Shown here piece by piece: positions 1 through 64,000 of a stretch of 64,000 bases of DNA. The position numbers and the translations under genes were made by a program. The number at the start of each line of letters is the position of its first letter. Position 1 is the first letter of the stretch. Source of the stretch: Caldilineaceae bacterium (GTDB lineage: Bacteria > Chloroflexota > Anaerolineae > Caldilineales > Caldilineaceae); NCBI GenBank assembly GCA_026708085.1, contig JAPOVP010000093.1, positions 1-64,000 on the forward strand. Reading direction: 5' to 3'. Under the pieces are notes generated by a model. The model saw only the letters and a list, made by a program, of their open reading frames with translations, was not told where the DNA came from and ran no database searches.

Positions 1-332
1 GGGCGGTCGGGCCTATTCGGCCCTCCCTTGTGCGGGGGCTCCGCCCCCGCAACGCCCCCGGTCCTACAACATGCCTCGTCGACCGTGTGCCGACATTGGT
101 GACTGGTGTCCGATCGAAAGCGTCTGGCCAGAGAACGTCCCGCCAGTCCCATCAAGTCCCCATAGGCGCCGGCCTTGTGCCTGCCCTCGCACCCTCCCAA
201 ACTGACGGACTCCACCGGACGGCCATGCCTGGCGCCTGCACTGCGTCTCGCCAAAATACGGTTAACAATTACTGCCACTGCCGGCACTGAATCCCCGCCC
301 GACTGTTCCCACTCCCAGTCCGGGATGCACCG
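1..332 (+). repeat. Dispersed MITE-like repeat, family A, copy 1 (left end outside the window)
   Basis: Shares long blocks with 47605-48073 and 49643-50047: tgcgggggctccgcccccgcaacgcccc, cgtcccgccagtcccatcaa, gccggccttgtgcctgccct, gactgttcccac...gggatgcacc. Confidence 0.8.
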
Positions 333-400
333 GTGGGCTTGTCCCCAAAACTGGATCCCAACCTAAGGTGTACAATCATGTCCGGTTCAGGTCAATGGCG

Positions 401-751
401 CTAACGCCATCGCATTCCGCGTATCTCCACCTCCAGTTCACGAATCCTTGCGGTATTGGCATGATGCCGTCCCCTGCCGATATAGTTCGCGACAACATTG
501 GCTAGGATCGCGATCATCAGCGTCACCAGGATATAGTTGGCTAAGCGCAGGCGCTGGTCCTGCTCGGCGGCAAGACGCACGCCCAGCGTTTCATCCTCAA
601 TTCCGCCCTCTGCGGCAAGCTCCTCAAACAGTTCCACGACCTCATTCGTCGCCGTTCTCTGCGACACCGCCACCAACTGGAAAAGTGAGAACAGCATCGC
701 CGCGATTGTAATCAGGTTGAACAGTACGGGTTGGAATAGTTTGCTCTTCAC
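401..751 (-). CDS. Small two-TM membrane protein, paralog of the adjacent upstream gene
   Basis: ORF 401-811; likely GTG start at 751 after AAGGAGGTCGTAAA; protein VKSKLFQPVLFNLITIAAML... aligns with the neighbour. Confidence 0.6.
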   Translation of the reverse strand: MKSKLFQPVLFNLITIAAMLFSLFQLVAVSQRTATNEVVELFEELAAEGGIEDETLGVRLAAEQDQRLRLANYILVTLMIAILANVVANYIGRGRHHANTARIRELEVEIRGMRWR

Positions 752-752
752 T

Positions 753-1115
753 TTACGACCTCCTTGATTGCAATTCATGCAGTTCCGCCTCCAGCCGGCG
801 AATCCTGGCAACGTTCATCTTCTGCCTCCCGCGGCCGAGATGGTTCGCGATGACATTGGCCAGAATTGCGATGGTCATGGTGACAATCATGCTGTTGCTG
901 AACCACTGACGTCGCTCCTGATCGGTCGCGAGACGCACGCTCAAGGATTCGTCCACGGCGTCACTCTCCTGGGCAAGCTCTCCAAGAAGCTGAACTGCCT
1001 CAGCCGTTGTTGGCGTCGTGCGCCCTGGCGCGACTATCACCATCTGGACCAGGGCAAAAAGCAAGGCGGCAACTGTGACTATGTTGAACATTACAGGTCG
1101 AATAAGCTTGTCCAT
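753..1115 (-). CDS. Small two-TM membrane protein, tandem paralog
   Basis: 120-aa ORF with two hydrophobic segments and shared SVRLATDQE...AILANVIANHLGRGR motif. Confidence 0.65.
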   Translation of the reverse strand: MDKLIRPVMFNIVTVAALLFALVQMVIVAPGRTTPTTAEAVQLLGELAQESDAVDESLSVRLATDQERRQWFSNSMIVTMTIAILANVIANHLGRGRQKMNVARIRRLEAELHELQSRRS

Positions 1116-1475
1116 CGCTTCATCTCCTCCTTCCGGTTTTGCGCCCGGCAGACGAGACGGTCATCCTTGTCCGCCTCCGCTTTTTCTACCGTTCGTGGCC
1201 GTTCTCCGTTTCTCAGATCTAAGGAGGAACATGCAGGCTCGCTAGTGACCTGGATTCACGCTTGCGCGCATAGAGAACCAGCCGGGCGATCTTCTGAATT
1301 CTGCACCGTAGAGGCGCAGGCGTTCTTCGCGACGATTCCGGGGGCTCCGCAGCAATTCTTCGATTCAAATGTGACCGCAATTGAGTTGATCCTGGCCCTG
1401 ACTTAGCTTCCACTCCTCATTCTACTCATACCCACGCCGTGAGGCTCCGCGCGGCGCCAAGGACATCACTGGGAC

Positions 1476-2147
1476 CTAACCTGCGCCCGGCGTCAATGTC
1501 GGCGCTGGATTCAACGTTGGCTCTGGCGCAATTGTGGACGGGACCTCCAACGTCGGCGTCGGCGGTGCCTCAACCACCTCAACCCCGCCGGCATTCACAG
1601 CTTTCTCAAATGGCGCATACAACCACCCATGTGCTTCCTTACCCTCAATGTCGGCAAAGACTATCTTCCACCAATCACCGGCCTGATTCCGCCCCACAAT
1701 CCTATACTCGCTCTCCATGGGCGCATTCCCAACAATCTCATAAGCAGCCCCAGGCCCCGATCTGATTGCCATGCCATAGTTCTTCACCATCACTTTCGGC
1801 ACCAATTCACCGGCATCATTTCGATCAACCGGAGTCGCCGTCACTTCAACCGGCGTCTCACCCGATTCTTTCTCATCCAACCCCATCACGTGAACAACAA
1901 CGCCCCCCAGCACAGAGCCCAAAAAAATCCAGCCCGTAATCCCTAAGATCCTTTTCACCCTACTCACATCCCTTGCTTCAATGCAATTTGCTCGCTTACT
2001 CGACGCAGTGACCATAATCCAACCTCGAGAGCGGGAGGGCAGGTCACTTGCGGGGGTTTCTCTTTCATCCGCAGAGTGCGTCAACCACCCGTCAAGCTTT
2101 CGAAAGTGTGTCTGGTGTTTCGTGGACTCACGATTGGATCCAGCCAC
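1476..2147 (-). CDS. SH3-like domain membrane-anchored protein with Pro/Thr-rich C-terminus
   Basis: TM segment, then NYGMAIRSGPGAAYEIVGNAP...GDWWKIVF...HGWLYAPF, bacterial SH3-like pattern; true start probably internal. Confidence 0.6.
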   Translation of the reverse strand: MAGSNRESTKHQTHFRKLDGWLTHSADERETPASDLPSRSRGWIMVTASSKRANCIEARDVSRVKRILGITGWIFLGSVLGGVVVHVMGLDEKESGETPVEVTATPVDRNDAGELVPKVMVKNYGMAIRSGPGAAYEIVGNAPMESEYRIVGRNQAGDWWKIVFADIEGKEAHGWLYAPFEKAVNAGGVEVVEAPPTPTLEVPSTIAPEPTLNPAPTLTPGAG

Positions 2148-2501
2148 TAAAGCTGCGGCTACACTAGCCTTGTAGAAACCCGAAATCGTTGTAAGTTTCT
2201 GGAATCAGGAGATTTCGGGCAGATCTCAGGTCAGCGTTTGGGGTTGGACTGCACTATCGTCCCTGGCGGGTACAGGAGGACACGTTGGGCGTTGCTTTGG
2301 GTGCAGTGCTCGTACTTGTTCGCGGAAAACATCAGGGCATAGGAACTGTGGGCGCATAGGGCCAAGGCAGACATGCGGCCGCCTCACCGAAGTGTGGCCG
2401 TGTGCACGTCTGACTGCACAACGATTCCGGGTTTGGGGAATTACTTGTGTAGGCCTCCAAAGTTACATCGGTTTCAGCTCACTGATTGTGCTGCCGGCAG
2501 G

Positions 2502-2945
2502 TCAGCCGGCGGCGTTGGCCAATAGTTCCGCCGGCGTTGACTGCAGCTCCGTATACGTTTCTGCGCTGGTCTGCACAATCAGATCAGCCAGAGACAGATC
2601 CGAGAGAGCAGCGACCTGCTCGCTGGCATGGGAAAGATTCAACTTTGCGGCTACGCCGCATGCACAGTCCGGATCAACCTTGTAGAAGTGGACAAGCTGA
2701 CGTACCCGGATGCGCTCGGGCACACCATCCGTCGCTGCGGCGATATTGCTGAACCGCTGCTTTTTCTGGTCGTTGCTCATCAGGCGGAAAAAGTTGCCGG
2801 GCTGGGAATAGTCGTCGTTTCCGGCGCGATAGTCGTAACGGTCAGCATCTCCCGACATTTTGACTGGCGGCTCAAGGTAACGTGAGTCTTCGGTCGATCT
2901 TCCCATGTGTTGGGTGCATAGTTGACCGCGTCGCCGAAGTTGCCG
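2502..2945 (-). pseudogene. C-terminal fragment of a monofunctional heme catalase
   Basis: NYAPNTW / EDSRYLEPPVKMSGDADRYDYRAGNDDYSQPGNFFRLMSNDQKKQRFSNIAAATDGVPERIRVRQLVHFYKVDP is characteristic of catalase C-termini; N-terminal catalytic part absent. Confidence 0.85.
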
Positions 2946-4522
2946 ACGAAAGCTAATCCGAATTGGATGCGGACCCTGCGCGTGAGGCGGGCTCCGCGTT
3001 TCGACGCGCCTGCAATTCCTGCACGTGCGCCAGATAAAAAAAAACTGTCAAACTCCTCCTGAAAGGCTGTGACGATGGTGTCCGGGTCCGGCGCCAGTCC
3101 GCGATCGGTAATGAGTCCGATATTCACCTGCCCGGCGTAGCTGAAAATGCTTATACCCACGCCGATGGAGCCGGACTGCGGCACCCAGAAGACGATCGTA
3201 TCGAGAAGCTTGCCGGCAAAATAGAGTTTCTGCGACGGGCCGGGCACATTAGTCAGCACCACACTTACTTTGCTGGCATAATACCCCCGAACGCTCCTGG
3301 CGATTCTGTCCGACACGACGCCCAGGCCGGCGATTGCCTGATAGGTCACCAGCGCTTCGGGCGACCGTTTGATGGCATCCATATGGCGCTTTGTCTCCAA
3401 AAGGCGGTCGAAGGGATCGGCGATGCCGATGGGCAGAGGGAGATAGACCAGCGCAAAACGGTTCGTTAGTTTCGTGTCCTCGGGCCCGCGGATGTCTACC
3501 GGAACCATCGCCCGGATCTCCTTGCCCTGCGGATTGTCGCCGCGCGCTTCGACGTAGCGGCGCAATGCGCCGGCCATCGCGGCGACCAGGACATCGTTTA
3601 CCGTTGCCTCCATTGTGTTTTTCACGAACTTGACATCATCGAGGGGAATGCCCTTGGACCAGGCGACCGCTTTGCCGACCCCGACCTCTCCTTTGAAAGC
3701 CGTCTTGTCGTCGGTCGTCATGAGCGCCAGCTTGGCTAACACAGCGACAAACCTTCCAGCCAGCCGTCCGCCCCTTGCGGCCAGGGACAGCAGATGCGCG
3801 GGCTGTCCCGCCCGCTTGCGGCCTTGCCGCGAAATCGCGGACCCCGGACGGGCGGCGGCGCCAGTCGGAGGACGCAGAGTATTCCTGTTTAGGGGAGGCC
3901 CGGCCCCGGCGACCGGCGACGGGCGCGCTCCCTCTGCAGACTCATCAGTCAGGGCGAGCAGCACCCGTACCAGTGCCGCTCCGTCGCCAATACAGTGGTG
4001 AATGCGTCCGAAGAAGACACTGCCACCTTCGTAGCCTTCGATAAGCGTGAACGTCCACAGCGGCCGATTCAAGTCCAGAGGATCGCTGAGCAGTTGGGCT
4101 ACGGTATCGTTGAGCGTTTCCGTATCCCCAGGCAAAGGCAGCACGACGCGCCGAACGTGCTCACGCAGATCGAACTCCGGATCTGTCTGCCAATACGTAC
4201 GGGTTCTGAGGGCGCCTTGATGCTTTACGACGCGCTGGCGAAAGCGGTCGTGAATCAGGAGCCGCTCCTCCAGAACGGCCAGGACATGTTCATATTGGAG
4301 CCGTCCCTTAATGATCCAGAAGCCGTTGATCACCATCGGATTAGTCGGATCGTCCATCATGAGCCAGGCCCGGTCTACGCTGGACATCGGTTCGCGTCCG
4401 GCCATAGGAACGCTCTCCACGTAAGCCATGAAAGGAAATAGAAACGCATCCATTCTGCCGGACATGCTCGTTGCCATATCTGGGCGAACCGTTGGCAGAC
4501 GGCGGCCCGGACACAGATTCAC
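2780..4522 (-). CDS. Wax ester synthase/diacylglycerol acyltransferase (WS/DGAT) family; C-terminus runs into catalase remnant
   Basis: HHCIGDG (HHxxxDG) motif, PLWTFTLIEG, LTNVPGPSQKLYFAG; likely start at an internal Met. Confidence 0.85.
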   Translation of the reverse strand: MNLCPGRRLPTVRPDMATSMSGRMDAFLFPFMAYVESVPMAGREPMSSVDRAWLMMDDPTNPMVINGFWIIKGRLQYEHVLAVLEERLLIHDRFRQRVVKHQGALRTRTYWQTDPEFDLREHVRRVVLPLPGDTETLNDTVAQLLSDPLDLNRPLWTFTLIEGYEGGSVFFGRIHHCIGDGAALVRVLLALTDESAEGARPSPVAGAGPPLNRNTLRPPTGAAARPGSAISRQGRKRAGQPAHLLSLAARGGRLAGRFVAVLAKLALMTTDDKTAFKGEVGVGKAVAWSKGIPLDDVKFVKNTMEATVNDVLVAAMAGALRRYVEARGDNPQGKEIRAMVPVDIRGPEDTKLTNRFALVYLPLPIGIADPFDRLLETKRHMDAIKRSPEALVTYQAIAGLGVVSDRIARSVRGYYASKVSVVLTNVPGPSQKLYFAGKLLDTIVFWVPQSGSIGVGISIFSYAGQVNIGLITDRGLAPDPDTIVTAFQEEFDSFFLSGARAGIAGASKRGARLTRRVRIQFGLAFVGNFGDAVNYAPNTWEDRPKTHVTLSRQSKCREMLTVTTIAPETTTIPSPATFSA

Positions 4523-5259
4523 CTGCCATCATCCGCAGGCGGTTCAGGCAACCGGGCGCAGATGGGAAGGACTCGGTGAACTGCCTCAACGATAGACCGG
4601 CACTTTTCCTCTTGCCTTGCGCAGGCAGGAGGGGTCCATGCGACAAGGCCTCAGGTTTCCGTGATTGACGGCCGGCCATTCTGCAGGTCGTCATCCTGTT
4701 GTCGATGTCGATCCGATCGAGAAAGGCAGGGTTCAACGGTACCTAGGCGTCTGGCTCGGGTCACGAGACTACAAAATATTATTATACACTTTCCGCATAT
4801 ATTTCTTATGGCAATTTCACGTGTATTCATGCCAGTTTCGTGTCAATTCTACAAATGTGCGCGGGTTTACCCGGGGTAGGGGTGGGGCGGAAGAGATCCT
4901 CATCTGTCGCCCGGTCTTGCGTTCGAGCGGGCAGAAACGACCTGCCGCCGGCCACGCTTCGAGCCGGTCCAGCGGGGCGGCGGGCTTGGGGGCACTTCCT
5001 TTTTCTCTGGCTCTGCCCGGCACTCGGCACACACCGGTCGTCGCGCCAAGCCGGGCACTGCCAGACTCTCGGCCAGCGCTTCTCGTCGTCGCCGGCGGGC
5101 CGACTCTCGCGACCAACGGGGCTCAAAGCTCCACACAGCTTTCCACTGCTGCCAGCTCTCGAGCATCAAAAACAACGACCCGATCCCAACTAAATCGTGC
5201 ATTAACAGAACAGGCCAGCTTGCCAGCAAATCTTTCCTCCACCCATTGAGTACAGAGTT

Positions 5260-5318
5260 GTTATGCCTCTCTTAGTTTCACTTGGCAATTTCCCGCAGTT
5301 CATTCGGGGTTGACCCCA
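5260..5318 (+). repeat. ~56-60-nt dispersed repeat, family B (inverted copy at 48081-48136)
   Basis: gttatgcctctcttagtttcacttggcaatttcccgcagttcattcggggttgacc matches reverse complement of 48081-48136. Confidence 0.75.
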
Positions 5319-6069
5319 CTTGCCTTTTGGCTCAAGCCTGTCAGCGCCATTGGCTTGTCGATTCTGACGACGTTTATCAACAGTTCACGTCTGTTCACCA
5401 TACCACCCTATCCAAGCTCCCAAACCGCTCTGACGCTAGCAGTCACAACCGCCTCTCACGACTTGATTGCCATCCTGTTCGGATGAAGCTACAATTGTCC
5501 CCGTCGCTCTTTATTCAGACTGGTAGGATACCGATTGCAAAACATTGGGTTACTTCCTGATTTTCGAGTGTAGCAAGTATGTAAGCGACTTCGTGTCGCA
5601 CCGCCACCTGGATCCCTTAACTCGTTATGCAGCACTTTTTCCAAAAACCGATTCCGCACACCCATTAGCAAATGGAAACTTGATTGCACAATACTTGCTA
5701 CAGTCCTCGGTTTTCTGGTTATCAGCACTATTGTAGCTACAGTGTGGTGCTACGCCAGTTCTGGCGGGTATACTTCCACGCGGTCCCGGACCAAACCACG
5801 TTATGGAAGTGGGCGTAACAGATCCAGCCGAGCTTGACTGAACACAAAATTATATTATAATTCGTAGTCGCTGCAGCAAACACCTTCAAAGGTGGGTTTT
5901 ACAGTCACTTTCCAAGTAAATTGGGCCCTTATTGAAGAGACGCCCCATATCATGATGCAAATGCCTCGTGCTCTGATTTTCACCTGCTTGAATACTCGCA
6001 AGTTTATGCTCTAGTTGTATTCGGATATGAAAGCGCAGCGGCTGCGCGTCGGGGGATCGGGAGGTACTG

Positions 6070-7280
6070 TGGCTACTCAAGTCATTCTACCCAAGCTTAC
6101 ATACGAAATGGAGGAGGGCCGCATCGTAGAGTGGCTTTGCGAAGAAGGGAATGCGGTTGACGCCGGTCAAGCGCTCTTCGTTGTGGAAACCGACAAGGCC
6201 TCCATCGAGGTGCAGGCAGAGGAGGCCGGGATACTCCTGAGAGTGCTGGTACCTACCGACGCGACTGTCCCTGTTGGCGCCGCTGTCGCGTGGATCGGCG
6301 CCCCCGGTGACGCCATCCCTGAGGCCGAGGCGTTGCACCCGCCCAAGGAGCAACAAGCAGTCAGCTCTCCCCAGGACATTGCTGTCACCCCTAGAGATTC
6401 GGAGACAGCGGCTGCGTCCCCCGTGGCTGCGTCCCCCGTGGCCAAGCGCCTGGCACGCGAACTCGGTGTTGCCTTGGAGGATGTGCAAAAGCATGTTGGG
6501 CAAAAGCGAATACGCGAGGCGGACATAAGGGCGTACGCTGATGCCCGCAGCTCGGCAATGGGCACAGACGGGCCAGAAGCTGCTGGTGACGCTGAGTTCG
6601 AGCTGATTAAGCCTTCGCCATTACAGCGTGCTATGGCCTCACACCTGAGTCAGGCCGCGGCTATACCACAGGCTGCCGCCTCCTGTGAGGTGAATCTAAC
6701 AAGTCTGGAACTTTTGAGGAACGAGCTTTCGGCCGACTGGGAAGCATCCCATGGGTTCCGCCTGTCTTTTACCCACATGCTGGCACCATTGGTCGCCCGT
6801 GCGCTGGAAAGCTGCCCCACATTGAACGCGACCTGGACGGATGAAGGTATTCGTCTTTACCGCACGATCAACTTGGGTGTGGCGATGGCTTCTGACCGGG
6901 GACTGGTCGTACCTGTCGTGCGGGGCGCTAACCAACTCTCGCTGGCAGAGATAGCCAGTGAGATCATCCGTTTGCAGCGAGCCACAATGGGTAACCGACT
7001 GCACCCTAAAGACCTGGAGGGCGGGACGTTCACGATAACCAATGTGGGTATGCTTGGCATCACTCTGTCGATCCCGCTGCTTAACCCACCCCAGAGTGGT
7101 ATTTTGGCCGTTGGTGCAAAGCGAGCCCAGTTGGTGCTGACAAATGGTCAACCGGTGACCATTCCTGTGACTCTGATCACTGTGACCTTTGACCACCGTG
7201 TGGTGGACGGGGTGGCTGCGGCGGCGTTCCTGCAGCGGCTCAAAGAGCTAATGGAGAATCCTCGGTCCATTCTTGGCTAA
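6070..7280 (+). CDS. 2-oxoacid dehydrogenase acyltransferase (E2)
   Basis: Lipoyl domain (VVETDKASIEV), E3-binding domain (SPVAKRLARELGV), catalytic FDHRVVDG; probable GTG start at 6070 inside ORF 6015-7280. Confidence 0.9.
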
Positions 7281-7325
7281 CAACGAAGGCTGACCGCAGC
7301 ATCGCGACCATAAGGAGCTGTGACT

Positions 7326-8300
7326 ATGACACTAAGCGAGGAACTGATGTTGCAGATGTACCGATATATGGTTTTGGGCCGCTCGTTCGAGCAACATGCC
7401 GAGCAGCTTACTCACAAAGGGCTCATACCGGGTGCCTTTCACACGGGAATAGGCGAGGAAGCTACCCATGTCGGTGCCTGCTTGGCATTGACCCACAAGG
7501 ATTATATCATCCCCACCCACCGCGGACACGTGGCCGACATCATTAAGGGCGCCGATCCCGGGCGGTTGATGGCCGAGATCCTGGGCCGGGCAACGGGTTA
7601 TTGTGGTGGTCGTGGTGGCAGCGTTCACATAGCAGATGCCGCTTCCAACAACCTCGGCGTGCAGGCGGTCCTTTCGGCCGTCTATCCGGTTGCGGTCGGT
7701 GCAGCGCTCACGCAGAAGCGTGCCAATACCGGGCGTGTCGTCCTGGCCATGTTTGGTGATGGTGCTTCATTAATGGGCACGTTTCATGAGGGCCTGAACT
7801 TATCTGCAATCTGGCATCTCCCTGTAGTGTGGGTATGTGTCAACAACCAGTATGCTATGTCGACGAGCTTTGCCGAGGCATCGGCCATACCGAACGTGGC
7901 AGACCGGGCTTGCGCCTATAACATGCCTGGCCGCGTAGTTGATGGCAATGATGTCATGGTTGTGTACGAAACCGTGCGCGAGGCGCGCGAGCGTGCGGTG
8001 GCCGGTGAGGGGCCCACCCTCATCGAGTGCAAGACTTACAGGCAGGGAGGACACTCGACTTTTGATACAAATCCCTACAGGCCTCAGGAGGAGATGGACG
8101 CGTGGTCAAAACGCGATCCGATCACCCAGTTCGAGCAAAGGTTACGCGAGCGAGGTATTTTGGACGAAAAGCTCAAAGCACAAATCGCTGACGGGGTCCG
8201 GCAGCAGGTAGATGAGGCACAGGAATTTGCATTGAATAGTCCTGAGCCTCCGCCTGAAGCGGGCGTGGATTTCGTCTTCCGCTCAAGTGAGGTGGAATAG
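7326..8300 (+). CDS. TPP-dependent dehydrogenase E1 alpha subunit
   Basis: RGHVADIIKG, GRGGSVHIADAASNNLGVQ, GDGASLMGTFHEGLNLSAIWHLPVVWVCVNNQYAMST; SD AAGGAG before ATG. Confidence 0.9.
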   Translation: MTLSEELMLQMYRYMVLGRSFEQHAEQLTHKGLIPGAFHTGIGEEATHVGACLALTHKDYIIPTHRGHVADIIKGADPGRLMAEILGRATGYCGGRGGSVHIADAASNNLGVQAVLSAVYPVAVGAALTQKRANTGRVVLAMFGDGASLMGTFHEGLNLSAIWHLPVVWVCVNNQYAMSTSFAEASAIPNVADRACAYNMPGRVVDGNDVMVVYETVREARERAVAGEGPTLIECKTYRQGGHSTFDTNPYRPQEEMDAWSKRDPITQFEQRLRERGILDEKLKAQIADGVRQQVDEAQEFALNSPEPPPEAGVDFVFRSSEVE

Positions 8301-8302
8301 CT

Positions 8303-9292
8303 ATGACCACTCGTGAGATAACCTTCAGAGATGCCATTAACGAGGCGCTGCGAGAAGAGATGATGCGCGAAGAGGGCGTTTTCATCATCGGTGAAGACAT
8401 TTACGGTGGTCCGGGTGGATACCAGGGCGCCTTCAAAGTCACCAAGGGCCTGGAGAAGGATTTTAGAGATCGCCTCCTGGACACGCCCATGATAGAGCAG
8501 ACCATTGTCGGTGCCGCAGTAGGAGCGGCGATGACCGGCTCACGCCCCGTGGCTGAAATCATGTTCGAAGACTTTATCACCCTGGCCATGGATCTGTTGG
8601 TCAATACAGCCGCCAAGACACATTACATGACCGCGGGCCAGTACTGCGTGCCTATTGTCGTGCGCGCTGCTTGCGGCGCGGTGGGTGTCGGTCCGCAGCA
8701 TTCACAGACCTGGACCAGCTGGTTCATGCACATTCCAGGGCTTTACGTTGTCTTTCCTTCGACACCGTACGATGCAAAAGGTCTTCTCAAAACCGCGATC
8801 CGGGATGACAATCCCGTTCTGTTCCTTGAGCACAAGAAGCTCTACAACGACAAGGGCAGGGTACCAGAGGAAGAATACGAGATTCCGTTAGGCGAGGCGA
8901 GGGTACTGTGCCCTGGCGACGACGTGACCGTCGTTGCAATTGGGTACCTGGCTGGCCTGGCCACCCGGGTGGCGGGAACACTGCGCGACCAGGGACTTTC
9001 GGTCGAGGTGATTGACCCGCGTACACTGGCCCCATTGGATTTGGAGACGATATTCCAATCGGTTCGCAAAACTCACAAGGTCGTCGTCGTGGCTGAAGAT
9101 TGTAAGACCGCGGGCCCGACCGCGGAGATAGCGGCTCTCGTCAGTGAAGCCTGTTTCGAGTACCTGGACGCGCCGGTCGGCCGCGTTGGAGCCAGGGATG
9201 CGCCCATCGCACACAACGTAGGCATGTCCGAATACATCTTGCCTGATGCCACCGATATCCACGAGGCCGTCCAAAGTGTAATTGCTTGGTAG
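8303..9292 (+). CDS. TPP-dependent dehydrogenase E1 beta subunit
   Basis: EDIYGGPGGYQGAFKVTKGL, GSRPVAEIMFEDF, EVIDPRTLAPLD. Confidence 0.9.
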   Translation: MTTREITFRDAINEALREEMMREEGVFIIGEDIYGGPGGYQGAFKVTKGLEKDFRDRLLDTPMIEQTIVGAAVGAAMTGSRPVAEIMFEDFITLAMDLLVNTAAKTHYMTAGQYCVPIVVRAACGAVGVGPQHSQTWTSWFMHIPGLYVVFPSTPYDAKGLLKTAIRDDNPVLFLEHKKLYNDKGRVPEEEYEIPLGEARVLCPGDDVTVVAIGYLAGLATRVAGTLRDQGLSVEVIDPRTLAPLDLETIFQSVRKTHKVVVVAEDCKTAGPTAEIAALVSEACFEYLDAPVGRVGARDAPIAHNVGMSEYILPDATDIHEAVQSVIAW

Positions 9293-9369
9293 GTGTAGCC
9301 GCAAGGCAGGGGAGCTCCACCTCTCATGCCTTCCGAGGATTTACGCGTACCCGGCCTGACCCGGTCGGC

Positions 9370-10474
9370 GACCTCTAGACCATCGCCCTAGGATAAGCCG
9401 GACCTTCCGTCCTGGCCGCCTCATAGGTGGCCATCGCCACCTGGATCGTCTTCTTGGCGAACTCGGCGTCGAGGTCGGGCTGTCTATCCTCGATGATGCT
9501 GTCGATGAAGTCGCAGGCAGCTCCGTTGAACCCCTCGATAAAGTCCGAGGGAACCTCGATGCCTTCCGTCTCGGTCCCTTTTATCAGCAGGACCGGGGGG
9601 AAATCCAGCAGTTCAGCAATGCACCGCGTCACGTGGATGGAGCCCTTAGAGCCGTGTATCTCCATGTAGTCGTCGCCCGCGAAGTACTTGGTGCGGACCG
9701 TCATATGCGGCGCGTAGACGTAGTCGCACATCCCCAAACAGTCCATTCCTTCGAACTTCCAGATGAGCGCCGTCGGCATCTCCATGAAGTGCTCCCGGGT
9801 CTTGCCGACAATCCCGAAGACCTTCTCGATATCTCCGACCCACTTCATGGCGGTCGCGAATTTGTGCACACCGTCTTCATACACGATACCCAAGGGGCTC
9901 AGCCTGGGATCGTTGCGCCAGACGAACGCTTCAGGGTCTGTGTCCACCACGTTCCCCTCAGCCTGTCCACCGATTACGGTGTGAAACCGGACCAGGGACG
10001 GCTCGCCTATGGCTCCGGCGTCGAGTAGCTCCTTGGCCTTGAGGATGGGTGGGTAATAGATGCAGTTCTCGGTCATCCGGAACTTCGTCTTGGCGCTTCT
10101 GGCCGCCGCCACCATCACGTCCGCCTCCGCGACCGACGTGCACATCGGCTTCTGGCAGGATACGTGCTTGCCGGCGTCCAGACCGTCGACCGTCATGGTC
10201 GCGTGGTGTTGCGGAGGCGTCAGTAGCTCGACGGCATCGACATTGGGGTCGTTGAGGACCTGCTCGTAGTCCGTGTAGATCCTTGGCGAGATGCCCCACT
10301 GCTTCGCCCGAGCTTCGGCCCGGCCGGGGGCACTATCGCACAGCGCGATGACCTCGCAGTTAGGGTGCTGGAGGTAACCGGGGACGTTGAGCTGCGAGAT
10401 GTTTCCGCACCCGACGATAGCGATTCTCACCTTGTCCATGGCGCCTACCTTTCTATCTAGCCGGTATTTCCCAG
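9370..10474. repeat. 1.1-kb tandem duplication unit 1
   Basis: Matches 10480-11584 at constant offset 1110; only a few substitutions, all near the ends. Confidence 0.95.
9375..10439 (-). CDS. Gfo/Idh/MocA family oxidoreductase, tandem copy 1
   Basis: N-terminal Rossmann VRIAIVGCGNISQLNVPGYLQH; CQKPMCTSVAEAD. Confidence 0.9.
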   Translation of the reverse strand: MDKVRIAIVGCGNISQLNVPGYLQHPNCEVIALCDSAPGRAEARAKQWGISPRIYTDYEQVLNDPNVDAVELLTPPQHHATMTVDGLDAGKHVSCQKPMCTSVAEADVMVAAARSAKTKFRMTENCIYYPPILKAKELLDAGAIGEPSLVRFHTVIGGQAEGNVVDTDPEAFVWRNDPRLSPLGIVYEDGVHKFATAMKWVGDIEKVFGIVGKTREHFMEMPTALIWKFEGMDCLGMCDYVYAPHMTVRTKYFAGDDYMEIHGSKGSIHVTRCIAELLDFPPVLLIKGTETEGIEVPSDFIEGFNGAACDFIDSIIEDRQPDLDAEFAKKTIQVAMATYEAARTEGPAYPRAMV

Positions 10475-10479
10475 CCGGA

Positions 10480-11584
10480 GACCTCTAGACCATCGCCCTG
10501 GGATAAGCCGGACCTTCCGTCCTGGCCGCCTCGTAGGTGGCCATCGCCACCTGGATCGTCTTCTTGGCGAACTCGGCGTCAAGGTCGGGCTGTCTATCCT
10601 CGATGATGCTGTCGATGAAGTCGCAGGCAGCTCCGTTGAACCCCTCGATAAAGTCCGAGGGAACCTCGATGCCTTCCGTCTCGGTCCCTTTTATCAGCAG
10701 GACCGGGGGGAAATCCAGCAGTTCAGCAATGCACCGCGTCACGTGGATGGAGCCCTTAGAGCCGTGTATCTCCATGTAGTCGTCGCCCGCGAAGTACTTG
10801 GTGCGGACCGTCATATGCGGCGCGTAGACGTAGTCGCACATCCCCAAACAGTCCATTCCTTCGAACTTCCAGATGAGCGCCGTCGGCATCTCCATGAAGT
10901 GCTCCCGGGTCTTGCCGACAATCCCGAAGACCTTCTCGATATCTCCGACCCACTTCATGGCGGTCGCGAATTTGTGCACACCGTCTTCATACACGATACC
11001 CAAGGGGCTCAGCCTGGGATCGTTGCGCCAGACGAACGCTTCAGGGTCTGTGTCCACCACGTTCCCCTCAGCCTGTCCACCGATTACGGTGTGAAACCGG
11101 ACCAGGGACGGCTCGCCTATGGCTCCGGCGTCGAGTAGCTCCTTGGCCTTGAGGATGGGTGGGTAATAGATGCAGTTCTCGGTCATCCGGAACTTCGTCT
11201 TGGCGCTTCTGGCCGCCGCCACCATCACGTCCGCCTCCGCGACCGACGTGCACATCGGCTTCTGGCAGGATACGTGCTTGCCGGCGTCCAGACCGTCGAC
11301 CGTCATGGTCGCGTGGTGTTGCGGAGGCGTCAGTAGCTCGACGGCATCGACATTGGGGTCGTTGAGGACCTGCTCGTAGTCCGTGTAGATCCTTGGCGAG
11401 ATGCCCCACTGCTTCGCCCGAGCTTCGGCCCGGCCGGGGGCACTATCGCACAGCGCGATGACCTCGCAGTTAGGGTGCTGGAGGTAACCGGGGACGTTGA
11501 GCTGCGAGATGTTTCCGCACCCGACGATAGCGATTCTCACCTTGTCCATGGCGCCTACCTTTCTATCTGGCCGCTACTTCCCAG
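10480..11584. repeat. 1.1-kb tandem duplication unit 2
   Basis: See unit 1. Confidence 0.95.
10485..11549 (-). CDS. Gfo/Idh/MocA family oxidoreductase, tandem copy 2 (354 aa, identical protein)
   Basis: Protein in the ORF track identical to 9375-10439. Confidence 0.9.
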   Translation of the reverse strand: MDKVRIAIVGCGNISQLNVPGYLQHPNCEVIALCDSAPGRAEARAKQWGISPRIYTDYEQVLNDPNVDAVELLTPPQHHATMTVDGLDAGKHVSCQKPMCTSVAEADVMVAAARSAKTKFRMTENCIYYPPILKAKELLDAGAIGEPSLVRFHTVIGGQAEGNVVDTDPEAFVWRNDPRLSPLGIVYEDGVHKFATAMKWVGDIEKVFGIVGKTREHFMEMPTALIWKFEGMDCLGMCDYVYAPHMTVRTKYFAGDDYMEIHGSKGSIHVTRCIAELLDFPPVLLIKGTETEGIEVPSDFIEGFNGAACDFIDSIIEDRQPDLDAEFAKKTIQVAMATYEAARTEGPAYPRAMV

Positions 11585-11682
11585 ATTTAATTGATTTTCC
11601 AGAACATGCGCCCTCAACGAATCGGAATGTCCGCAGATCATCGGGTTAAAATGTCCCCGACGAACGGATAAGGCAATGGGCA

Positions 11683-13155
11683 CTACGTCTGAGAGAATGG
11701 GTCCTCAACCAGGGGCCATATGTTGCGTTCAATATGCTTAAAGGGGAACTTGGTCAGGTCAGGGTTTATCGCTCCGGGCGTTGCCAGGTAGAGCACCTCA
11801 GCGGCTAGCGGGGCAAAGGCTGCATAGAAGTGCTGGCTCCCCTTGACCACCAGGATGTGCTTCTGCCGCGGGTCGATCCCCACCGTGCTAAAGCATTCCG
11901 GGCTGAAGACCTGCTCGCGGATCGAGTTGAGAACGATGTCGATGCCCTTGACGTGTACGGCTACCGTATCGCCCAACCGCACTGTCGCTCTACCATCCTC
12001 AGGACCGAAGGACTGGGTGGCGTTGGGCTTCACCCCAGTCACCTTCACGCTTAGGTCTAGCGGGTCACCGGACATCGGCCCCATCTTCCCGCCGATCCGC
12101 AGATCGAGTTGCGCGCCCACCCCGGCCTCCATGGCTAGCGACACCGCAATCGGGTCCCATATGCAGGCCAGCGCTGCCTCCCCGATGCCGCGCTCCAACA
12201 GGGCCTTCAAGACGAAGGTGGAGTCACTGGGTGCGCCGCCACCGGCATTGTCCGCAGTATCGGCCATCACGACTGGAGAACGATCGATCTCCAACGCTCG
12301 ATTCAACCCCTCGTCGATGCTCAGAAAGTTGGGACGCAGTGCTTCGCGCATCTCAAAAAGCTCACGTCCCAGTTCCTGGGCCAGGCGCTCCCCGTACTCG
12401 GGACGGCCGTCGGTAACGACCAGGATCTTGGTACCCATGTCCGGCACGTCGCCCCAGGGAAAACCGTGCACCACTGAGACCGACAGCACCCCATCCCTCC
12501 CCTCCAGCCCCTTGATCCGGTCCACGTAGCTCCGCATGGGCTCCCTGGTCGTGTGGTAGATGCCAATCATGCGGCAGTCAAACACAGATATCGCAGGCCT
12601 GATCTTGCCCTCGGCGGCGCTGGCGATTATATCGAACAACTCCTCGGCACGCTCGGCAGCGTCGATGTGCGGGTATTCTTTGAAAGTGATTAGCGCCGTG
12701 GCGTTGTTCACCATCTTCTGCGATAGGTGGCAATGCGGGTCCAGCTCCACGCCAATCGGCACGCCCGGTCCGACAATCTCCCGGACCCGTGCTATCAGGT
12801 CCCCTTCGCAGTCGTCGTAACCATCAGCAACCATAGCTCCATGCAGGTTGAGCAGTACCATATCCACCGGCAACGCGGCGCGCAGATCATCCAGGATCTC
12901 GTCCCGGAACGATTCATACACCGCACGTACGGTCAGGCCCGCGGGCTGGGCGAAAGTGGCGAGACTCTCTGCGACCGACCAGCCACGCTGTTGTGCCCGC
13001 TCTCGAGCAATCGCCAATGGTCGGGAATATACGGACGGCTCATCTCCGTGATCCCCGCCGCGCACCAGAAACGTCTCGGCGAAATTGGCATGGCCGGTGG
13101 GAATCGGCGAGAAAGTGTTGGTTTCGGTTCCTAGAAAGGTGGTAAACAGTTTCAT
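11683..13155 (-). CDS. M81 family (MlrC-like) metallopeptidase 1
   Basis: LNLHGAMVADGYDDCEGDLIARVRE, ELDPHCHLSQKM, YPHIDAAERAEEL; MlrC_C-like C-terminus. Confidence 0.88.
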   Translation of the reverse strand: MKLFTTFLGTETNTFSPIPTGHANFAETFLVRGGDHGDEPSVYSRPLAIARERAQQRGWSVAESLATFAQPAGLTVRAVYESFRDEILDDLRAALPVDMVLLNLHGAMVADGYDDCEGDLIARVREIVGPGVPIGVELDPHCHLSQKMVNNATALITFKEYPHIDAAERAEELFDIIASAAEGKIRPAISVFDCRMIGIYHTTREPMRSYVDRIKGLEGRDGVLSVSVVHGFPWGDVPDMGTKILVVTDGRPEYGERLAQELGRELFEMREALRPNFLSIDEGLNRALEIDRSPVVMADTADNAGGGAPSDSTFVLKALLERGIGEAALACIWDPIAVSLAMEAGVGAQLDLRIGGKMGPMSGDPLDLSVKVTGVKPNATQSFGPEDGRATVRLGDTVAVHVKGIDIVLNSIREQVFSPECFSTVGIDPRQKHILVVKGSQHFYAAFAPLAAEVLYLATPGAINPDLTKFPFKHIERNIWPLVEDPFSQT

Positions 13156-13185
13156 GACCCGTCGCCTCCTTTCTACATTCCTTCT

Positions 13186-14859
13186 TCACCCCGGCACCCA
13201 CGCTCGCGGCGCAATGCCATCGATATGGGTTTTGACATCGACCACCGCCGGTTTGCCCGCTGCAAATGCCTGATCGAGCGCACCCGAAATTTCGCTCGGC
13301 TTGTTGACCGTAATGCCGAAACAGCCCATTGATTCGGCCACGTCGGCAAAATGGGTGTCTGGGAAGAGCCACAGTTTATCCGAGCCGGGGGATTGACCGC
13401 CGTAGACTCGCTCCATGCCGTGCTTTTCCTGGTTCAGCGAGTGGTTGTTGTTGACCACCGTAACCGTGTTGATCCCATTGTTCAGGGCGGTATCCAATTC
13501 CGAAAGATGATACCAGATGCCTCCATCTCCGGTGAAACAGAGCACAGGTCGGTCCGGTTGGGCACATTTTGCGCCCATCGCCGCCGGCAGAGCCCAACCT
13601 AGCGAACCCGCGCAGCGAATGTAGCTCTGGTCGGGATGTTTCAGATCGATCATGGTGCCGGTCCAGATGCCTGCATGGCCCGTGTCGGAGACGAGAATGA
13701 CGTCGGAGGGCAGATAGTCGGTCAGTTCTTTGCAGAGGCGTTCTGGCCGCATGGGCTCGACCTCCGAGTTAGCCAGGTCGCGAACGCTCTCCTTCCAGCT
13801 CTGGACCAGCTCTAGTACCCTACTGGTCCACTCTGTACGCGCCGGGACGGTTTCGGCCTGCACAAGCATTCTACGCAGAGAGTTTCTGACGTCGCCGTGC
13901 ATGCCTACCTGGATTGAGTAGTTGCGCCCCAGTTCCTCCGGATTGATATCGAGCTGGATGATCGGCGTGCCTTGAGGCGGAATCTGGTAATCGTAGGTCA
14001 CCTGACCGCCGGTGTGGCTGCCGACAAAAAAGACCAGATCGGCCTCGCACAGGACTTGGTTTGCGCAAGCGCGTGAGTACAAACCAGGGACACCCACCGC
14101 CAGCGGGTGGTCAGCGGGAAACATAGCTTTGGCATTCAGCGAGGTGGCTAGCGGGATAGAAAGCTTCTCGGCCAAGGCGAGTAGCTCTGCCTTGGCGCCC
14201 GACGCGGTCACACCACCGCCGGCCACGATGACGGGCCGTTTGGCCCGGTTGAGCAGTTGCAGCGCGGCAGTCACTTTTTCCAGTTCGGCTTCAGGTCGGA
14301 ACGGGGGTACCTGGGTAAAGGTTTCTTCAATGATGACCTCTGCGTCGGCTTCCTGATCGACGACCGCCTGCCCGGCATGCCCCTCCAGATCCAGGTGAAC
14401 CGGTCCAGGTGTGCCCGAGGTGGATGAGCGGAAGGCCTGACGCAAATAGATGGGCAGTTGATCGGGACTGGTGACCAAGGCACTGTATTTAGTGACGGCC
14501 GAAAACGGATTCACGTGATCAACTTCCTGATAGGCGTGACGCTGCTGGTTGCTCTGGAACACCCTTCCGGTCAGGGCAATGACGGGTGAACAAGCCAAGT
14601 AGGCATCCTGCAGCCCTGCCGCCAGATTAACCGCGCCCACCGACTGGGCCATACAAAGGCTGGGACCGCGCTTCACGCGGGCGTAGGCATCGGCCATATA
14701 CGCGGCGGCCTTCTCGCCATGGGTCTGGATCCGCTGAATTCCCAGCTTTTCCATTTCCATCAAGGCTCTGGCAGCGACATTGGTCACAAAAAAGACGTGC
14801 TCTATCCCGTATCCGACGATTGTTTCGGCTATGAATCGAGCTCCGGTCATTCTTGTCAT
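13186..14859 (-). CDS. Acetolactate synthase-like TPP-dependent enzyme
   Basis: THGEKAAAYMADAYAR, central nucleotide-binding-like domain, TPP motif TGDGGIWYHLSELDTALNNGINTVTVVNNN. Confidence 0.88.
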   Translation of the reverse strand: MTRMTGARFIAETIVGYGIEHVFFVTNVAARALMEMEKLGIQRIQTHGEKAAAYMADAYARVKRGPSLCMAQSVGAVNLAAGLQDAYLACSPVIALTGRVFQSNQQRHAYQEVDHVNPFSAVTKYSALVTSPDQLPIYLRQAFRSSTSGTPGPVHLDLEGHAGQAVVDQEADAEVIIEETFTQVPPFRPEAELEKVTAALQLLNRAKRPVIVAGGGVTASGAKAELLALAEKLSIPLATSLNAKAMFPADHPLAVGVPGLYSRACANQVLCEADLVFFVGSHTGGQVTYDYQIPPQGTPIIQLDINPEELGRNYSIQVGMHGDVRNSLRRMLVQAETVPARTEWTSRVLELVQSWKESVRDLANSEVEPMRPERLCKELTDYLPSDVILVSDTGHAGIWTGTMIDLKHPDQSYIRCAGSLGWALPAAMGAKCAQPDRPVLCFTGDGGIWYHLSELDTALNNGINTVTVVNNNHSLNQEKHGMERVYGGQSPGSDKLWLFPDTHFADVAESMGCFGITVNKPSEISGALDQAFAAGKPAVVDVKTHIDGIAPRAWVPG

Positions 14860-14951
14860 TTTTCCTCACAGTCAAAGTGAGCTGGGGACGGATCCTGTTG
14901 CTCAAATATATCCTTGTTGCGGCAAAACGCGCCCTGGACTGATCAACTGGG

Positions 14952-15914
14952 TTAGCTGAACCTCGGTATGACCTCCTCGGCAAATAGTATGGCGCTGTCT
15001 GTCCTGGGGAAGTCCGCAAATTGTAGGATGATGTGCTGGACGCCAAGATCCGCGAAGTCTCTTAGTTGCGCACTCACCTCATCCGGGGTACCCACAACCG
15101 AACCCCAGCCTATCGGGTAACCGAAACCGGGATCGTAGTGCAAGCTTGCTTCTGCGATTTGCTGAGCCTCCTCGCTTGTCGGAGCCACCGCAACGCAGGC
15201 CGACGCCCACGTCTTGACAATGGAGTCATAGTCGCGTCCCACGGCCTCACAGTGCCCGCGCAGTAGGTCTAGCCGTTCACTGTAGCCTTCCAGTGGGCTG
15301 TGCCAGTTCCACCAATCGGCGTATTGGGCCGCATAACGTAGCGTCAGTTTTGGGCCACCCCCGCCGATGCACAGAGGGATAGGCGGGTCCGGTTTGGGTT
15401 CGCAGATCGCGTCTTGAACGTGGTAAAAGCGCCCTTGAAAAGTGGTACTTGGCTGGGTCCACATCAGGCGGAGGATCTGGGCTGCCTCCCCCATCCGATG
15501 AATGCGCGTTGCATCGGATGGAAAGTCATAGCCGTAGGCGAGGTGTTCGTCTTCTACCCCCCCTGCGCCGAGCCCTAGGATGAATCGCCCACCCGCAAGC
15601 GTTTGCAATGTAGCCGCCATCTTGGCCAGCAAAGCGGGCTGGCGAAACGACTGGTTCACTACCATACTGCCAAAGAGCAACTCAGGGTATTTGCCCGCCA
15701 GGTGCGCTAGCATGGTCCAACACTCCAAGAGGTCCCTCATCGGATCCAGCGCCTCATGCCATGCCACAAAAAAATGGTCGCCCACCCAGGCTGATGCAAA
15801 TCGCCCATGGATGGCGTCCAGATATGCGTATATCTGATCTCTGAAAATGCCCCCACGGCTTCCATCGAGTGGAAAAGTCGGGACCCTCCAGCCAAATTTG
15901 ACGCTACCATTCAT
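14952..15914 (-). CDS. LLM-class flavin-dependent oxidoreductase
   Basis: RFILGLGAGGVEDEHLAYG, TRIHRMGEAAQILRLMWTQPSTTFQGRFYHVQDA; start placed at ATG 15914 downstream of GGAGGTGCAGAG. Confidence 0.85.
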   Translation of the reverse strand: MNGSVKFGWRVPTFPLDGSRGGIFRDQIYAYLDAIHGRFASAWVGDHFFVAWHEALDPMRDLLECWTMLAHLAGKYPELLFGSMVVNQSFRQPALLAKMAATLQTLAGGRFILGLGAGGVEDEHLAYGYDFPSDATRIHRMGEAAQILRLMWTQPSTTFQGRFYHVQDAICEPKPDPPIPLCIGGGGPKLTLRYAAQYADWWNWHSPLEGYSERLDLLRGHCEAVGRDYDSIVKTWASACVAVAPTSEEAQQIAEASLHYDPGFGYPIGWGSVVGTPDEVSAQLRDFADLGVQHIILQFADFPRTDSAILFAEEVIPRFS

Positions 15915-16294
15915 CTCTGCACCTCCTGTCAAGAACGGGTCAGAATGTCCGTAGATCATCTTCCTTGGATAGGACTTCATCCCCTGGCCAATTGAGACAA
16001 AAAATATTTGAGTAATGGTCAGCCGGAGGGCGCGAGGCTAAAGCCGCTGCGCTTCTAAAGCCGTCGCGCTGAAAGGGCGACGGACGCGCCGGTGGTAAGA
16101 CAACGGACAAGCGCCCTGAAGACGGCCCTAAACGGTTGATTTTCCAGCCCGAACGGGCTGTGCTCTCTCAGCACGGCGACTTCAGCCCCGTGCTGCCCGC
16201 TGGACTCTATTTCAGAATTAATAATTTAGAGGGTAACACTAAGGCATTGAATATCTAGTGCGCAAACGCTCTTGGATGTAGTAGAGTAAGAGAT

Positions 16295-16464
16295 ATGAGC
16301 GAGCACATACAGTTTGACCGAGAGCAACTCAAGCGACTAGACCAAGAGAGCCTGTTTGAGCAGATTCTGGTTATGCAGCAGCAGATGGCGACCCAACAGG
16401 CGTTTATCTAGCAGATTCAGGATCAACTGGCGAAGGACAGTCACAACAGCGGCAAGCCGCCTAA
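16295..16464 (+). pseudogene. IS66-family transposase N-terminal remnant with in-frame stop
   Basis: MSEHIQFDREQLKRLDQESLFEQILVMQQQMATQQAFI*QIQDQLAKDSHNSGKPP resembles the IS66 TnpC N-terminus; TAG at 16409-16411. Confidence 0.65.
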
Positions 16465-16473
16465 AGTTCATAA

Positions 16474-16502
16474 GCCAAGAGGTCTTCCCGGCTTCTCCCG
16501 TA
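16474..16502 (-). repeat. Putative IS200/IS605-type right-end remnant, family C, copy 1 (partial)
   Basis: Minus strand TACGGGAGAAGCCGGGAAGACCTCTTGGCTTATG; shared with 17610, 22970, 38751 and 43500 regions. Confidence 0.45.
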
Positions 16503-16573
16503 ATCCTGATTGCGGTGATCGTCTGGTCGCTGGTGTACACCAGGCGGCGGCAGGTGCGCTGACCTGCTCTTTT

Positions 16574-17641
16574 CTATACCGCCTGGGGCGCATCGACGTA
16601 GGTCGGCACGCCCTCCTCGGCAAAGATGCGGTCGATCTCGGCCCGCTCTTCGTCCGTAAGCTTCCAATCGACAGCAGCCACGTTCTCCTCGAGTTCCGAC
16701 CGGTTGCGTATGCCGACCAGCGCCACCGACAGCGCAGGGTGGCCCAGCACCCATGCGATAGCCAGTTGCGCCACGGACCTCCCAGCACGCCCGGCGAGCG
16801 TTTTCAATCGCTCGGTACAGCGCAGCTCCTTGAGAAAGTGCTCCTGCTCAAAGAGCGGCAGATTGAACGCGTCGCCTGCTGAGCGCCAGTCCCCTTCCTC
16901 AAACGTCGTGTCCGGCGTAAACACGCCGGTGAGCAAGCCAAATCCCAGCGTGCCGTAGGCCATAAACCCGATCCCCTGCTCCAGACAGTAGGGCAGCACC
17001 TGCGCCTCCATGCGCCGGTCGAACAGGTGATATCCGACCTGATTGGCCGCCAGGTGCCCGTGTCGCTCGCACTCTTCCATCATCTCCACCGTAAAGTTGG
17101 AGACCCCATAGTGACGGATCTTGCCCGCCGTTTTCAACTCTTCCAGTGCGCCCATCGTTTCGGCGAACGGGGTGTCGTGGTCTGGCCAGTGGATCAGCAG
17201 CAGGTCGATCCAGTCGGTATTCAGGCGCTGGAGGCAGCCTTCGGTTCTGGCCAGCACCCATTCACGCGTCGAGTCCCGCGCGTGGGTGCCGTCGACTTTG
17301 AAGCCCACCTTGGTCACCAGGACGACCTCCTTGCGCCGGGTGCCCAGCGCGCGGCCCAGGATCTCTTCCGAGTGGTAGGGGCCGTAGACTTCTGCAGTGT
17401 CGAACAGCGTGATACCGTTGTCGATCGCGGCGCCGACGGCCGCGCTGGCCTCATCTACATCGATGTAGCCGTATTCGGTCGTGCTCATCTCCCACGTGCC
17501 GAACCCCAACGCCGAACTGATCAGATCGGTGTCGCCAAATCGCCGTTGCTCCATCATGTACGTCCTGTTCTTGTGCGTGACAGCGGCGCGTACGCCTCGC
17601 GCGCCTTTATGGGAGAAGCCGGCATGAGCACTGGAAGGCAA
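16574..17641 (-). CDS. Aldo/keto reductase
   Basis: LGFGTWEMS, ITLFDTAEVYGPYHSEEILGRAL, WPDHDTPFAETMGALEELKTAGKIRHYGVSNF; real start probably MMEQRRFGD. Confidence 0.9.
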   Translation of the reverse strand: MPSSAHAGFSHKGARGVRAAVTHKNRTYMMEQRRFGDTDLISSALGFGTWEMSTTEYGYIDVDEASAAVGAAIDNGITLFDTAEVYGPYHSEEILGRALGTRRKEVVLVTKVGFKVDGTHARDSTREWVLARTEGCLQRLNTDWIDLLLIHWPDHDTPFAETMGALEELKTAGKIRHYGVSNFTVEMMEECERHGHLAANQVGYHLFDRRMEAQVLPYCLEQGIGFMAYGTLGFGLLTGVFTPDTTFEEGDWRSAGDAFNLPLFEQEHFLKELRCTERLKTLAGRAGRSVAQLAIAWVLGHPALSVALVGIRNRSELEENVAAVDWKLTDEERAEIDRIFAEEGVPTYVDAPQAV

Positions 17642-17720
17642 AGAATATTCGCCCCTCAGCCTGGGCTGAGGGGCGAATATCCTGGCTAAAGCCCAAGGGG
17701 CCTTCCCGGCTTCTTCCGTA
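17610..17720 (-). repeat. Family C remnant copy 2, containing a perfect 17-bp-stem palindrome
   Basis: Ends gggagaagccgg / ccggcttcttccgta; stem ATATTCGCCCCTCAGCC (17645-17661) / GGCTGAGGGGCGAATAT (17664-17680). Confidence 0.55.
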
Positions 17721-17737
17721 AGTCGAATCGTTCTGGC

Positions 17738-19366
17738 CTACTCCTCCTCAATATACCATAAGTGGATCTCGCGCCAGAGCCTATTGGTGTCAACCGCATC
17801 GAGCGACTGCCCCTTGACCTTGGCGTTGAAGATGGCGGGCCAATGGGTGAAAAACAATTCAATCACCGGCGCTTCGTCCATAATCATCGCCTGGATCTCG
17901 TTGTAGATGGGCTGGCGCTGCTCCACAGAGGCGTAGGAGAGTCCCTCCTCGATCAGCGCGTCCAGTTTCGGATTTGAGATGCAGGGAAAGTTGTTGGCGC
18001 CTTCGGAGTGCATCATCCAGTGGGGATCCGGGTCTATAGCGCCGTGTTCAAAGGCGATCATAGCGGCATCCATCTCGCACTTGCGCATACCATCCAGGAT
18101 AGCCGCCACGGGCGTCTCCACGAGGAAGATCTCGACGCCTATGTCGGCCCACAACTGCTGCGCTAACTCGATGACCGGAATGAACTGCTGGTTACCGGCG
18201 CCCACATGGACATCGAAGGAGAGCCTCTCACCCTCCTTCTCGCGTACCCCGTCGCCGTCCTCGTCCACCCAACCTGCCTCGTCCAGCAGCGCCATGGCCT
18301 TTTCCGGGTCGTACTCGTACCGTGGGATGTTCGGGTTGTAGTAGTCCGGGTATATGGGGGACAGGTTAGAATGGGCTACCTGGGCTTGGCCGAACCAGAG
18401 GTCGTCGATGATCCTTTGGCGGTCCAGGCCCCAGTACAATGCCTGGCGCACCCGCTTGTCCGACAACTGCGGTATGGTGTTGTTGAGCGGAATCAGAAAG
18501 GGCCCCGCCCCAGCTTGAGAAATGCTCGTAAACCTCGGGTCGTTGGCCAGACGCACGTTGTCCTCCATCAGCAATGGCCAGGCGGTCCCGTCGGCGTCGC
18601 CCGACTCAAGAGCGATGGTGCGCACCGAAGCCTCGGGCACGACGTCGACCCGCAAAAAGTCGAGATTGGGCCGCCCCCGAAAGTGGTCGTCGAACGCCTC
18701 CAGCAGCGTGAACTGCGACGGGTGCCATTCCACGAGCTTAAAGGAGCCGGTACCGATGGGGGCCGTCGCGTACACTTCTTCGCCCACCTCCGCGTGATAG
18801 TCCGACTGTACAATACGCAGAATCGCCCCTAGTACGAGAAAGGCGGCATCTACCTGCACCATGTTGATGACGGCGGTATAGTCATCCACACACTCGACGG
18901 AATCGATTTTTGACAAGACGCCGACCACTGGCGCCGCGTTTTCCGGGTCACGGTAGAAGTCAAACGTATACTTGACGTCCCTGCACGTGAAATCGGCGTC
19001 ATTGTGAAACTTGACGCCCTCACGCAGCGGGAAGGTGTAGGTCAGGCCGTCTTCGGAGATGTCGTAGGACTCGGCCAGCACCGGTACGACCGTATTTGAA
19101 GCGTCTATCTCCACCAGCCCGTTGTGGATTTGCATGAGCGCCGGCCGGATTGCGCTTGGGATGGCGCCGAGTCCAGGGCTGAGGCTGAAGGCGTCGTGGT
19201 GGCCCATCAGACGGAGAGTTCCACCCTGAGGTGGCCCCGTGGATGCCGCCTCCTCTTCGACCATCTCTTCCTCAACGGCCGTCGGCTGCTGAACGACGCA
19301 GCCCGCCAACATTAGAACGCCAATAACCAGCAACACCAACGACTTTTGCCAAATTGTGATAGACAT
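17738..19366 (-). CDS. ABC transporter substrate-binding lipoprotein, family 5 (Dpp/Opp type)
   Basis: Lipobox LMLAGC, REGVKFHNDADFTCRDVKYTFDFYRD, ALYWGLDRQRII. Confidence 0.92.
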   Translation of the reverse strand: MSITIWQKSLVLLVIGVLMLAGCVVQQPTAVEEEMVEEEAASTGPPQGGTLRLMGHHDAFSLSPGLGAIPSAIRPALMQIHNGLVEIDASNTVVPVLAESYDISEDGLTYTFPLREGVKFHNDADFTCRDVKYTFDFYRDPENAAPVVGVLSKIDSVECVDDYTAVINMVQVDAAFLVLGAILRIVQSDYHAEVGEEVYATAPIGTGSFKLVEWHPSQFTLLEAFDDHFRGRPNLDFLRVDVVPEASVRTIALESGDADGTAWPLLMEDNVRLANDPRFTSISQAGAGPFLIPLNNTIPQLSDKRVRQALYWGLDRQRIIDDLWFGQAQVAHSNLSPIYPDYYNPNIPRYEYDPEKAMALLDEAGWVDEDGDGVREKEGERLSFDVHVGAGNQQFIPVIELAQQLWADIGVEIFLVETPVAAILDGMRKCEMDAAMIAFEHGAIDPDPHWMMHSEGANNFPCISNPKLDALIEEGLSYASVEQRQPIYNEIQAMIMDEAPVIELFFTHWPAIFNAKVKGQSLDAVDTNRLWREIHLWYIEEE

Positions 19367-19378
19367 CTGTCTCTCCTC

Positions 19379-19537
19379 CTATGGATGAATGTCTTTGACC
19401 CCTAAAGAGGCAATTGTCCAAAACTCTGTGAGCACGCTTCTTGAACGATCTCTCAACCGGTCACCTCCTTGGCTCAATCTATGACTTCCCGCTGCTGAAC
19501 AGCTTGAGGGTTGGAGTTTCAACTCTTTTTCCTCCAT
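19379..19537 (-). CDS. Possible 52-aa small ORF upstream of the SBP gene
   Basis: ATG at 19537 preceded by strong SD AAGGAGGTGAAG; ends 12 nt before the SBP start. Confidence 0.3.
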   Translation of the reverse strand: MEEKELKLQPSSCSAAGSHRLSQGGDRLRDRSRSVLTEFWTIASLGVKDIHP

Positions 19538-19616
19538 CTTCACCTCCTTCTGCGGCTGAGCACGTGACAACTGGTGACGCAATAGTTTTCTGATTTAGCG
19601 CCGTCTTTACATCAGA

Positions 19617-21158
19617 TTACCCTTCTACCTGGATGAATACCTGATCGCCGCGCAGCTCAACAGGGTACGTTTTCAAGTCTTTAGTGACGGGTGCAGACAA
19701 TGCTTTGCCTGTTTCGATATCGAAGCTCCCTAGATGCAGTGGGCATTCGATACAGCCATCGAAGACAAAGCCCTCGGCTAATTTGGTTTCTTCATGGGTG
19801 CATAAACCATCGCTGGCAAAGAAGGCGTGAGGACCCAAACGATAAATGGCGTAAGTGTGGTCATTGTAGTCAAAGCCAAGCACGTCTTCCACTTCGATAT
19901 CTGAAACGTTACAAACCTCGATCCAACTGCTTTCTTCGGCATCTGTGTTTACAGCCGTTGCTGTGCGTATCTCTTCAATCGATGTGTCCACAGACTCAGC
20001 GGGTTCACGAGTGCCGTCTCTCACGTTTGCTACCGGTTCGTCGCTTAACGCGCTGCTTGACGTGACAACGCCGCCTACGGGGATGTCGAACGCTTCAACC
20101 GTTGTGCCGGCGTCAGGAATAGGGCGCCTTATATAATAATCCGGGTCTTTGGTCGCTTGCATGTACAAGGCCGGGATCATCTCCTTGTAGGCTTGCCACA
20201 GGCTCCGATACGGCGGCGGTGTTTGTGATTTCATCAGCTCGTGCAAGTCAGCCAAAGCATGGTAGGGAACCATGGGTATGACGTGGTGTTCGATATGATA
20301 ATTCATGTTCATATACAGATAGCGGAACACCGGATTCAGATAGATCGTGCGCGTATTTTCGCGGTGATCATACGTATCTTCACCCAAACCGGCGTGTTGC
20401 GTTACGGCGAGCATTTGCTCCACAAATGCACCGTAAAAGCGGGGAAGCCACACGAACATCATCGGCAGAAAGCTGCCGACCGCCACCGCCCACACCGCAA
20501 AAACCGCCACAATAGCTAGATAAATCCGGCTAGTCCAGATCATTTTGGGTAGCTCAGAGGCGGGTGCAAAGCTACGGACATCGTCGCCGATTTGCCCGGC
20601 AGCATGTCTGATCACTCGCTGTACTTCTAGAACGCCCCGCAGAAAGAAAAAGTCCATCGCAAAGATGAGCAGATCGGCTGGCCGTTGAACCTGGATTTCG
20701 GGGTCATAACCCACGAGATAGGTGTTGGTATGATGGCGGGCATGGCTCCAACGCCAGAGGTTAGCTTCACGTATGGTCATGAAGGAGCTGATATGGTAAA
20801 AGAGCTCGTTTAGCCAGCGGGTGCGAAACACGGTGCCATGGCCGCACTCGTGCCATCGCGCGTCGGATGAGGAGTAGAGCGTCCCATAGACGAAAAAGGC
20901 AAGAATCGCCCACCAGGTGCCCCAGGAGATCCAGGCCAGGTAGCCGCTCACCCCAAGCAGGATGATCCACAGGCCAAAATCGAGGAGACCGTAGCGGTTG
21001 GTGCGCTGCATCAATGCTTTGAGTTGGTCGCGGGGGATATCGGGGGACCACCACGCTTGTTCGACCTTTTCCTCGATGGCGCCATCGTCGAGGGGGATAT
21101 CCGTTCTGTATGTGTTGATCAGACGATAGTCCCGTTCGGGGAAGTTGCGTATTGCCAA
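19617..21158 (-). CDS. Membrane fatty-acid-desaturase-like oxygenase fused to a C-terminal Rieske [2Fe-2S] domain
   Basis: His boxes HECGHGT, HARHHTN, NYHIEHH; C-terminal CTH-x16-CPLH Rieske signature. Confidence 0.92.
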   Translation of the reverse strand: MAIRNFPERDYRLINTYRTDIPLDDGAIEEKVEQAWWSPDIPRDQLKALMQRTNRYGLLDFGLWIILLGVSGYLAWISWGTWWAILAFFVYGTLYSSSDARWHECGHGTVFRTRWLNELFYHISSFMTIREANLWRWSHARHHTNTYLVGYDPEIQVQRPADLLIFAMDFFFLRGVLEVQRVIRHAAGQIGDDVRSFAPASELPKMIWTSRIYLAIVAVFAVWAVAVGSFLPMMFVWLPRFYGAFVEQMLAVTQHAGLGEDTYDHRENTRTIYLNPVFRYLYMNMNYHIEHHVIPMVPYHALADLHELMKSQTPPPYRSLWQAYKEMIPALYMQATKDPDYYIRRPIPDAGTTVEAFDIPVGGVVTSSSALSDEPVANVRDGTREPAESVDTSIEEIRTATAVNTDAEESSWIEVCNVSDIEVEDVLGFDYNDHTYAIYRLGPHAFFASDGLCTHEETKLAEGFVFDGCIECPLHLGSFDIETGKALSAPVTKDLKTYPVELRGDQVFIQVEG

Positions 21159-21198
21159 TTTTTCTCCTTCGCAATATCAAAATCAGATCGGTACATTA

Positions 21199-21217
21199 TG
21201 TGGAATCAGATTCCGCA
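21199..21217 (-). promoter_or_regulatory. Palindromic operator candidate (IclR-type) before the desaturase-Rieske gene
   Basis: TGTGGAATCAGATTCCGCA; near-identical to 47537-47555. Confidence 0.7.
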
Positions 21218-21220
21218 TCC

Positions 21221-21249
21221 ACCATACTATATATAATCTTCCCTGTCAA
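21221..21249 (-). promoter_or_regulatory. Sigma70-type promoter
   Basis: Minus strand TTGACA (21249-21244) - 17 nt - TATGGT (21226-21221), immediately upstream of the operator. Confidence 0.7.
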
Positions 21250-21554
21250 AGCGCGATACGTCACCCACGAAACGTCTGCAAATACAGCGAAACGGCGTGC
21301 ATGAAGGAACCACGACCATCCGTGCCTGGCTCTTTCCGGGCAGAATATGGGTGATGGTCAAGACTGTGAAGAATCGGTTGTGCCCACGTTTAGGCTCCCG
21401 GATTTCGGCGAGTTCGAGGATGCGTCCACAGCGAGGGCACTGAAGAGGGTCGTAGCCCAAACTCTGTTTGTGCTGGAGTGTGGTGGGTAGTGATGCCTGG
21501 TCGAAAAGAGGGTTGAAGGCGAAGGGCTTCGAGGGCGGTGCGGGCGATTGAATT

Positions 21555-22943
21555 CTACATCGGAGGGCGCTGCCAGCCGCCAAACAGCTCTTCCAGATGC
21601 TTGACGGCTGCCAGCGCCACATCCTCACGCCACGGACGCGCCACCACCTGGGCGCCGATGGGCAACCCCTCGGGAGACGTGCTAACGCGGACGACGGCTG
21701 CCGGCCAACCGGTCAAGTTGTAGGTGGCGGTGTACGCAAACACGGGCAACTGGATACTCGACGCTCCGTGAGGTGGAGCCGGAAAGGGGAGTACTGGGCA
21801 GACCACGACATCGTACGCTTCCATAAAGGAGAGCATTTCACTTCGAAACTGGTCAATCTGGAAAACCAAGCCACTCAATGTGTCGGACGTCAATTTCAAT
21901 TCTTGGCCCATAGCTATCAGGTTCGCGATCCCCGGATGTGGTTCCGTGGTGCCGTACAGGTCGAGGAGTCGCTTGAAACCTGCACCACCATCTCCTAACT
22001 GGCAGCCAAGCAGGAGGTCCATCGCTTTCTCCATGCCGGGTGGCCGCGCTTCTTCTACGGTTGCCCCGGCTTTTTCCAAAGCGGATGCGGCTGCTTCCAC
22101 GGCGGCCATAATTTCCGGCGTGGGCGTTACGATGCCATTGTCCGTGTAAAAGGCAGCGCGCAGATCGGTGAGGTTCACTTGGTTCGGGTCAGCCAATGGC
22201 ATGGGAACGATCGCCGGGTCGCGCCAGTCAACGCCAGCGATGATGGGCAGGATCGTGATCAAGTCTTCGACGTAACGCGCCATAGGTCCGATCTGCGTCA
22301 AAGACTGATCAAGGCCTGCAGGGGGAAGAATGTGGCCGGTCCGCGGAACCCGTCCGGACGTGGGTCGAATGCCGGCTGTGCCGCAAACGTGCGATGGCAA
22401 ACGAATGCTCCCACCGGTGTCGCTTCCGATATCAAAGGGTATCCCACCCGCGGCGATGATCGCCGCCGCTCCTCCGCTGCTGCCGCCACAGGTACGCGAC
22501 ACGTCGTAAGGGTTGTTGGTGCGGCCGTAGACCAGGTTAACCGTCTCGAAATCGAGCGTCAGTTCCGGTGTGTTGGTCTTGCCCAACAGAATCGCGCCTG
22601 CGGCGCGCAGGCGGGCCACCACCGTGGCGTCTTGCTCTGGTACAAAGGAGCTTCTCCCCTGCGTGCCCCCGCTGCTGATCACCCCGGCTGTGTCCAGGGC
22701 GTCCTTGATCGTCATGGGAACGCCGTGCAGGGGACCTCGCAGACCGCCCTTTGCCAATTCTTCATCTGACCGGCGGGCTTCTACCAAGGCCCCTTCAGCA
22801 TCCAGTCGGACAACGGCGTTCAATTGAGGATTGACGTCTCTTATGCGCTGCACGTATGCTCTCACGACCTCTTCTGATGAAACCTCTTTCGTGCGTATGG
22901 CTTTGGCCACGGCTGTAGCTGATGCGTAAATCAATTCAGACAT
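21555..22943 (-). CDS. Amidase signature family protein
   Basis: GPLHGVPMTIKDALDTAGV, TNTPELTLD, CGGSSGGAAAIIAAGGIPFDIGSDTGGSIRLPSHVCG. Confidence 0.95.
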   Translation of the reverse strand: MSELIYASATAVAKAIRTKEVSSEEVVRAYVQRIRDVNPQLNAVVRLDAEGALVEARRSDEELAKGGLRGPLHGVPMTIKDALDTAGVISSGGTQGRSSFVPEQDATVVARLRAAGAILLGKTNTPELTLDFETVNLVYGRTNNPYDVSRTCGGSSGGAAAIIAAGGIPFDIGSDTGGSIRLPSHVCGTAGIRPTSGRVPRTGHILPPAGLDQSLTQIGPMARYVEDLITILPIIAGVDWRDPAIVPMPLADPNQVNLTDLRAAFYTDNGIVTPTPEIMAAVEAAASALEKAGATVEEARPPGMEKAMDLLLGCQLGDGGAGFKRLLDLYGTTEPHPGIANLIAMGQELKLTSDTLSGLVFQIDQFRSEMLSFMEAYDVVVCPVLPFPAPPHGASSIQLPVFAYTATYNLTGWPAAVVRVSTSPEGLPIGAQVVARPWREDVALAAVKHLEELFGGWQRPPM

Positions 22944-22969
22944 CTGACAAATCTCCTCACTATGTGGTT

Positions 22970-23118
22970 ATGGGAGAAGCCGGGGAAACCCCTTCGGCCT
23001 TAGCCAAGGGATGAATGGCAGAGTCTTTTACCTATATGCGCGACAATAAGCGTGTCCGTAGAGAAACCTATTGAGCTAACTGAAGCCCAGGACGTTTACG
23101 CTTGGGTTTCTCATGATC
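22970..23118 (+). repeat. Family C putative IS200/IS605-type 3'/right-end remnant copy 3
   Basis: gggagaagccggggaaaccccttcggccttagccaagggatgaatggc ... gaagcccaggacgtttacgcttgggtttctcatga (terminal hairpin). Confidence 0.5.
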
Positions 23119-23325
23119 CAGGTCGGCTCGCCAGGGAGTTGCACCAATAGCATTTAGGACTACAATACCTGAGTGTGATTGAGGAATTTTAGCAGGAATA
23201 CAGCGCGGCGCAAGCCTGCCGGGGCCGACTTGCCCAATGGTGATGCACCAAGGCGGTGCCCCACGACCTTGCAGGAGAGAAGAATCAAAAACACCTCAGG
23301 ATCGCGCTCAAGGAGTCCGAGCAAA

Positions 23326-24210
23326 ATGACATCAACAAATCTACCAGGGGCCAGCATCTCAGACATTGAGGTCTTTGCAGCCGACCTTGATCTACAACAG
23401 GCAGCCGCTATCTACCGCGAATACGGTTGTCTCGTGGTGCGTAGTCTCATGAACGCGTACATTGACGCAATGTATAACGACATCATGCGGTCCGTCGATA
23501 TCGCCATCAATCAGCTTGACCAGGCGGAAAAAGCCCCTGATGGCTGGCGTACACCCAACGGATCGTTGTTCATCCCTGCACCGGAGGGTTATGAGCGCGA
23601 CAAACAGGTGTATGTTGTGGGTATCGATTACTATACCAGCGGTGCATTTCTCCAGGCAGCGCTTGATGCCACGGCTTTGGACATTGTTGAGGCCATCCTG
23701 GGTCCGAACATTGAGCTGTTCGGTCAAGGCCAGAGCCTGGTGAAAGAGCCGGTGGGCGGATTTCCCAAGATCCTGCATCAGGACTCGGCCTATTTCGAGC
23801 ACAAATACGAAGGTCCGGTTGCAATCCTCAACTATGTCGTGGATACGGATGTGCAAAGAGGCGCGCTGCACGTGGTGCCTGGTTCTCACCGCATAGGTCA
23901 GCTCCAACACATCGATACCTTCACACACCTGGGCTTGGACGAAGATGAATGGCCCTGGGAAGCGGCGATACCTGTAGAGGGCCAGGCCGGCGATGCGATT
24001 TTCTTCCATGTGAGGACCGTGCACGGCTCCAAGCCCAACTTTTCAGACAAACCACGGCAGGTGTTCATCAACCGCTATCGCCGTCCCGATGATTATGTGA
24101 CGATCAGGGGGTTTACAGTAGCGAACCGGGCGGAGGCTGAAAAACGAGCGCAAGAGGCCCGAAAAACCAACGAACAGCGCGGGCTAATGGTAAGGGGGTT
24201 CCGAACCTAA
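23326..24210 (+). CDS. Phytanoyl-CoA dioxygenase (PhyH) family protein
   Basis: ILHQDSAYF (HxD), GALHVVPGSHRIG, GDAIFFHVRTVHGSKPN; start ATG 23326 inside ORF 23179-24210. Confidence 0.88.
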   Translation: MTSTNLPGASISDIEVFAADLDLQQAAAIYREYGCLVVRSLMNAYIDAMYNDIMRSVDIAINQLDQAEKAPDGWRTPNGSLFIPAPEGYERDKQVYVVGIDYYTSGAFLQAALDATALDIVEAILGPNIELFGQGQSLVKEPVGGFPKILHQDSAYFEHKYEGPVAILNYVVDTDVQRGALHVVPGSHRIGQLQHIDTFTHLGLDEDEWPWEAAIPVEGQAGDAIFFHVRTVHGSKPNFSDKPRQVFINRYRRPDDYVTIRGFTVANRAEAEKRAQEARKTNEQRGLMVRGFRT

Positions 24211-24225
24211 GAGGGGAAATTGGTC

Positions 24226-24393
24226 GTGAATGCCGTTATCCTTTCCGAACAGCAAATCCTAGGTTTGCTTGTGCTGACCGCCTGCGAGAAAGAGGTAGCA
24301 GTTACGCGAGTCGTCACCGAGAAAGAGACGGTTTTCCAAAAAAAGACAGTCGTCCAAGTGAAGGTCGTCACCGCGACGCCACTTCGATATTGA
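24226..24393 (+). pseudogene. Orphan lipoprotein N-terminus, probable remnant of an SBP gene
   Basis: V...ILGLLVLTACEKEVAVTRVVTEKETVFQKKTVVQVKVVTATPLRY*; lipobox plus Val/Lys/Glu linker typical of family 5 SBP N-termini. Confidence 0.5.
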
Positions 24394-24435
24394 AAGTGGG
24401 GGAAGTACGTCAGAATATGGGTTAGGAGAAAGCCT

Positions 24436-25968
24436 ATGTCTGTCCAGAAACGCATTTTCATGTGCGGAATCGCAACGGAAACCCATGACTTCAACAAGTA
24501 TCCCACCACACTTGAAGCCTTTACCGAAAAAGGTCTTTACTTCGTGCAGGAGGGCGAGAGCCTCGAGCGCTTCCGCGAAGGTGACCTTTGGTTCGGCGGC
24601 TATCTCGAGGTAGCAGATTCCGAAGGCTGGCAGCTGGTCACCGGCGTCTGCGCTTTTGCCTGGCCGTGGGGCAGTGTGACCGAGCACGCCTTCGAAACGC
24701 TGTGGGCGCGCATCGAACGCCAGCTGCGCGATGAAGCTCCGTTCGACGGAATCCTGCTGCCGCTGCATGGCGGCATGGCCTGTGAGCATCTGGACGACCC
24801 GGTAGGCGAGTTCGTCGCGCGGATCAGGCGGATCGTCGGCCGCCACGTGCCGATTGCGGCGTCGCTGGACCTGCACAGCAACCTCTCGCCGCAGTTCGTG
24901 CGCAACTGCGACATCATCTGCGGCTTCCACACGACGCCCCACATCGACGTGCGCCAGACGGCGTTCCGCACAGCCAGCCTGCTCGCGCGCACTTTGCGCG
25001 GGGAAATCCGACCGCAATGCCACTCGATCCATCCGCCCGTGCTGTTCGGCATCGATCACGGACGCACGACTGTTCCGCATGCGCCCATGATCACCTTGCT
25101 CAAGCGCGTAGAAGTGATTCAGGCCGAAGACCCGCAGCTGCTCGACGCGAGCTTTATGCCTGCCTATCCCTTTTGCGATCAGCCCTGGACCGGGACGAGT
25201 GCCGTGCTCGTGATGGACGGCCCGTCTGAGCGGGTGAATGACTATCTTGACGAGTTCGGCGCAGAAATCTGGCGTACCCGTGACGTGCTGACCATCGATA
25301 TTGTGAGCATTGATGAGGCGCTGGACGCGGTGGAACAAACCGCCGATGATCCGCGCCCCTTTCTGCTAGGTGATTTCACTGACGGCCCGTACTCAGGTGC
25401 TTATGGCGACGCGACAGCGCTGCTTTCGGCGCTTATCGAGCGGGGCACGCCGGGCGCGGTGTTCGGGCCGTTGTTCGATGCCGAGGCCGTGGAGCAGGCC
25501 CATGCGGGGGGCGTCGGCGCGCAGATTGAGGTCGAACTCGGCGGCAAAAGCGATCCGCGCTATGGCGGTGGACCGGTTACTGGCACGGCCATTGTCAAGG
25601 CGCTGTCCGATGGCAAGTTCATACACAAAGGGCCTTTTATGCAGGGGCAGCCAGGAGACCTGGGAGAAAGCGCATTGCTGGAAATCGGTGGCGTCGGTGT
25701 CGTTGTCAATCCGTTCCCCAGCCAGCTCCATGACCGCGAACAGCTCAAACTTTTCGGCATCCGCTTTGAGGAGCTGAATGTGCTGGTCAGCAAGTCCTTC
25801 AACCACATGCGCGCTGACTTTGAGCCACTGTCCCGCGGCCTGCTCTACCCCGATGCCGGCGGTGTCTTCAGCTTCAACTTCAGCAAGTTTCCGTTTGAGA
25901 AGATCCGGCGGCCCATCTGGCCGCTGGATGACTTTGAAATAAGCCCGGGCGATATGGACCGGTGCTAA
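24436..25968 (+). CDS. M81 family (MlrC-like) metallopeptidase 2
   Basis: LLPLHGGMACEHLDDPVGEFVARIRR, SLDLHSNLSPQFV, TTPHIDVRQTAFR. Confidence 0.9.
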   Translation: MSVQKRIFMCGIATETHDFNKYPTTLEAFTEKGLYFVQEGESLERFREGDLWFGGYLEVADSEGWQLVTGVCAFAWPWGSVTEHAFETLWARIERQLRDEAPFDGILLPLHGGMACEHLDDPVGEFVARIRRIVGRHVPIAASLDLHSNLSPQFVRNCDIICGFHTTPHIDVRQTAFRTASLLARTLRGEIRPQCHSIHPPVLFGIDHGRTTVPHAPMITLLKRVEVIQAEDPQLLDASFMPAYPFCDQPWTGTSAVLVMDGPSERVNDYLDEFGAEIWRTRDVLTIDIVSIDEALDAVEQTADDPRPFLLGDFTDGPYSGAYGDATALLSALIERGTPGAVFGPLFDAEAVEQAHAGGVGAQIEVELGGKSDPRYGGGPVTGTAIVKALSDGKFIHKGPFMQGQPGDLGESALLEIGGVGVVVNPFPSQLHDREQLKLFGIRFEELNVLVSKSFNHMRADFEPLSRGLLYPDAGGVFSFNFSKFPFEKIRRPIWPLDDFEISPGDMDRC

Positions 25969-25983
25969 CAGTCGGATGGATGC

Positions 25984-26898
25984 TTAGGTGATGTCCTTCT
26001 GACGTGGATCGAGGGCATCGCGCAGTCCATCGCCGAGCAGGTTGAAGGCCAGCACGGTCAGCACGATCATAATTCCCGGAGCCATGGCGATGTGCGGAAA
26101 TAGAAGAATAAAAGCCCGGCCGTCGGACAAGGTGCCGCCCCAGGAGGGGGTAGGGGGCTGAATTCCCAGGCCGAGGAAGGACAGGGCGGCCTCGAGGATG
26201 ATGATGGTGCCCACACCCAAGGTGACGAGCACGATCACCGGCGCCAACACATTGGGCAGGATGTGGCGGAAGATGATGCGCCGGTCGCTGGCACCGATAG
26301 CTAGCGCTGCCACGACGAACTCCCGTCTCTTCAAGCTCAGCACCTGAGCGCGCACCACCCGCGCGTATATTGCCCAACTCGTGACGCCGATGACGACGAC
26401 GGTCGTGACCAGGCTGGGCCCCACTATCGACGCCAGCAAGATCAGCAGCGCGATGATAGGGAAGGCCATCAGGGTGTCCGTCAGGCGGGACAGCAGCGAG
26501 TCGGGCCAGCCGCTGAAATAGCCCGCGGTTACCCCGACTATCACGCCGATGATGACAGCGATGCTCGACGCCCCCAGGCCGACGATCAGCGCCACGCGAG
26601 AACCATAGATCACGCGGCTGAATAGATCACGCCCCACGTGGTCGAAGCCCATCAGATGCTCACTGGACGGACCGACACCCCGTTTACCCGAATAGATTTC
26701 TAGCGGGTCGTGCGGGACGATCGTATCCGCAAAGACGGCCATCAAACACAGCAAGATAATAAAGGCCCCGGCGATCACCGCCATGCCGTTGGCCTTGAAG
26801 CGGCGCCAGGCGCGCGACCTCTCGGAGCGGCGCGGCAGCTCCTCCGCCACGTGTACGATCTGTTCCTTTGAAGTTTCGACTTCCATGGACTTGCCCAT
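25984..26898 (-). CDS. ABC transporter permease, DppC/OppC type
   Basis: DHVGRDLFSRVIYGSRVALIVGLGASSIAVIIGVIVG; ALSFLGLGIQPPTPSWG. Confidence 0.93.
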   Translation of the reverse strand: MGKSMEVETSKEQIVHVAEELPRRSERSRAWRRFKANGMAVIAGAFIILLCLMAVFADTIVPHDPLEIYSGKRGVGPSSEHLMGFDHVGRDLFSRVIYGSRVALIVGLGASSIAVIIGVIVGVTAGYFSGWPDSLLSRLTDTLMAFPIIALLILLASIVGPSLVTTVVVIGVTSWAIYARVVRAQVLSLKRREFVVAALAIGASDRRIIFRHILPNVLAPVIVLVTLGVGTIIILEAALSFLGLGIQPPTPSWGGTLSDGRAFILLFPHIAMAPGIMIVLTVLAFNLLGDGLRDALDPRQKDIT

Positions 26899-26916
26899 GG
26901 CTGCTAGAAGGCTGCG

Positions 26917-27855
26917 TTATTCGATGCGTATCCGTGGGTCAATCAGGGCATAGGTCAGATCGGTCAGCAGGTTTACCACGACAACGATAACGGCCAGCAG
27001 AAACACGATGGATTGCACGACCTGGTAGTCCAGGTGCAACACCGAGTCGGTGAAGAGGCGGCCGATGCCTGGCAGGGCGAACACCGTCTCCACGATGATG
27101 GTGCCGCTGAGGATATAGGCAAATTGGACACCGATCACCGTGACCACTGGCAGCAGCGCGTTGCGTATGGCGTGGGTCCCGATCACGCCCCGCTCAGCCA
27201 GCCCTTTGGCTCGCGCCGTGCGCACGTAATCCTCCCCCAATTCCTCGATCAGGCTGCCGCGCGTGACACGCATGATGACTGCCATCTGCATTGTGGCTAT
27301 CACCATGACGGGCATGATATAGCCCTGCCAGGAGTGCAGACCAAAAGGGGGCAGCCATTTGAGTACCAGGGAAAAGAGCACGATCAACATCAGCGCAACC
27401 CAAAAGTTGGGCAAGGCGACGCCCAGCGTTGAAAAAATGGTGGCCGCGTAGTCAAAGAGGGAGTTGCGCTTTGTCGCCGCCATTATGCCCATCGGGATGG
27501 CCAGGGCAAGCGCGATGATCAACCCGGCCGCGCTTATATTGAACGTCACCGGAATGGCTTCAAAGATCATCTCGCGTACGGGCACGCCGGGCCGGAAGAT
27601 GGACTGGCCAAAGTTGCCGGTAAACATATTCTTGACCCAGAGCAGATACTGGACGTGCCAGGGATCATCCAAGCCCCACTTGCGGTGAATGGCTTCGATC
27701 TGCTCCTCGGTCATCCGTATCCCTCCCCCTCCCTCCCCCAGCAAGATCATTACCGGGTCGCCCGGCAGCAGGCGCATAATGAGAAACGTCGCCACGCTGA
27801 TCAATAACAGGACGACCAGCCCCTCGGCCAAACGTACAACGGTATATCGGGCCAT
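26917..27855 (-). CDS. ABC transporter permease, DppB/OppB type
   Basis: MRLLPGDPV, YVRTARAKGLAERGVIGTHAIRNALLPVVT. Confidence 0.93.
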   Translation of the reverse strand: MARYTVVRLAEGLVVLLLISVATFLIMRLLPGDPVMILLGEGGGGIRMTEEQIEAIHRKWGLDDPWHVQYLLWVKNMFTGNFGQSIFRPGVPVREMIFEAIPVTFNISAAGLIIALALAIPMGIMAATKRNSLFDYAATIFSTLGVALPNFWVALMLIVLFSLVLKWLPPFGLHSWQGYIMPVMVIATMQMAVIMRVTRGSLIEELGEDYVRTARAKGLAERGVIGTHAIRNALLPVVTVIGVQFAYILSGTIIVETVFALPGIGRLFTDSVLHLDYQVVQSIVFLLAVIVVVVNLLTDLTYALIDPRIRIE

Positions 27856-27892
27856 AGTATTATCCCGCCGCTGAATTGTCTCGATAACTTCT

Positions 27893-27923
27893 AGTTTGGG
27901 GACGGCCCGGCCATCCCCAAACT
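27893..27923. terminator. Perfect 10-bp hairpin between the two permease pairs (terminator/processing candidate)
   Basis: agtttgggga cggcccggcca tccccaaact; no convincing U-tract. Confidence 0.4.
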
Positions 27924-28046
27924 CTTTCTGACTTCAACCTGCTTCACGCCTCGTGATAGACCATTTCGTCGTCCAGCGCTTCCTCTGACTTATCAACTGT
28001 TTATTCAGGGAGTACCACCCGATAAATTGGCTTGATCCTATAGCCT

Positions 28047-28955
28047 TCAAACCTGCTTTAGCCTGGGATCAAGAGCATCTCTTAGCCTGTCTCCAAAGAA
28101 ATTCAGAAGAAGGATGACGACGAAGATCAATACACCAGGGGCCAGGGTGTACCAAGGAGCCAGGTAAAGATACCTTTGGGCATCTCGCAACATGGTTCCC
28201 CAGGTGGCCGTGGGTGGCTGAATGCCCAGTCCTAGATAGCTTAGGCCCGCCTCGATCGAAATGGCCAGGGCCATCCCCAAGGTAATTTGAACTAGAATCG
28301 GTGCCATAGTATTGGGCAGAATGGTCCTGAACATGATTCTGGAGCTGCCAGCCCCGCAAGCCCGACTGGCAACGACGAACTCTACATCCTTAAGGACAAG
28401 GACACTGCCACGAACCAATCGAGCGAAGCGAGGGGTGAAGAGGAAGCCAATCGAAACGATGATTGAGAAGGGAGATGCACCCAAGGCGGCCACGATCAGT
28501 ATGGTGAAGATCAACGAAGGAAACGCTAACACCGCGTCCATAACTCTCATAGTGAGCCCGTCGGTCAACCCCCCATACAGCCCGGATATTAAGCCCAGAG
28601 GGATGCCAATAGCAAACGCCAATCCTACCGATGCCGAACTAATGACGATAGCCACCCGAGTACCAAAAATGATTCTGCTGAAAATGTCCCGGCCAAATTC
28701 GTCTGTTCCCAGTATGAATTCCAACGAGGGTGGAGATAATGCCAGTTCTGGATGGATCTCGTTCGGATCGTGCGGGCTCAAGACCCCAGGAAATAAAGTG
28801 CTCAGAAGGACTAGAAGTAATATCGTTCCAGCCAGAAGCACCGGCTTGCTCGTCTTACGCAACTGCCGTATCTTGGCCAAGGGCCCTCGTTTAATCGTCT
28901 CGGGTGGTTGCTCGAGAGCAGCTATTTGACCCACTGAGTCTGTCCTTTCTTCCAA
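28047..28955 (-). CDS. ABC transporter permease, DppC/OppC type
   Basis: TDEFGRDIFSRIIFGTRVAIVISSASVG; GLSYLGLGIQPPTATWG. Confidence 0.93.
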   Translation of the reverse strand: MEERTDSVGQIAALEQPPETIKRGPLAKIRQLRKTSKPVLLAGTILLLVLLSTLFPGVLSPHDPNEIHPELALSPPSLEFILGTDEFGRDIFSRIIFGTRVAIVISSASVGLAFAIGIPLGLISGLYGGLTDGLTMRVMDAVLAFPSLIFTILIVAALGASPFSIIVSIGFLFTPRFARLVRGSVLVLKDVEFVVASRACGAGSSRIMFRTILPNTMAPILVQITLGMALAISIEAGLSYLGLGIQPPTATWGTMLRDAQRYLYLAPWYTLAPGVLIFVVILLLNFFGDRLRDALDPRLKQV

Positions 28956-28974
28956 TTAGACTTATCAACTTGCC

Positions 28975-29979
28975 TTACTTTGAAAACTGAGCCCGAATGC
29001 GGGGATTCAACAGCCCATAACTAATATCAACTAGCAGGTTGACCATGGTGAATCCGAATGCGGCCAAAAGGACTATCCCCTGCACCATCGGATAGTCCCT
29101 TTGAAAAATCGACTGTACCAGCAGCCAGCCCAACCCAGACCAGCCGAAGACCTGTTCAATGATCACCGCACCACTGAGCAGTCCCCCGACGACAATTCCT
29201 ATGATGGTTAGCAACGATATGAGGGAGTTCTTCAGCGCATGCCTGAGGATTATCTGGCTTTGTGTAAGCCCCTTGGCAGAGGCTGTCCGGATGTAATCCT
29301 GCTGGAGTACCTCCAACATGTCAGCCCGCAAAAACCTCACGAAGTAAGCCGTCAAGTACAACCCCAAAGTCAAGCTAGGCAAAAAAGCCCGTTTCAGGTT
29401 CTCCACAGGACTTTCCCATAGTGGAATGTAGCCAGAGACTGGAAACCAGCCCAGCCTAACCCCAAAAATTAGAATGAGCAACAATCCTAGCCAAAAGACC
29501 GGTATGGCGAATCCGGCGGCGGAGAAGGCACCTACCGCGTAATCAAACATTGAACGATGCTTAACAGCGGCCAAAATGCCGGCAGGTATGGCTACGATCA
29601 TGGCCATAATCACCGCGAGTACGAGTAATTCTAAGGTAGCAGGAAGCCGGCCCAAGATGATGGGTAACACGGGCAGCTCGTTTCGAACCGAAAAGCCCAG
29701 ATTACCCCCAAGGATACCCCTGATCCAGTAGAGGTATTGAATGTGAATTGGTCTGTCCAGTCCCATCTCACGCCGCAGTTCCTCTAACTTCTCCTCGTAA
29801 AGCGACTTTTGGTAGGCCGATTCTCCGGCACCTCCTATAACGTAGCCAGCCGCATCCGCCCCAAGCATAAGCATGGCCGGGTCTCCAGGTGCCAAGCGCA
29901 TGGCCACAAAGACGACGATGGAAACGAAAATCAGGACAACTACAGAAGCTAATAATCTACGTACGATGAACAAGCCCAT
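28975..29979 (-). CDS. ABC transporter permease, DppB/OppB type
   Basis: MRLAPGDPAMLMLG, DYIRTASAKGLTQSQIILRHALKNSLISLLT. Confidence 0.93.
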   Translation of the reverse strand: MGLFIVRRLLASVVVLIFVSIVVFVAMRLAPGDPAMLMLGADAAGYVIGGAGESAYQKSLYEEKLEELRREMGLDRPIHIQYLYWIRGILGGNLGFSVRNELPVLPIILGRLPATLELLVLAVIMAMIVAIPAGILAAVKHRSMFDYAVGAFSAAGFAIPVFWLGLLLILIFGVRLGWFPVSGYIPLWESPVENLKRAFLPSLTLGLYLTAYFVRFLRADMLEVLQQDYIRTASAKGLTQSQIILRHALKNSLISLLTIIGIVVGGLLSGAVIIEQVFGWSGLGWLLVQSIFQRDYPMVQGIVLLAAFGFTMVNLLVDISYGLLNPRIRAQFSK

Positions 29980-30028
29980 GTTTGTCCCTTCGAGAAGACC
30001 ACGCTAATCCCTTTCCCCTGCAGCTGGG

Positions 30029-30946
30029 TCAATCTTCACCTGATAAGGCCTTACGAGGATTCTCCACAAGGAGGATATGAATCTGTTCCTGGCTCAGGCC
30101 CGCCTCTTGGAGCATTGGCACAAACTCTGTGAGAAGAAAATCGTAGCCTGTGCCGCCGTAGGCTTTTAGGTGTGACTTCCAACAAATATCGTGGGACAAG
30201 AGGAGATGCTCCAGGTAACCTCTCTGAATGAACTCCGTGACGAGTCCCAATCTCCTGTGGACATCCCAGCTATATCGTCCTCGAAACGTATCAAATTCCA
30301 CATAAGCCCCGCGCTTGGCCAGAGCCTGGTGATAATCTGGGTGAGGATAGCCATCGCAGTGCCCTACGATCACCCGTCGCAAATCTACCCCTTCCTCCTC
30401 TAGAAGGTCCAGTTGAGCCAGCCCCACCGGGCTGAGCACGGCATGAGTGGTGATCGTCAGGCCCGTTTGGCGATGCGCTCGGGCTGCCGCTCTTAGGGAT
30501 CTTTCCTCTGCTGGAGAAATGAAATGCTTATCCGACCCAACTTCCCCAATGATTCCAGCCCGCACGCCGGTATCGCCCACTCCGTCGTTGATCTCAGCCA
30601 CAATCTCGGCTGCGATCTCATCTACGGTGCTCTCGTACAGCGGACGGTCAAAGAAGGATTCCCGATACCAGCCACAGCCCATCACAATATGCAGTCCCGT
30701 CTCTTGTGAAATATGCTGGAGTGTACGCGGGTCCCGCCCCAGCCCCCAGCTCGTCACGTCAACTACGGAGGTACCACCTGCGTCCTTGAATTGCTTTACC
30801 TCTTTGACAGCCAGCATTGCGTCGTCCACCAAGTGATCGAAGTTACCGGTCACCCGGCGCATATCGCACAGCAGATGCTCATGCGGAAGTACAATGCCCA
30901 ACGTTTCAGCTGCGACAGGACCCAACACTGTCATTACGTGTGACAT
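30029..30946 (-). CDS. Phosphotriesterase-family hydrolase 1
   Basis: LPHEHLLCDMR, GIIGEVGSDKHFISPAEERSLRAAARAHRQTGLTITTHA, VIVGHCDGYP. Confidence 0.88.
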   Translation of the reverse strand: MSHVMTVLGPVAAETLGIVLPHEHLLCDMRRVTGNFDHLVDDAMLAVKEVKQFKDAGGTSVVDVTSWGLGRDPRTLQHISQETGLHIVMGCGWYRESFFDRPLYESTVDEIAAEIVAEINDGVGDTGVRAGIIGEVGSDKHFISPAEERSLRAAARAHRQTGLTITTHAVLSPVGLAQLDLLEEEGVDLRRVIVGHCDGYPHPDYHQALAKRGAYVEFDTFRGRYSWDVHRRLGLVTEFIQRGYLEHLLLSHDICWKSHLKAYGGTGYDFLLTEFVPMLQEAGLSQEQIHILLVENPRKALSGED

Positions 30947-31036
30947 TGTTCCTCCTAACCCGGTTAAACAGGAATGGTTGAGGCCTCAATTGCAAGACCT
31001 TCTTGCCCAGTGTGCAACTAAATCAGGGGTTAGGCC

Positions 31037-32131
31037 CTAACGTGAGATCACAACCTGAGCTGGATTGATCGCCTGATAACTTGCCTTGTTACTGGTAATC
31101 TCAAAAGCTTCCGGAATCTTCTCCAACCCTTCAAGCAGGTGGGTGATCGTTGGCTTCACGCTCACCCGTTTAGAAGCGAGCAGATCGACGGTGTACGCCA
31201 ACCGCCCTGGTGCTTCGGGAAAGAGGTAAGCCAGACTCTTTTGTCGAAAGACATCGGTATCTAATTCCACGGGTTGACCGAAAAGTGCTACCTGAACGAT
31301 TTTTCCAAAATCTCTCATCACGTCAATGGTCTGAATTAGGGTGGAGCTACCGGCCAAGCCTTGTTCGGCACTGCCTCCCGCACACTCAAATGCCACCTCA
31401 ACTCCCGAACCATTCGTAATATCCAGTATGCTGCTTACCGGATCATCATTCTTGGCATTGATGGTGACATCAACGCCCAACTTTTTAGCTATACTCAATG
31501 TCTCATCACGGACGTCGACCCCGATGACACGCCTTGCTCCCGACACTTTAGCCACTTGAGCACAGTACAGTCCCATAACTCCCTGGCCGAATACGGCCAC
31601 AGTGTCCCCCATTTCGATCTTGGCGGTGGCCACCGCGGTAACAGCACCGCTAAGCGGCTGGATGATCGCTCCCTCATGATCATCGACACCCTGCGGGATT
31701 TTGACCAGAGTCTCTGCCGGCAGGACCAGGTATTCGGCAAAGGCACCCGGCAAATGCCGGCCAATCACGGGTCCCCGGCGGCAGCGGTGTTGTTGCCCGG
31801 TCAGGCACAGGGGGCATTCGTGGCATGGCACGTAGGAACCGGCTGCGACCCGGTCACCTGCCTTCAACCCTTTGACTCCATCGCCAACTCCTACAACCTC
31901 AGCACAAAACTCGTGCCCGAAAAGTTGGATGGGCGCTCTCTCCGCGATTAACTTGCGGATGGTTTTTACGCCTAGTGTAGGCAGACCCAAAGCTCTGATT
32001 GCCTCCGTAACGCTGGGCTGAACCACCTTCGTCTTGGCAATAACCCAACCGGGTTTCAGTTCTGGAACGGGTATCTCGTCAAGCCGCATGTCACCAAAAT
32101 CGTACCACCGCCAGGCTTTCATTGTCTTCAT
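31037..32131 (-). CDS. Zinc-dependent medium-chain alcohol dehydrogenase
   Basis: GHEFCAEVVGVGDGVKGLKAGDRV, CHECPLCLTGQQHRC, VAVFGQGVMGLYCAQVAK. Confidence 0.92.
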   Translation of the reverse strand: MKTMKAWRWYDFGDMRLDEIPVPELKPGWVIAKTKVVQPSVTEAIRALGLPTLGVKTIRKLIAERAPIQLFGHEFCAEVVGVGDGVKGLKAGDRVAAGSYVPCHECPLCLTGQQHRCRRGPVIGRHLPGAFAEYLVLPAETLVKIPQGVDDHEGAIIQPLSGAVTAVATAKIEMGDTVAVFGQGVMGLYCAQVAKVSGARRVIGVDVRDETLSIAKKLGVDVTINAKNDDPVSSILDITNGSGVEVAFECAGGSAEQGLAGSSTLIQTIDVMRDFGKIVQVALFGQPVELDTDVFRQKSLAYLFPEAPGRLAYTVDLLASKRVSVKPTITHLLEGLEKIPEAFEITSNKASYQAINPAQVVISR

Positions 32132-32154
32132 AGGGCTTTTTCTTCTCCTTTCTC

Positions 32155-33090
32155 TTAGAAAGCCAGAACCCGTCTAGGATTTTCCACCGTCATCATTTCG
32201 ATCTGCTCCTCACTGACCCCCGCTTCCCTCAGGGCCGGTAGGAATTTTGCCAGGACGTGGTCATAGCCAATACCCCCGTTCACGTGTAAGTGCGAGCGCA
32301 AACAGACATCAGAGGAGAGAAGGATCTGAGATTCATAGCCGCGCCTGAGGAGCTCTATCAAAGCGGCGATGCGGCGCTCATCGGGGCAATGATAACGCTT
32401 ACCGATGTCATCATACTGTACATAAGCTCCCCGCTTGACAATCGCCTCATGATAGTCCAGGCTAAGATAGGTGTCGCAGTGCCCTACAATGACTCTCCGT
32501 AAGTCTGCCCCTTCTTCCTGTAGAATATCCAGTTGATCGAGGCCCACCGGGTAGAGGAAAGCATGGGTGGTGATAGCCGCGCCCGTCTGATTATGGGCTC
32601 TGGCGGCAGCTCGAAATACCCGTTCCTCAGCCGGGGAAATATAATCCTTGTCAGCACCGATCTCACCAATGATGCCCGCCCGAATCCCGGTGTCATCCGC
32701 ACCTTCGGTAAGGTCTCGCACGATTTCGGCCGCCAGCTCATTGGCATTGGCGCGCTCGATTCGTTCGGGCAGGAATGGCCCCCGATACCAGCCACAGCCC
32801 ATAATGACATTTAGACCAGTGGCTTCCGCGATACGCTTGAGACCTTGGGGATTACGTCGCAAATCAGGTGTAGTGACCTCCACCACGGATCGGCCGCCCG
32901 CTTTCTGAAAATAAGCGAGTTCGTCGATAATCAACGCCTCGTCGATGAGAAGCCCATCAGCCATACAACCAGTCCAGGCCAGAAATGCATCCCCGCTGAC
33001 ATAGTAGCTGTCCAAGATGAGATGCTCGTGAGCCGCAGTAACACCCAGTTCATCTGGCGAGATAGGACCCAAAACCGTCATGATTTGCAT
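32155..33090 (-). CDS. Phosphotriesterase-family hydrolase 2
   Basis: AAHEHLILDSYY, GIIGEIGADKDYISPAEERVFRAAARAHNQTGAAITTHA, VIVGHCDTY. Confidence 0.88.
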   Translation of the reverse strand: MQIMTVLGPISPDELGVTAAHEHLILDSYYVSGDAFLAWTGCMADGLLIDEALIIDELAYFQKAGGRSVVEVTTPDLRRNPQGLKRIAEATGLNVIMGCGWYRGPFLPERIERANANELAAEIVRDLTEGADDTGIRAGIIGEIGADKDYISPAEERVFRAAARAHNQTGAAITTHAFLYPVGLDQLDILQEEGADLRRVIVGHCDTYLSLDYHEAIVKRGAYVQYDDIGKRYHCPDERRIAALIELLRRGYESQILLSSDVCLRSHLHVNGGIGYDHVLAKFLPALREAGVSEEQIEMMTVENPRRVLAF

Positions 33091-33103
33091 TCTTAATCAC
33101 TCC

Positions 33104-33275
33104 TTTGCTAACGGACACACCTTATAGTTGACAAGATTCTGGCTGCAAATCTGGTTATTCAACGCCCAGACCGATGACGGCTGACCGCTGACCGCTGTAA
33201 AACGTAAGCTGATCGATGGTGACCGGTCGGGAGTCGATAAGCTCTGTCAAATTGGCAGGTTGTCCGTTAGCAAAA
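33104..33275. repeat. MITE-like element, family D, copy 1
   Basis: Ends tttgctaacggacacac... and ...tgtccgttagcaaa; interior matches the reverse complement of 36905-37069. Confidence 0.75.
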
Positions 33276-33415
33276 TATCTCCAACGAAAGGTGCTTTAAG
33301 CATTTACTGTGGAGTTCGACAGACCCTGCGGGCCAGCAACGAGAACAAAAATGGTTCTTCGGGGGACCTACCCCAACTATGCCAGCATAGTGTGCCCCCC
33401 GGTCTGCGACGCCAT

Positions 33416-34906
33416 TTACAGGGGAGTCCAGGAAAAGTCGCGGTCTAACGGATACAGAGGGCGAGGGACCCGACTAAAGGGCAGCAAATTAAGATTGGAG
33501 GTGCTGAATCCCGGCGTGTCTAAGGGTAGGGCTTCCGTCATAATATCGGTATACGCGGCCCGAAAAGCCCCGTTCTCCCGAACCACGACGATCTTGGCCT
33601 CGCTAGGTTCAAGGCCAACGCTGCGGTAAAGCTCCGGGTCAAAAGTGGATATGGCGCGTTCGCTCAGCACCAGGAAGATACCTCCAGACTGAAGCACCAC
33701 CGTTCGCCCCATGTTGGCCTTTAGCCCGGTATATAAAGGGCCTTTATAGGTAAATTGGCCGTCGGAAATAAGCCGCACAGTACCGGTCACCGGCACGGGC
33801 TGACTGTAGACCTGATCGATCTTAGCCCCGACTTCTAGGGTCACTTTCTGACCGACTCCTGCCTCAATAGCCTGAGCCACCGCCTGAGAGTCCACCTGAG
33901 TTATTAAAGTTCGCTCCTCTATCTTTTGCTCTACCAGAGCTTGAAGCGCGAGGGTACTATCTCCCGGCGAGCCTCCACTGATGTTATCACTGGCGTAGGA
34001 AAGTATCACCGGGCCCTCTGTCTGAAGAGCCCGCTCAATCGCATCGGCCAATGAAAATAATGGCACTTTGAACTGCTGCCGCCGCTCCCAAAGCATCTGG
34101 CCCAATTCGTCCGCCAACCCTTGGGCCAGGGCAGGATCATTGTTTGTGACCACCACCATCGTTGACCCCATCTCCTCCACATCCAACCAGGGCTGCACAG
34201 GGAAGACGGAAATGGAAATCACCCCTGGTTGCTTCTCCAGCTCCTTGGCGCGAGTCACCAACTCGGCCATTGGCCCCTCGATGCTGGTCGGCATCCGCTC
34301 CGGGTACGTGATTACGGGCACCTTTCGAAAGGCTACTGTAGGCCGAAGCTGGCCCTTTGACATTGAAAAGAGAATATTAGCCGCTCGCTGGCCGGTGTCG
34401 TGCTGGTCCGTGTGGGGGTGGGTACGGTAGCCCACCAAGGCGTCAGCAGAACTTATCATAAGCCGGGTGATGTTGGCATGCATGTCCAAGCTTGCCACCA
34501 GCGGCCGATCCTCTCCTACCAGGTCACGGACGGCAGCCAGCAAATCACCCTCAGGATCATCAAGTTCCTCCACCGCCATAGAACCATGCAGAGCCAGCAA
34601 GATCCCGTCCAACTGACCGGCCTCTTGCAGACCGGCCAGGAGGTTGGTCTTGATAAAATTGTAAGTCTCATGGGTGAGCCGTCCAGAAGAGATAGCCCGG
34701 GCCCCAATAATAGGTAAGAATTCGACCCCCTCCGCTTGAGCAGCATCGATGAAGCCGGCTATTTCCGTGTTTGTACCACGAAACCGTCGCAAAATCTCGT
34801 CCCCCAAGCAGAGGTGGTCCGCTCGGAAATCATCGAGTGTGGTCTCAAGCGGTGAAAAGGTGTTTGCTTCTTGCAATATATAACCGGCAGCCAGTCGCAT
34901 GGTCAA
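33416..34906 (-). CDS. M81 family (MlrC-like) metallopeptidase 3
   Basis: LLALHGSMAVEELDDPEGDLLAAVRD, SLDMHANITRLM, YRTHPHTDQHDTGQRA. Confidence 0.9.
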   Translation of the reverse strand: MTMRLAAGYILQEANTFSPLETTLDDFRADHLCLGDEILRRFRGTNTEIAGFIDAAQAEGVEFLPIIGARAISSGRLTHETYNFIKTNLLAGLQEAGQLDGILLALHGSMAVEELDDPEGDLLAAVRDLVGEDRPLVASLDMHANITRLMISSADALVGYRTHPHTDQHDTGQRAANILFSMSKGQLRPTVAFRKVPVITYPERMPTSIEGPMAELVTRAKELEKQPGVISISVFPVQPWLDVEEMGSTMVVVTNNDPALAQGLADELGQMLWERRQQFKVPLFSLADAIERALQTEGPVILSYASDNISGGSPGDSTLALQALVEQKIEERTLITQVDSQAVAQAIEAGVGQKVTLEVGAKIDQVYSQPVPVTGTVRLISDGQFTYKGPLYTGLKANMGRTVVLQSGGIFLVLSERAISTFDPELYRSVGLEPSEAKIVVVRENGAFRAAYTDIMTEALPLDTPGFSTSNLNLLPFSRVPRPLYPLDRDFSWTPL

Positions 34907-34923
34907 CTCCTTTAAATAATTTC

Positions 34924-36207
34924 TTAGACAATTTCCCGTATGGCTGCCTCTATGCCCTCGAGCGCTCGATCTACATCTTCTTTGGTGTGTGCCGAGGACA
35001 TGCTCAGGTGCAGACCACTGTGAAAGTGAATGCCATGACGCAGGGCGGCGGCAAAGAACTGATGGAGTAGCCTCGTGTCGCTCTGGGCCACAGTGGCATA
35101 GTCGGTGGGCTCCTCATCCAGGCCGAAAAGTAAGCAAAATTCGGCCCCAATCGCCTGGAGCCAACACTTCACCCCTGTCCGGGCAATAATCTCGCGGATA
35201 CCCTCGTACAGATCGTCACATCGCCCCAGCAACTTCTCGTAGAAGTCGAACTGTGTAATCTCATCCAGAACTGCATTTGCAGCCATAACGGCCGTGAGGT
35301 GACCAGGATAAGTACCACTGTGCTGGGCTTGCCCCAGAGGTGCAATGTCCGCCATGATCTCCCGTTTGCCGGCAAAGACGCTGATAGGCATCCCCCCGCC
35401 CAGGGCCTTACCCACAGCACATAGATCAGGCGTCACCCCCAGATAAGCCTGAGCACAGCCCGGCCCGGTGCGGAATGCGGACAGGATCTCGTCAAAGATG
35501 AGGACAACATCGTTGGCTGTTGTCAAATCACGCATGGCCTCCAAATAGCCCGGTCTGGGCCGGATCCCACCACCGTTGTAGTTAATGGGTTCGAGTATGA
35601 CGGCAGCGATCTCATCACTCCGGCTGACGAGGGTTTCCTCAAGCCTCTCGAGATCATTGAATGGCAGGACGATCACCAGATCGTCAAGACCTTTGGGGAC
35701 GCCGCCGCTCTCGCGGCAGATATTTGGTAAGCCTTGGCCTGGCGCAGGAGTATGATTATACTGCGAGTAGTCGTGATAGCCGTGGAAATGGCCTTCGAAC
35801 TTTACAATCTTGTCCTTGCCTGTGTACTCCCGGGCCAAGCGAAGGAGATAATAGGTCGTCTCTGTCCCAGACATGGTGAAACGTACGAGATCAGCGCAGG
35901 GCAGAATATCCACCAGTTTCTTGGCCAGCCGGCTATGGTACGGCGTTTCATGAGAACAGATGATGCCCAAATCCAAGGCCTTGGCAATGGCTGCCCGCAC
36001 CCTGGGGTGGCCATGGCCCAGGAACGAGGCGCCGAAAGACATATGTAAGTCCACATACTCCCGTCCCTCCAAGTCATAGACCTTGCTACCCTCCCCTTGT
36101 GTGACGTAGAAGGGCTGGCCCAGAGCGTGGTTCAGGCGGCCAGATCCACACAGCCCACCAACCAGATAACCCGAAGCAAATTCATAGAGATCGTCGGCTT
36201 TGCTCAC
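34924..36207 (-). CDS. Class-III aminotransferase, glutamate-1-semialdehyde aminomutase-like
   Basis: FHGYHDYSQYNHTP, VILEPINYNGGG, LIFDEILSAFRTG, AVGKALGGGMPISVFAGKREIM. Confidence 0.9.
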   Translation of the reverse strand: MSKADDLYEFASGYLVGGLCGSGRLNHALGQPFYVTQGEGSKVYDLEGREYVDLHMSFGASFLGHGHPRVRAAIAKALDLGIICSHETPYHSRLAKKLVDILPCADLVRFTMSGTETTYYLLRLAREYTGKDKIVKFEGHFHGYHDYSQYNHTPAPGQGLPNICRESGGVPKGLDDLVIVLPFNDLERLEETLVSRSDEIAAVILEPINYNGGGIRPRPGYLEAMRDLTTANDVVLIFDEILSAFRTGPGCAQAYLGVTPDLCAVGKALGGGMPISVFAGKREIMADIAPLGQAQHSGTYPGHLTAVMAANAVLDEITQFDFYEKLLGRCDDLYEGIREIIARTGVKCWLQAIGAEFCLLFGLDEEPTDYATVAQSDTRLLHQFFAAALRHGIHFHSGLHLSMSSAHTKEDVDRALEGIEAAIREIV

Positions 36208-36318
36208 TGCATTTCCTCAATAGGGCCTTATGTTAGTTTGTGTATAAAAAAAGACCCCTGCTGAGTTACCTTTGGAAGTCTTCATCAACCAAGGTATCTC
36301 ACCAGGAGGACCAACCGA

Positions 36319-36806
36319 ATGATAGCCCACTTTGATGACTTCTGTCTATGGGTGTATGTGCTGATTGACGACATTTGCAAGGAACTGGAAGGACATTTGA
36401 GAGGACCGGGGCCGGTGCCTGCGTGTAGCGACAGTGAATTGATTGCGATCAGTCTCATCGGCGAGTGCCTGGGATGGGACGTGGAAACGGAGTTGCTCAG
36501 TCATATGCAGGCACATCGGGAATCGCATCCGCCTGCTCACCAAGCCCGCGCAAAAACCAGAAAAAACAGCTCCCGGCACGCGTCTCTCGCCTCTACGACG
36601 CGGTCCGCCAATTGATCGAAACCGTCACCAGTCAACTCAACGCACAGTTCTCGATTGAAACCAACCACGCTCACGCGCTCAGAGGCCTTGGTGCACGCTT
36701 ATACACGAAATTGACTGCACATACCCTCTGCATTCATATCAACCATCTCTTGGGCGTACCTGACTATCTGCAAATCCAAGCACTTGGCCTTTCCCAACTC
36801 GCATAA
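36319..36806 (+). pseudogene. Internally deleted, frameshifted transposase remnant (IS982-like)
   Basis: N-terminal MIAHFDDFCLWVYVLIDDIC...CSDSELIAISLIGECLGWD in one frame; C-terminal YDAVRQLIETVTSQLNAQFSIETNHAHALRGLGARLYTKLTAHTLCIHIN in another; catalytic middle missing. Confidence 0.7.
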
Positions 36807-36904
36807 GGCCCCAATAGCTAGTTAAGCCGAAAGTAAGGGGCAGGGCGTAACAAAAGGGCCTACCCCCTACTTCCAGATAAGTCGTCATTCCTTTGCCAGA
36901 AAAC

Positions 36905-37069
36905 TTTCTAACGGACACACTTTCAATTTGACAGAGTTGGCTTGCCCATGACCGCCGACCACCGAAACAGCTTACATTTGTCGGCGGTCGGCCATCATCG
37001 GTCTGGGCGTTGCCCCACCAAATTTGGGGCCAAAACGCTGTCAAATATAGGCTGTGTCCGTTAGCAAAA
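36905..37069. repeat. MITE-like element, family D, copy 2 (opposite orientation)
   Basis: tttctaacggacacac...; gtgtccgttagcaaaat end; internal ACCGCCGAC/GTCGGCGGT hairpin. Confidence 0.75.
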
Positions 37070-37090
37070 TCGAAAAAATTTATGGCAAAG

Positions 37091-38650
37091 TTACTGATCC
37101 AGCCAGACCTCGCGGTACAGACGCAATTGACTAGGGCTCACATGCCATTTCTTGACATTAGAACGGACTAAGGAAACCGACGGGGCCGCACCGATCATGA
37201 TGACCGGTAACTCCTCGACATTGATCTCCTGCAAGCGTGCGAAATTCTCTGCAGCCTTCTGCGGATCGATCTCGGACTTGCCTGCCTCCCACAACTCTAT
37301 GGCCTCTTCATTAACCCACGTCCCCGCTCTAATCCAGCGTGAGGCACCGCGGTCCATCCAATCATTGGGGTTGGCACTTAGCCCCATAGCATTCCAGGAA
37401 ACTTCATACTCCTGCCCAATATACTTGTCCAACCAGACCGCGATCTCGGACTCCACGATGTTCATAGTTACCCCACACTCGGCCAGTCCGGCCTGCCAGA
37501 TTACAGCCGCCTGCTTCCCATCAGAGAAGCCGGAGATCGTCTCGACGGTGACCTCCAGGTCAGGGTATCCTTCCTCGGCCAGAATCTCCCTGCACTTCTC
37601 TGGATCGTAGGGATAACCCTCAAACTCCGCGAAGTAGGGCACACTAGGCGCAATGGGACTCACTAACGGGGTGCCTTGCCCCATCCAGGCTGTCCTATTG
37701 ACGGCATCATTGTCTAGGGCGTGGGCCAGGGCCTGCCTCACCCGAAAGCTGTTCATGATAGCCTCATTCTGCCCGCCAACCATCACAAAATACTGGGTAG
37801 CTGTGGAGCTGTCTGGCTTTATAACCCTGATATCTTCCGAGGTCAGGAAACGCAGGGCATCCACGACCGAAACATCTCGTACGACATCAACCTCTCCGGC
37901 CTCTAGGCTGGCGATGCGCGCCTGTACGTCTGGCATCACCCGCAGCACAACCTTGTCAACGTAAGGTTTCCCTTCGTCCCAGTAGTCCTCGAATCGCTCG
38001 AGTACGATCCGGTCGTTGGGTATCCACTCGACAAACTTAAAGGGACCGGTCCCGATGGGTTCCGACTGCAAAGTTTCTGCCTCTTCATGCGGGATTATGG
38101 AAACCCAGGTCGAATCGTCCATAAAGTAGGCGTTAGCCGTCGCCAAGTTGAACTGGATCGTATAGTCGTCCAGGATTTCCATAGAGTCGATCCCTTCTCC
38201 GTACCTGGCTAGAGTAGGGGCCATATCCTTGACCCTTTCGAAGCTGAACTTCACGTCCTCCGCGGTCATCTCCCGGCCGTTGTGAAACTTCACCCCCTCC
38301 CTTAGCTTCACGATGTAGGTCCTGGCATCTACGATTTCCCACGATTCGGCCAGATCAGGCACCAGTTCGAGATTCTCGTTGATCATGGCCAGGCTACCGT
38401 AGACCTGAAACCTGAACATGTCACTAAATATGATGAGGGTCATAGCCTGGGGGTCGAAATTGTCCATATCCCCACCGATGGCGATTGTCAGCGTGCCACC
38501 CTCCTTGATCTGCCCCGGAACGGGCGTGACCTCGACAATGACCTCTTTTTCTACTTCAACAACGGTAACCGCTCCGGGTGTAGCCGTACACGCTGCTACC
38601 AAGCTCAAGATCGTCATTACGGCCAACAGGATCAAAATTCGCTTTGTCAT
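37091..38650 (-). CDS. ABC transporter substrate-binding lipoprotein, family 5
   Basis: Lipobox SLVAACTAT, VEVEKEVIVEVTP, LREGVKFHNGREMTAEDVKFSFERVKD. Confidence 0.93.
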   Translation of the reverse strand: MTKRILILLAVMTILSLVAACTATPGAVTVVEVEKEVIVEVTPVPGQIKEGGTLTIAIGGDMDNFDPQAMTLIIFSDMFRFQVYGSLAMINENLELVPDLAESWEIVDARTYIVKLREGVKFHNGREMTAEDVKFSFERVKDMAPTLARYGEGIDSMEILDDYTIQFNLATANAYFMDDSTWVSIIPHEEAETLQSEPIGTGPFKFVEWIPNDRIVLERFEDYWDEGKPYVDKVVLRVMPDVQARIASLEAGEVDVVRDVSVVDALRFLTSEDIRVIKPDSSTATQYFVMVGGQNEAIMNSFRVRQALAHALDNDAVNRTAWMGQGTPLVSPIAPSVPYFAEFEGYPYDPEKCREILAEEGYPDLEVTVETISGFSDGKQAAVIWQAGLAECGVTMNIVESEIAVWLDKYIGQEYEVSWNAMGLSANPNDWMDRGASRWIRAGTWVNEEAIELWEAGKSEIDPQKAAENFARLQEINVEELPVIMIGAAPSVSLVRSNVKKWHVSPSQLRLYREVWLDQ

Positions 38651-38691
38651 TTTTCTCCTCCATTGAAAATACTAAAGTCACATTTCCATTT

Positions 38692-38859
38692 GTGAGAAAC
38701 CCCGATATAGATATCCGGGGCTTCCCCAATGCCCTGGCCGGGGTTTCTCCAGGGAGAAGCGAGGCAAGGCCTCAACATCCAAGAAACAAGAGCTTATCAC
38801 TGTAAGTGAGGCGTCATCACCCCCGTTAAAACAAAGGGGCTTTCCCGGCTTCTCCCGTA
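38692..38859 (-). repeat. Family C putative IS200/IS605-type 3'/right-end remnant copy 4
   Basis: Minus strand TACGGGAGAAGCCGGGAAAGCCCCTTTG ... GGGGAAGCCCCGGATATCTATATCGGGGTTTCTCAC. Confidence 0.5.
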
Positions 38860-38947
38860 TGCAACGAAATGTTGCGCCAACAGAAAACCAGTTAATTCCT
38901 TCCTTAATGTGACCTCCTTTCAGCACCCATTCTCCGTGGAGAATTCG

Positions 38948-39760
38948 TCAACTCTGCCAGCCTAGCTCTTCCAACCTGAGTTTAGATTGGCCGAAGGCTT
39001 CGTCCACCTTGTCTCGAGTCATGACCTCAAGAAGCGAAACGCCATCGTATTCAATCTCCTGCAACTTGCTGGCCACTGCGGCAAAGTCGACATTGCCTTC
39101 GCCTATGGGCGCATGGATATGCTCGCCATAGTTGTCGGAGAGATGCACCAGGGCCAGCCTTTCCTTGGCCTCCTCTAAAGCCGCTATCGGAGATTGGACA
39201 GCATTGACATTGGCTATATCAACACACACGCCAACGGCAGGACTGCCGATCTCCTCTGCCATCTGGGCCGCCTGCGCCCCCGTCTCGATAAAGCCGCGCG
39301 GTACCGTCTCGATAGCAAGCGTGACCCCATAGCGTTCCGCATCTTCTACACAAGCTGAGATAATCTCCTTGGCCAGCGCCCAGGCCGTCTCCATACTCGG
39401 GGCGACCAGACCCTCCCGCCTTCCGGGAAAGATATCAAGGACTTTACCGCCAAGGTCATGAAGCAGTTCGATATTTTCTTTCATCTGCTTCACAACTTCC
39501 TCTCTAATACCCGGATTGAAGGCGACCAGGTTTAATTCCAGCCACGCCGGCTGGCTGGAGAACACGCGCATCCCATAGGATTCAATCTGCCGGCGCAGCG
39601 TTTCTCTAGCTTTAGGATCTAAATCCCTGGGCCAAATGTGGGGTGGGGCGGTCATGACTTCCAGCCACTTGAATTCCAGCGCGGCGAGACGCTCCAAAGT
39701 AGCTTCCCAGGAATGGTCAAACACGTAAGTGTAAGTGCAAGCTCCCAGCCCAAGCGTCAT
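38948..39760 (-). CDS. Sugar phosphate isomerase/epimerase (TIM barrel, IolE/IolH-like)
   Basis: LAIETVPRGFIETGAQAAQMAEEIGSPAVGVCVDIANVNA; GEGNVDFAAVASKLQEIEYDGVSLLEV. Confidence 0.88.
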   Translation of the reverse strand: MTLGLGACTYTYVFDHSWEATLERLAALEFKWLEVMTAPPHIWPRDLDPKARETLRRQIESYGMRVFSSQPAWLELNLVAFNPGIREEVVKQMKENIELLHDLGGKVLDIFPGRREGLVAPSMETAWALAKEIISACVEDAERYGVTLAIETVPRGFIETGAQAAQMAEEIGSPAVGVCVDIANVNAVQSPIAALEEAKERLALVHLSDNYGEHIHAPIGEGNVDFAAVASKLQEIEYDGVSLLEVMTRDKVDEAFGQSKLRLEELGWQS

Positions 39761-39785
39761 TTGTCAGCCTCCTTCATTCAACTGT

Positions 39786-41033
39786 TCAAGACATAACCAC
39801 CATTTGCGGTAGACCGTCAATATGACCCCAGGTGGTTAGAAACTCGCAACCTTCCTCGGTCACCAACACCATGTCCTCCAGGTTCATACTCCACAACTGA
39901 TCCGTATAGACGACCACCTCGATTGTCAGAACCATGCCGGCCTGCAAGGGTGTATGATCTGTCGGCACCAACCAGGGCGGCTCATGGGTATCCACCCCCA
40001 GCCCATGGCCCAACAGGACAACCGTGGGCTGCAACCCTGCATCGGCCAACGGTCTATAGCCAATATGGAAAAGCTTTGCGGCTTCGACGCCGGGTTTGAT
40101 TGCTGCCGCAATCCTACGATAGGACTCCACCATAGCGGCATAAACCCGCTTCATTTCATCGGTCGCTTCGCCAACCACGGCCACCCGGGCTAAGTCGCAA
40201 TGGTAGGGCTTTTCCACGAAACATCCCAGATCGATCCGCCCTACGTCGCCGCGCCACAACAGCTTGTCCCTGGCAATTCCTGTCTCTTTTGGAAGGTAAC
40301 AACCTGACTGAACATACTCATATTCCCACTCCGCACCGTCTTGCCTGGCCTTAGGGCCAAACCCAAGGTGAATAAAGGCATGCTCGGCGCCTTCTTGCTC
40401 ATAGGTTTGCTCGATGGCATCCCACAGTGCTCCCCAACTTACCCCTTCCTGCGCTACGTCGAATGCCGCTTGCATGGCCAGCTCCCCTACCCGGGCCGCC
40501 TTCCTGATCCGCTTGATCTCTTCCTCTGACTTCACCATGCGCAGACGCCAGAACAGGCTGGAAGCATCGACGAAGGTAGCCTGTGGCAAGGCGTCTCTTA
40601 GTTCCTGAAACAAATTGACTGGCGTGTGGTCCAGATCCAGGCCAATCGTCGCGGCAGGCAGCCCGAGTTCGGCTAAAGCTGTCGCCAGACATTCCGCCAG
40701 GGTCGTGTCCTTCTCCAGGTCTGACAGAAAGTGGTAAATCCCTGGGGCGAGAGATTCCAGATGAGGACTGCGCCCGTAGTATCGTTGCTCCTCCATCCAG
40801 TTCGCCACTTTGGCCGCCACATGGGCGATGAAGAGCGAGGCCTGATCAGGATCTTTGGGAAGCGCAGCCAAGACAAAGTTAGGCTCGCCATCGACCAGGA
40901 ATTCAGCGTACTGAGACCGCCCCCAATATCCGCTCATGTAACCCACATTGTGGCTGCCGATTCCCAGGAGTAGGTCCATACCTTGCTGCTCCATGAGCAA
41001 TGTGGCCCGTTGCCGTTCAAAAACAGGCTCCAA
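39786..41033 (-). CDS. M24 family (Xaa-Pro peptidase/creatinase-like) metallopeptidase
   Basis: GDVGRIDLGCFVEKPYHCDLARVAVVG, LGHGLGVDTHEPPWL, AGMVLTIEVVVY. Confidence 0.88.
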   Translation of the reverse strand: MEPVFERQRATLLMEQQGMDLLLGIGSHNVGYMSGYWGRSQYAEFLVDGEPNFVLAALPKDPDQASLFIAHVAAKVANWMEEQRYYGRSPHLESLAPGIYHFLSDLEKDTTLAECLATALAELGLPAATIGLDLDHTPVNLFQELRDALPQATFVDASSLFWRLRMVKSEEEIKRIRKAARVGELAMQAAFDVAQEGVSWGALWDAIEQTYEQEGAEHAFIHLGFGPKARQDGAEWEYEYVQSGCYLPKETGIARDKLLWRGDVGRIDLGCFVEKPYHCDLARVAVVGEATDEMKRVYAAMVESYRRIAAAIKPGVEAAKLFHIGYRPLADAGLQPTVVLLGHGLGVDTHEPPWLVPTDHTPLQAGMVLTIEVVVYTDQLWSMNLEDMVLVTEEGCEFLTTWGHIDGLPQMVVMS

Positions 41034-41068
41034 ATTCCCCTCCTGATCGGGTTCTATAGAGCGTATGT

Positions 41069-42325
41069 TTAAGGCTTTGCCGGCATCGTATAGAAATCTG
41101 GCCCTCTGGCCACGACATTTCTATACTTTTCCAAATCCAGATCCTCGAGCTCGTTCGCATGCTGCCAAATCTTTCGTATTGCCTCGATTATGTCGTCTAT
41201 ATCCGCTTGCGTCCCCAGCAAGACAGCCTGAGGCAAGACAACGGCCTCACTGTAGCTTGCCTGCTCCGTCACTGGCAGACTCAACTGCCGGTATGCCGCG
41301 TCCGAAAACAGGACGGATAAGGGAACCGGCTCATAAACAGGGCTGAACGGGATACCCTCTTCACAAAGGGCGGCTATGAACTGTCCGCGCGATGCTCCCT
41401 GAAAACCCTCGCCATTGTACTTAAATACGTAGGCATAGAACCCCTGCCTGGTTACCCGCGGGTCCTGTCTTAAAGGGCTGATTCCGGGGATCTTGCCTAA
41501 TTCCTTATCCAGATAAAGAGCGTTCTTTTGCCTTTGTACCGTTTGTTCGTCCAGCCGGTTCAATTGAGCCAGCAGGATAGCTGCCTGAAATTCAGTCAGA
41601 CGATAGTTCCGGCCCAGCACCTGCTGGCTTGAGCGATCACCCTTCCGCAACCGACCGGAATTAATGTAGGCATGACAAAGCTCGCTCATTTCCCTGTTGT
41701 TGGTGAGGATCATTCCTCCCTCACCCGAAGTCATGGTCTTAGAGGCCTCGAAACTGAAACAGCCCAGATCGCCAAGGGAGCCAACCCCTTGGCCCCGCCA
41801 GCGGGAACCATGCGTGTGGGCACAGTCTTCTATCACCACCAAATCATGCTTTTGGGCGATATCCAGAATGCGGTCCATATCTGCCAGACAGCCGTACAGA
41901 TGAACAGGAATGACCGCCTTGGTCCGCTCGCTGATCGCCGCCTCGATCTGTTCGGGGGCAATACAGTAGGTATCAGGCTCAATGTCGACAAAGACCGGGG
42001 TCGCATTGACGAATAAGGCCGAACTGGCCGTGGTCAGCCAAGTTAAGGCCGGCACAATAACCTCGTCCCCTGCTCCAACCCCGGCCACTCTTAGAGCCAC
42101 CTCCAGGGCGGCCGTACCATTCATGCACGCCTCTCCATACTTAGCCCCTTGGAACGCGGCGAATTTTGTCTCCAAGGCCCTGACCTTGGTTCCCCGAAAG
42201 ATACTCCACCCACCGCTGCGTACGACCTCGGAGAGTGCCTCTAGCTCCGTGTCATCCCAGACCGGCCAGGCAGGGAAGGGATTGTCCCGAACCGGGTTTC
42301 CACCTGTGATCGCCAACTGTGTCAT
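41069..42325 (-). CDS. DegT/DnrJ/EryC1/StrS family aminotransferase
   Basis: NGTAALEVALRVAGVGAGDEVIVPALTWLTTASSAL, VIEDCAHTHGSRWRGQGVGSLGDLGCFSFEASKTMTSGEGGMI, NYRLTEFQAAILLAQL. Confidence 0.95.
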   Translation of the reverse strand: MTQLAITGGNPVRDNPFPAWPVWDDTELEALSEVVRSGGWSIFRGTKVRALETKFAAFQGAKYGEACMNGTAALEVALRVAGVGAGDEVIVPALTWLTTASSALFVNATPVFVDIEPDTYCIAPEQIEAAISERTKAVIPVHLYGCLADMDRILDIAQKHDLVVIEDCAHTHGSRWRGQGVGSLGDLGCFSFEASKTMTSGEGGMILTNNREMSELCHAYINSGRLRKGDRSSQQVLGRNYRLTEFQAAILLAQLNRLDEQTVQRQKNALYLDKELGKIPGISPLRQDPRVTRQGFYAYVFKYNGEGFQGASRGQFIAALCEEGIPFSPVYEPVPLSVLFSDAAYRQLSLPVTEQASYSEAVVLPQAVLLGTQADIDDIIEAIRKIWQHANELEDLDLEKYRNVVARGPDFYTMPAKP

Positions 42326-42336
42326 CTTTCTTTGCT

Positions 42337-43377
42337 CTATACCTCGACCTCTCGCCCGTCTGCTGCTGCTTCGTATACGGCCCGCATTACCTGCAGATCT
42401 TTCGCAGCATCGATGCCTGAGCTTCGAGGCTCCTGATCCTCAAGGATGCACTGGACAAAATGCTCCAGCTCTGCTTCGTACATATTGACCCGAGGAAAAA
42501 CTGGTTCTCGTAACTCTCGGTATCGTGTAGAAAAGAAGGAGGTCTTGCCAAAATCCAGGGGAATGTGGGGATAGCCTAGCCGGGTCCGGATGTAGCCTTC
42601 CGTACCGGTGATCAGGTGCTCGCGCGTGCCTTCCCCAACACCGCTGATCTGGTGCGTAGCCAGCAGGCCGTTCTCGAATCGCATCACAATGAAAGGTCTA
42701 TGCTCATCAATATCGGCCCAAACGCTCTTGACTTCTCCGAACCAATAACGCAAAAGATTGATGTAGTGAGAACAGGTATCTCGGACCAGGCCAGGAGGAA
42801 TTTCGTCGTCAGGAACATTTGGCCGTTCCCCTTCCGCCCCTGCTAATTCTTTATCGCTGTCCGTCTTGAAGATCAAACCATAATAATCGGCCACATCTAT
42901 TGGCCAGATGTAGATCGAGTTGCAGGTTAAGGGCTGGCCGATGAGTCCTTGGCTCAAGAGTTCTCTCGTCTTATTGCAATCGGAGTCGAAGCGCATCATG
43001 TAGCCCACCATCAGCTTAACGCTCTGGTCGGCGCAACGTTGCACCACTTCTTCACCCGCAGAAGGGGACGTAGCAAGGGGCTTTTCCATGAAAACATGTC
43101 GTCCGGCGATGGCGGCTTGGATAGCGAGGGAAGCGTGAAATGTCTCAGGCGTGAGGATCATAACCGCATCGATCGCCGGATCGTCCAGCATCGCGCCGAC
43201 CGTGGGATAGGCACGTGTGCCGGTTGCTTGGCCCACCATCTCAGCCTGCTCCTTAATCACATCCACCACACCTCGCAACTCGACAATAGGGCGTTGTTGG
43301 TACTGTAATTTCATTAGATTAGGGATGTGTACGCTCTGTGCCACCCCCCCACAGCCGATCAAGCCGATCCCAATCAC
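42337..43377 (-). CDS. Gfo/Idh/MocA family oxidoreductase
   Basis: MIGIGLIGCGGVAQSVHIPNL, HVFMEKPLATSPSAGEEV. Confidence 0.92.
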   Translation of the reverse strand: MIGIGLIGCGGVAQSVHIPNLMKLQYQQRPIVELRGVVDVIKEQAEMVGQATGTRAYPTVGAMLDDPAIDAVMILTPETFHASLAIQAAIAGRHVFMEKPLATSPSAGEEVVQRCADQSVKLMVGYMMRFDSDCNKTRELLSQGLIGQPLTCNSIYIWPIDVADYYGLIFKTDSDKELAGAEGERPNVPDDEIPPGLVRDTCSHYINLLRYWFGEVKSVWADIDEHRPFIVMRFENGLLATHQISGVGEGTREHLITGTEGYIRTRLGYPHIPLDFGKTSFFSTRYRELREPVFPRVNMYEAELEHFVQCILEDQEPRSSGIDAAKDLQVMRAVYEAAADGREVEV

Positions 43378-43427
43378 TGTGTTGATCCCATTCTTCTACA
43401 AATAACAGCCTGCTCTTAGCTTTACTG

Positions 43428-43617
43428 GTGAGAAACCCAAGCGTAAATGTCGGCCTTCCGGTGGCAAGGCAGCTTCAGCTGGTTCAATGGTTCTCTGTCG
43501 CTTACGCTTTCAGGAGAAGCCGGCTTGAGTATAGACAAGCAAGAGATGCTAGCCTTTCATCCCATGGCTCAAGCGTGCTTACTTGTAAGCCTGGGGTATT
43601 TCCCGACTTCTCTCATA
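43428..43617 (-). repeat. Family C remnant copy 5
   Basis: Plus strand tgagaaacccaagcgtaaatgtc...ggagaagccggcttgag...cccgacttctctcat; matches reverse complement of 22970-23118. Confidence 0.5.
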
Positions 43618-43621
43618 ATCT

Positions 43622-45367
43622 CTAATCCAGGTACAATCCCTGTGCATCCCAGGCTCCGTACCTTGGGAGTGGAGCTTCGGGGTCTACAACCACGTCCAGG
43701 ACATAAGGCTGCTGCGCAGCCAGCGCCTCTTTAAGTGCCGATTCTAAGGCGTCGGCTTTTTCTACTCTCTTGGCCCGGACACCATAAGCCTGGGCTAGCT
43801 GCACAAAGTCGGGATTATACGGCTGGTTTGTTTTCTCTACTTTGAACTCGGTGCCGTAGGTGCTGCCGGTGTAGGCCTTCTGAATACCTCTGATCGATAT
43901 GTAACCGTAGTTATTCAAGATGATCCAGATAACCGGAATATCATACTCAACAGCCGCAGCCAGCGTCTGCGGAAAAACGGTGAATCCACCATCGCCCGTA
44001 ATCGCCATAACCGGCTTGTCAGGATAGGCCAGCTTAGCACCCAGAGCAGCCGGTGGACCAAAGCCCATGGTCGCCCAGCCGCCGCCAGATGTAATAAGCG
44101 TCCTGGGTGCATAGCACACCATTTGCGAAGTGGCGATGCTCTTGGACGTACTGGTATCGGTCACCACAATGCCATCCCGGGGCAACAGGTTCCGAACCTC
44201 ATGCATAACGCGCAGCGGATGGATGGGCGTCGTATTGGATGTCAGGCTTTTGGTCGCTTCCTGCCGCCAGTCAGTCATCTCGGCCTGCCGCTCCTTGGCC
44301 CAGGGCGAAACTTCCCGCTGAGGTACGATCTCTTTTGCTGCCGCCAGTACGTCGCTCAGGACCGCCGCGGCATCCCCAACAATCCCTATCTCAACCGGAT
44401 AGTGATTGCCAATTTCGCCGTGCTCGATATCAACCTGAATGAGCTTGGTGGGGGGAATGGCAAATGTGTATTGGGAGTCCCACGAACAGGTGTCATGCTC
44501 GTTAAATCGGGTGCCCAAGGCTAAGATGACATCGGCGTTCAGGGTTGTTCTATTAGCCACCGAGGTTCCGCCAATTCCGGTTACCCCCATCGCCAGAGGG
44601 TCCTGCTCATCAAAAACCCCTTTGCCCATGACGCTGGTCGTCACCGGTATGCTCAGATGATGGGCTAGCTCTGTTAGGGCTTGGCTGGCCTCGGATAACA
44701 GCGTGCCTCCCCCGGCGAAAATGACCGGTCTCTCGGCCTGTACCAATAATTCGGCGGCTTTGGCAATTGGGGCTGCGTCGCCTCTTGCCCCGGAGCCGGT
44801 GGCCATATGCTCCCACAAGTCTGGTATCTCCACGTCGGCCTTTGTGCTCAGGAGATCCATAGGGATGCTGATCAATACCGGCCCAGACCGGCCCGACATA
44901 GCCGTGTTAAAAGCACGTGTCATGACATAGGGCAGCAGGTCGATCCGGTCCACCCGCCAGGCCCGCTTGACGAAAGGACGGTAAATTTCATGCTGAGAGG
45001 CGTCGGTATGCATGCTTAACTCTTGAAAAGACTCCTGGCCATGGCGATACGTCGGCACTTCGCCAGCAATTACGAGCATTGGCGTGCAATCGAGGGCAGC
45101 ATGGGCCACACCGGTGATTGCATTGGTCAGGCCGGGACCAATGTGTGTCATAACCAGGGCCGGTTTATGGCTGGCCTTGAAATAGCAGTCCGCAGCATGA
45201 GAAGCGATAGACTCGTGGCGGGTGCTGATGAATTTTATTTTCGAATCCTCAAGCGCACTAAGGATGGCTGCACCGGTGTGACCACACATTCCAAAGATAT
45301 AGTCCGCGCCCATCTGTTCCAGGCACCTGACCACGATTTCCCCACCTGTCAATGATTCTTTAGTCAT
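43622..45367 (-). CDS. Acetolactate synthase-like TPP-dependent enzyme
   Basis: GMCGHTGAAILSALED, RHESIASHAADCYFKAS, GDGGFTVFPQTLAAAVEYDIPVIWIILNN; start taken at MTKESL inside ORF 43622-45412. Confidence 0.92.
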   Translation of the reverse strand: MTKESLTGGEIVVRCLEQMGADYIFGMCGHTGAAILSALEDSKIKFISTRHESIASHAADCYFKASHKPALVMTHIGPGLTNAITGVAHAALDCTPMLVIAGEVPTYRHGQESFQELSMHTDASQHEIYRPFVKRAWRVDRIDLLPYVMTRAFNTAMSGRSGPVLISIPMDLLSTKADVEIPDLWEHMATGSGARGDAAPIAKAAELLVQAERPVIFAGGGTLLSEASQALTELAHHLSIPVTTSVMGKGVFDEQDPLAMGVTGIGGTSVANRTTLNADVILALGTRFNEHDTCSWDSQYTFAIPPTKLIQVDIEHGEIGNHYPVEIGIVGDAAAVLSDVLAAAKEIVPQREVSPWAKERQAEMTDWRQEATKSLTSNTTPIHPLRVMHEVRNLLPRDGIVVTDTSTSKSIATSQMVCYAPRTLITSGGGWATMGFGPPAALGAKLAYPDKPVMAITGDGGFTVFPQTLAAAVEYDIPVIWIILNNYGYISIRGIQKAYTGSTYGTEFKVEKTNQPYNPDFVQLAQAYGVRAKRVEKADALESALKEALAAQQPYVLDVVVDPEAPLPRYGAWDAQGLYLD

Positions 45368-45386
45368 GCTGTCTCTCCCTTGAAAC

Positions 45387-45599
45387 TCAGGTTGGCCAGC
45401 CCAACTCTTCAAGTGCCGTCTTAGATTCCCGAAAACATCCTACAGTGCCGCCGGGAAAGACAATCTCCAATAGACAAGGGCGCGTGTATCCAATTTCGAG
45501 CAGTTTGTTGCATGTCGCTCCAAAATCAATCGTCCCCTGACCTGACAAACCAAGAATTCTAGTTGAAGACTGGACCATGGAGTCAGCCAACCGTTTCAT
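45387..45599 (-). pseudogene. Truncated C-terminal fragment of a sugar phosphate isomerase/epimerase
   Basis: GQGTIDFGATCNKLLEIGYTRPCLLEI...ESKTALEELGWPT aligns with the end of 38948-39760. Confidence 0.7.
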
Positions 45600-46546
45600 A
45601 CCATTTGTTGAAAGATCGCTCTGGTCTGGGCGATACCATCAGCCAGGGGAGTGATTGGAGCCTGTCCGATGAGCCCGCGTAGCCCCTTGTCGTCTACGTC
45701 TGATGGCGCGGGGATATGCTCCTGGCCATAGGTGATAAGTCCGCGGGCAGATGGGATCTGTCGCTCGATCTCGGCCACGAACTCGGGGATTGAGGCCACT
45801 ATCCCGCGCAAATTAAACGTTGACGCGCCTTTGTGTTCTGCCTTAGCGCAGGCGATGAAGGCTTTAGCAACGTCATCTACAAACTGGGCGTTTATGCGTC
45901 CGCCAAAGTCGATGTGGAACTGCTGTCCCGCTAGCCCCGCCTTAATGGCTACTGTCAGGTCCGCGCTGCGTCCTTGGTCTCGTCCCGGTCCATAGAGTAC
46001 CCCAGGACGTAAGCCGATACTGGATAGTCTCTCATTCAACCAATAGATCCGGGCACTCTCCTCGTTGCACGCCTTGAAAACTCCATAGTAGCTGGCCGGA
46101 AACAGGGGGGCATCATCAGGAATGGGCTTGACCTCATAGGCTTCTTCAGGGCCCATGGCCGCCGATGAACTGGCGTAGACCAACTGCTGCACTTGATCTG
46201 GAAAGCGTCTGGCTGCTTCAAAGACGTTCAAGGTGCCGATAACATTTATTTGAGCGCCCCTTATCGGGTTAGCGTGACAGTCAGGGTGTTGCAGCGCAGC
46301 CAGATGAATAATGCTGGTAATGCCGTTATCCCCAATGACCTGAGTTAGCTGTTCGCCATCGGTTATATCGCCCCGGATAAACGTTATGCTGGCAATCTCC
46401 TCTGGTTTCATCAGTAACGCCATCCGCCTGGGCTCGAGATCCAGATCATATACCAGCGTTGGGTCTCCGGCCTGCACCAGGTTTTTGGCCACCCAGGCCC
46501 CAACACAACCATGACCACCGGTTATCAAAAAACGACGTTGGTTCAT
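45596..46546 (-). CDS. NAD-dependent epimerase/dehydratase
   Basis: FLITGGHGCVGAWVAKNLVQAG, ASSSAAMGPEE, YYGVFKACNEE. Confidence 0.92.
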   Translation of the reverse strand: MNQRRFLITGGHGCVGAWVAKNLVQAGDPTLVYDLDLEPRRMALLMKPEEIASITFIRGDITDGEQLTQVIGDNGITSIIHLAALQHPDCHANPIRGAQINVIGTLNVFEAARRFPDQVQQLVYASSSAAMGPEEAYEVKPIPDDAPLFPASYYGVFKACNEESARIYWLNERLSSIGLRPGVLYGPGRDQGRSADLTVAIKAGLAGQQFHIDFGGRINAQFVDDVAKAFIACAKAEHKGASTFNLRGIVASIPEFVAEIERQIPSARGLITYGQEHIPAPSDVDDKGLRGLIGQAPITPLADGIAQTRAIFQQMV

Positions 46547-47397
46547 TATTCTTCCCGATTCGCAATCAAATATCCCAACTCCTTCGAGATTTCCTGGGCG
46601 GCCTCCTTAACCATGCTTCCGAACTCGGCCATTCTTTCCGGGGTGAACCGCAAAGATAAACCGCTGATCCCGACAGTTCCAACTACCTGCCCGGTATGAT
46701 CTTTGATAACAGCGGAGACCCCGCTAAGGCCGGACAGAGTCTCGCCGATGCTGGATGCATAACCCTGTGTTCGGATCTGACTCAGTTCCTTAAGCAGCGC
46801 CTCTCGGTCCACCGGAGCATCCGTGGCGGGCAGTCGCAGATCTGGATCTTGGAGGATTGTCTTAATCTCGTGCTCCGACAGATTGGCCAAAATGACCTTG
46901 CCGGGTGATCCATAATATAAATGGTACGGCTTCCCGGTCTCGGCTTTATAGCGCAGCGGATTGGTGCCCTCGATCTGATCAACGTATATGCGGCGGTCCT
47001 GGTAGCGGACGGCTAAAGAAACTGTCTCTCCGGACAACTGATGGAGGTCATTCATATAGGGCAGGGCCCGAGATCTGAAGCTCAACTGGTGGAGAAAAGC
47101 TTGAGACAAAATTAGCACAGATGGCCCTAAAGAATATTTGTCAGTTTCCTGATGCTGGATCGCTAAGCCCTTTTCAACGAGAGTGGTCAAATAACGATGA
47201 GCCGCACCTCTACTCAAGTTGAGGTCTTTAGCAAGGTCAGTCACACCAGCTGGAATAGAACGCCTGGCCAAATATAGAAGAACATCAACTGCTCTTTCTA
47301 CTGCAACGACTGTGCGATGCCTCTTGTCCGTCATATTGTTGTTAATACCCAAAAAGTTATGATGAATATCCTCAGCGGCGTCATAAAGTAATAACAA
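46546..47397 (-). CDS. IclR family transcriptional regulator
   Basis: VVAVERAVDVLLYLARRSIPAGVTDLAKDLNLSRGAAHRYLTTLVEKGLA plus IclR effector domain; likely start MTDKRH. Confidence 0.95.
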   Translation of the reverse strand: MLLLYDAAEDIHHNFLGINNNMTDKRHRTVVAVERAVDVLLYLARRSIPAGVTDLAKDLNLSRGAAHRYLTTLVEKGLAIQHQETDKYSLGPSVLILSQAFLHQLSFRSRALPYMNDLHQLSGETVSLAVRYQDRRIYVDQIEGTNPLRYKAETGKPYHLYYGSPGKVILANLSEHEIKTILQDPDLRLPATDAPVDREALLKELSQIRTQGYASSIGETLSGLSGVSAVIKDHTGQVVGTVGISGLSLRFTPERMAEFGSMVKEAAQEISKELGYLIANREE

Positions 47398-47536
47398 TCC
47401 TTACGAAATCTTGTTACTTTGCCAGGCCGCTGAGTATAACGTTCAGTCCAAACAACAAGATAAGCAAAGGCTGCGTCGCCCATTTGCCGGAAGGATGATG
47501 GAACACTGGGTCGCAACAATGGGAATTGGGAGTAGT

Positions 47537-47555
47537 TGCGGAATCTGATTCCGCA
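47537..47555 (-). promoter_or_regulatory. Palindromic operator candidate upstream of iclR
   Basis: TGCGGAATC-T-GATTCCGCA, perfect 9-bp inverted repeat. Confidence 0.75.
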
Positions 47556-47559
47556 AGCC

Positions 47560-47588
47560 ATCGTACTATAGATAGTCTGCCTTGTCAA
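47560..47588 (-). promoter_or_regulatory. Sigma70-type promoter of iclR
   Basis: Minus strand TTGACA (47588-47583) - 17 nt - TACGAT (47565-47560). Confidence 0.7.
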
Positions 47589-47604
47589 ACGGGGTTAATT
47601 TGGG

Positions 47605-48073
47605 GGGTGCATCCCAAAATGGGGGCGGATTTTCCTATATCTCGGGTAGCAACGGATCCGCACCCATCTCGCGATCAACTCTGAGTCAGAGGAAAAGGCA
47701 GTTCTCTCTCTTCACTCCTTTTCTCTCTCTCCTTGCTTTTTTGGGCGGTCGGGCGCAAGCGCCCTCCCTTGTGCGGGGGCTCCGCCCCCGCAACGCCCCC
47801 TCTCCTACAACCTGCCTCGCCGACCTGGTGTCGATATCCGTAATAGGTCTCCAATCGAAGGAGTTTCGCCAAACCACGTCCCGCCAGTCCCATCAACTCT
47901 CTGTAGGTGCCGGCCTTGTGCCTGCCCTCGCGCCCCCTCCAATTAACGGACCCCACGATAGGGCCAGGCCCGGCGCCTGCCCCGCCCCTCTCCAAAAGCC
48001 GGTAAACAAATTCAACCACCGCTGTCATCGATTCCCCGCCAGACTGTTCCCACCCCAAATCTGGGATGCACCC
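47605..48073 (+). repeat. MITE-like repeat, family A, copy 2
   Basis: Inverted ends GGGTGCATCCCAAAATGGGG / CCCCAAATCTGGGATGCACCC; interior shared with copies 1 and 3. Confidence 0.8.
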
Positions 48074-48080
48074 TAATTTG

Positions 48081-48136
48081 GGTCACCCCCGAAGTAACTG
48101 CGGGAAATTGCTAGAAGAAACTAAGCGTGGCATAAC
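48081..48136 (-). repeat. Family B dispersed repeat copy 2
   Basis: Reverse complement of 5260-5318 with few mismatches. Confidence 0.75.
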
Positions 48137-48249
48137 CACTCCATTCTCAATAGGCGCAGGAAAGTTATGCTGGCGAGCGGGTGTCCGTCAATTTTTTGAG
48201 AAAGTGGTGTATGGTGGGTCCCAATGTTTGGACCACGAAACGCGTATAA

Positions 48250-48760
48250 TAAGGTGCATCCAAACGAATGCGGCCGGCTCTGAACAGAGCACGAAGTGCA
48301 CTTCAGCCAGTGTGCGATAGTTGAGGCTTTAGAGGAGTTTCTCCTGGTTGTAAGAGTCGAAATAGGCGGTTGGGCGGGTGCAGTTGCTGTACGGTGTCAC
48401 ACTGGTTGAGATAAATGCACTCGTATCTGACGGTGCGCCATAAGCGTTCGCAGATGAAGTTGTCGAGGGCGCGGCCCCGACCACGCATGCTGACCTGAAG
48501 GTTGTCAGCGAGCAGGTAGGCGGAGAATGTATCGGCCGTGAACTGTGCGCCTTGGTCGGCGTCAAAGATCTTGGGTCGACCTTTGCAGGGCGCTTGGCGC
48601 GGAGCATCGAGACAGGAGATGCCGTCTAAGGTGTTGGGGAGTTGCCGGGCGAGCACATGACGACTGTGCCAGTCGATTACAGCGACCATGTACACGGGCC
48701 GGCGCAGCAGCGGCACTTAGGCGATGTGAACAACCGTTAAGTCGCAAAACGGGAAGGCAA
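48250..48760 (-). pseudogene. IS3-family transposase (OrfB) remnant with stop codon and frameshift
   Basis: VYMVAVIDWHSRHVLA...DADQGAQFTADTF...MRGRGRALDNFICERLWRTVRYECIYL; in-frame TAA upstream; C-terminal part continues in another frame (TAYFDSYNQEKLL). Confidence 0.85.
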
Positions 48761-48831
48761 CGACAAAGCGCAGGCCTGAGGCTTACAAAAAGGTCTCGCT
48801 GCCTCTTCCTGATGGGCCGGCAGGCTTCCTT

Positions 48832-49359
48832 CTATTCGACCTCCAATGCCTTTACGGTCAGTTCTGGCACGTGATGAACAGGATCAATCCCGTCCATGAC
48901 CGCCACAAAGGAAATAATGTCGTCCACAACAACACGTGCGGGGAAGTCGCGGTAATGCAACACTACCTGGTCCTCACCCCAGCCTTCGGTTCGATCGTCA
49001 AGTGCGACATACACCCACATCTCAATATAAGTCTCGGTCTCCGAGGCTATGTGCCCTACCTGTCCACGAAAGTAGACGGTCTTGCCTTCGTTCTGATCGG
49101 CATCGCCCAAGAGCGTGTCGTAGGAGATCGTCTCGGCCTCACTTCTCCATTCTGTGAACGTAAGCGTTGGCACAGGTGTCGTGGTAGGCTCGTCCCCTGA
49201 AGAGCCTTCGGCAGATGAGGAGTCGCCGAGTTTTCCCTGGGTATAGTTGAAGTAAGTTCCAATCGACAGGAGCGCAATCAGCCCCACCGAAAGCAATATG
49301 GCTTTCCCCCAACTCGCCTTCTGCCCTGACCTTGCCTCCGGTTGTTGTTCTGGATCCAT
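48832..49359 (-). CDS. Membrane-anchored hypothetical protein
   Basis: Start at MDPEQQPEARS; single TM (AILLSVGLIALLSIGTYF) plus soluble domain. Confidence 0.6.
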   Translation of the reverse strand: MDPEQQPEARSGQKASWGKAILLSVGLIALLSIGTYFNYTQGKLGDSSSAEGSSGDEPTTTPVPTLTFTEWRSEAETISYDTLLGDADQNEGKTVYFRGQVGHIASETETYIEMWVYVALDDRTEGWGEDQVVLHYRDFPARVVVDDIISFVAVMDGIDPVHHVPELTVKALEVE

Positions 49360-49642
49360 GAATTGCCCCCTGATGGCACAGACAAACTGGTCAGCCACCA
49401 CAGCAACCAAAGATCAGTCTGCCAACCAATGAAGTTGCTGTCGTGCTGACAATTTAACACTCGCGCAACTCGAAGATCAAGAAGACGGAGATGACATCCT
49501 TTGTCGAGTGGGTCACTACGGTGTGGCTGCTGTGAAGCATTCCTTGTTTCATCTTCCATTGTATCCAATGTATCGAAAGTACCAAACCGTATTCCTGTAC
49601 CAAGGGCAAGTGGCGGCCCCCGGGAAGGGGCTTCCCCAGAGT

Positions 49643-50047
49643 GGGTGTGCATCCCACAATGGGGGAGAACTTTCGCATGTCTTAGGTAACGAGGAAGCCA
49701 ACCCCAGCCCTCACAACTGTACCCGATCAAATGCCCAGCCATTACTCACTACCCACTACCCACTGACCCCTAACCACTGCAGTTCGCGCCCTCGCAACGC
49801 CCCCGCCTTGACTACCCACCGAGCTGGTTTTTCCACACCATCGTGCCAACCCAACAGTTTTCTCCCCAAAACGGTCCTGTAGGGGCAGGCCTTGTGCCTG
49901 CCCTGTGCCCCCCATTCAACGGATCTCCCGGTAAGGTCTGCCTCGGCGCCTGCCCTGCGTCTCTCCAAGAGCCGGTAAGTGATTTCAGCCGCCGCTGGCA
50001 TCAATTGCTGGCCAGACTGTTCCCACCCCTTGTCTGGGACGCACGCC
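49643..50047 (+). repeat. MITE-like repeat, family A, copy 3
   Basis: GGTGTGCATCCCACAATGGGGG ... CCCACCCCTTGTCTGGGACGCACGCC; shared gtaggggcaggccttgtgcctgccctg. Confidence 0.75.
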
Positions 50048-50133
50048 TTGCCATCCCCCCTTGACGCCCGTGATAAGATCTACCCGTGCCGCGCCCGCCA
50101 GTTTTCGATAATGGCCGACCTCGGGAGAATCGG

Positions 50134-51945
50134 ATGCGCTCACCAACTGTTACCGCACTGCCCCAATCTGCCTTCACCCTCCTCAGACAGGAACTGAAAA
50201 GACAAATTCCCCGCATAACGCTCCTCGTCGCACTCGCCCTCATCGGCACGGCAGTCGGCCTGGTCCAGCCCTTCCTATTCAAACTGCTCATCGACACGGC
50301 CATTCCAACCGCCGACCTACGCCTGATCGGCCTCCTCCTCGTCGGCATGGTAGTCGTGCCCGTCCTTAGTGCCGGCCTCAATGCCGCCAACCACTACCTG
50401 CGCGCCTACATCGGCGAAAGCGTCTCCCAACGCCTGCGCCGCGAACTGTTCGGCCACCTCCTGCATGTCCGCCTCGCCGACCTGGAGCAGTTCAAGACCG
50501 GGGAGCATCTTCATCGCCTGACTCGCAGCTGCGGCAGAATCGGCGACGTCTTCGTCGGGAACCACCTTCTGCCGCTGGCAATGAGCACCATCCTCCTTCT
50601 GGGCACGCTCGCCGCCATGACGGCGCTGCACTGGCGCCTCACCATTCTGGCGCTGCTCGCCTTCCCCCTCTCGTATCTCCTGACAAGGAAGACGCGCAGA
50701 CAAGCCCGCACCCTTGAACGCGACTTTTCCAATACGTTAGAGGCTGGCCAGAGCTACCTGAACGAATTCTTCCCTGGCATGCGCACAATCCGGGCCTTCA
50801 ACGCCGAGCCCTATGAAAATGCGCGCTGGCAGGACTGGCTCGTGAAGCATCGGAGCATTAAAGCCAGGGTCACGGCCTTCCACGAACTGATCCGCATAGT
50901 CCTGCCCGAAACCGTCAACTACGTCGCCGCCGGCCTCGTCTTCGGGTACGGCGCCTTCGAGATCATTCAGGGCCGGCTGACCATAGGCAGTCTCGTCGCC
51001 TTTGCCGCCTACCTTCCCCGCGCCTACGCCGTCCTGCAGTCTCTGCTCGGCACACACGTCAACCTGCAGGAGGCCCGCGTCAACGCCGAAAAAGTGGATG
51101 CCCTTTTTGCCCTCCCCCATGAACCATCCGGCGCAATGGTCCTGACGGCCGGGGATTCCTCACAAGAGACGGGCGGCACAAGCATGCCTCCTCTTACGGG
51201 CGCCGCGCTGGCCTTCAACAACGTCTCCTTCGACTACGGCCGCGGCGACTTCGGCGCACGCGACCTCACCTTCCGTATAGAGCCCGGCGAGTTCGTCGGC
51301 ATCGTCGGTCCTAGTGGCGGCGGCAAGTCCACCATCATCGACCTGATCATGGGCTTCTACACGCCACAGTCCGGCACCATCACGCTGGACGGGATCGACC
51401 TCCAGGAACTTTCCCTGACCTCGCTGCGTAGTCAGATCGGCCTCGTGTCCCAGGATCTGTTCTTCTGGAACGACAGCATTAGCCGCAACGTAACCTATCC
51501 CCGCACTGACGAAGATGCCGGCGCCGTCATCGAAGCCGCCCGCACAGCACAAATCGATGAATTCATCACCAGCCTGCCCCGCGACTACCGCACCGTCATC
51601 GGCGAACGCGGTCAGACGCTCTCCGGCGGTGAACGCCAGCGCCTGGCCATCGCTCGCGCCCTCCTCAAGCGCCCCCGGCTCCTCCTGCTCGACGAGGCCA
51701 CCTCCGCACTCGACGCCCTCACAGAGCAGAAGGTCCGCACCGCCTTCGAAAACGCACGGGAGGGACGGACCGCCATCGTCGTCGCCCATCGGCTGACTAC
51801 GATTCTCAATGCAGATTGCATTTTGGTGATTGACGAGGGTCGAATCGTGGAGGTGGGCAGCCGCATTGAACTGCTGAGGCGTGGCGGTCTGTTCTCGGAC
51901 CTGTATAAGGCACAATCTTTTGATCTTCCTGCGATCGCGCTATAA
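50134..51945 (+). CDS. ABC transporter, fused permease/ATP-binding protein (exporter)
   Basis: Walker A GPSGGGKS, LSGGERQRLAIARALL, LLLLDEATSALD; six-TM N-terminus. Confidence 0.95.
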   Translation: MRSPTVTALPQSAFTLLRQELKRQIPRITLLVALALIGTAVGLVQPFLFKLLIDTAIPTADLRLIGLLLVGMVVVPVLSAGLNAANHYLRAYIGESVSQRLRRELFGHLLHVRLADLEQFKTGEHLHRLTRSCGRIGDVFVGNHLLPLAMSTILLLGTLAAMTALHWRLTILALLAFPLSYLLTRKTRRQARTLERDFSNTLEAGQSYLNEFFPGMRTIRAFNAEPYENARWQDWLVKHRSIKARVTAFHELIRIVLPETVNYVAAGLVFGYGAFEIIQGRLTIGSLVAFAAYLPRAYAVLQSLLGTHVNLQEARVNAEKVDALFALPHEPSGAMVLTAGDSSQETGGTSMPPLTGAALAFNNVSFDYGRGDFGARDLTFRIEPGEFVGIVGPSGGGKSTIIDLIMGFYTPQSGTITLDGIDLQELSLTSLRSQIGLVSQDLFFWNDSISRNVTYPRTDEDAGAVIEAARTAQIDEFITSLPRDYRTVIGERGQTLSGGERQRLAIARALLKRPRLLLLDEATSALDALTEQKVRTAFENAREGRTAIVVAHRLTTILNADCILVIDEGRIVEVGSRIELLRRGGLFSDLYKAQSFDLPAIAL

Positions 51946-52027
51946 TCCGTAGTAATCTCTGCGGCCAACGCCTCCTTAACCCGCCGCTGGCTGACAGCTA
52001 CCATTCACCCTAAGGATTCTGCCACCG

Positions 52028-54100
52028 ATGTCACCAAACACTAACGGCCAGGGCGCCGCGCCCCTGCCTTTCGAAAGCCCCACCCTCGATCCGGATTTGG
52101 AAGAAAGCGTAGTCAACACTATCCGCATGCTCGCACTGGACGCCGTACAGGCCGCCAACTCAGGACACGCCGGCCTGCCCATGGGCATGGCCACCGCTGC
52201 CCTGACCCTCTGGCGCCGGCATCTGCGCTACAACCCGGCCAACCCCGACTGGCACAACCGGGACCGCTTCATCCTCAGCGCCGGCCACGGCTCCATGCTC
52301 CTCTATTCCCTGCTCCACCTGACCGGCTACGATCTCCCCCTCCAAGAGCTCAAGAACTTCCGCCAGTACGGCAGCATGACCCCAGGCCACCCCGAATACG
52401 GCCACGCGCCCGGTGTCGAGACCACCACCGGCCCGCTCGGCCAGGGCTTCGCCAACGGCGTCGGCATGGCCATCGCCGAACAGTGGCTCGCCGCCACCTT
52501 CAACCGGCCCGGCCACGACGTCATTTCACACCATATCTACGCCATCGTCAGTGACGGCGACCTAATGGAGGGTGTCGCCCAGGAGGCCGCCAGCCTCGCC
52601 GGCCACCTCCGCCTCGGCAAACTGATCTATCTCTACGACGACAACCGCGTCACCATCGACGGCTACACCGACCTGGCCTTCACCGAAAACCAGTACCAGC
52701 GCTTCGAGGCCTACGGCTGGCACGTTCTCAAGGTGGACGGTATGGACGCAGCTGCCGTCGACGCCGCCATCGACGCCGCCAAGCAGGACCCCCGCCCCAG
52801 CCTTATCGGTTGCACCACCGTCATTGGTTTCGGCGCCCCCAAACAGGGCGAGCCCGACATGCACAGTGACGCCCTCCCCGACGAAGAGGTCGCCCAGACT
52901 AAGGTCAACCTCGAATGGCCCCAGGAGCCCACATTCTATCTGCCCGACGACGTGCGCGACTTCTGCCTCCAGGCAGTCCAACGCGGCAAAAGGCTCGAAT
53001 CCGACGATAGCACGCTGTGGGACGCCTACGCGGCCGCCCACCCGGACCTTGCCGCCCAGCTCAGCGCGATGCTGCAGGGCGAGCTCCCGGACGGCTGGGA
53101 GGAAGCCCTGCCCATCTTCGACGGTGGTGGCAGCGCTGCCACCCGTAACGCCAGCGGCGATACCCTCAACGCCCTCGCGCCCGTCATCACCAATCTCATC
53201 GGCGGCAGCGCCGACCTCGCGCCCAGCAACAAGACGATCATCAGCGGCAGCCCCGACTTCCAGCCCGACTCCTATAGCGGCCGCAACTTCCGTTTCGGCG
53301 TGCGCGAACACGGCATGGGCGCCGTCCTTAACGGCATGGCCCTACACGGCGGCGTAATTCCCTACGGAGGCACCTTCCTCGTCTTCAGTGACTACATGCG
53401 CGCCAGCATCCGCCTCGCCGCCCTCATGGGCGCGCCCGTCATCTTCATCTTCACCCACGACAGCATCGGCGTCGGCGAAGACGGGCCCACCCATCAGCCT
53501 GTCGAACAGGTGGCCGCCCTGCGCGCCATTCCTAACCTCACCGTCATCCGCCCTGCCGACGCCAACGAGGTGGCGCAGGCCTGGAAAGCCGCCCTGCAAA
53601 ACAAGAGCGGCCCCACCGCATTGATCTTCTCGCGCCAGAATCTGCCCGTCTATGATCGCACCGTCGCCGGCGTTGCTGCAGTCGATGGCGCGGCCCAGGG
53701 CGGTTATGTCTTTTACCAGAGCAACGGAGCAAGCGGCGCCGCGCCCGAGCTGGCTCTCATCTCCTCCGGCAGCGAGCTTGAGCTCGCCTACAATGCAGCC
53801 CAACAACTCGCCCAAACCGGCGCTGCCGTCCGCGTCGTCAGCCTGCTCAGCTGGGAGCTCTTCTCCGCACAGTCGCCCGCCTACCAGCAGGACGTCCTGC
53901 CGACGAACGCCCTCAAGCTTTCCGTCGAAGCCGGCGTCACCCAGGGCTGGGAGCGTTGGGTCGGCAACGACACCGCCCGCGGCGCCGCCATCGGCCTCAA
54001 CCGCTTCGGCGCCAGCGCGCCCCAGCAGGATGTCTACGCCAATCTCGGCCTGACCGTCGACGCCGTGGTCAGCGCTGCCCAAGAACTCCTGGAGGCGTAG
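52028..54100 (+). CDS. tkt: Transketolase
   Basis: [69 protein letters not shown]. Confidence 0.95.
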
Positions 54101-54106
54101 TCGTCT

Positions 54107-54700
54107 ATGCTTGGGGCCATGTCCGCCGTCCTCCAGCAGACCCGGCAGCATCACGCCATCGAACACGCCACCATCCATCTGCTGGCAGCTCGCTTCCCCC
54201 GCCGTGTCTTCGCCGGCATGAGCGACCCTTGGGGCTTCACGCTGTACGGGCAGCTGTCCAGCGAAGACATCGAAGAGGCCGTCGGCGAAGCCATTCAGCG
54301 CCTTCAGGACGGCGAGGAGGAGTTGGCCTACCATCCCAACTGCGGCACCAACCTCACCGCCACGATCCTTTTGGTGACCTCGGCCGCTTTACTCGGAAGC
54401 TTCGATTGGCGGAATTCGCATCTTCCCTGGCCCGCAGGGACGTTCCCCTTGGGCGAGGAAAAAGGTCCAGCCGACCGCGATGCCTCTCCAGTCCGACGCA
54501 GACCGGGCGGCAAGTCATTCCTTGATAGAATGACAATTACGGCCGGATTGATGACGCTTGCCTTACTGGTCTCAACGCCGCTGGGGATGCGATTGCAGCG
54601 TCTGACAACCTTACACAATATCGGCAATCGCGCGTTGGCCCAAGTCGTACCCGTAAAGCGCGGCCAGGCCTATCGTGTCACCTTCGCAGAACCGCAATGA
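54107..54700 (+). CDS. DUF6391-like membrane protein
   Basis: HHAIEHATIHLLAARFPRRVFAGMSDPWGFTLYG; C-terminal TM. Confidence 0.55.
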   Translation: MLGAMSAVLQQTRQHHAIEHATIHLLAARFPRRVFAGMSDPWGFTLYGQLSSEDIEEAVGEAIQRLQDGEEELAYHPNCGTNLTATILLVTSAALLGSFDWRNSHLPWPAGTFPLGEEKGPADRDASPVRRRPGGKSFLDRMTITAGLMTLALLVSTPLGMRLQRLTTLHNIGNRALAQVVPVKRGQAYRVTFAEPQ

Positions 54701-54733
54701 ACGGGGGCCACTACCCCCGAGACTGGTAACGCA

Positions 54734-55756
54734 TTGACAAACTATCTGTTCCTTGCGCCGGATGAGTTCCTATTGGGGCAGCGCCTTGGCCAGTTGAAGC
54801 AGGCCCTCGGCGATCCGGAAATGGCCTCGCTGAATATCGCCGAAGTGGACGGCGCCCGCTCCAACGCTAGCGATATTCTCTACCATGCAGGCGCCTTGCC
54901 CTTCCTCGCCGACCGGCGCCTGATCATCGTGCGCGGCTATCTCGCCCATCTCGAGTCCCGCCTGGGCACGGCGAAGTCGCCCAATCCCACCGGACAGGCC
55001 GAAGTCCGGCAGATTCTAGGAGCGCTCGCCGCCCCGGGCTCAGCCAATGATCTCGTCTTTATCGACGACAAACTGGACAAACGGCGCGCGATCTGGAGAG
55101 GTCTGGACGGCCTCGCCGGACTTGAACGGCTCGGTAAGGACGGGCTCCTGGCGATCGAGGAGTTGAACACGCCCAACCCCCGCGCCTTGCCCGCCTGGAT
55201 CGCCAACACAGCCCGCCGCGACGGGATCGACATCGAAGGTCAGGCTGTGCAAATGCTTGCAAGCTATGTTGGCGCCGACCTCCGCCTCCTGACCCTCGAG
55301 CTCGACAAACTGCGCTCCTACGCCGCCGGCCGCGCAGTCACACCGGACGACGTGCAGCGCCTCGTCAGCGACACCAGTGAAGCCCTCATCTGGGACCTCA
55401 CCGACGCAATCGGCCAGCGCGACGGCCGTAAGGCGATGCGCGCCCTCTACGCATTGCGCCGCAACGACGCCAGCCCGTTCTACCTTCTGACTATGATTAC
55501 CCGCCAGTACCGCATCATGATCAAAGTTAAGGATGAGACCGCCCGCGCCTCAGGCAACGAATTTGACGTCGCCGGACGCGTCGGCGAGAACCCCTTTCCC
55601 GTCAAAAAGGCGATGGCCCAGAGCCGCAACTATGCCCTGCCCCAGCTGGAAGGAATCCTCGACCGGCTCCTCTCCTCCGACTTTGCCATGAAGACCGGCG
55701 CCGACCCCAATACCGAAATCGACATTCTTGTAGCAGAACTGACCCAATCCCGCTAG
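54734..55756 (+). CDS. holA: DNA polymerase III subunit delta
   Basis: Overall delta-like layout: LEKL-type N-terminus, DDKLDKRRAIWRGL, YVGADLRLLTLELDKLRSYA, SEALIWDLTDAIGQRDGRKAM; TTG start. Confidence 0.85.
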   Translation: MTNYLFLAPDEFLLGQRLGQLKQALGDPEMASLNIAEVDGARSNASDILYHAGALPFLADRRLIIVRGYLAHLESRLGTAKSPNPTGQAEVRQILGALAAPGSANDLVFIDDKLDKRRAIWRGLDGLAGLERLGKDGLLAIEELNTPNPRALPAWIANTARRDGIDIEGQAVQMLASYVGADLRLLTLELDKLRSYAAGRAVTPDDVQRLVSDTSEALIWDLTDAIGQRDGRKAMRALYALRRNDASPFYLLTMITRQYRIMIKVKDETARASGNEFDVAGRVGENPFPVKKAMAQSRNYALPQLEGILDRLLSSDFAMKTGADPNTEIDILVAELTQSR

Positions 55757-55772
55757 AGGAACACTACACCCG

Positions 55773-57116
55773 ATGAACAGTCACTGCTCCATATCCCCCC
55801 GCATTCACGCCCCATCGGCCCGCGCCGCTGAGGCTGGACAGACGATGATCGGCCCTGAAACCGTCCACCGCGTCCAGACCCCAAACGGCATCACCATTTT
55901 GGTCCGACCCAACCCATCCGCCCCGGTCGTCATGCTGGAAGGAGCCCTGCGCGCCGGCAGCGTCGATGAGCCGGCTAATCTGACCGGCCTCGCCTCCTTC
56001 ACCGCTTCTCTCGTAAGCCGCGGCAGCGCCAGCTACGACTTCGATCGCTTCAACGAGGCCGTGGAATCCGTCGGCGCCAGCGTCAGCGCTGGCGGCGGCA
56101 CCCACGTCACCAACTTTGGCAGCGAGAGCCTCGTCGAAGATTTCCCGCTCATGGTGGAGATCCTGGCCGATATTCTGCAGCGGCCCACCTTCCCCACCGA
56201 ACACATTGAGCGCGTGCGCAACCAGCGGCTCGTCCGCCTGCAGGAGCGCGAACAGAGCACGCGCAGCGTCTCCTACCGCCGCTTCAGCGAAATGATCTAC
56301 GGAGACCATCCCTACGGCCCGCCCACGTCCGGCTACATCGAGACCGTCCAGGAAATCAACCGCGACCATGTGGCCCGCTTCCACCAGGATCACTATCGTC
56401 CCAATCAGGCCATTGTCGTCGTCAGCGGCGATGTCGAGCCGGAGGAAGTGGTGGCGCTGCTGGAATCCCAATTCGGCGACTGGCCCGCCGCCGTCGAACC
56501 GCCTCCCCCCGCCCACACCATCCCCCCCGTGACCGGTGTCAACGGCATCCAGCGCAAGACCTTCCCGATGCCCGGCAAGGTCCAGTCAGATGTCGTAGTC
56601 GGCTGCCTCGCCATCCCCCGCAAACATCCCGACTACCATGCTGTCCAGGTCGCCAACAATATCCTCGGCCAGTTCGGCATGATGGGACGCCTGGGAGAAA
56701 ATGTGCGCGAGCGCCAGGGTCTCGCCTACTACAGCTACAGCGCGCTCGACGCTGACATCGGTATTGGGCCCTGGGTCGCCTTCGCCGGCGTCAACCCCCA
56801 GAACGTCGACCAGGCCATCGACAGTATCCTCCACGAATTCGAGCGGCTAGGGCAGGAACCAGTCAGCGACGAAGAGCTCTCCGACAGCATCGCCAACATG
56901 ACCGGTACACTTCCCCTCCGCCTGGAAACAAACGACGGCGTTGCCTCCATCCTGCTCAATATCGAATGGTTCGGCCTCGGCCTGGACTACCTCCAGACCT
57001 ATCAGGACCGAATCAAAGCCATCACCGCAGAGGATGTCCAGCGCGTCGCCGCCCAATACCTGCGCACCGACGCCTATACGCTGGTGACCGCCGGCCCCGA
57101 CCCCAACGAGAACTGA
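55773..57116 (+). CDS. M16 family peptidase-like protein
   Basis: NLTGLASFTASLVSRGSASYD, NDGVASILLNIEWFGLGLDYLQTYQDRIKAITAEDVQRVAAQYL; canonical HxxEH not evident. Confidence 0.85.
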   Translation: MNSHCSISPRIHAPSARAAEAGQTMIGPETVHRVQTPNGITILVRPNPSAPVVMLEGALRAGSVDEPANLTGLASFTASLVSRGSASYDFDRFNEAVESVGASVSAGGGTHVTNFGSESLVEDFPLMVEILADILQRPTFPTEHIERVRNQRLVRLQEREQSTRSVSYRRFSEMIYGDHPYGPPTSGYIETVQEINRDHVARFHQDHYRPNQAIVVVSGDVEPEEVVALLESQFGDWPAAVEPPPPAHTIPPVTGVNGIQRKTFPMPGKVQSDVVVGCLAIPRKHPDYHAVQVANNILGQFGMMGRLGENVRERQGLAYYSYSALDADIGIGPWVAFAGVNPQNVDQAIDSILHEFERLGQEPVSDEELSDSIANMTGTLPLRLETNDGVASILLNIEWFGLGLDYLQTYQDRIKAITAEDVQRVAAQYLRTDAYTLVTAGPDPNEN

Positions 57117-57122
57117 CCCACA

Positions 57123-58151
57123 GTGGAACAAGACTCTGTTATCCAGATCGACCAGTTGAGCAAGGTCTATACTGTCAACGAGCGCGAAGCGGGGTTGGTC
57201 GCCGCCATGCGCAGTCTCGTCAAGCGCAAGACGCGCGACGTCCATGCCGTGGACACAATCTCCTTCTCCGTCAGCGAAGGCGAGATCGTTGGCTTCCTCG
57301 GCCCCAATGGCGCCGGCAAAACCACTACCCTGAAAATGCTGTCAGGTCTGCTCCATCCCACCGGTGGCAGCGCATCCGTACTTGGCTACCGCCCCTGGGA
57401 GCGCAACCGCGACTACTTGCGCCGTATGACGCTAGTGATGGGCCAGCGCAACCAACTCCTGTGGGACATCCCCGTCATCGACACCTTCGAACTCCACCGC
57501 GCCGTCTACCGTATCCCCGAAGCACAGTACCGCCCTACCGTCGAAGAACTGACGGAGCTTCTGGAGTTGGAGACGCTGCTGCAAAAGCCGACCCGCAACC
57601 TCTCTCTAGGCGAGCGCATGAAGTGCGAAATCGCCGCCGCGCTCCTCCACCGGCCATCCGTGCTCTTCCTCGACGAGCCGACCATCGGCCTCGACGTGAC
57701 CATGCAGCGCCGTATCCGCCGCTTTATCACCGAATACAATCAACATACCGGCGCCACCGTCTTGCTGACCAGCCACTACATGGCCGACGTCGAAGCCCTC
57801 TGCAAGCGCGTCATCGTCATTCACCATGGCAAACTGCTCTACGATGGCGAGCTGACAGGCCTGGCCGACCGCTTCGCGCCCTTCAAAACCGTCGAAGTCA
57901 AACTGCAAAACGGCATCAACAATCGCCCGCTGGCGCAGTACGGCGAGCTGATGGCCCACAGCGAAGGCCGCATCACGCTGCGCATCCCCAAAGACGATAC
58001 CGCCTCCGTCACCGGCCGCCTGCTGTCTGAGCTCGACGTCGCCGACCTGACCGTGCAGGATCCGCCCATCGAAGACGTTATCGCGCAAGTATTCAGTCAG
58101 TCACCAGACCCGTCCGTTGCACCGGACTCGCAGCACGCAAGCGGCAAGTAG
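57123..58151 (+). CDS. ABC transporter ATP-binding protein (ABC-2 type)
   Basis: GPNGAGKTTTLKMLSGLLHPTGG, LSLGERMKCEIAAALLHRPSVLFLDEPTIGLD; GTG start. Confidence 0.95.
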   Translation: MEQDSVIQIDQLSKVYTVNEREAGLVAAMRSLVKRKTRDVHAVDTISFSVSEGEIVGFLGPNGAGKTTTLKMLSGLLHPTGGSASVLGYRPWERNRDYLRRMTLVMGQRNQLLWDIPVIDTFELHRAVYRIPEAQYRPTVEELTELLELETLLQKPTRNLSLGERMKCEIAAALLHRPSVLFLDEPTIGLDVTMQRRIRRFITEYNQHTGATVLLTSHYMADVEALCKRVIVIHHGKLLYDGELTGLADRFAPFKTVEVKLQNGINNRPLAQYGELMAHSEGRITLRIPKDDTASVTGRLLSELDVADLTVQDPPIEDVIAQVFSQSPDPSVAPDSQHASGK

Positions 58152-58244
58152 CACCGGCCCAGGGAAAAGCGTGGGCCTTCAGCGATCAGGACTCGCTTCG
58201 CAGCCGCCTCCCGCCTTAAGCTGACCTTGCCAGTCTGAACGCCA

Positions 58245-59075
58245 TTGGGGACGGGAGACTACCGTTCAAAAATGTTCGCCTACTACCCCATCTATAGAGG
58301 TTACTTCCGCACCTCAATCATGATGATGATCCAGTATCGGATAGCGATGCTGATCTGGCTCCTGGGCGGCATCATCGAGCCGCTCATGTATCTGGTCGTA
58401 TGGCGCACAGTCTCCCAGCAGCAGGGCGGCGCCGTTGGTGACTACAGCACGAACGACTTTGTCGTCTACTTCATCGCCATGATGATGGTCAGTCACGGGA
58501 CCTTCACCTGGATCATGTGGGAGTACGTCTATCGCATCCGCATGGGCCAGTTCTCGGTAATGCTCCTCAAACCAATCCACCCCATCCACAGCGACATCGC
58601 CGACAACATCGGCTACAAATTCCTGACATTGATCGTGATGGGGCCCACCGTCCTCCTGCTTGCCTGGTTCTTCGACGCCTCCTGGCAGCCTACATACTGG
58701 TCACTGGCCGCCTTCGTTCCTGTGCTGATTCTGGCCTTCCTCATGCGCTTCTGCTGGGAGTGGTCCCTCGCCATGGTCGCCTTCTGGACTTTGCGCATCG
58801 ACGCAATGAACCAGGCCTATATGGTCATTTTGCTCTTTTTCTCCGGAAAGCTGGCACCGCTCACCCTTTTCCCGGAGATCGTTCAGCGCGCCGCCGACCT
58901 CCTGCCCTTCCGCTGGATCCTCGCCTTCCCCGTTGAGCTCCTGCTCGGGAAGGTCACGCCGCGCGAGCTGCTCATCGGCATCGGTGCACAGCTCTTCTGG
59001 CTACTCGTCGGCTATCTGTTCATGCAGCTCATCTACCGGGCCGGAATCAAGCGCTACGCCGCCTTCGGAAACTGA
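58245..59075 (+). CDS. ABC-2 type permease
   Basis: Multi-TM; FSVMLLKPIHPIHSDIADNIGYK; LPFRWILAFPVELLLG. Confidence 0.85.
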   Translation: MGTGDYRSKMFAYYPIYRGYFRTSIMMMIQYRIAMLIWLLGGIIEPLMYLVVWRTVSQQQGGAVGDYSTNDFVVYFIAMMMVSHGTFTWIMWEYVYRIRMGQFSVMLLKPIHPIHSDIADNIGYKFLTLIVMGPTVLLLAWFFDASWQPTYWSLAAFVPVLILAFLMRFCWEWSLAMVAFWTLRIDAMNQAYMVILLFFSGKLAPLTLFPEIVQRAADLLPFRWILAFPVELLLGKVTPRELLIGIGAQLFWLLVGYLFMQLIYRAGIKRYAAFGN

Positions 59076-59090
59076 CACGCATCTGAAACC

Positions 59091-59876
59091 ATGTTCTACA
59101 TTCGTCTCTTTGCCACCTACCTGCGTATCGGAATCCTCGGAGAATTGGAATACCGCGCCAATTTCTGGATCAGTCTGGTGCAGTCCGCCCTGGACCTGTG
59201 CGTGGCCCTTGGCGGGCTTGCCGTCGTTTTCAGCCATACCGACACGCTGGGCGGCTGGCGTCCGGAGGAGCTTCTGGCGCTGGTCGGCGTCTACTTCCTC
59301 ATCGGCGGCCTCATCCGCACCATCATCCGCCCCTCGATGACCAAATTCATGGACGACGTGCGACAGGGTACCCTCGACTTCACCCTCACCAAACCGGCCG
59401 ACTCACAGGTGCTGGTCAGCATCCAAAGCGTCGAAATCTGGCGCCTCGTCGACGTGCTCATCGCCCTGCCTGTGCTCGCCATCGCGCTCATTCGGCTCGG
59501 TGCCCAGATGGGGCTCATCGATACCGCCGTCTTCGCCGTCACTCTGTTGAGCGGCGGCTTGATTATCTACAGCTTCTGGCTTATGCTCAGCACCTGCGCC
59601 TTCTGGTTCGTTAAGGTCGAGAACATCCAGGTAATCTTTATGAGCATGTGGCAAGCCGGCCGCTGGCCCGTCAGCATCTATCCCGCCTGGCTGCGCGCCG
59701 TGCTGACGTTCCTGGTCCCGGTTGCCTTCGCCACCACAGTACCCGCCTCCGCCGTCAGCGGCCGCATCACGGGCGCCAACCTCGTCGGCACAGTTGCCTT
59801 GGCCGTCGCCATGCTTATCGTCTCCCGCTGGTTCTGGCGCGTGGGCATCCGCTTCTATTCCGGCGCATCAGCCTGA
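59091..59876 (+). CDS. ABC-2 type permease
   Basis: Multi-TM; DDVRQGTLDFTLTKPADSQVLVS; paired with the preceding gene. Confidence 0.85.
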   Translation: MFYIRLFATYLRIGILGELEYRANFWISLVQSALDLCVALGGLAVVFSHTDTLGGWRPEELLALVGVYFLIGGLIRTIIRPSMTKFMDDVRQGTLDFTLTKPADSQVLVSIQSVEIWRLVDVLIALPVLAIALIRLGAQMGLIDTAVFAVTLLSGGLIIYSFWLMLSTCAFWFVKVENIQVIFMSMWQAGRWPVSIYPAWLRAVLTFLVPVAFATTVPASAVSGRITGANLVGTVALAVAMLIVSRWFWRVGIRFYSGASA

Positions 59877-59893
59877 TAAACAAAGGAGAAAAA

Positions 59894-60505
59894 ATGCGAA
59901 TACTAATCACATCGGCCAGCCACGATCGCAGCATAGCCCTGGCCGACCACTTGGCCCAAAATCACGAAGTCAGGCTCACCGAACGGACCCATGTCGATAC
60001 CGAGCACGAATTTGCCCTTTCCAAACTGGGACACGACAGCTCTACAAACCTCCTCACCCGCGGCATAGACGCCATCATCCACGCAGCAGAGCCCCTGCCC
60101 GAGGAGGACGTCAGCTCCCAGCTCGACGCCGCCACCCGCTGTACCTACAACCTGCTCATGGCCGCCGCCGAGGAAGGCGTCCGGCAGGTCATCCTCCTCA
60201 GCACACTCGAACTCATGGCTGCCTACCCATCAGGCTATCGCGTCACCGAAACCTGGCGGCCTCTGCCCACTACCCAGCCACCAACCCTCACAAAGCACTT
60301 GGCCGAGCAGGTCAGCCGTGAATTCGCCCGCGAAGGCAGCTTGGGCGTCAACGTCCTACGCCTGGGAGAAGCGTCCAACGAGACCGTCGCCGTCGCCGTC
60401 AACGAGGCCCTCGCTGAACCCGCCTCCCTAGCCGCCAAAAACAGGTCACGCGAAGAAGGCGGCGCTGAAGCCTGGTCGATTACACACATAGGGGAAAGAG
60501 CATAA
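59894..60505 (+). CDS. NAD(P)-dependent epimerase-like protein
   Basis: MRILITSASHDRSIALADHLAQ..., IDAIIHAAEPLPEED; SD AAAGGAG. Confidence 0.75.
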   Translation: MRILITSASHDRSIALADHLAQNHEVRLTERTHVDTEHEFALSKLGHDSSTNLLTRGIDAIIHAAEPLPEEDVSSQLDAATRCTYNLLMAAAEEGVRQVILLSTLELMAAYPSGYRVTETWRPLPTTQPPTLTKHLAEQVSREFAREGSLGVNVLRLGEASNETVAVAVNEALAEPASLAAKNRSREEGGAEAWSITHIGERA

Positions 60506-61230
60506 TGAACGTACTCATTCTCGGCGGCGCAGGCATGCTTGGCCCCTACGTGGCCCGCGAGCTGGCGCCCAACCACAACCTGCGCATCACCGACATCAAC
60601 CCGCCGCAAGAAGATCTCCCAGGCGAATTCCTCCTGCTCGACGTCTCCGACCTGGACGGCGTCGTCGCCGCCGCCACAGGCATGGACGCCATCGTCAACC
60701 TTTCCGTCCTCCGCCGCGACCGCCAAACTGCCTGGGACGTCAGCACCCGCGGCTGCTACAACATGATGCAGGCCGCCGTTACCCACGGCATTCGCCGCGT
60801 CATCAGCACCGGCCCGCACTACACCGTCGCCGGACGCCATATCACAGAAATCCATGACTTTGATATCGTCCCCGACATCCCGCCCCAACCGGGGACCAAC
60901 CTCTACGCCCTCACCAAGGCCATGGGCTTGGAGATCTGCCGAGTCTTCACCCAGCATCACGACATAAGCGTGCAGCACTACCTCTTCTACAACTTCAAAG
61001 ACCCTGCGGCCATCCAACCCGGCGAACGCTACGCGCCCTACGTCATCTCCTGGGAAAACTCGGCTGAAGTCTTCACCCTCGGGCTGGACATCGATCTTGA
61101 CGCGCTGCCCTCACGCAATGAAGTCTTCTACGTTTTCGCCGACATGCCCCACGGAAAATTCAGCAACGAAAAGACAAAACGCATCCTCGGCTTCAAACCG
61201 CGCAAGGACGTGGAGGTTCTTTGGAAGTAG
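60505..61230 (+). CDS. NAD-dependent epimerase/dehydratase family protein
   Basis: MNVLILGGAGMLGPYVARELA; overlaps the preceding stop (TAATG). Confidence 0.85.
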   Translation: MNVLILGGAGMLGPYVARELAPNHNLRITDINPPQEDLPGEFLLLDVSDLDGVVAAATGMDAIVNLSVLRRDRQTAWDVSTRGCYNMMQAAVTHGIRRVISTGPHYTVAGRHITEIHDFDIVPDIPPQPGTNLYALTKAMGLEICRVFTQHHDISVQHYLFYNFKDPAAIQPGERYAPYVISWENSAEVFTLGLDIDLDALPSRNEVFYVFADMPHGKFSNEKTKRILGFKPRKDVEVLWK

Positions 61231-61269
61231 AGAGACTTTTCTGCGAAGAAAGCTTCAGCCAAAGGGGAG

Positions 61270-61386
61270 TTACACACCGCCTGTGTAAATTTCCGGGAAA
61301 ATTACACGTCAGCGTGTATAAATCATGGGCCGTTTCTGAGGGGGGAATTCTACGGAAAATTCGAATTACACGTCTCCTGTGTAATT
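61270..61386. repeat. Cluster of three TTACAC/GTGTAA inverted repeats
   Basis: TTACACACCGCCTGTGTAA (61270-61288), TACACGTCAGCGTGTA (61303-61318), AATTACACGTCTCCTGTGTAATT (61364-61386). Confidence 0.8.
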
Positions 61387-61542
61387 TTCGGGACGTCCCA
61401 CGGCAAAAGCGCGGTCGGCAGTAATCGCACTTCGCCTATGTGAATTCCGGGTCGCTTTCTGCAAAATGCAGGCGCAGCCGACGGTAGTTTCCCAACGCAT
61501 GTGCAGAATGTCGGACGTCCCTTACCAAGCCGACGCAGCTTC

Positions 61543-62235
61543 ATGAACCGCGAATCACGTGGTATCGTAACGGAGTTGAGCGAAGAAAATCGGGAACTAG
61601 AGAAGCTCTACCCTTCCCTCGCAGAAGAGCGAAAACTGTGGCGCGCTGGCTTCACCCGCGTTGCCGGCCTGGATGAGGCTGGACGCGGCGCGCTCGCCGG
61701 TCCCGTCGTGGCCGGTGCCGTAATTCTGCCCGAAAACACCAGGCACGCCGGGCTCTGGGCCGCAGTCCAGGATAGCAAGCTGCTCTCGCCCCTGAGACGA
61801 GAAGAGCTTTCCGTACGCATCCAGGGGCAAGCTGCCGCCTGGTCGCTGGGCCAAGCCTCCGCCGCCGAAATCGACGCCCGCGGTATCGCCCCTGCCACCC
61901 GCCTCGCCATGCGCCGCGCCGTTCAGGCCCTCTTGCTTCGCCCCGACCACCTCCTCCTCGACTGGGTCCAACTAAAGTCGCTGAACCTTCCCCAGTTGAG
62001 CTTCACCAAAGGCGACCTGCGCATTGTCTCCATCGCCGCCGCCTCCATCCTGGCCAAGGTCCATCGCGACCGTCTGCTCTGCCAGCTGCATGAACGATAC
62101 CCCGCCTACGGCTTCCACAGCCACAAAGGCTACGCCGTCCGCACCCATCTCGCCGCTATCGAACAGCTGGGCCCCTGCCCGTCCCACCGCCGCTCCTTTT
62201 CACCCCTGCGCAAAGACGAAACTCTCTTTAGCTGA
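61543..62235 (+). CDS. rnhB: Ribonuclease HII
   Basis: VAGLDEAGRGALAGPVVAGAVIL, SKLLSPLRREEL, AAASILAKVHRDRLL, YPAYGFHSHKGY. Confidence 0.95.
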   Translation: MNRESRGIVTELSEENRELEKLYPSLAEERKLWRAGFTRVAGLDEAGRGALAGPVVAGAVILPENTRHAGLWAAVQDSKLLSPLRREELSVRIQGQAAAWSLGQASAAEIDARGIAPATRLAMRRAVQALLLRPDHLLLDWVQLKSLNLPQLSFTKGDLRIVSIAAASILAKVHRDRLLCQLHERYPAYGFHSHKGYAVRTHLAAIEQLGPCPSHRRSFSPLRKDETLFS

Positions 62236-62250
62236 GCTGGTCTTCCAAGC

Positions 62251-64000
62251 TCAATCGCCAGCCAGCGCAGCCAGCAGCGCCAGCGCCAACTGTTTTGTTT
62301 CCAACAGCGGCCGCGGTTCCACCTGCGCCCTGCTCTGGTCCTGCGCGTCATCCCAAAACTCGACCTCTTCGCCGGAATCACTGGGCATGGCAGCGGCATT
62401 TGCCTGCTTGGAGTCCTGCCCGCCGGCCAGCTGCGCACTGTCCACTAGCAGCACCGGCCCCACACACGCAGGGCATCCGTAGCGGCACCCGCAGCTGCGG
62501 ATCAAATCCGCCGCCCCCGCCATCAACTCGTCGTGCCGCTCATACAGCTGGGCGCTGAATCCGATCCCGGCAGGAATGCGCTCGTAAATGTAGATTCGAG
62601 GAGCCGGTAACTCCTCCTCAGACGGTGGCGGTACAGCCCCTATCCTGTCCTGTAGCAGCCTGCTCTCGAACCGCTCCCGAATGATGGCTACGTCAATATC
62701 GCGCCGGTCACACATCAGATGCAGTGGCGCCAGATTGCCCAGCGCATACGCCACCCCGTCCATCCCCGTCCGTGCCCGCACGCCCGCCTCCATTCGGTGG
62801 TGGCAGCGCCTGCAGAGCAACACCAGGTTATTGAGACTGTTTGCCAACAGGTCGTTTCGGTTCAGCCCCGGAATATAGTTATAGACTCGGAACGGGACCC
62901 GGTGATGCACGTCATGCTGGCGGTTGCGGGTCTCCGCCGCGCCGCACTCGGCACAGCGGAAGCCGTCTCTTTCACGCGTCTTGGCGCGTTGCTCCTGCCA
63001 GTCAGGACCGTAATCGTTGGGTGAATCCCGCCAGTCCCCCGCCTCCATCAGCGCCTCCTGCGCTTCAGATGTCACCTCCAGCCAGTAGCCGGCCGTATCC
63101 AGCGTCGTCGGCGGGTAGTCGAGCGGCAGAATCCCAAGATTTTCATGCGTAAACCGCCGCACCCGGCGGTACTGCGTCACCTGCGAGGTCACGAAAATCT
63201 CCCCGTAACCCAGCTTCGCACCGCCGCTCACGCGGCTTCCTTGCACCGATATCACTTCTATCTCAGTTTCGCCGCTGGCCTCTGTGTAATATTCGACCTC
63301 CGCCGGCCAAACCCAGGCTTGCCTCTCCTCCAAGTCCAGCTTCTCGACCAGAAAGCTGCGCCCCTCGTGAATGTAGACCGCCCCTTCATGCACCTGTAAC
63401 GTCGCGTTGGCCGCGTCGACCTCTCCTACAACCGTAAACCGCTCTTCTCCCTGATTGGGTGTCACACCTGCGCCAGGCCTACGCCGGCGGGCCCCCCTTT
63501 CCTCCCTTCCTCCATTCCCCGGAGAAGTCGCCCTGTCCGAGCTCCCCGCCTGGACCACGACAGGTTCGCCGCCAACGCTTCGCAGGCCGAACTGCCGCGA
63601 GGGGTATCCGCCTCCCTGCCACAAGAAGCTGCTCCCAAACTGCTGAATGCTCTTCTCTTCAGCCAGCAGATCCAGCACCTCTTCCGTGAAGGGAGACCGC
63701 CCAAAATGGTCCCCCTCTGCAAAAGGCAGTTCAAATGCCGCGCAGCGCATCTGGTCCACAAGGAGAACCAGGTTGTCCGCATTCGCAAAAGCCCTCTCCG
63801 GTGACCGCTGCAGGAGATAATGCGGATTATTGACCACATACTGGTCTAGCGCCCCGGCAGTCGCCACCAGAACTGCCACCGACTCTCCGGTCGTGCGGCC
63901 GACCCGGCCCCACTGTTGCCACGCCGCCGCAATCGTCCCCGGATAGCCGCAGATCACCGCCGCTTCCAACTGGCCGATATCAATGCCCAGTTCGAGCGCG
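62251..64000 (-). CDS. DEAD/DEAH-type helicase C-terminal region with inserted HNH domain and C-terminal cysteine cluster (DUF1998-like); 5' end outside the window
   Basis: Motif VI-like WQQWGRVGR; HNH: WQEQRAKTRERDGFRCAECG...DVHHRVPF...NNLVLLCRRCHHRME; CGCRYGCPACVGP. Confidence 0.85.
   Translation of the reverse strand, partial: ALELGIDIGQLEAAVICGYPGTIAAAWQQWGRVGRTTGESVAVLVATAGALDQYVVNNPHYLLQRSPERAFANADNLVLLVDQMRCAAFELPFAEGDHFGRSPFTEEVLDLLAEEKSIQQFGSSFLWQGGGYPSRQFGLRSVGGEPVVVQAGSSDRATSPGNGGREERGARRRRPGAGVTPNQGEERFTVVGEVDAANATLQVHEGAVYIHEGRSFLVEKLDLEERQAWVWPAEVEYYTEASGETEIEVISVQGSRVSGGAKLGYGEIFVTSQVTQYRRVRRFTHENLGILPLDYPPTTLDTAGYWLEVTSEAQEALMEAGDWRDSPNDYGPDWQEQRAKTRERDGFRCAECGAAETRNRQHDVHHRVPFRVYNYIPGLNRNDLLANSLNNLVLLCRRCHHRMEAGVRARTGMDGVAYALGNLAPLHLMCDRRDIDVAIIRERFESRLLQDRIGAVPPPSEEELPAPRIYIYERIPAGIGFSAQLYERHDELMAGAADLIRSCGCRYGCPACVGPVLLVDSAQLAGGQDSKQANAAAMPSDSGEEVEFWDDAQDQSRAQVEPRPLLETKQLALALLAALAGD

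Follow-up and report, generated by a model that had tools for sequence, protein, structure and literature searches.

What purpose does one palindrome serve when it stands at two promoters 26 kb apart? In a 64,000-nucleotide stretch of DNA from a Caldilineaceae bacterium (hereafter the window), the palindrome TGCGGAATCWGATTCCRCA follows a sigma-70-type promoter both ahead of a gene for a desaturase-Rieske fusion protein and ahead of a gene for an IclR-family regulator. Judged from the sequence and from its relatives, the palindrome is highly likely to be the operator of this IclR protein, which would repress its own gene and the desaturase-Rieske gene and would thus switch a catabolic island of ~38 kb.

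Two promoters with a common palindrome

An earlier note on this DNA had described TTGACA-17-TATGGT and TTGACA-17-TACGAT, each with the palindrome downstream, on the minus strand at 21199-21249 and 47537-47588, respectively, and these sequences were present as written (Table 1). The note had also aligned the two cassettes over ~51 nt; they are indeed similar, but a gap-free fit fails on a 1-nt indel between the -10 hexamer and the palindrome, where the gap is 3 nt at the desaturase and 4 nt at the iclR locus. The two 17-nt spacers are identical at 13 of 17 positions (P ~3.5e-5 against shuffled spacers). Both promoters have hexamers near the sigma-70 consensus (10 of 12 bases) and score among the highest in their own stretches, promoter-like matches overall being no commoner than in shuffled sequence. 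At both loci, the palindrome runs from 4-5 nt to 22-23 nt past the -10 hexamer and should therefore cover the expected transcription start, in agreement with the earlier proposal. The next leftward gene is a complete CDS in each case, again as proposed, and no credible CDS, i.e., no divergent gene, was found on the plus strand beside either site.

Table 1 Features of the two cassettes and of the genes that follow them
Feature	Coordinates	Strand	Remarks
Desaturase-Rieske cassette	21249 to 21199	-	TTGACA-GGGAAGATTATATATAG-TATGGT-GGA-TGCGGAATCTGATTCCACA
Predicted promoter, desaturase-Rieske	21221..21249	-	TTGACA 21249-21244, 17 nt, TATGGT 21226-21221
Putative operator, desaturase-Rieske promoter	21199..21217	-	TGCGGAATCTGATTCCACA; 21-nt palindrome counting the outer A/T pair
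Desaturase-Rieske fusion gene	19617..21158	-	513 aa; TTG start; AAGGAG a few nt upstream
Genes after desaturase-Rieske, co-directional	9375..19366	-	SBP5, AKR, LLM, TPP enzyme, M81/MlrC-like, Gfo/Idh twice
iclR cassette	47588 to 47537	-	TTGACA-AGGCAGACTATCTATAG-TACGAT-GGCT-TGCGGAATCAGATTCCGCA
Predicted promoter, iclR	47560..47588	-	TTGACA 47588-47583, 17 nt, TACGAT 47565-47560
Putative operator, iclR promoter	47537..47555	-	TGCGGAATCAGATTCCGCA; perfect 21-nt palindrome with the outer T/A pair
Leader between putative operator and iclR ATG	47335..47536	-	~200 nt; long hairpin just before ATG
iclR-family regulator gene	46546..47334	-	262 aa from ATG 47334; proposed binder of both operators
Genes after iclR, co-directional, part 1	25984..46546	-	NAD epimerase, TPP enzyme, Gfo/Idh, DegT aminotransferase, M24, xylose-isomerase-like, SBP5
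Genes after iclR, co-directional, part 2	25984..46546	-	class III aminotransferase, M81, two phosphotriesterase-like, ADH, two Dpp/Opp permease pairs

The earlier note had called for a genome-wide scan, reasoning that many copies unrelated to promoters would mark the palindrome as the end of a repeat. In the window, these two sites were the only ones found with up to 3 mismatches, against 0.06 expected by chance. The relaxed pattern TGNGGAATCNGATTCCNCA was then used for the genome (6.24 Mb in 193 contigs, ~97% complete) and for its class. The exact pattern occurred at two places in the genome, namely the two promoters, with none at 1 mismatch and the next-best matches at 2 mismatches; the search of 396 genomes of the class gave 10 exact matches, every one of them at one or other of the two promoters and all within 6 genomes of a single genus. 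With just two copies in the genome, the end of a repeat or mobile element was rejected, and the site at iclR with one further copy 26 kb away, and none elsewhere in the genome at up to 1 mismatch, is the pattern looked for in a local IclR regulon of one or two nearby operons. Core matches with 2 mismatches within the island recur in relatives at the same places, but they lie within coding sequence and were rejected as extra weak operators.

Conservation of the sites and the iclR leader

Orthologs of the iclR gene (94-97% identical) were found in four congeners (G002, G005, G008, and G012), and those of the desaturase-Rieske gene (92-96% identical) in these four as well as in G015; in eleven other congeners searched, neither the orthologs nor the sites were found. 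In the alignments, each of the five species with iclR has the site 221-223 nt ahead of the ATG of that gene, and each of the six with desaturase-Rieske has it 58-59 nt ahead of the TTG. At iclR, 19 of 19 operator columns are invariant across the five species and fall within the longest invariant run of the upstream region; for comparison, the invariant share is 73% in the leader and 23% in the 100 columns that precede the -35 hexamer. Aligning the upstream regions of iclR orthologs, a check that had been suggested earlier, hence revealed a near-palindrome that every ortholog keeps ahead of the regulator's own gene, as is looked for in autoregulation.

The desaturase copy varies at the centre, at +7 and, in G012, at +2, with 2 substitutions in G012. 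The outer pair of the 21-nt form is T/A at iclR and A/T at the desaturase locus, with one exception (iclR of G005); being complementary at both loci, it keeps the symmetry even though the base differs. The hexamers of the desaturase promoter are largely kept in the six species. Since this intergenic region is ~83-91% identical in general, conservation alone is weak evidence for the desaturase operator. DNA conservation near iclR begins at ~47604, just upstream of the -35 hexamer, so that the iclR operator-promoter forms the edge of the conserved island. Outside the genus, the next best proteins among 61 relatives were at most 37% identical to IclR, and when patterns derived from the five orthologs were run against 84,980 species genomes, the four congeners alone were returned.

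The leader between the site and the iclR start codon is strongly structured. Its predicted fold has a z-score of -4.8 against shuffled sequences (-5.4, -2.8, -4.3, and -2.4 in the four congeners), and the part at 47335-47463 (minus strand) forms a long hairpin ending just before the ATG, with a similar fold in the four congeners. Over the whole structure, 15 changed cells of the alignment keep and 15 break pairs, and in the core hairpin 8 keep and 4 break them, which gives the structure no clear support. The window scan gave no Rfam match for the leader, which is present as a single copy in the genome. The hairpin may dampen iclR translation. A short ORF in the leader that would end at the iclR ATG was rejected from the alignment: in G005 its frame is soon closed by a stop codon, and 1-nt indels occur in the leader.

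The protein that would bind the palindrome

The gene that follows the site at 47537-47555 had been read as a complete IclR-family gene with the product 46546-47397. Family and completeness were borne out: the protein has an N-terminal HTH_IclR and a C-terminal IclR_C domain within the length range of the family (~250-280 aa), its Pfam matches (PF01614, 3.1e-39; PF09339, 1.4e-12) are both above the cut-off, and it matches the IclR structure 1MKM at 7e-34. The start, by contrast, is more likely to be ATG 47334 than TTG 47397, because 1-nt indels upstream in G005 and G008 would break the longer frame. The protein stayed below every NCBIfam cut-off for the named equivalogs BhcR, KdgR, AllR, IclR, and PcaR (bits/cut-off: BhcR 158/350, KdgR 134/275, PcaR 123/285, AllR 121/406, and IclR 115/380). 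BhcR, KdgR, and PcaR/PcaU are its best matches there, yet far under the equivalog or subfamily cut-offs.

The core of the operator, GGAATCNGATTCC, shows a GGAA-N5-TTCC layout. The Escherichia coli IclR operator at iclR/aceBAK (TGGAAATNATTTCCA) has the same half-sites and likewise overlaps the promoter, and it combines autoregulation with control of a catabolic operon, as is proposed here. However, the inner five bases are TCNGA here and ATNAT there, the outer arms are longer here (TGC/GCA), the genes are different, and the protein reaches only the above 115 bits (cut-off 380) against the IclR equivalog model. The group-2 motif of the family, TGRAACAN1-2TGTTYCA (KdgR, AllR, and IclR; PMC8222616), shares the box orientation, the odd-length centre, and the purine-rich left and pyrimidine-rich right arms. 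The GRAA/TTYC boxes match, whereas the inner CA/TG is TC/GA here, giving a GGAATC box instead of GRAACA, and the palindrome is extended to 19-21 nt. The last column of the published table, taken as group 2, gives 0% Chloroflexi (PMC8222616). Members of the family generally regulate themselves plus one or two adjacent operons, and most of their sites lie at -20 to -80; at ~212 nt from the start codon, the iclR operator is further away than most (PMC8222616).

Pfam scans of the island genes found no DNA-binding regulator besides the local IclR, and the sole other IclR gene found in the genome, G000:C78, encodes a protein 29% identical to it. The C78 upstream region, well conserved in six species, has no TGCGGAATC element. 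The promoter region of C78 itself, near 21171 (L102), is strongly conserved and, in relatives, carries an inverted repeat resembling GCGTATATGGTATACAAGATACGC; this is a candidate operator that differs in sequence from the one at iclR. That the local IclR binds both operators is a strong inference, because it is the sole regulator found among the scanned island genes, the C78 upstream region is without the motif, the core has IclR-type geometry, and self-regulation is known in the family. The operator common to iclR and desaturase-Rieske, as put forward in the earlier note, is supported by its uniqueness in the genome, by footprints in five and six species, by its co-occurrence with the genes, by the core geometry, and by the lack of the motif upstream of C78.

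In the proposed mechanism, an IclR dimer or tetramer would bind the palindrome over the transcription start of the two sigma-70-type promoters, blocking initiation at its own gene (autorepression) and at desaturase-Rieske. A ligand of the C-terminal effector domain, probably a substrate or intermediate of the island, would release both promoters, and the uptake and breakdown genes would be switched on together. Ligand-released repression is the most likely mode of control, because a protein at the palindrome should block initiation. IclR could instead bind as an activator or dual regulator, like PcaU and PobR, and the family does include both kinds (PMC8222616); this is nevertheless unlikely here, where the site begins 4-5 nt past the -10 hexamer and not ahead of the -35 hexamer and where hexamers this close to the consensus (10 of 12 bases) should not need activation.

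It is rather improbable that the operator belongs to another regulator, such as the genus-core IclR C78 or one encoded elsewhere, with iclR and desaturase-Rieske as its targets. The observation in its favour comes from G015 (a single-contig genome, 98% complete), which keeps the desaturase operator and has a C78-type regulator but no ortholog of the local IclR. The C78 type, however, occurs in most congeners, including those without the site, its own conserved upstream region lacks the element, and the presence of the site follows the island, whose one scanned regulator is the local IclR. What G015 retains is the desaturase half of the island; iclR and everything from that end as far as the second permease pair are absent. 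The simplest reading is a recent loss of the iclR half that left an orphan operator; use of the site by some other protein is a minor possibility. The weakened -35 of the G015 desaturase promoter, TTTACA, fits an orphaned operator, as one case. Integrase-core (rve) fragments lie near the G015 break (L095:9581-9988) and beyond the iclR end of the island (window 48303-48716, minus strand), which suggests that the island is mobile or deletion-prone.

The two segments might also be a duplicated cassette or the end of a mobile repeat with no regulatory meaning. Their likeness extends into the spacer and the hexamers, suggesting that one segment was copied from the other, and integrase-like fragments are found beyond the iclR end. 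This reading is nonetheless very doubtful: the genome holds two copies only, neither promoter region has another similar copy in it, and the palindrome has been retained in all relatives despite the divergence of spacers and flanks; besides, a duplicative origin would not exclude function. Scarcely credible is a role at the RNA level, with the palindrome forming a hairpin at which both transcripts begin. The palindrome lies at or near the transcript start, and a 9-bp stem is possible in the iclR leader. Against this, the folded minimum of the desaturase mRNA does not use the palindrome (z 0.11), variation falls at the centre and at single symmetric positions and disrupts pairing in most desaturase copies, and a start inside the palindrome would leave the transcript without part of one arm.

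The island downstream of the two promoters

Control by the local IclR would reach well beyond the two first genes. The desaturase-Rieske protein matches the Pfam families FA_desaturase (3e-32) and Rieske (5e-16), and its Rieske part matches the MocE-family ferredoxin model TIGR02377 at 1.7e-31 with 108.2 bits, below the cut-off of 136.15, which leaves the fusion outside that family as defined. It is best described, from these matches, as a MocD/MocE-like desaturase-type hydroxylase with its own Rieske ferredoxin. MocD and MocE act in rhizopine catabolism. They show the same pairing of a desaturase-type oxygenase with a MocE-family Rieske ferredoxin, but here both parts are fused in one chain. 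Elsewhere in the genome (G000:C153:5265-8113), two desaturase-Rieske paralogs with 63-65% identity in the desaturase part lie side by side; they have counterparts in most congeners and are without the operator.

The genes after iclR probably form one operon (operon 1), possibly with internal promoters; their order is kept in G002, G005, G008, and G012, and they are interrupted by gaps of 298, 884, and 326 nt. Those after desaturase-Rieske are a probable operon 2, syntenic in five congeners as far as covered, with gaps of 251 and 594 nt that leave room for internal promoters. The island, ~38 kb long and restricted to the genus, encodes proteins that are mostly 90-99% identical in congeners. It includes two SBP5 proteins and two pairs of Dpp/Opp permeases for transport, a luciferase-like monooxygenase (LLM), an aldo-keto reductase (AKR), acetolactate-synthase-like TPP enzymes, an amidase, and a PhyH oxygenase. 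From this gene content, it looks like a system that takes up and degrades an organic nitrogen or cyclitol-like compound.

The earlier note had predicted a two-target regulon controlling an oxygenase. Two target promoters are indeed what we found, but the prediction was too narrow: because a long run of island genes on the same strand follows each site, the regulon is probably the island and not one oxygenase. The extent of the transcripts and the nature of the effector are, like binding and repression, what we infer from this arrangement. The complete scenario, comprising one IclR repressor, two operators in 6.2 Mb, two long operons, the leader as a second control layer, and the loss of the iclR half in one relative, is tentative, and we would not count on all of its parts holding at once.

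Several further features were observed in and around the island. The Gfo/Idh genes at 9375-10439 and 10485-11549 (minus strand) are a tandem duplication with identical proteins and DNA differing at 3 of 1065 bases; in G015, a single place was seen to match. An extra xylose-isomerase-like gene, 56% identical to that at 38948-39760, lies in G008 and G012 (L091 near 15985 and L094 near 14471, respectively) between the genes for the TPP enzyme and the NAD epimerase, where the window has just a 183-nt gap. At 5417-5549 (minus strand), a group II intron domain was matched (RF02012, 64 bits).

Overall, the arrangement is well conserved and very probably of a known kind: an autoregulatory IclR operator with a second copy at another promoter, through which a catabolic island is probably controlled. 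As regulation, this is the standard IclR arrangement and an ordinary type of switch. It nevertheless provides a specific, testable predicted operator and regulon for a regulator of an uncultivated genus of Caldilineaceae (Chloroflexota), in which few transcription-factor sites are known. Furthermore, it marks the ~38-kb island as one regulated unit, and the effector of IclR would therefore point to the island's substrate.
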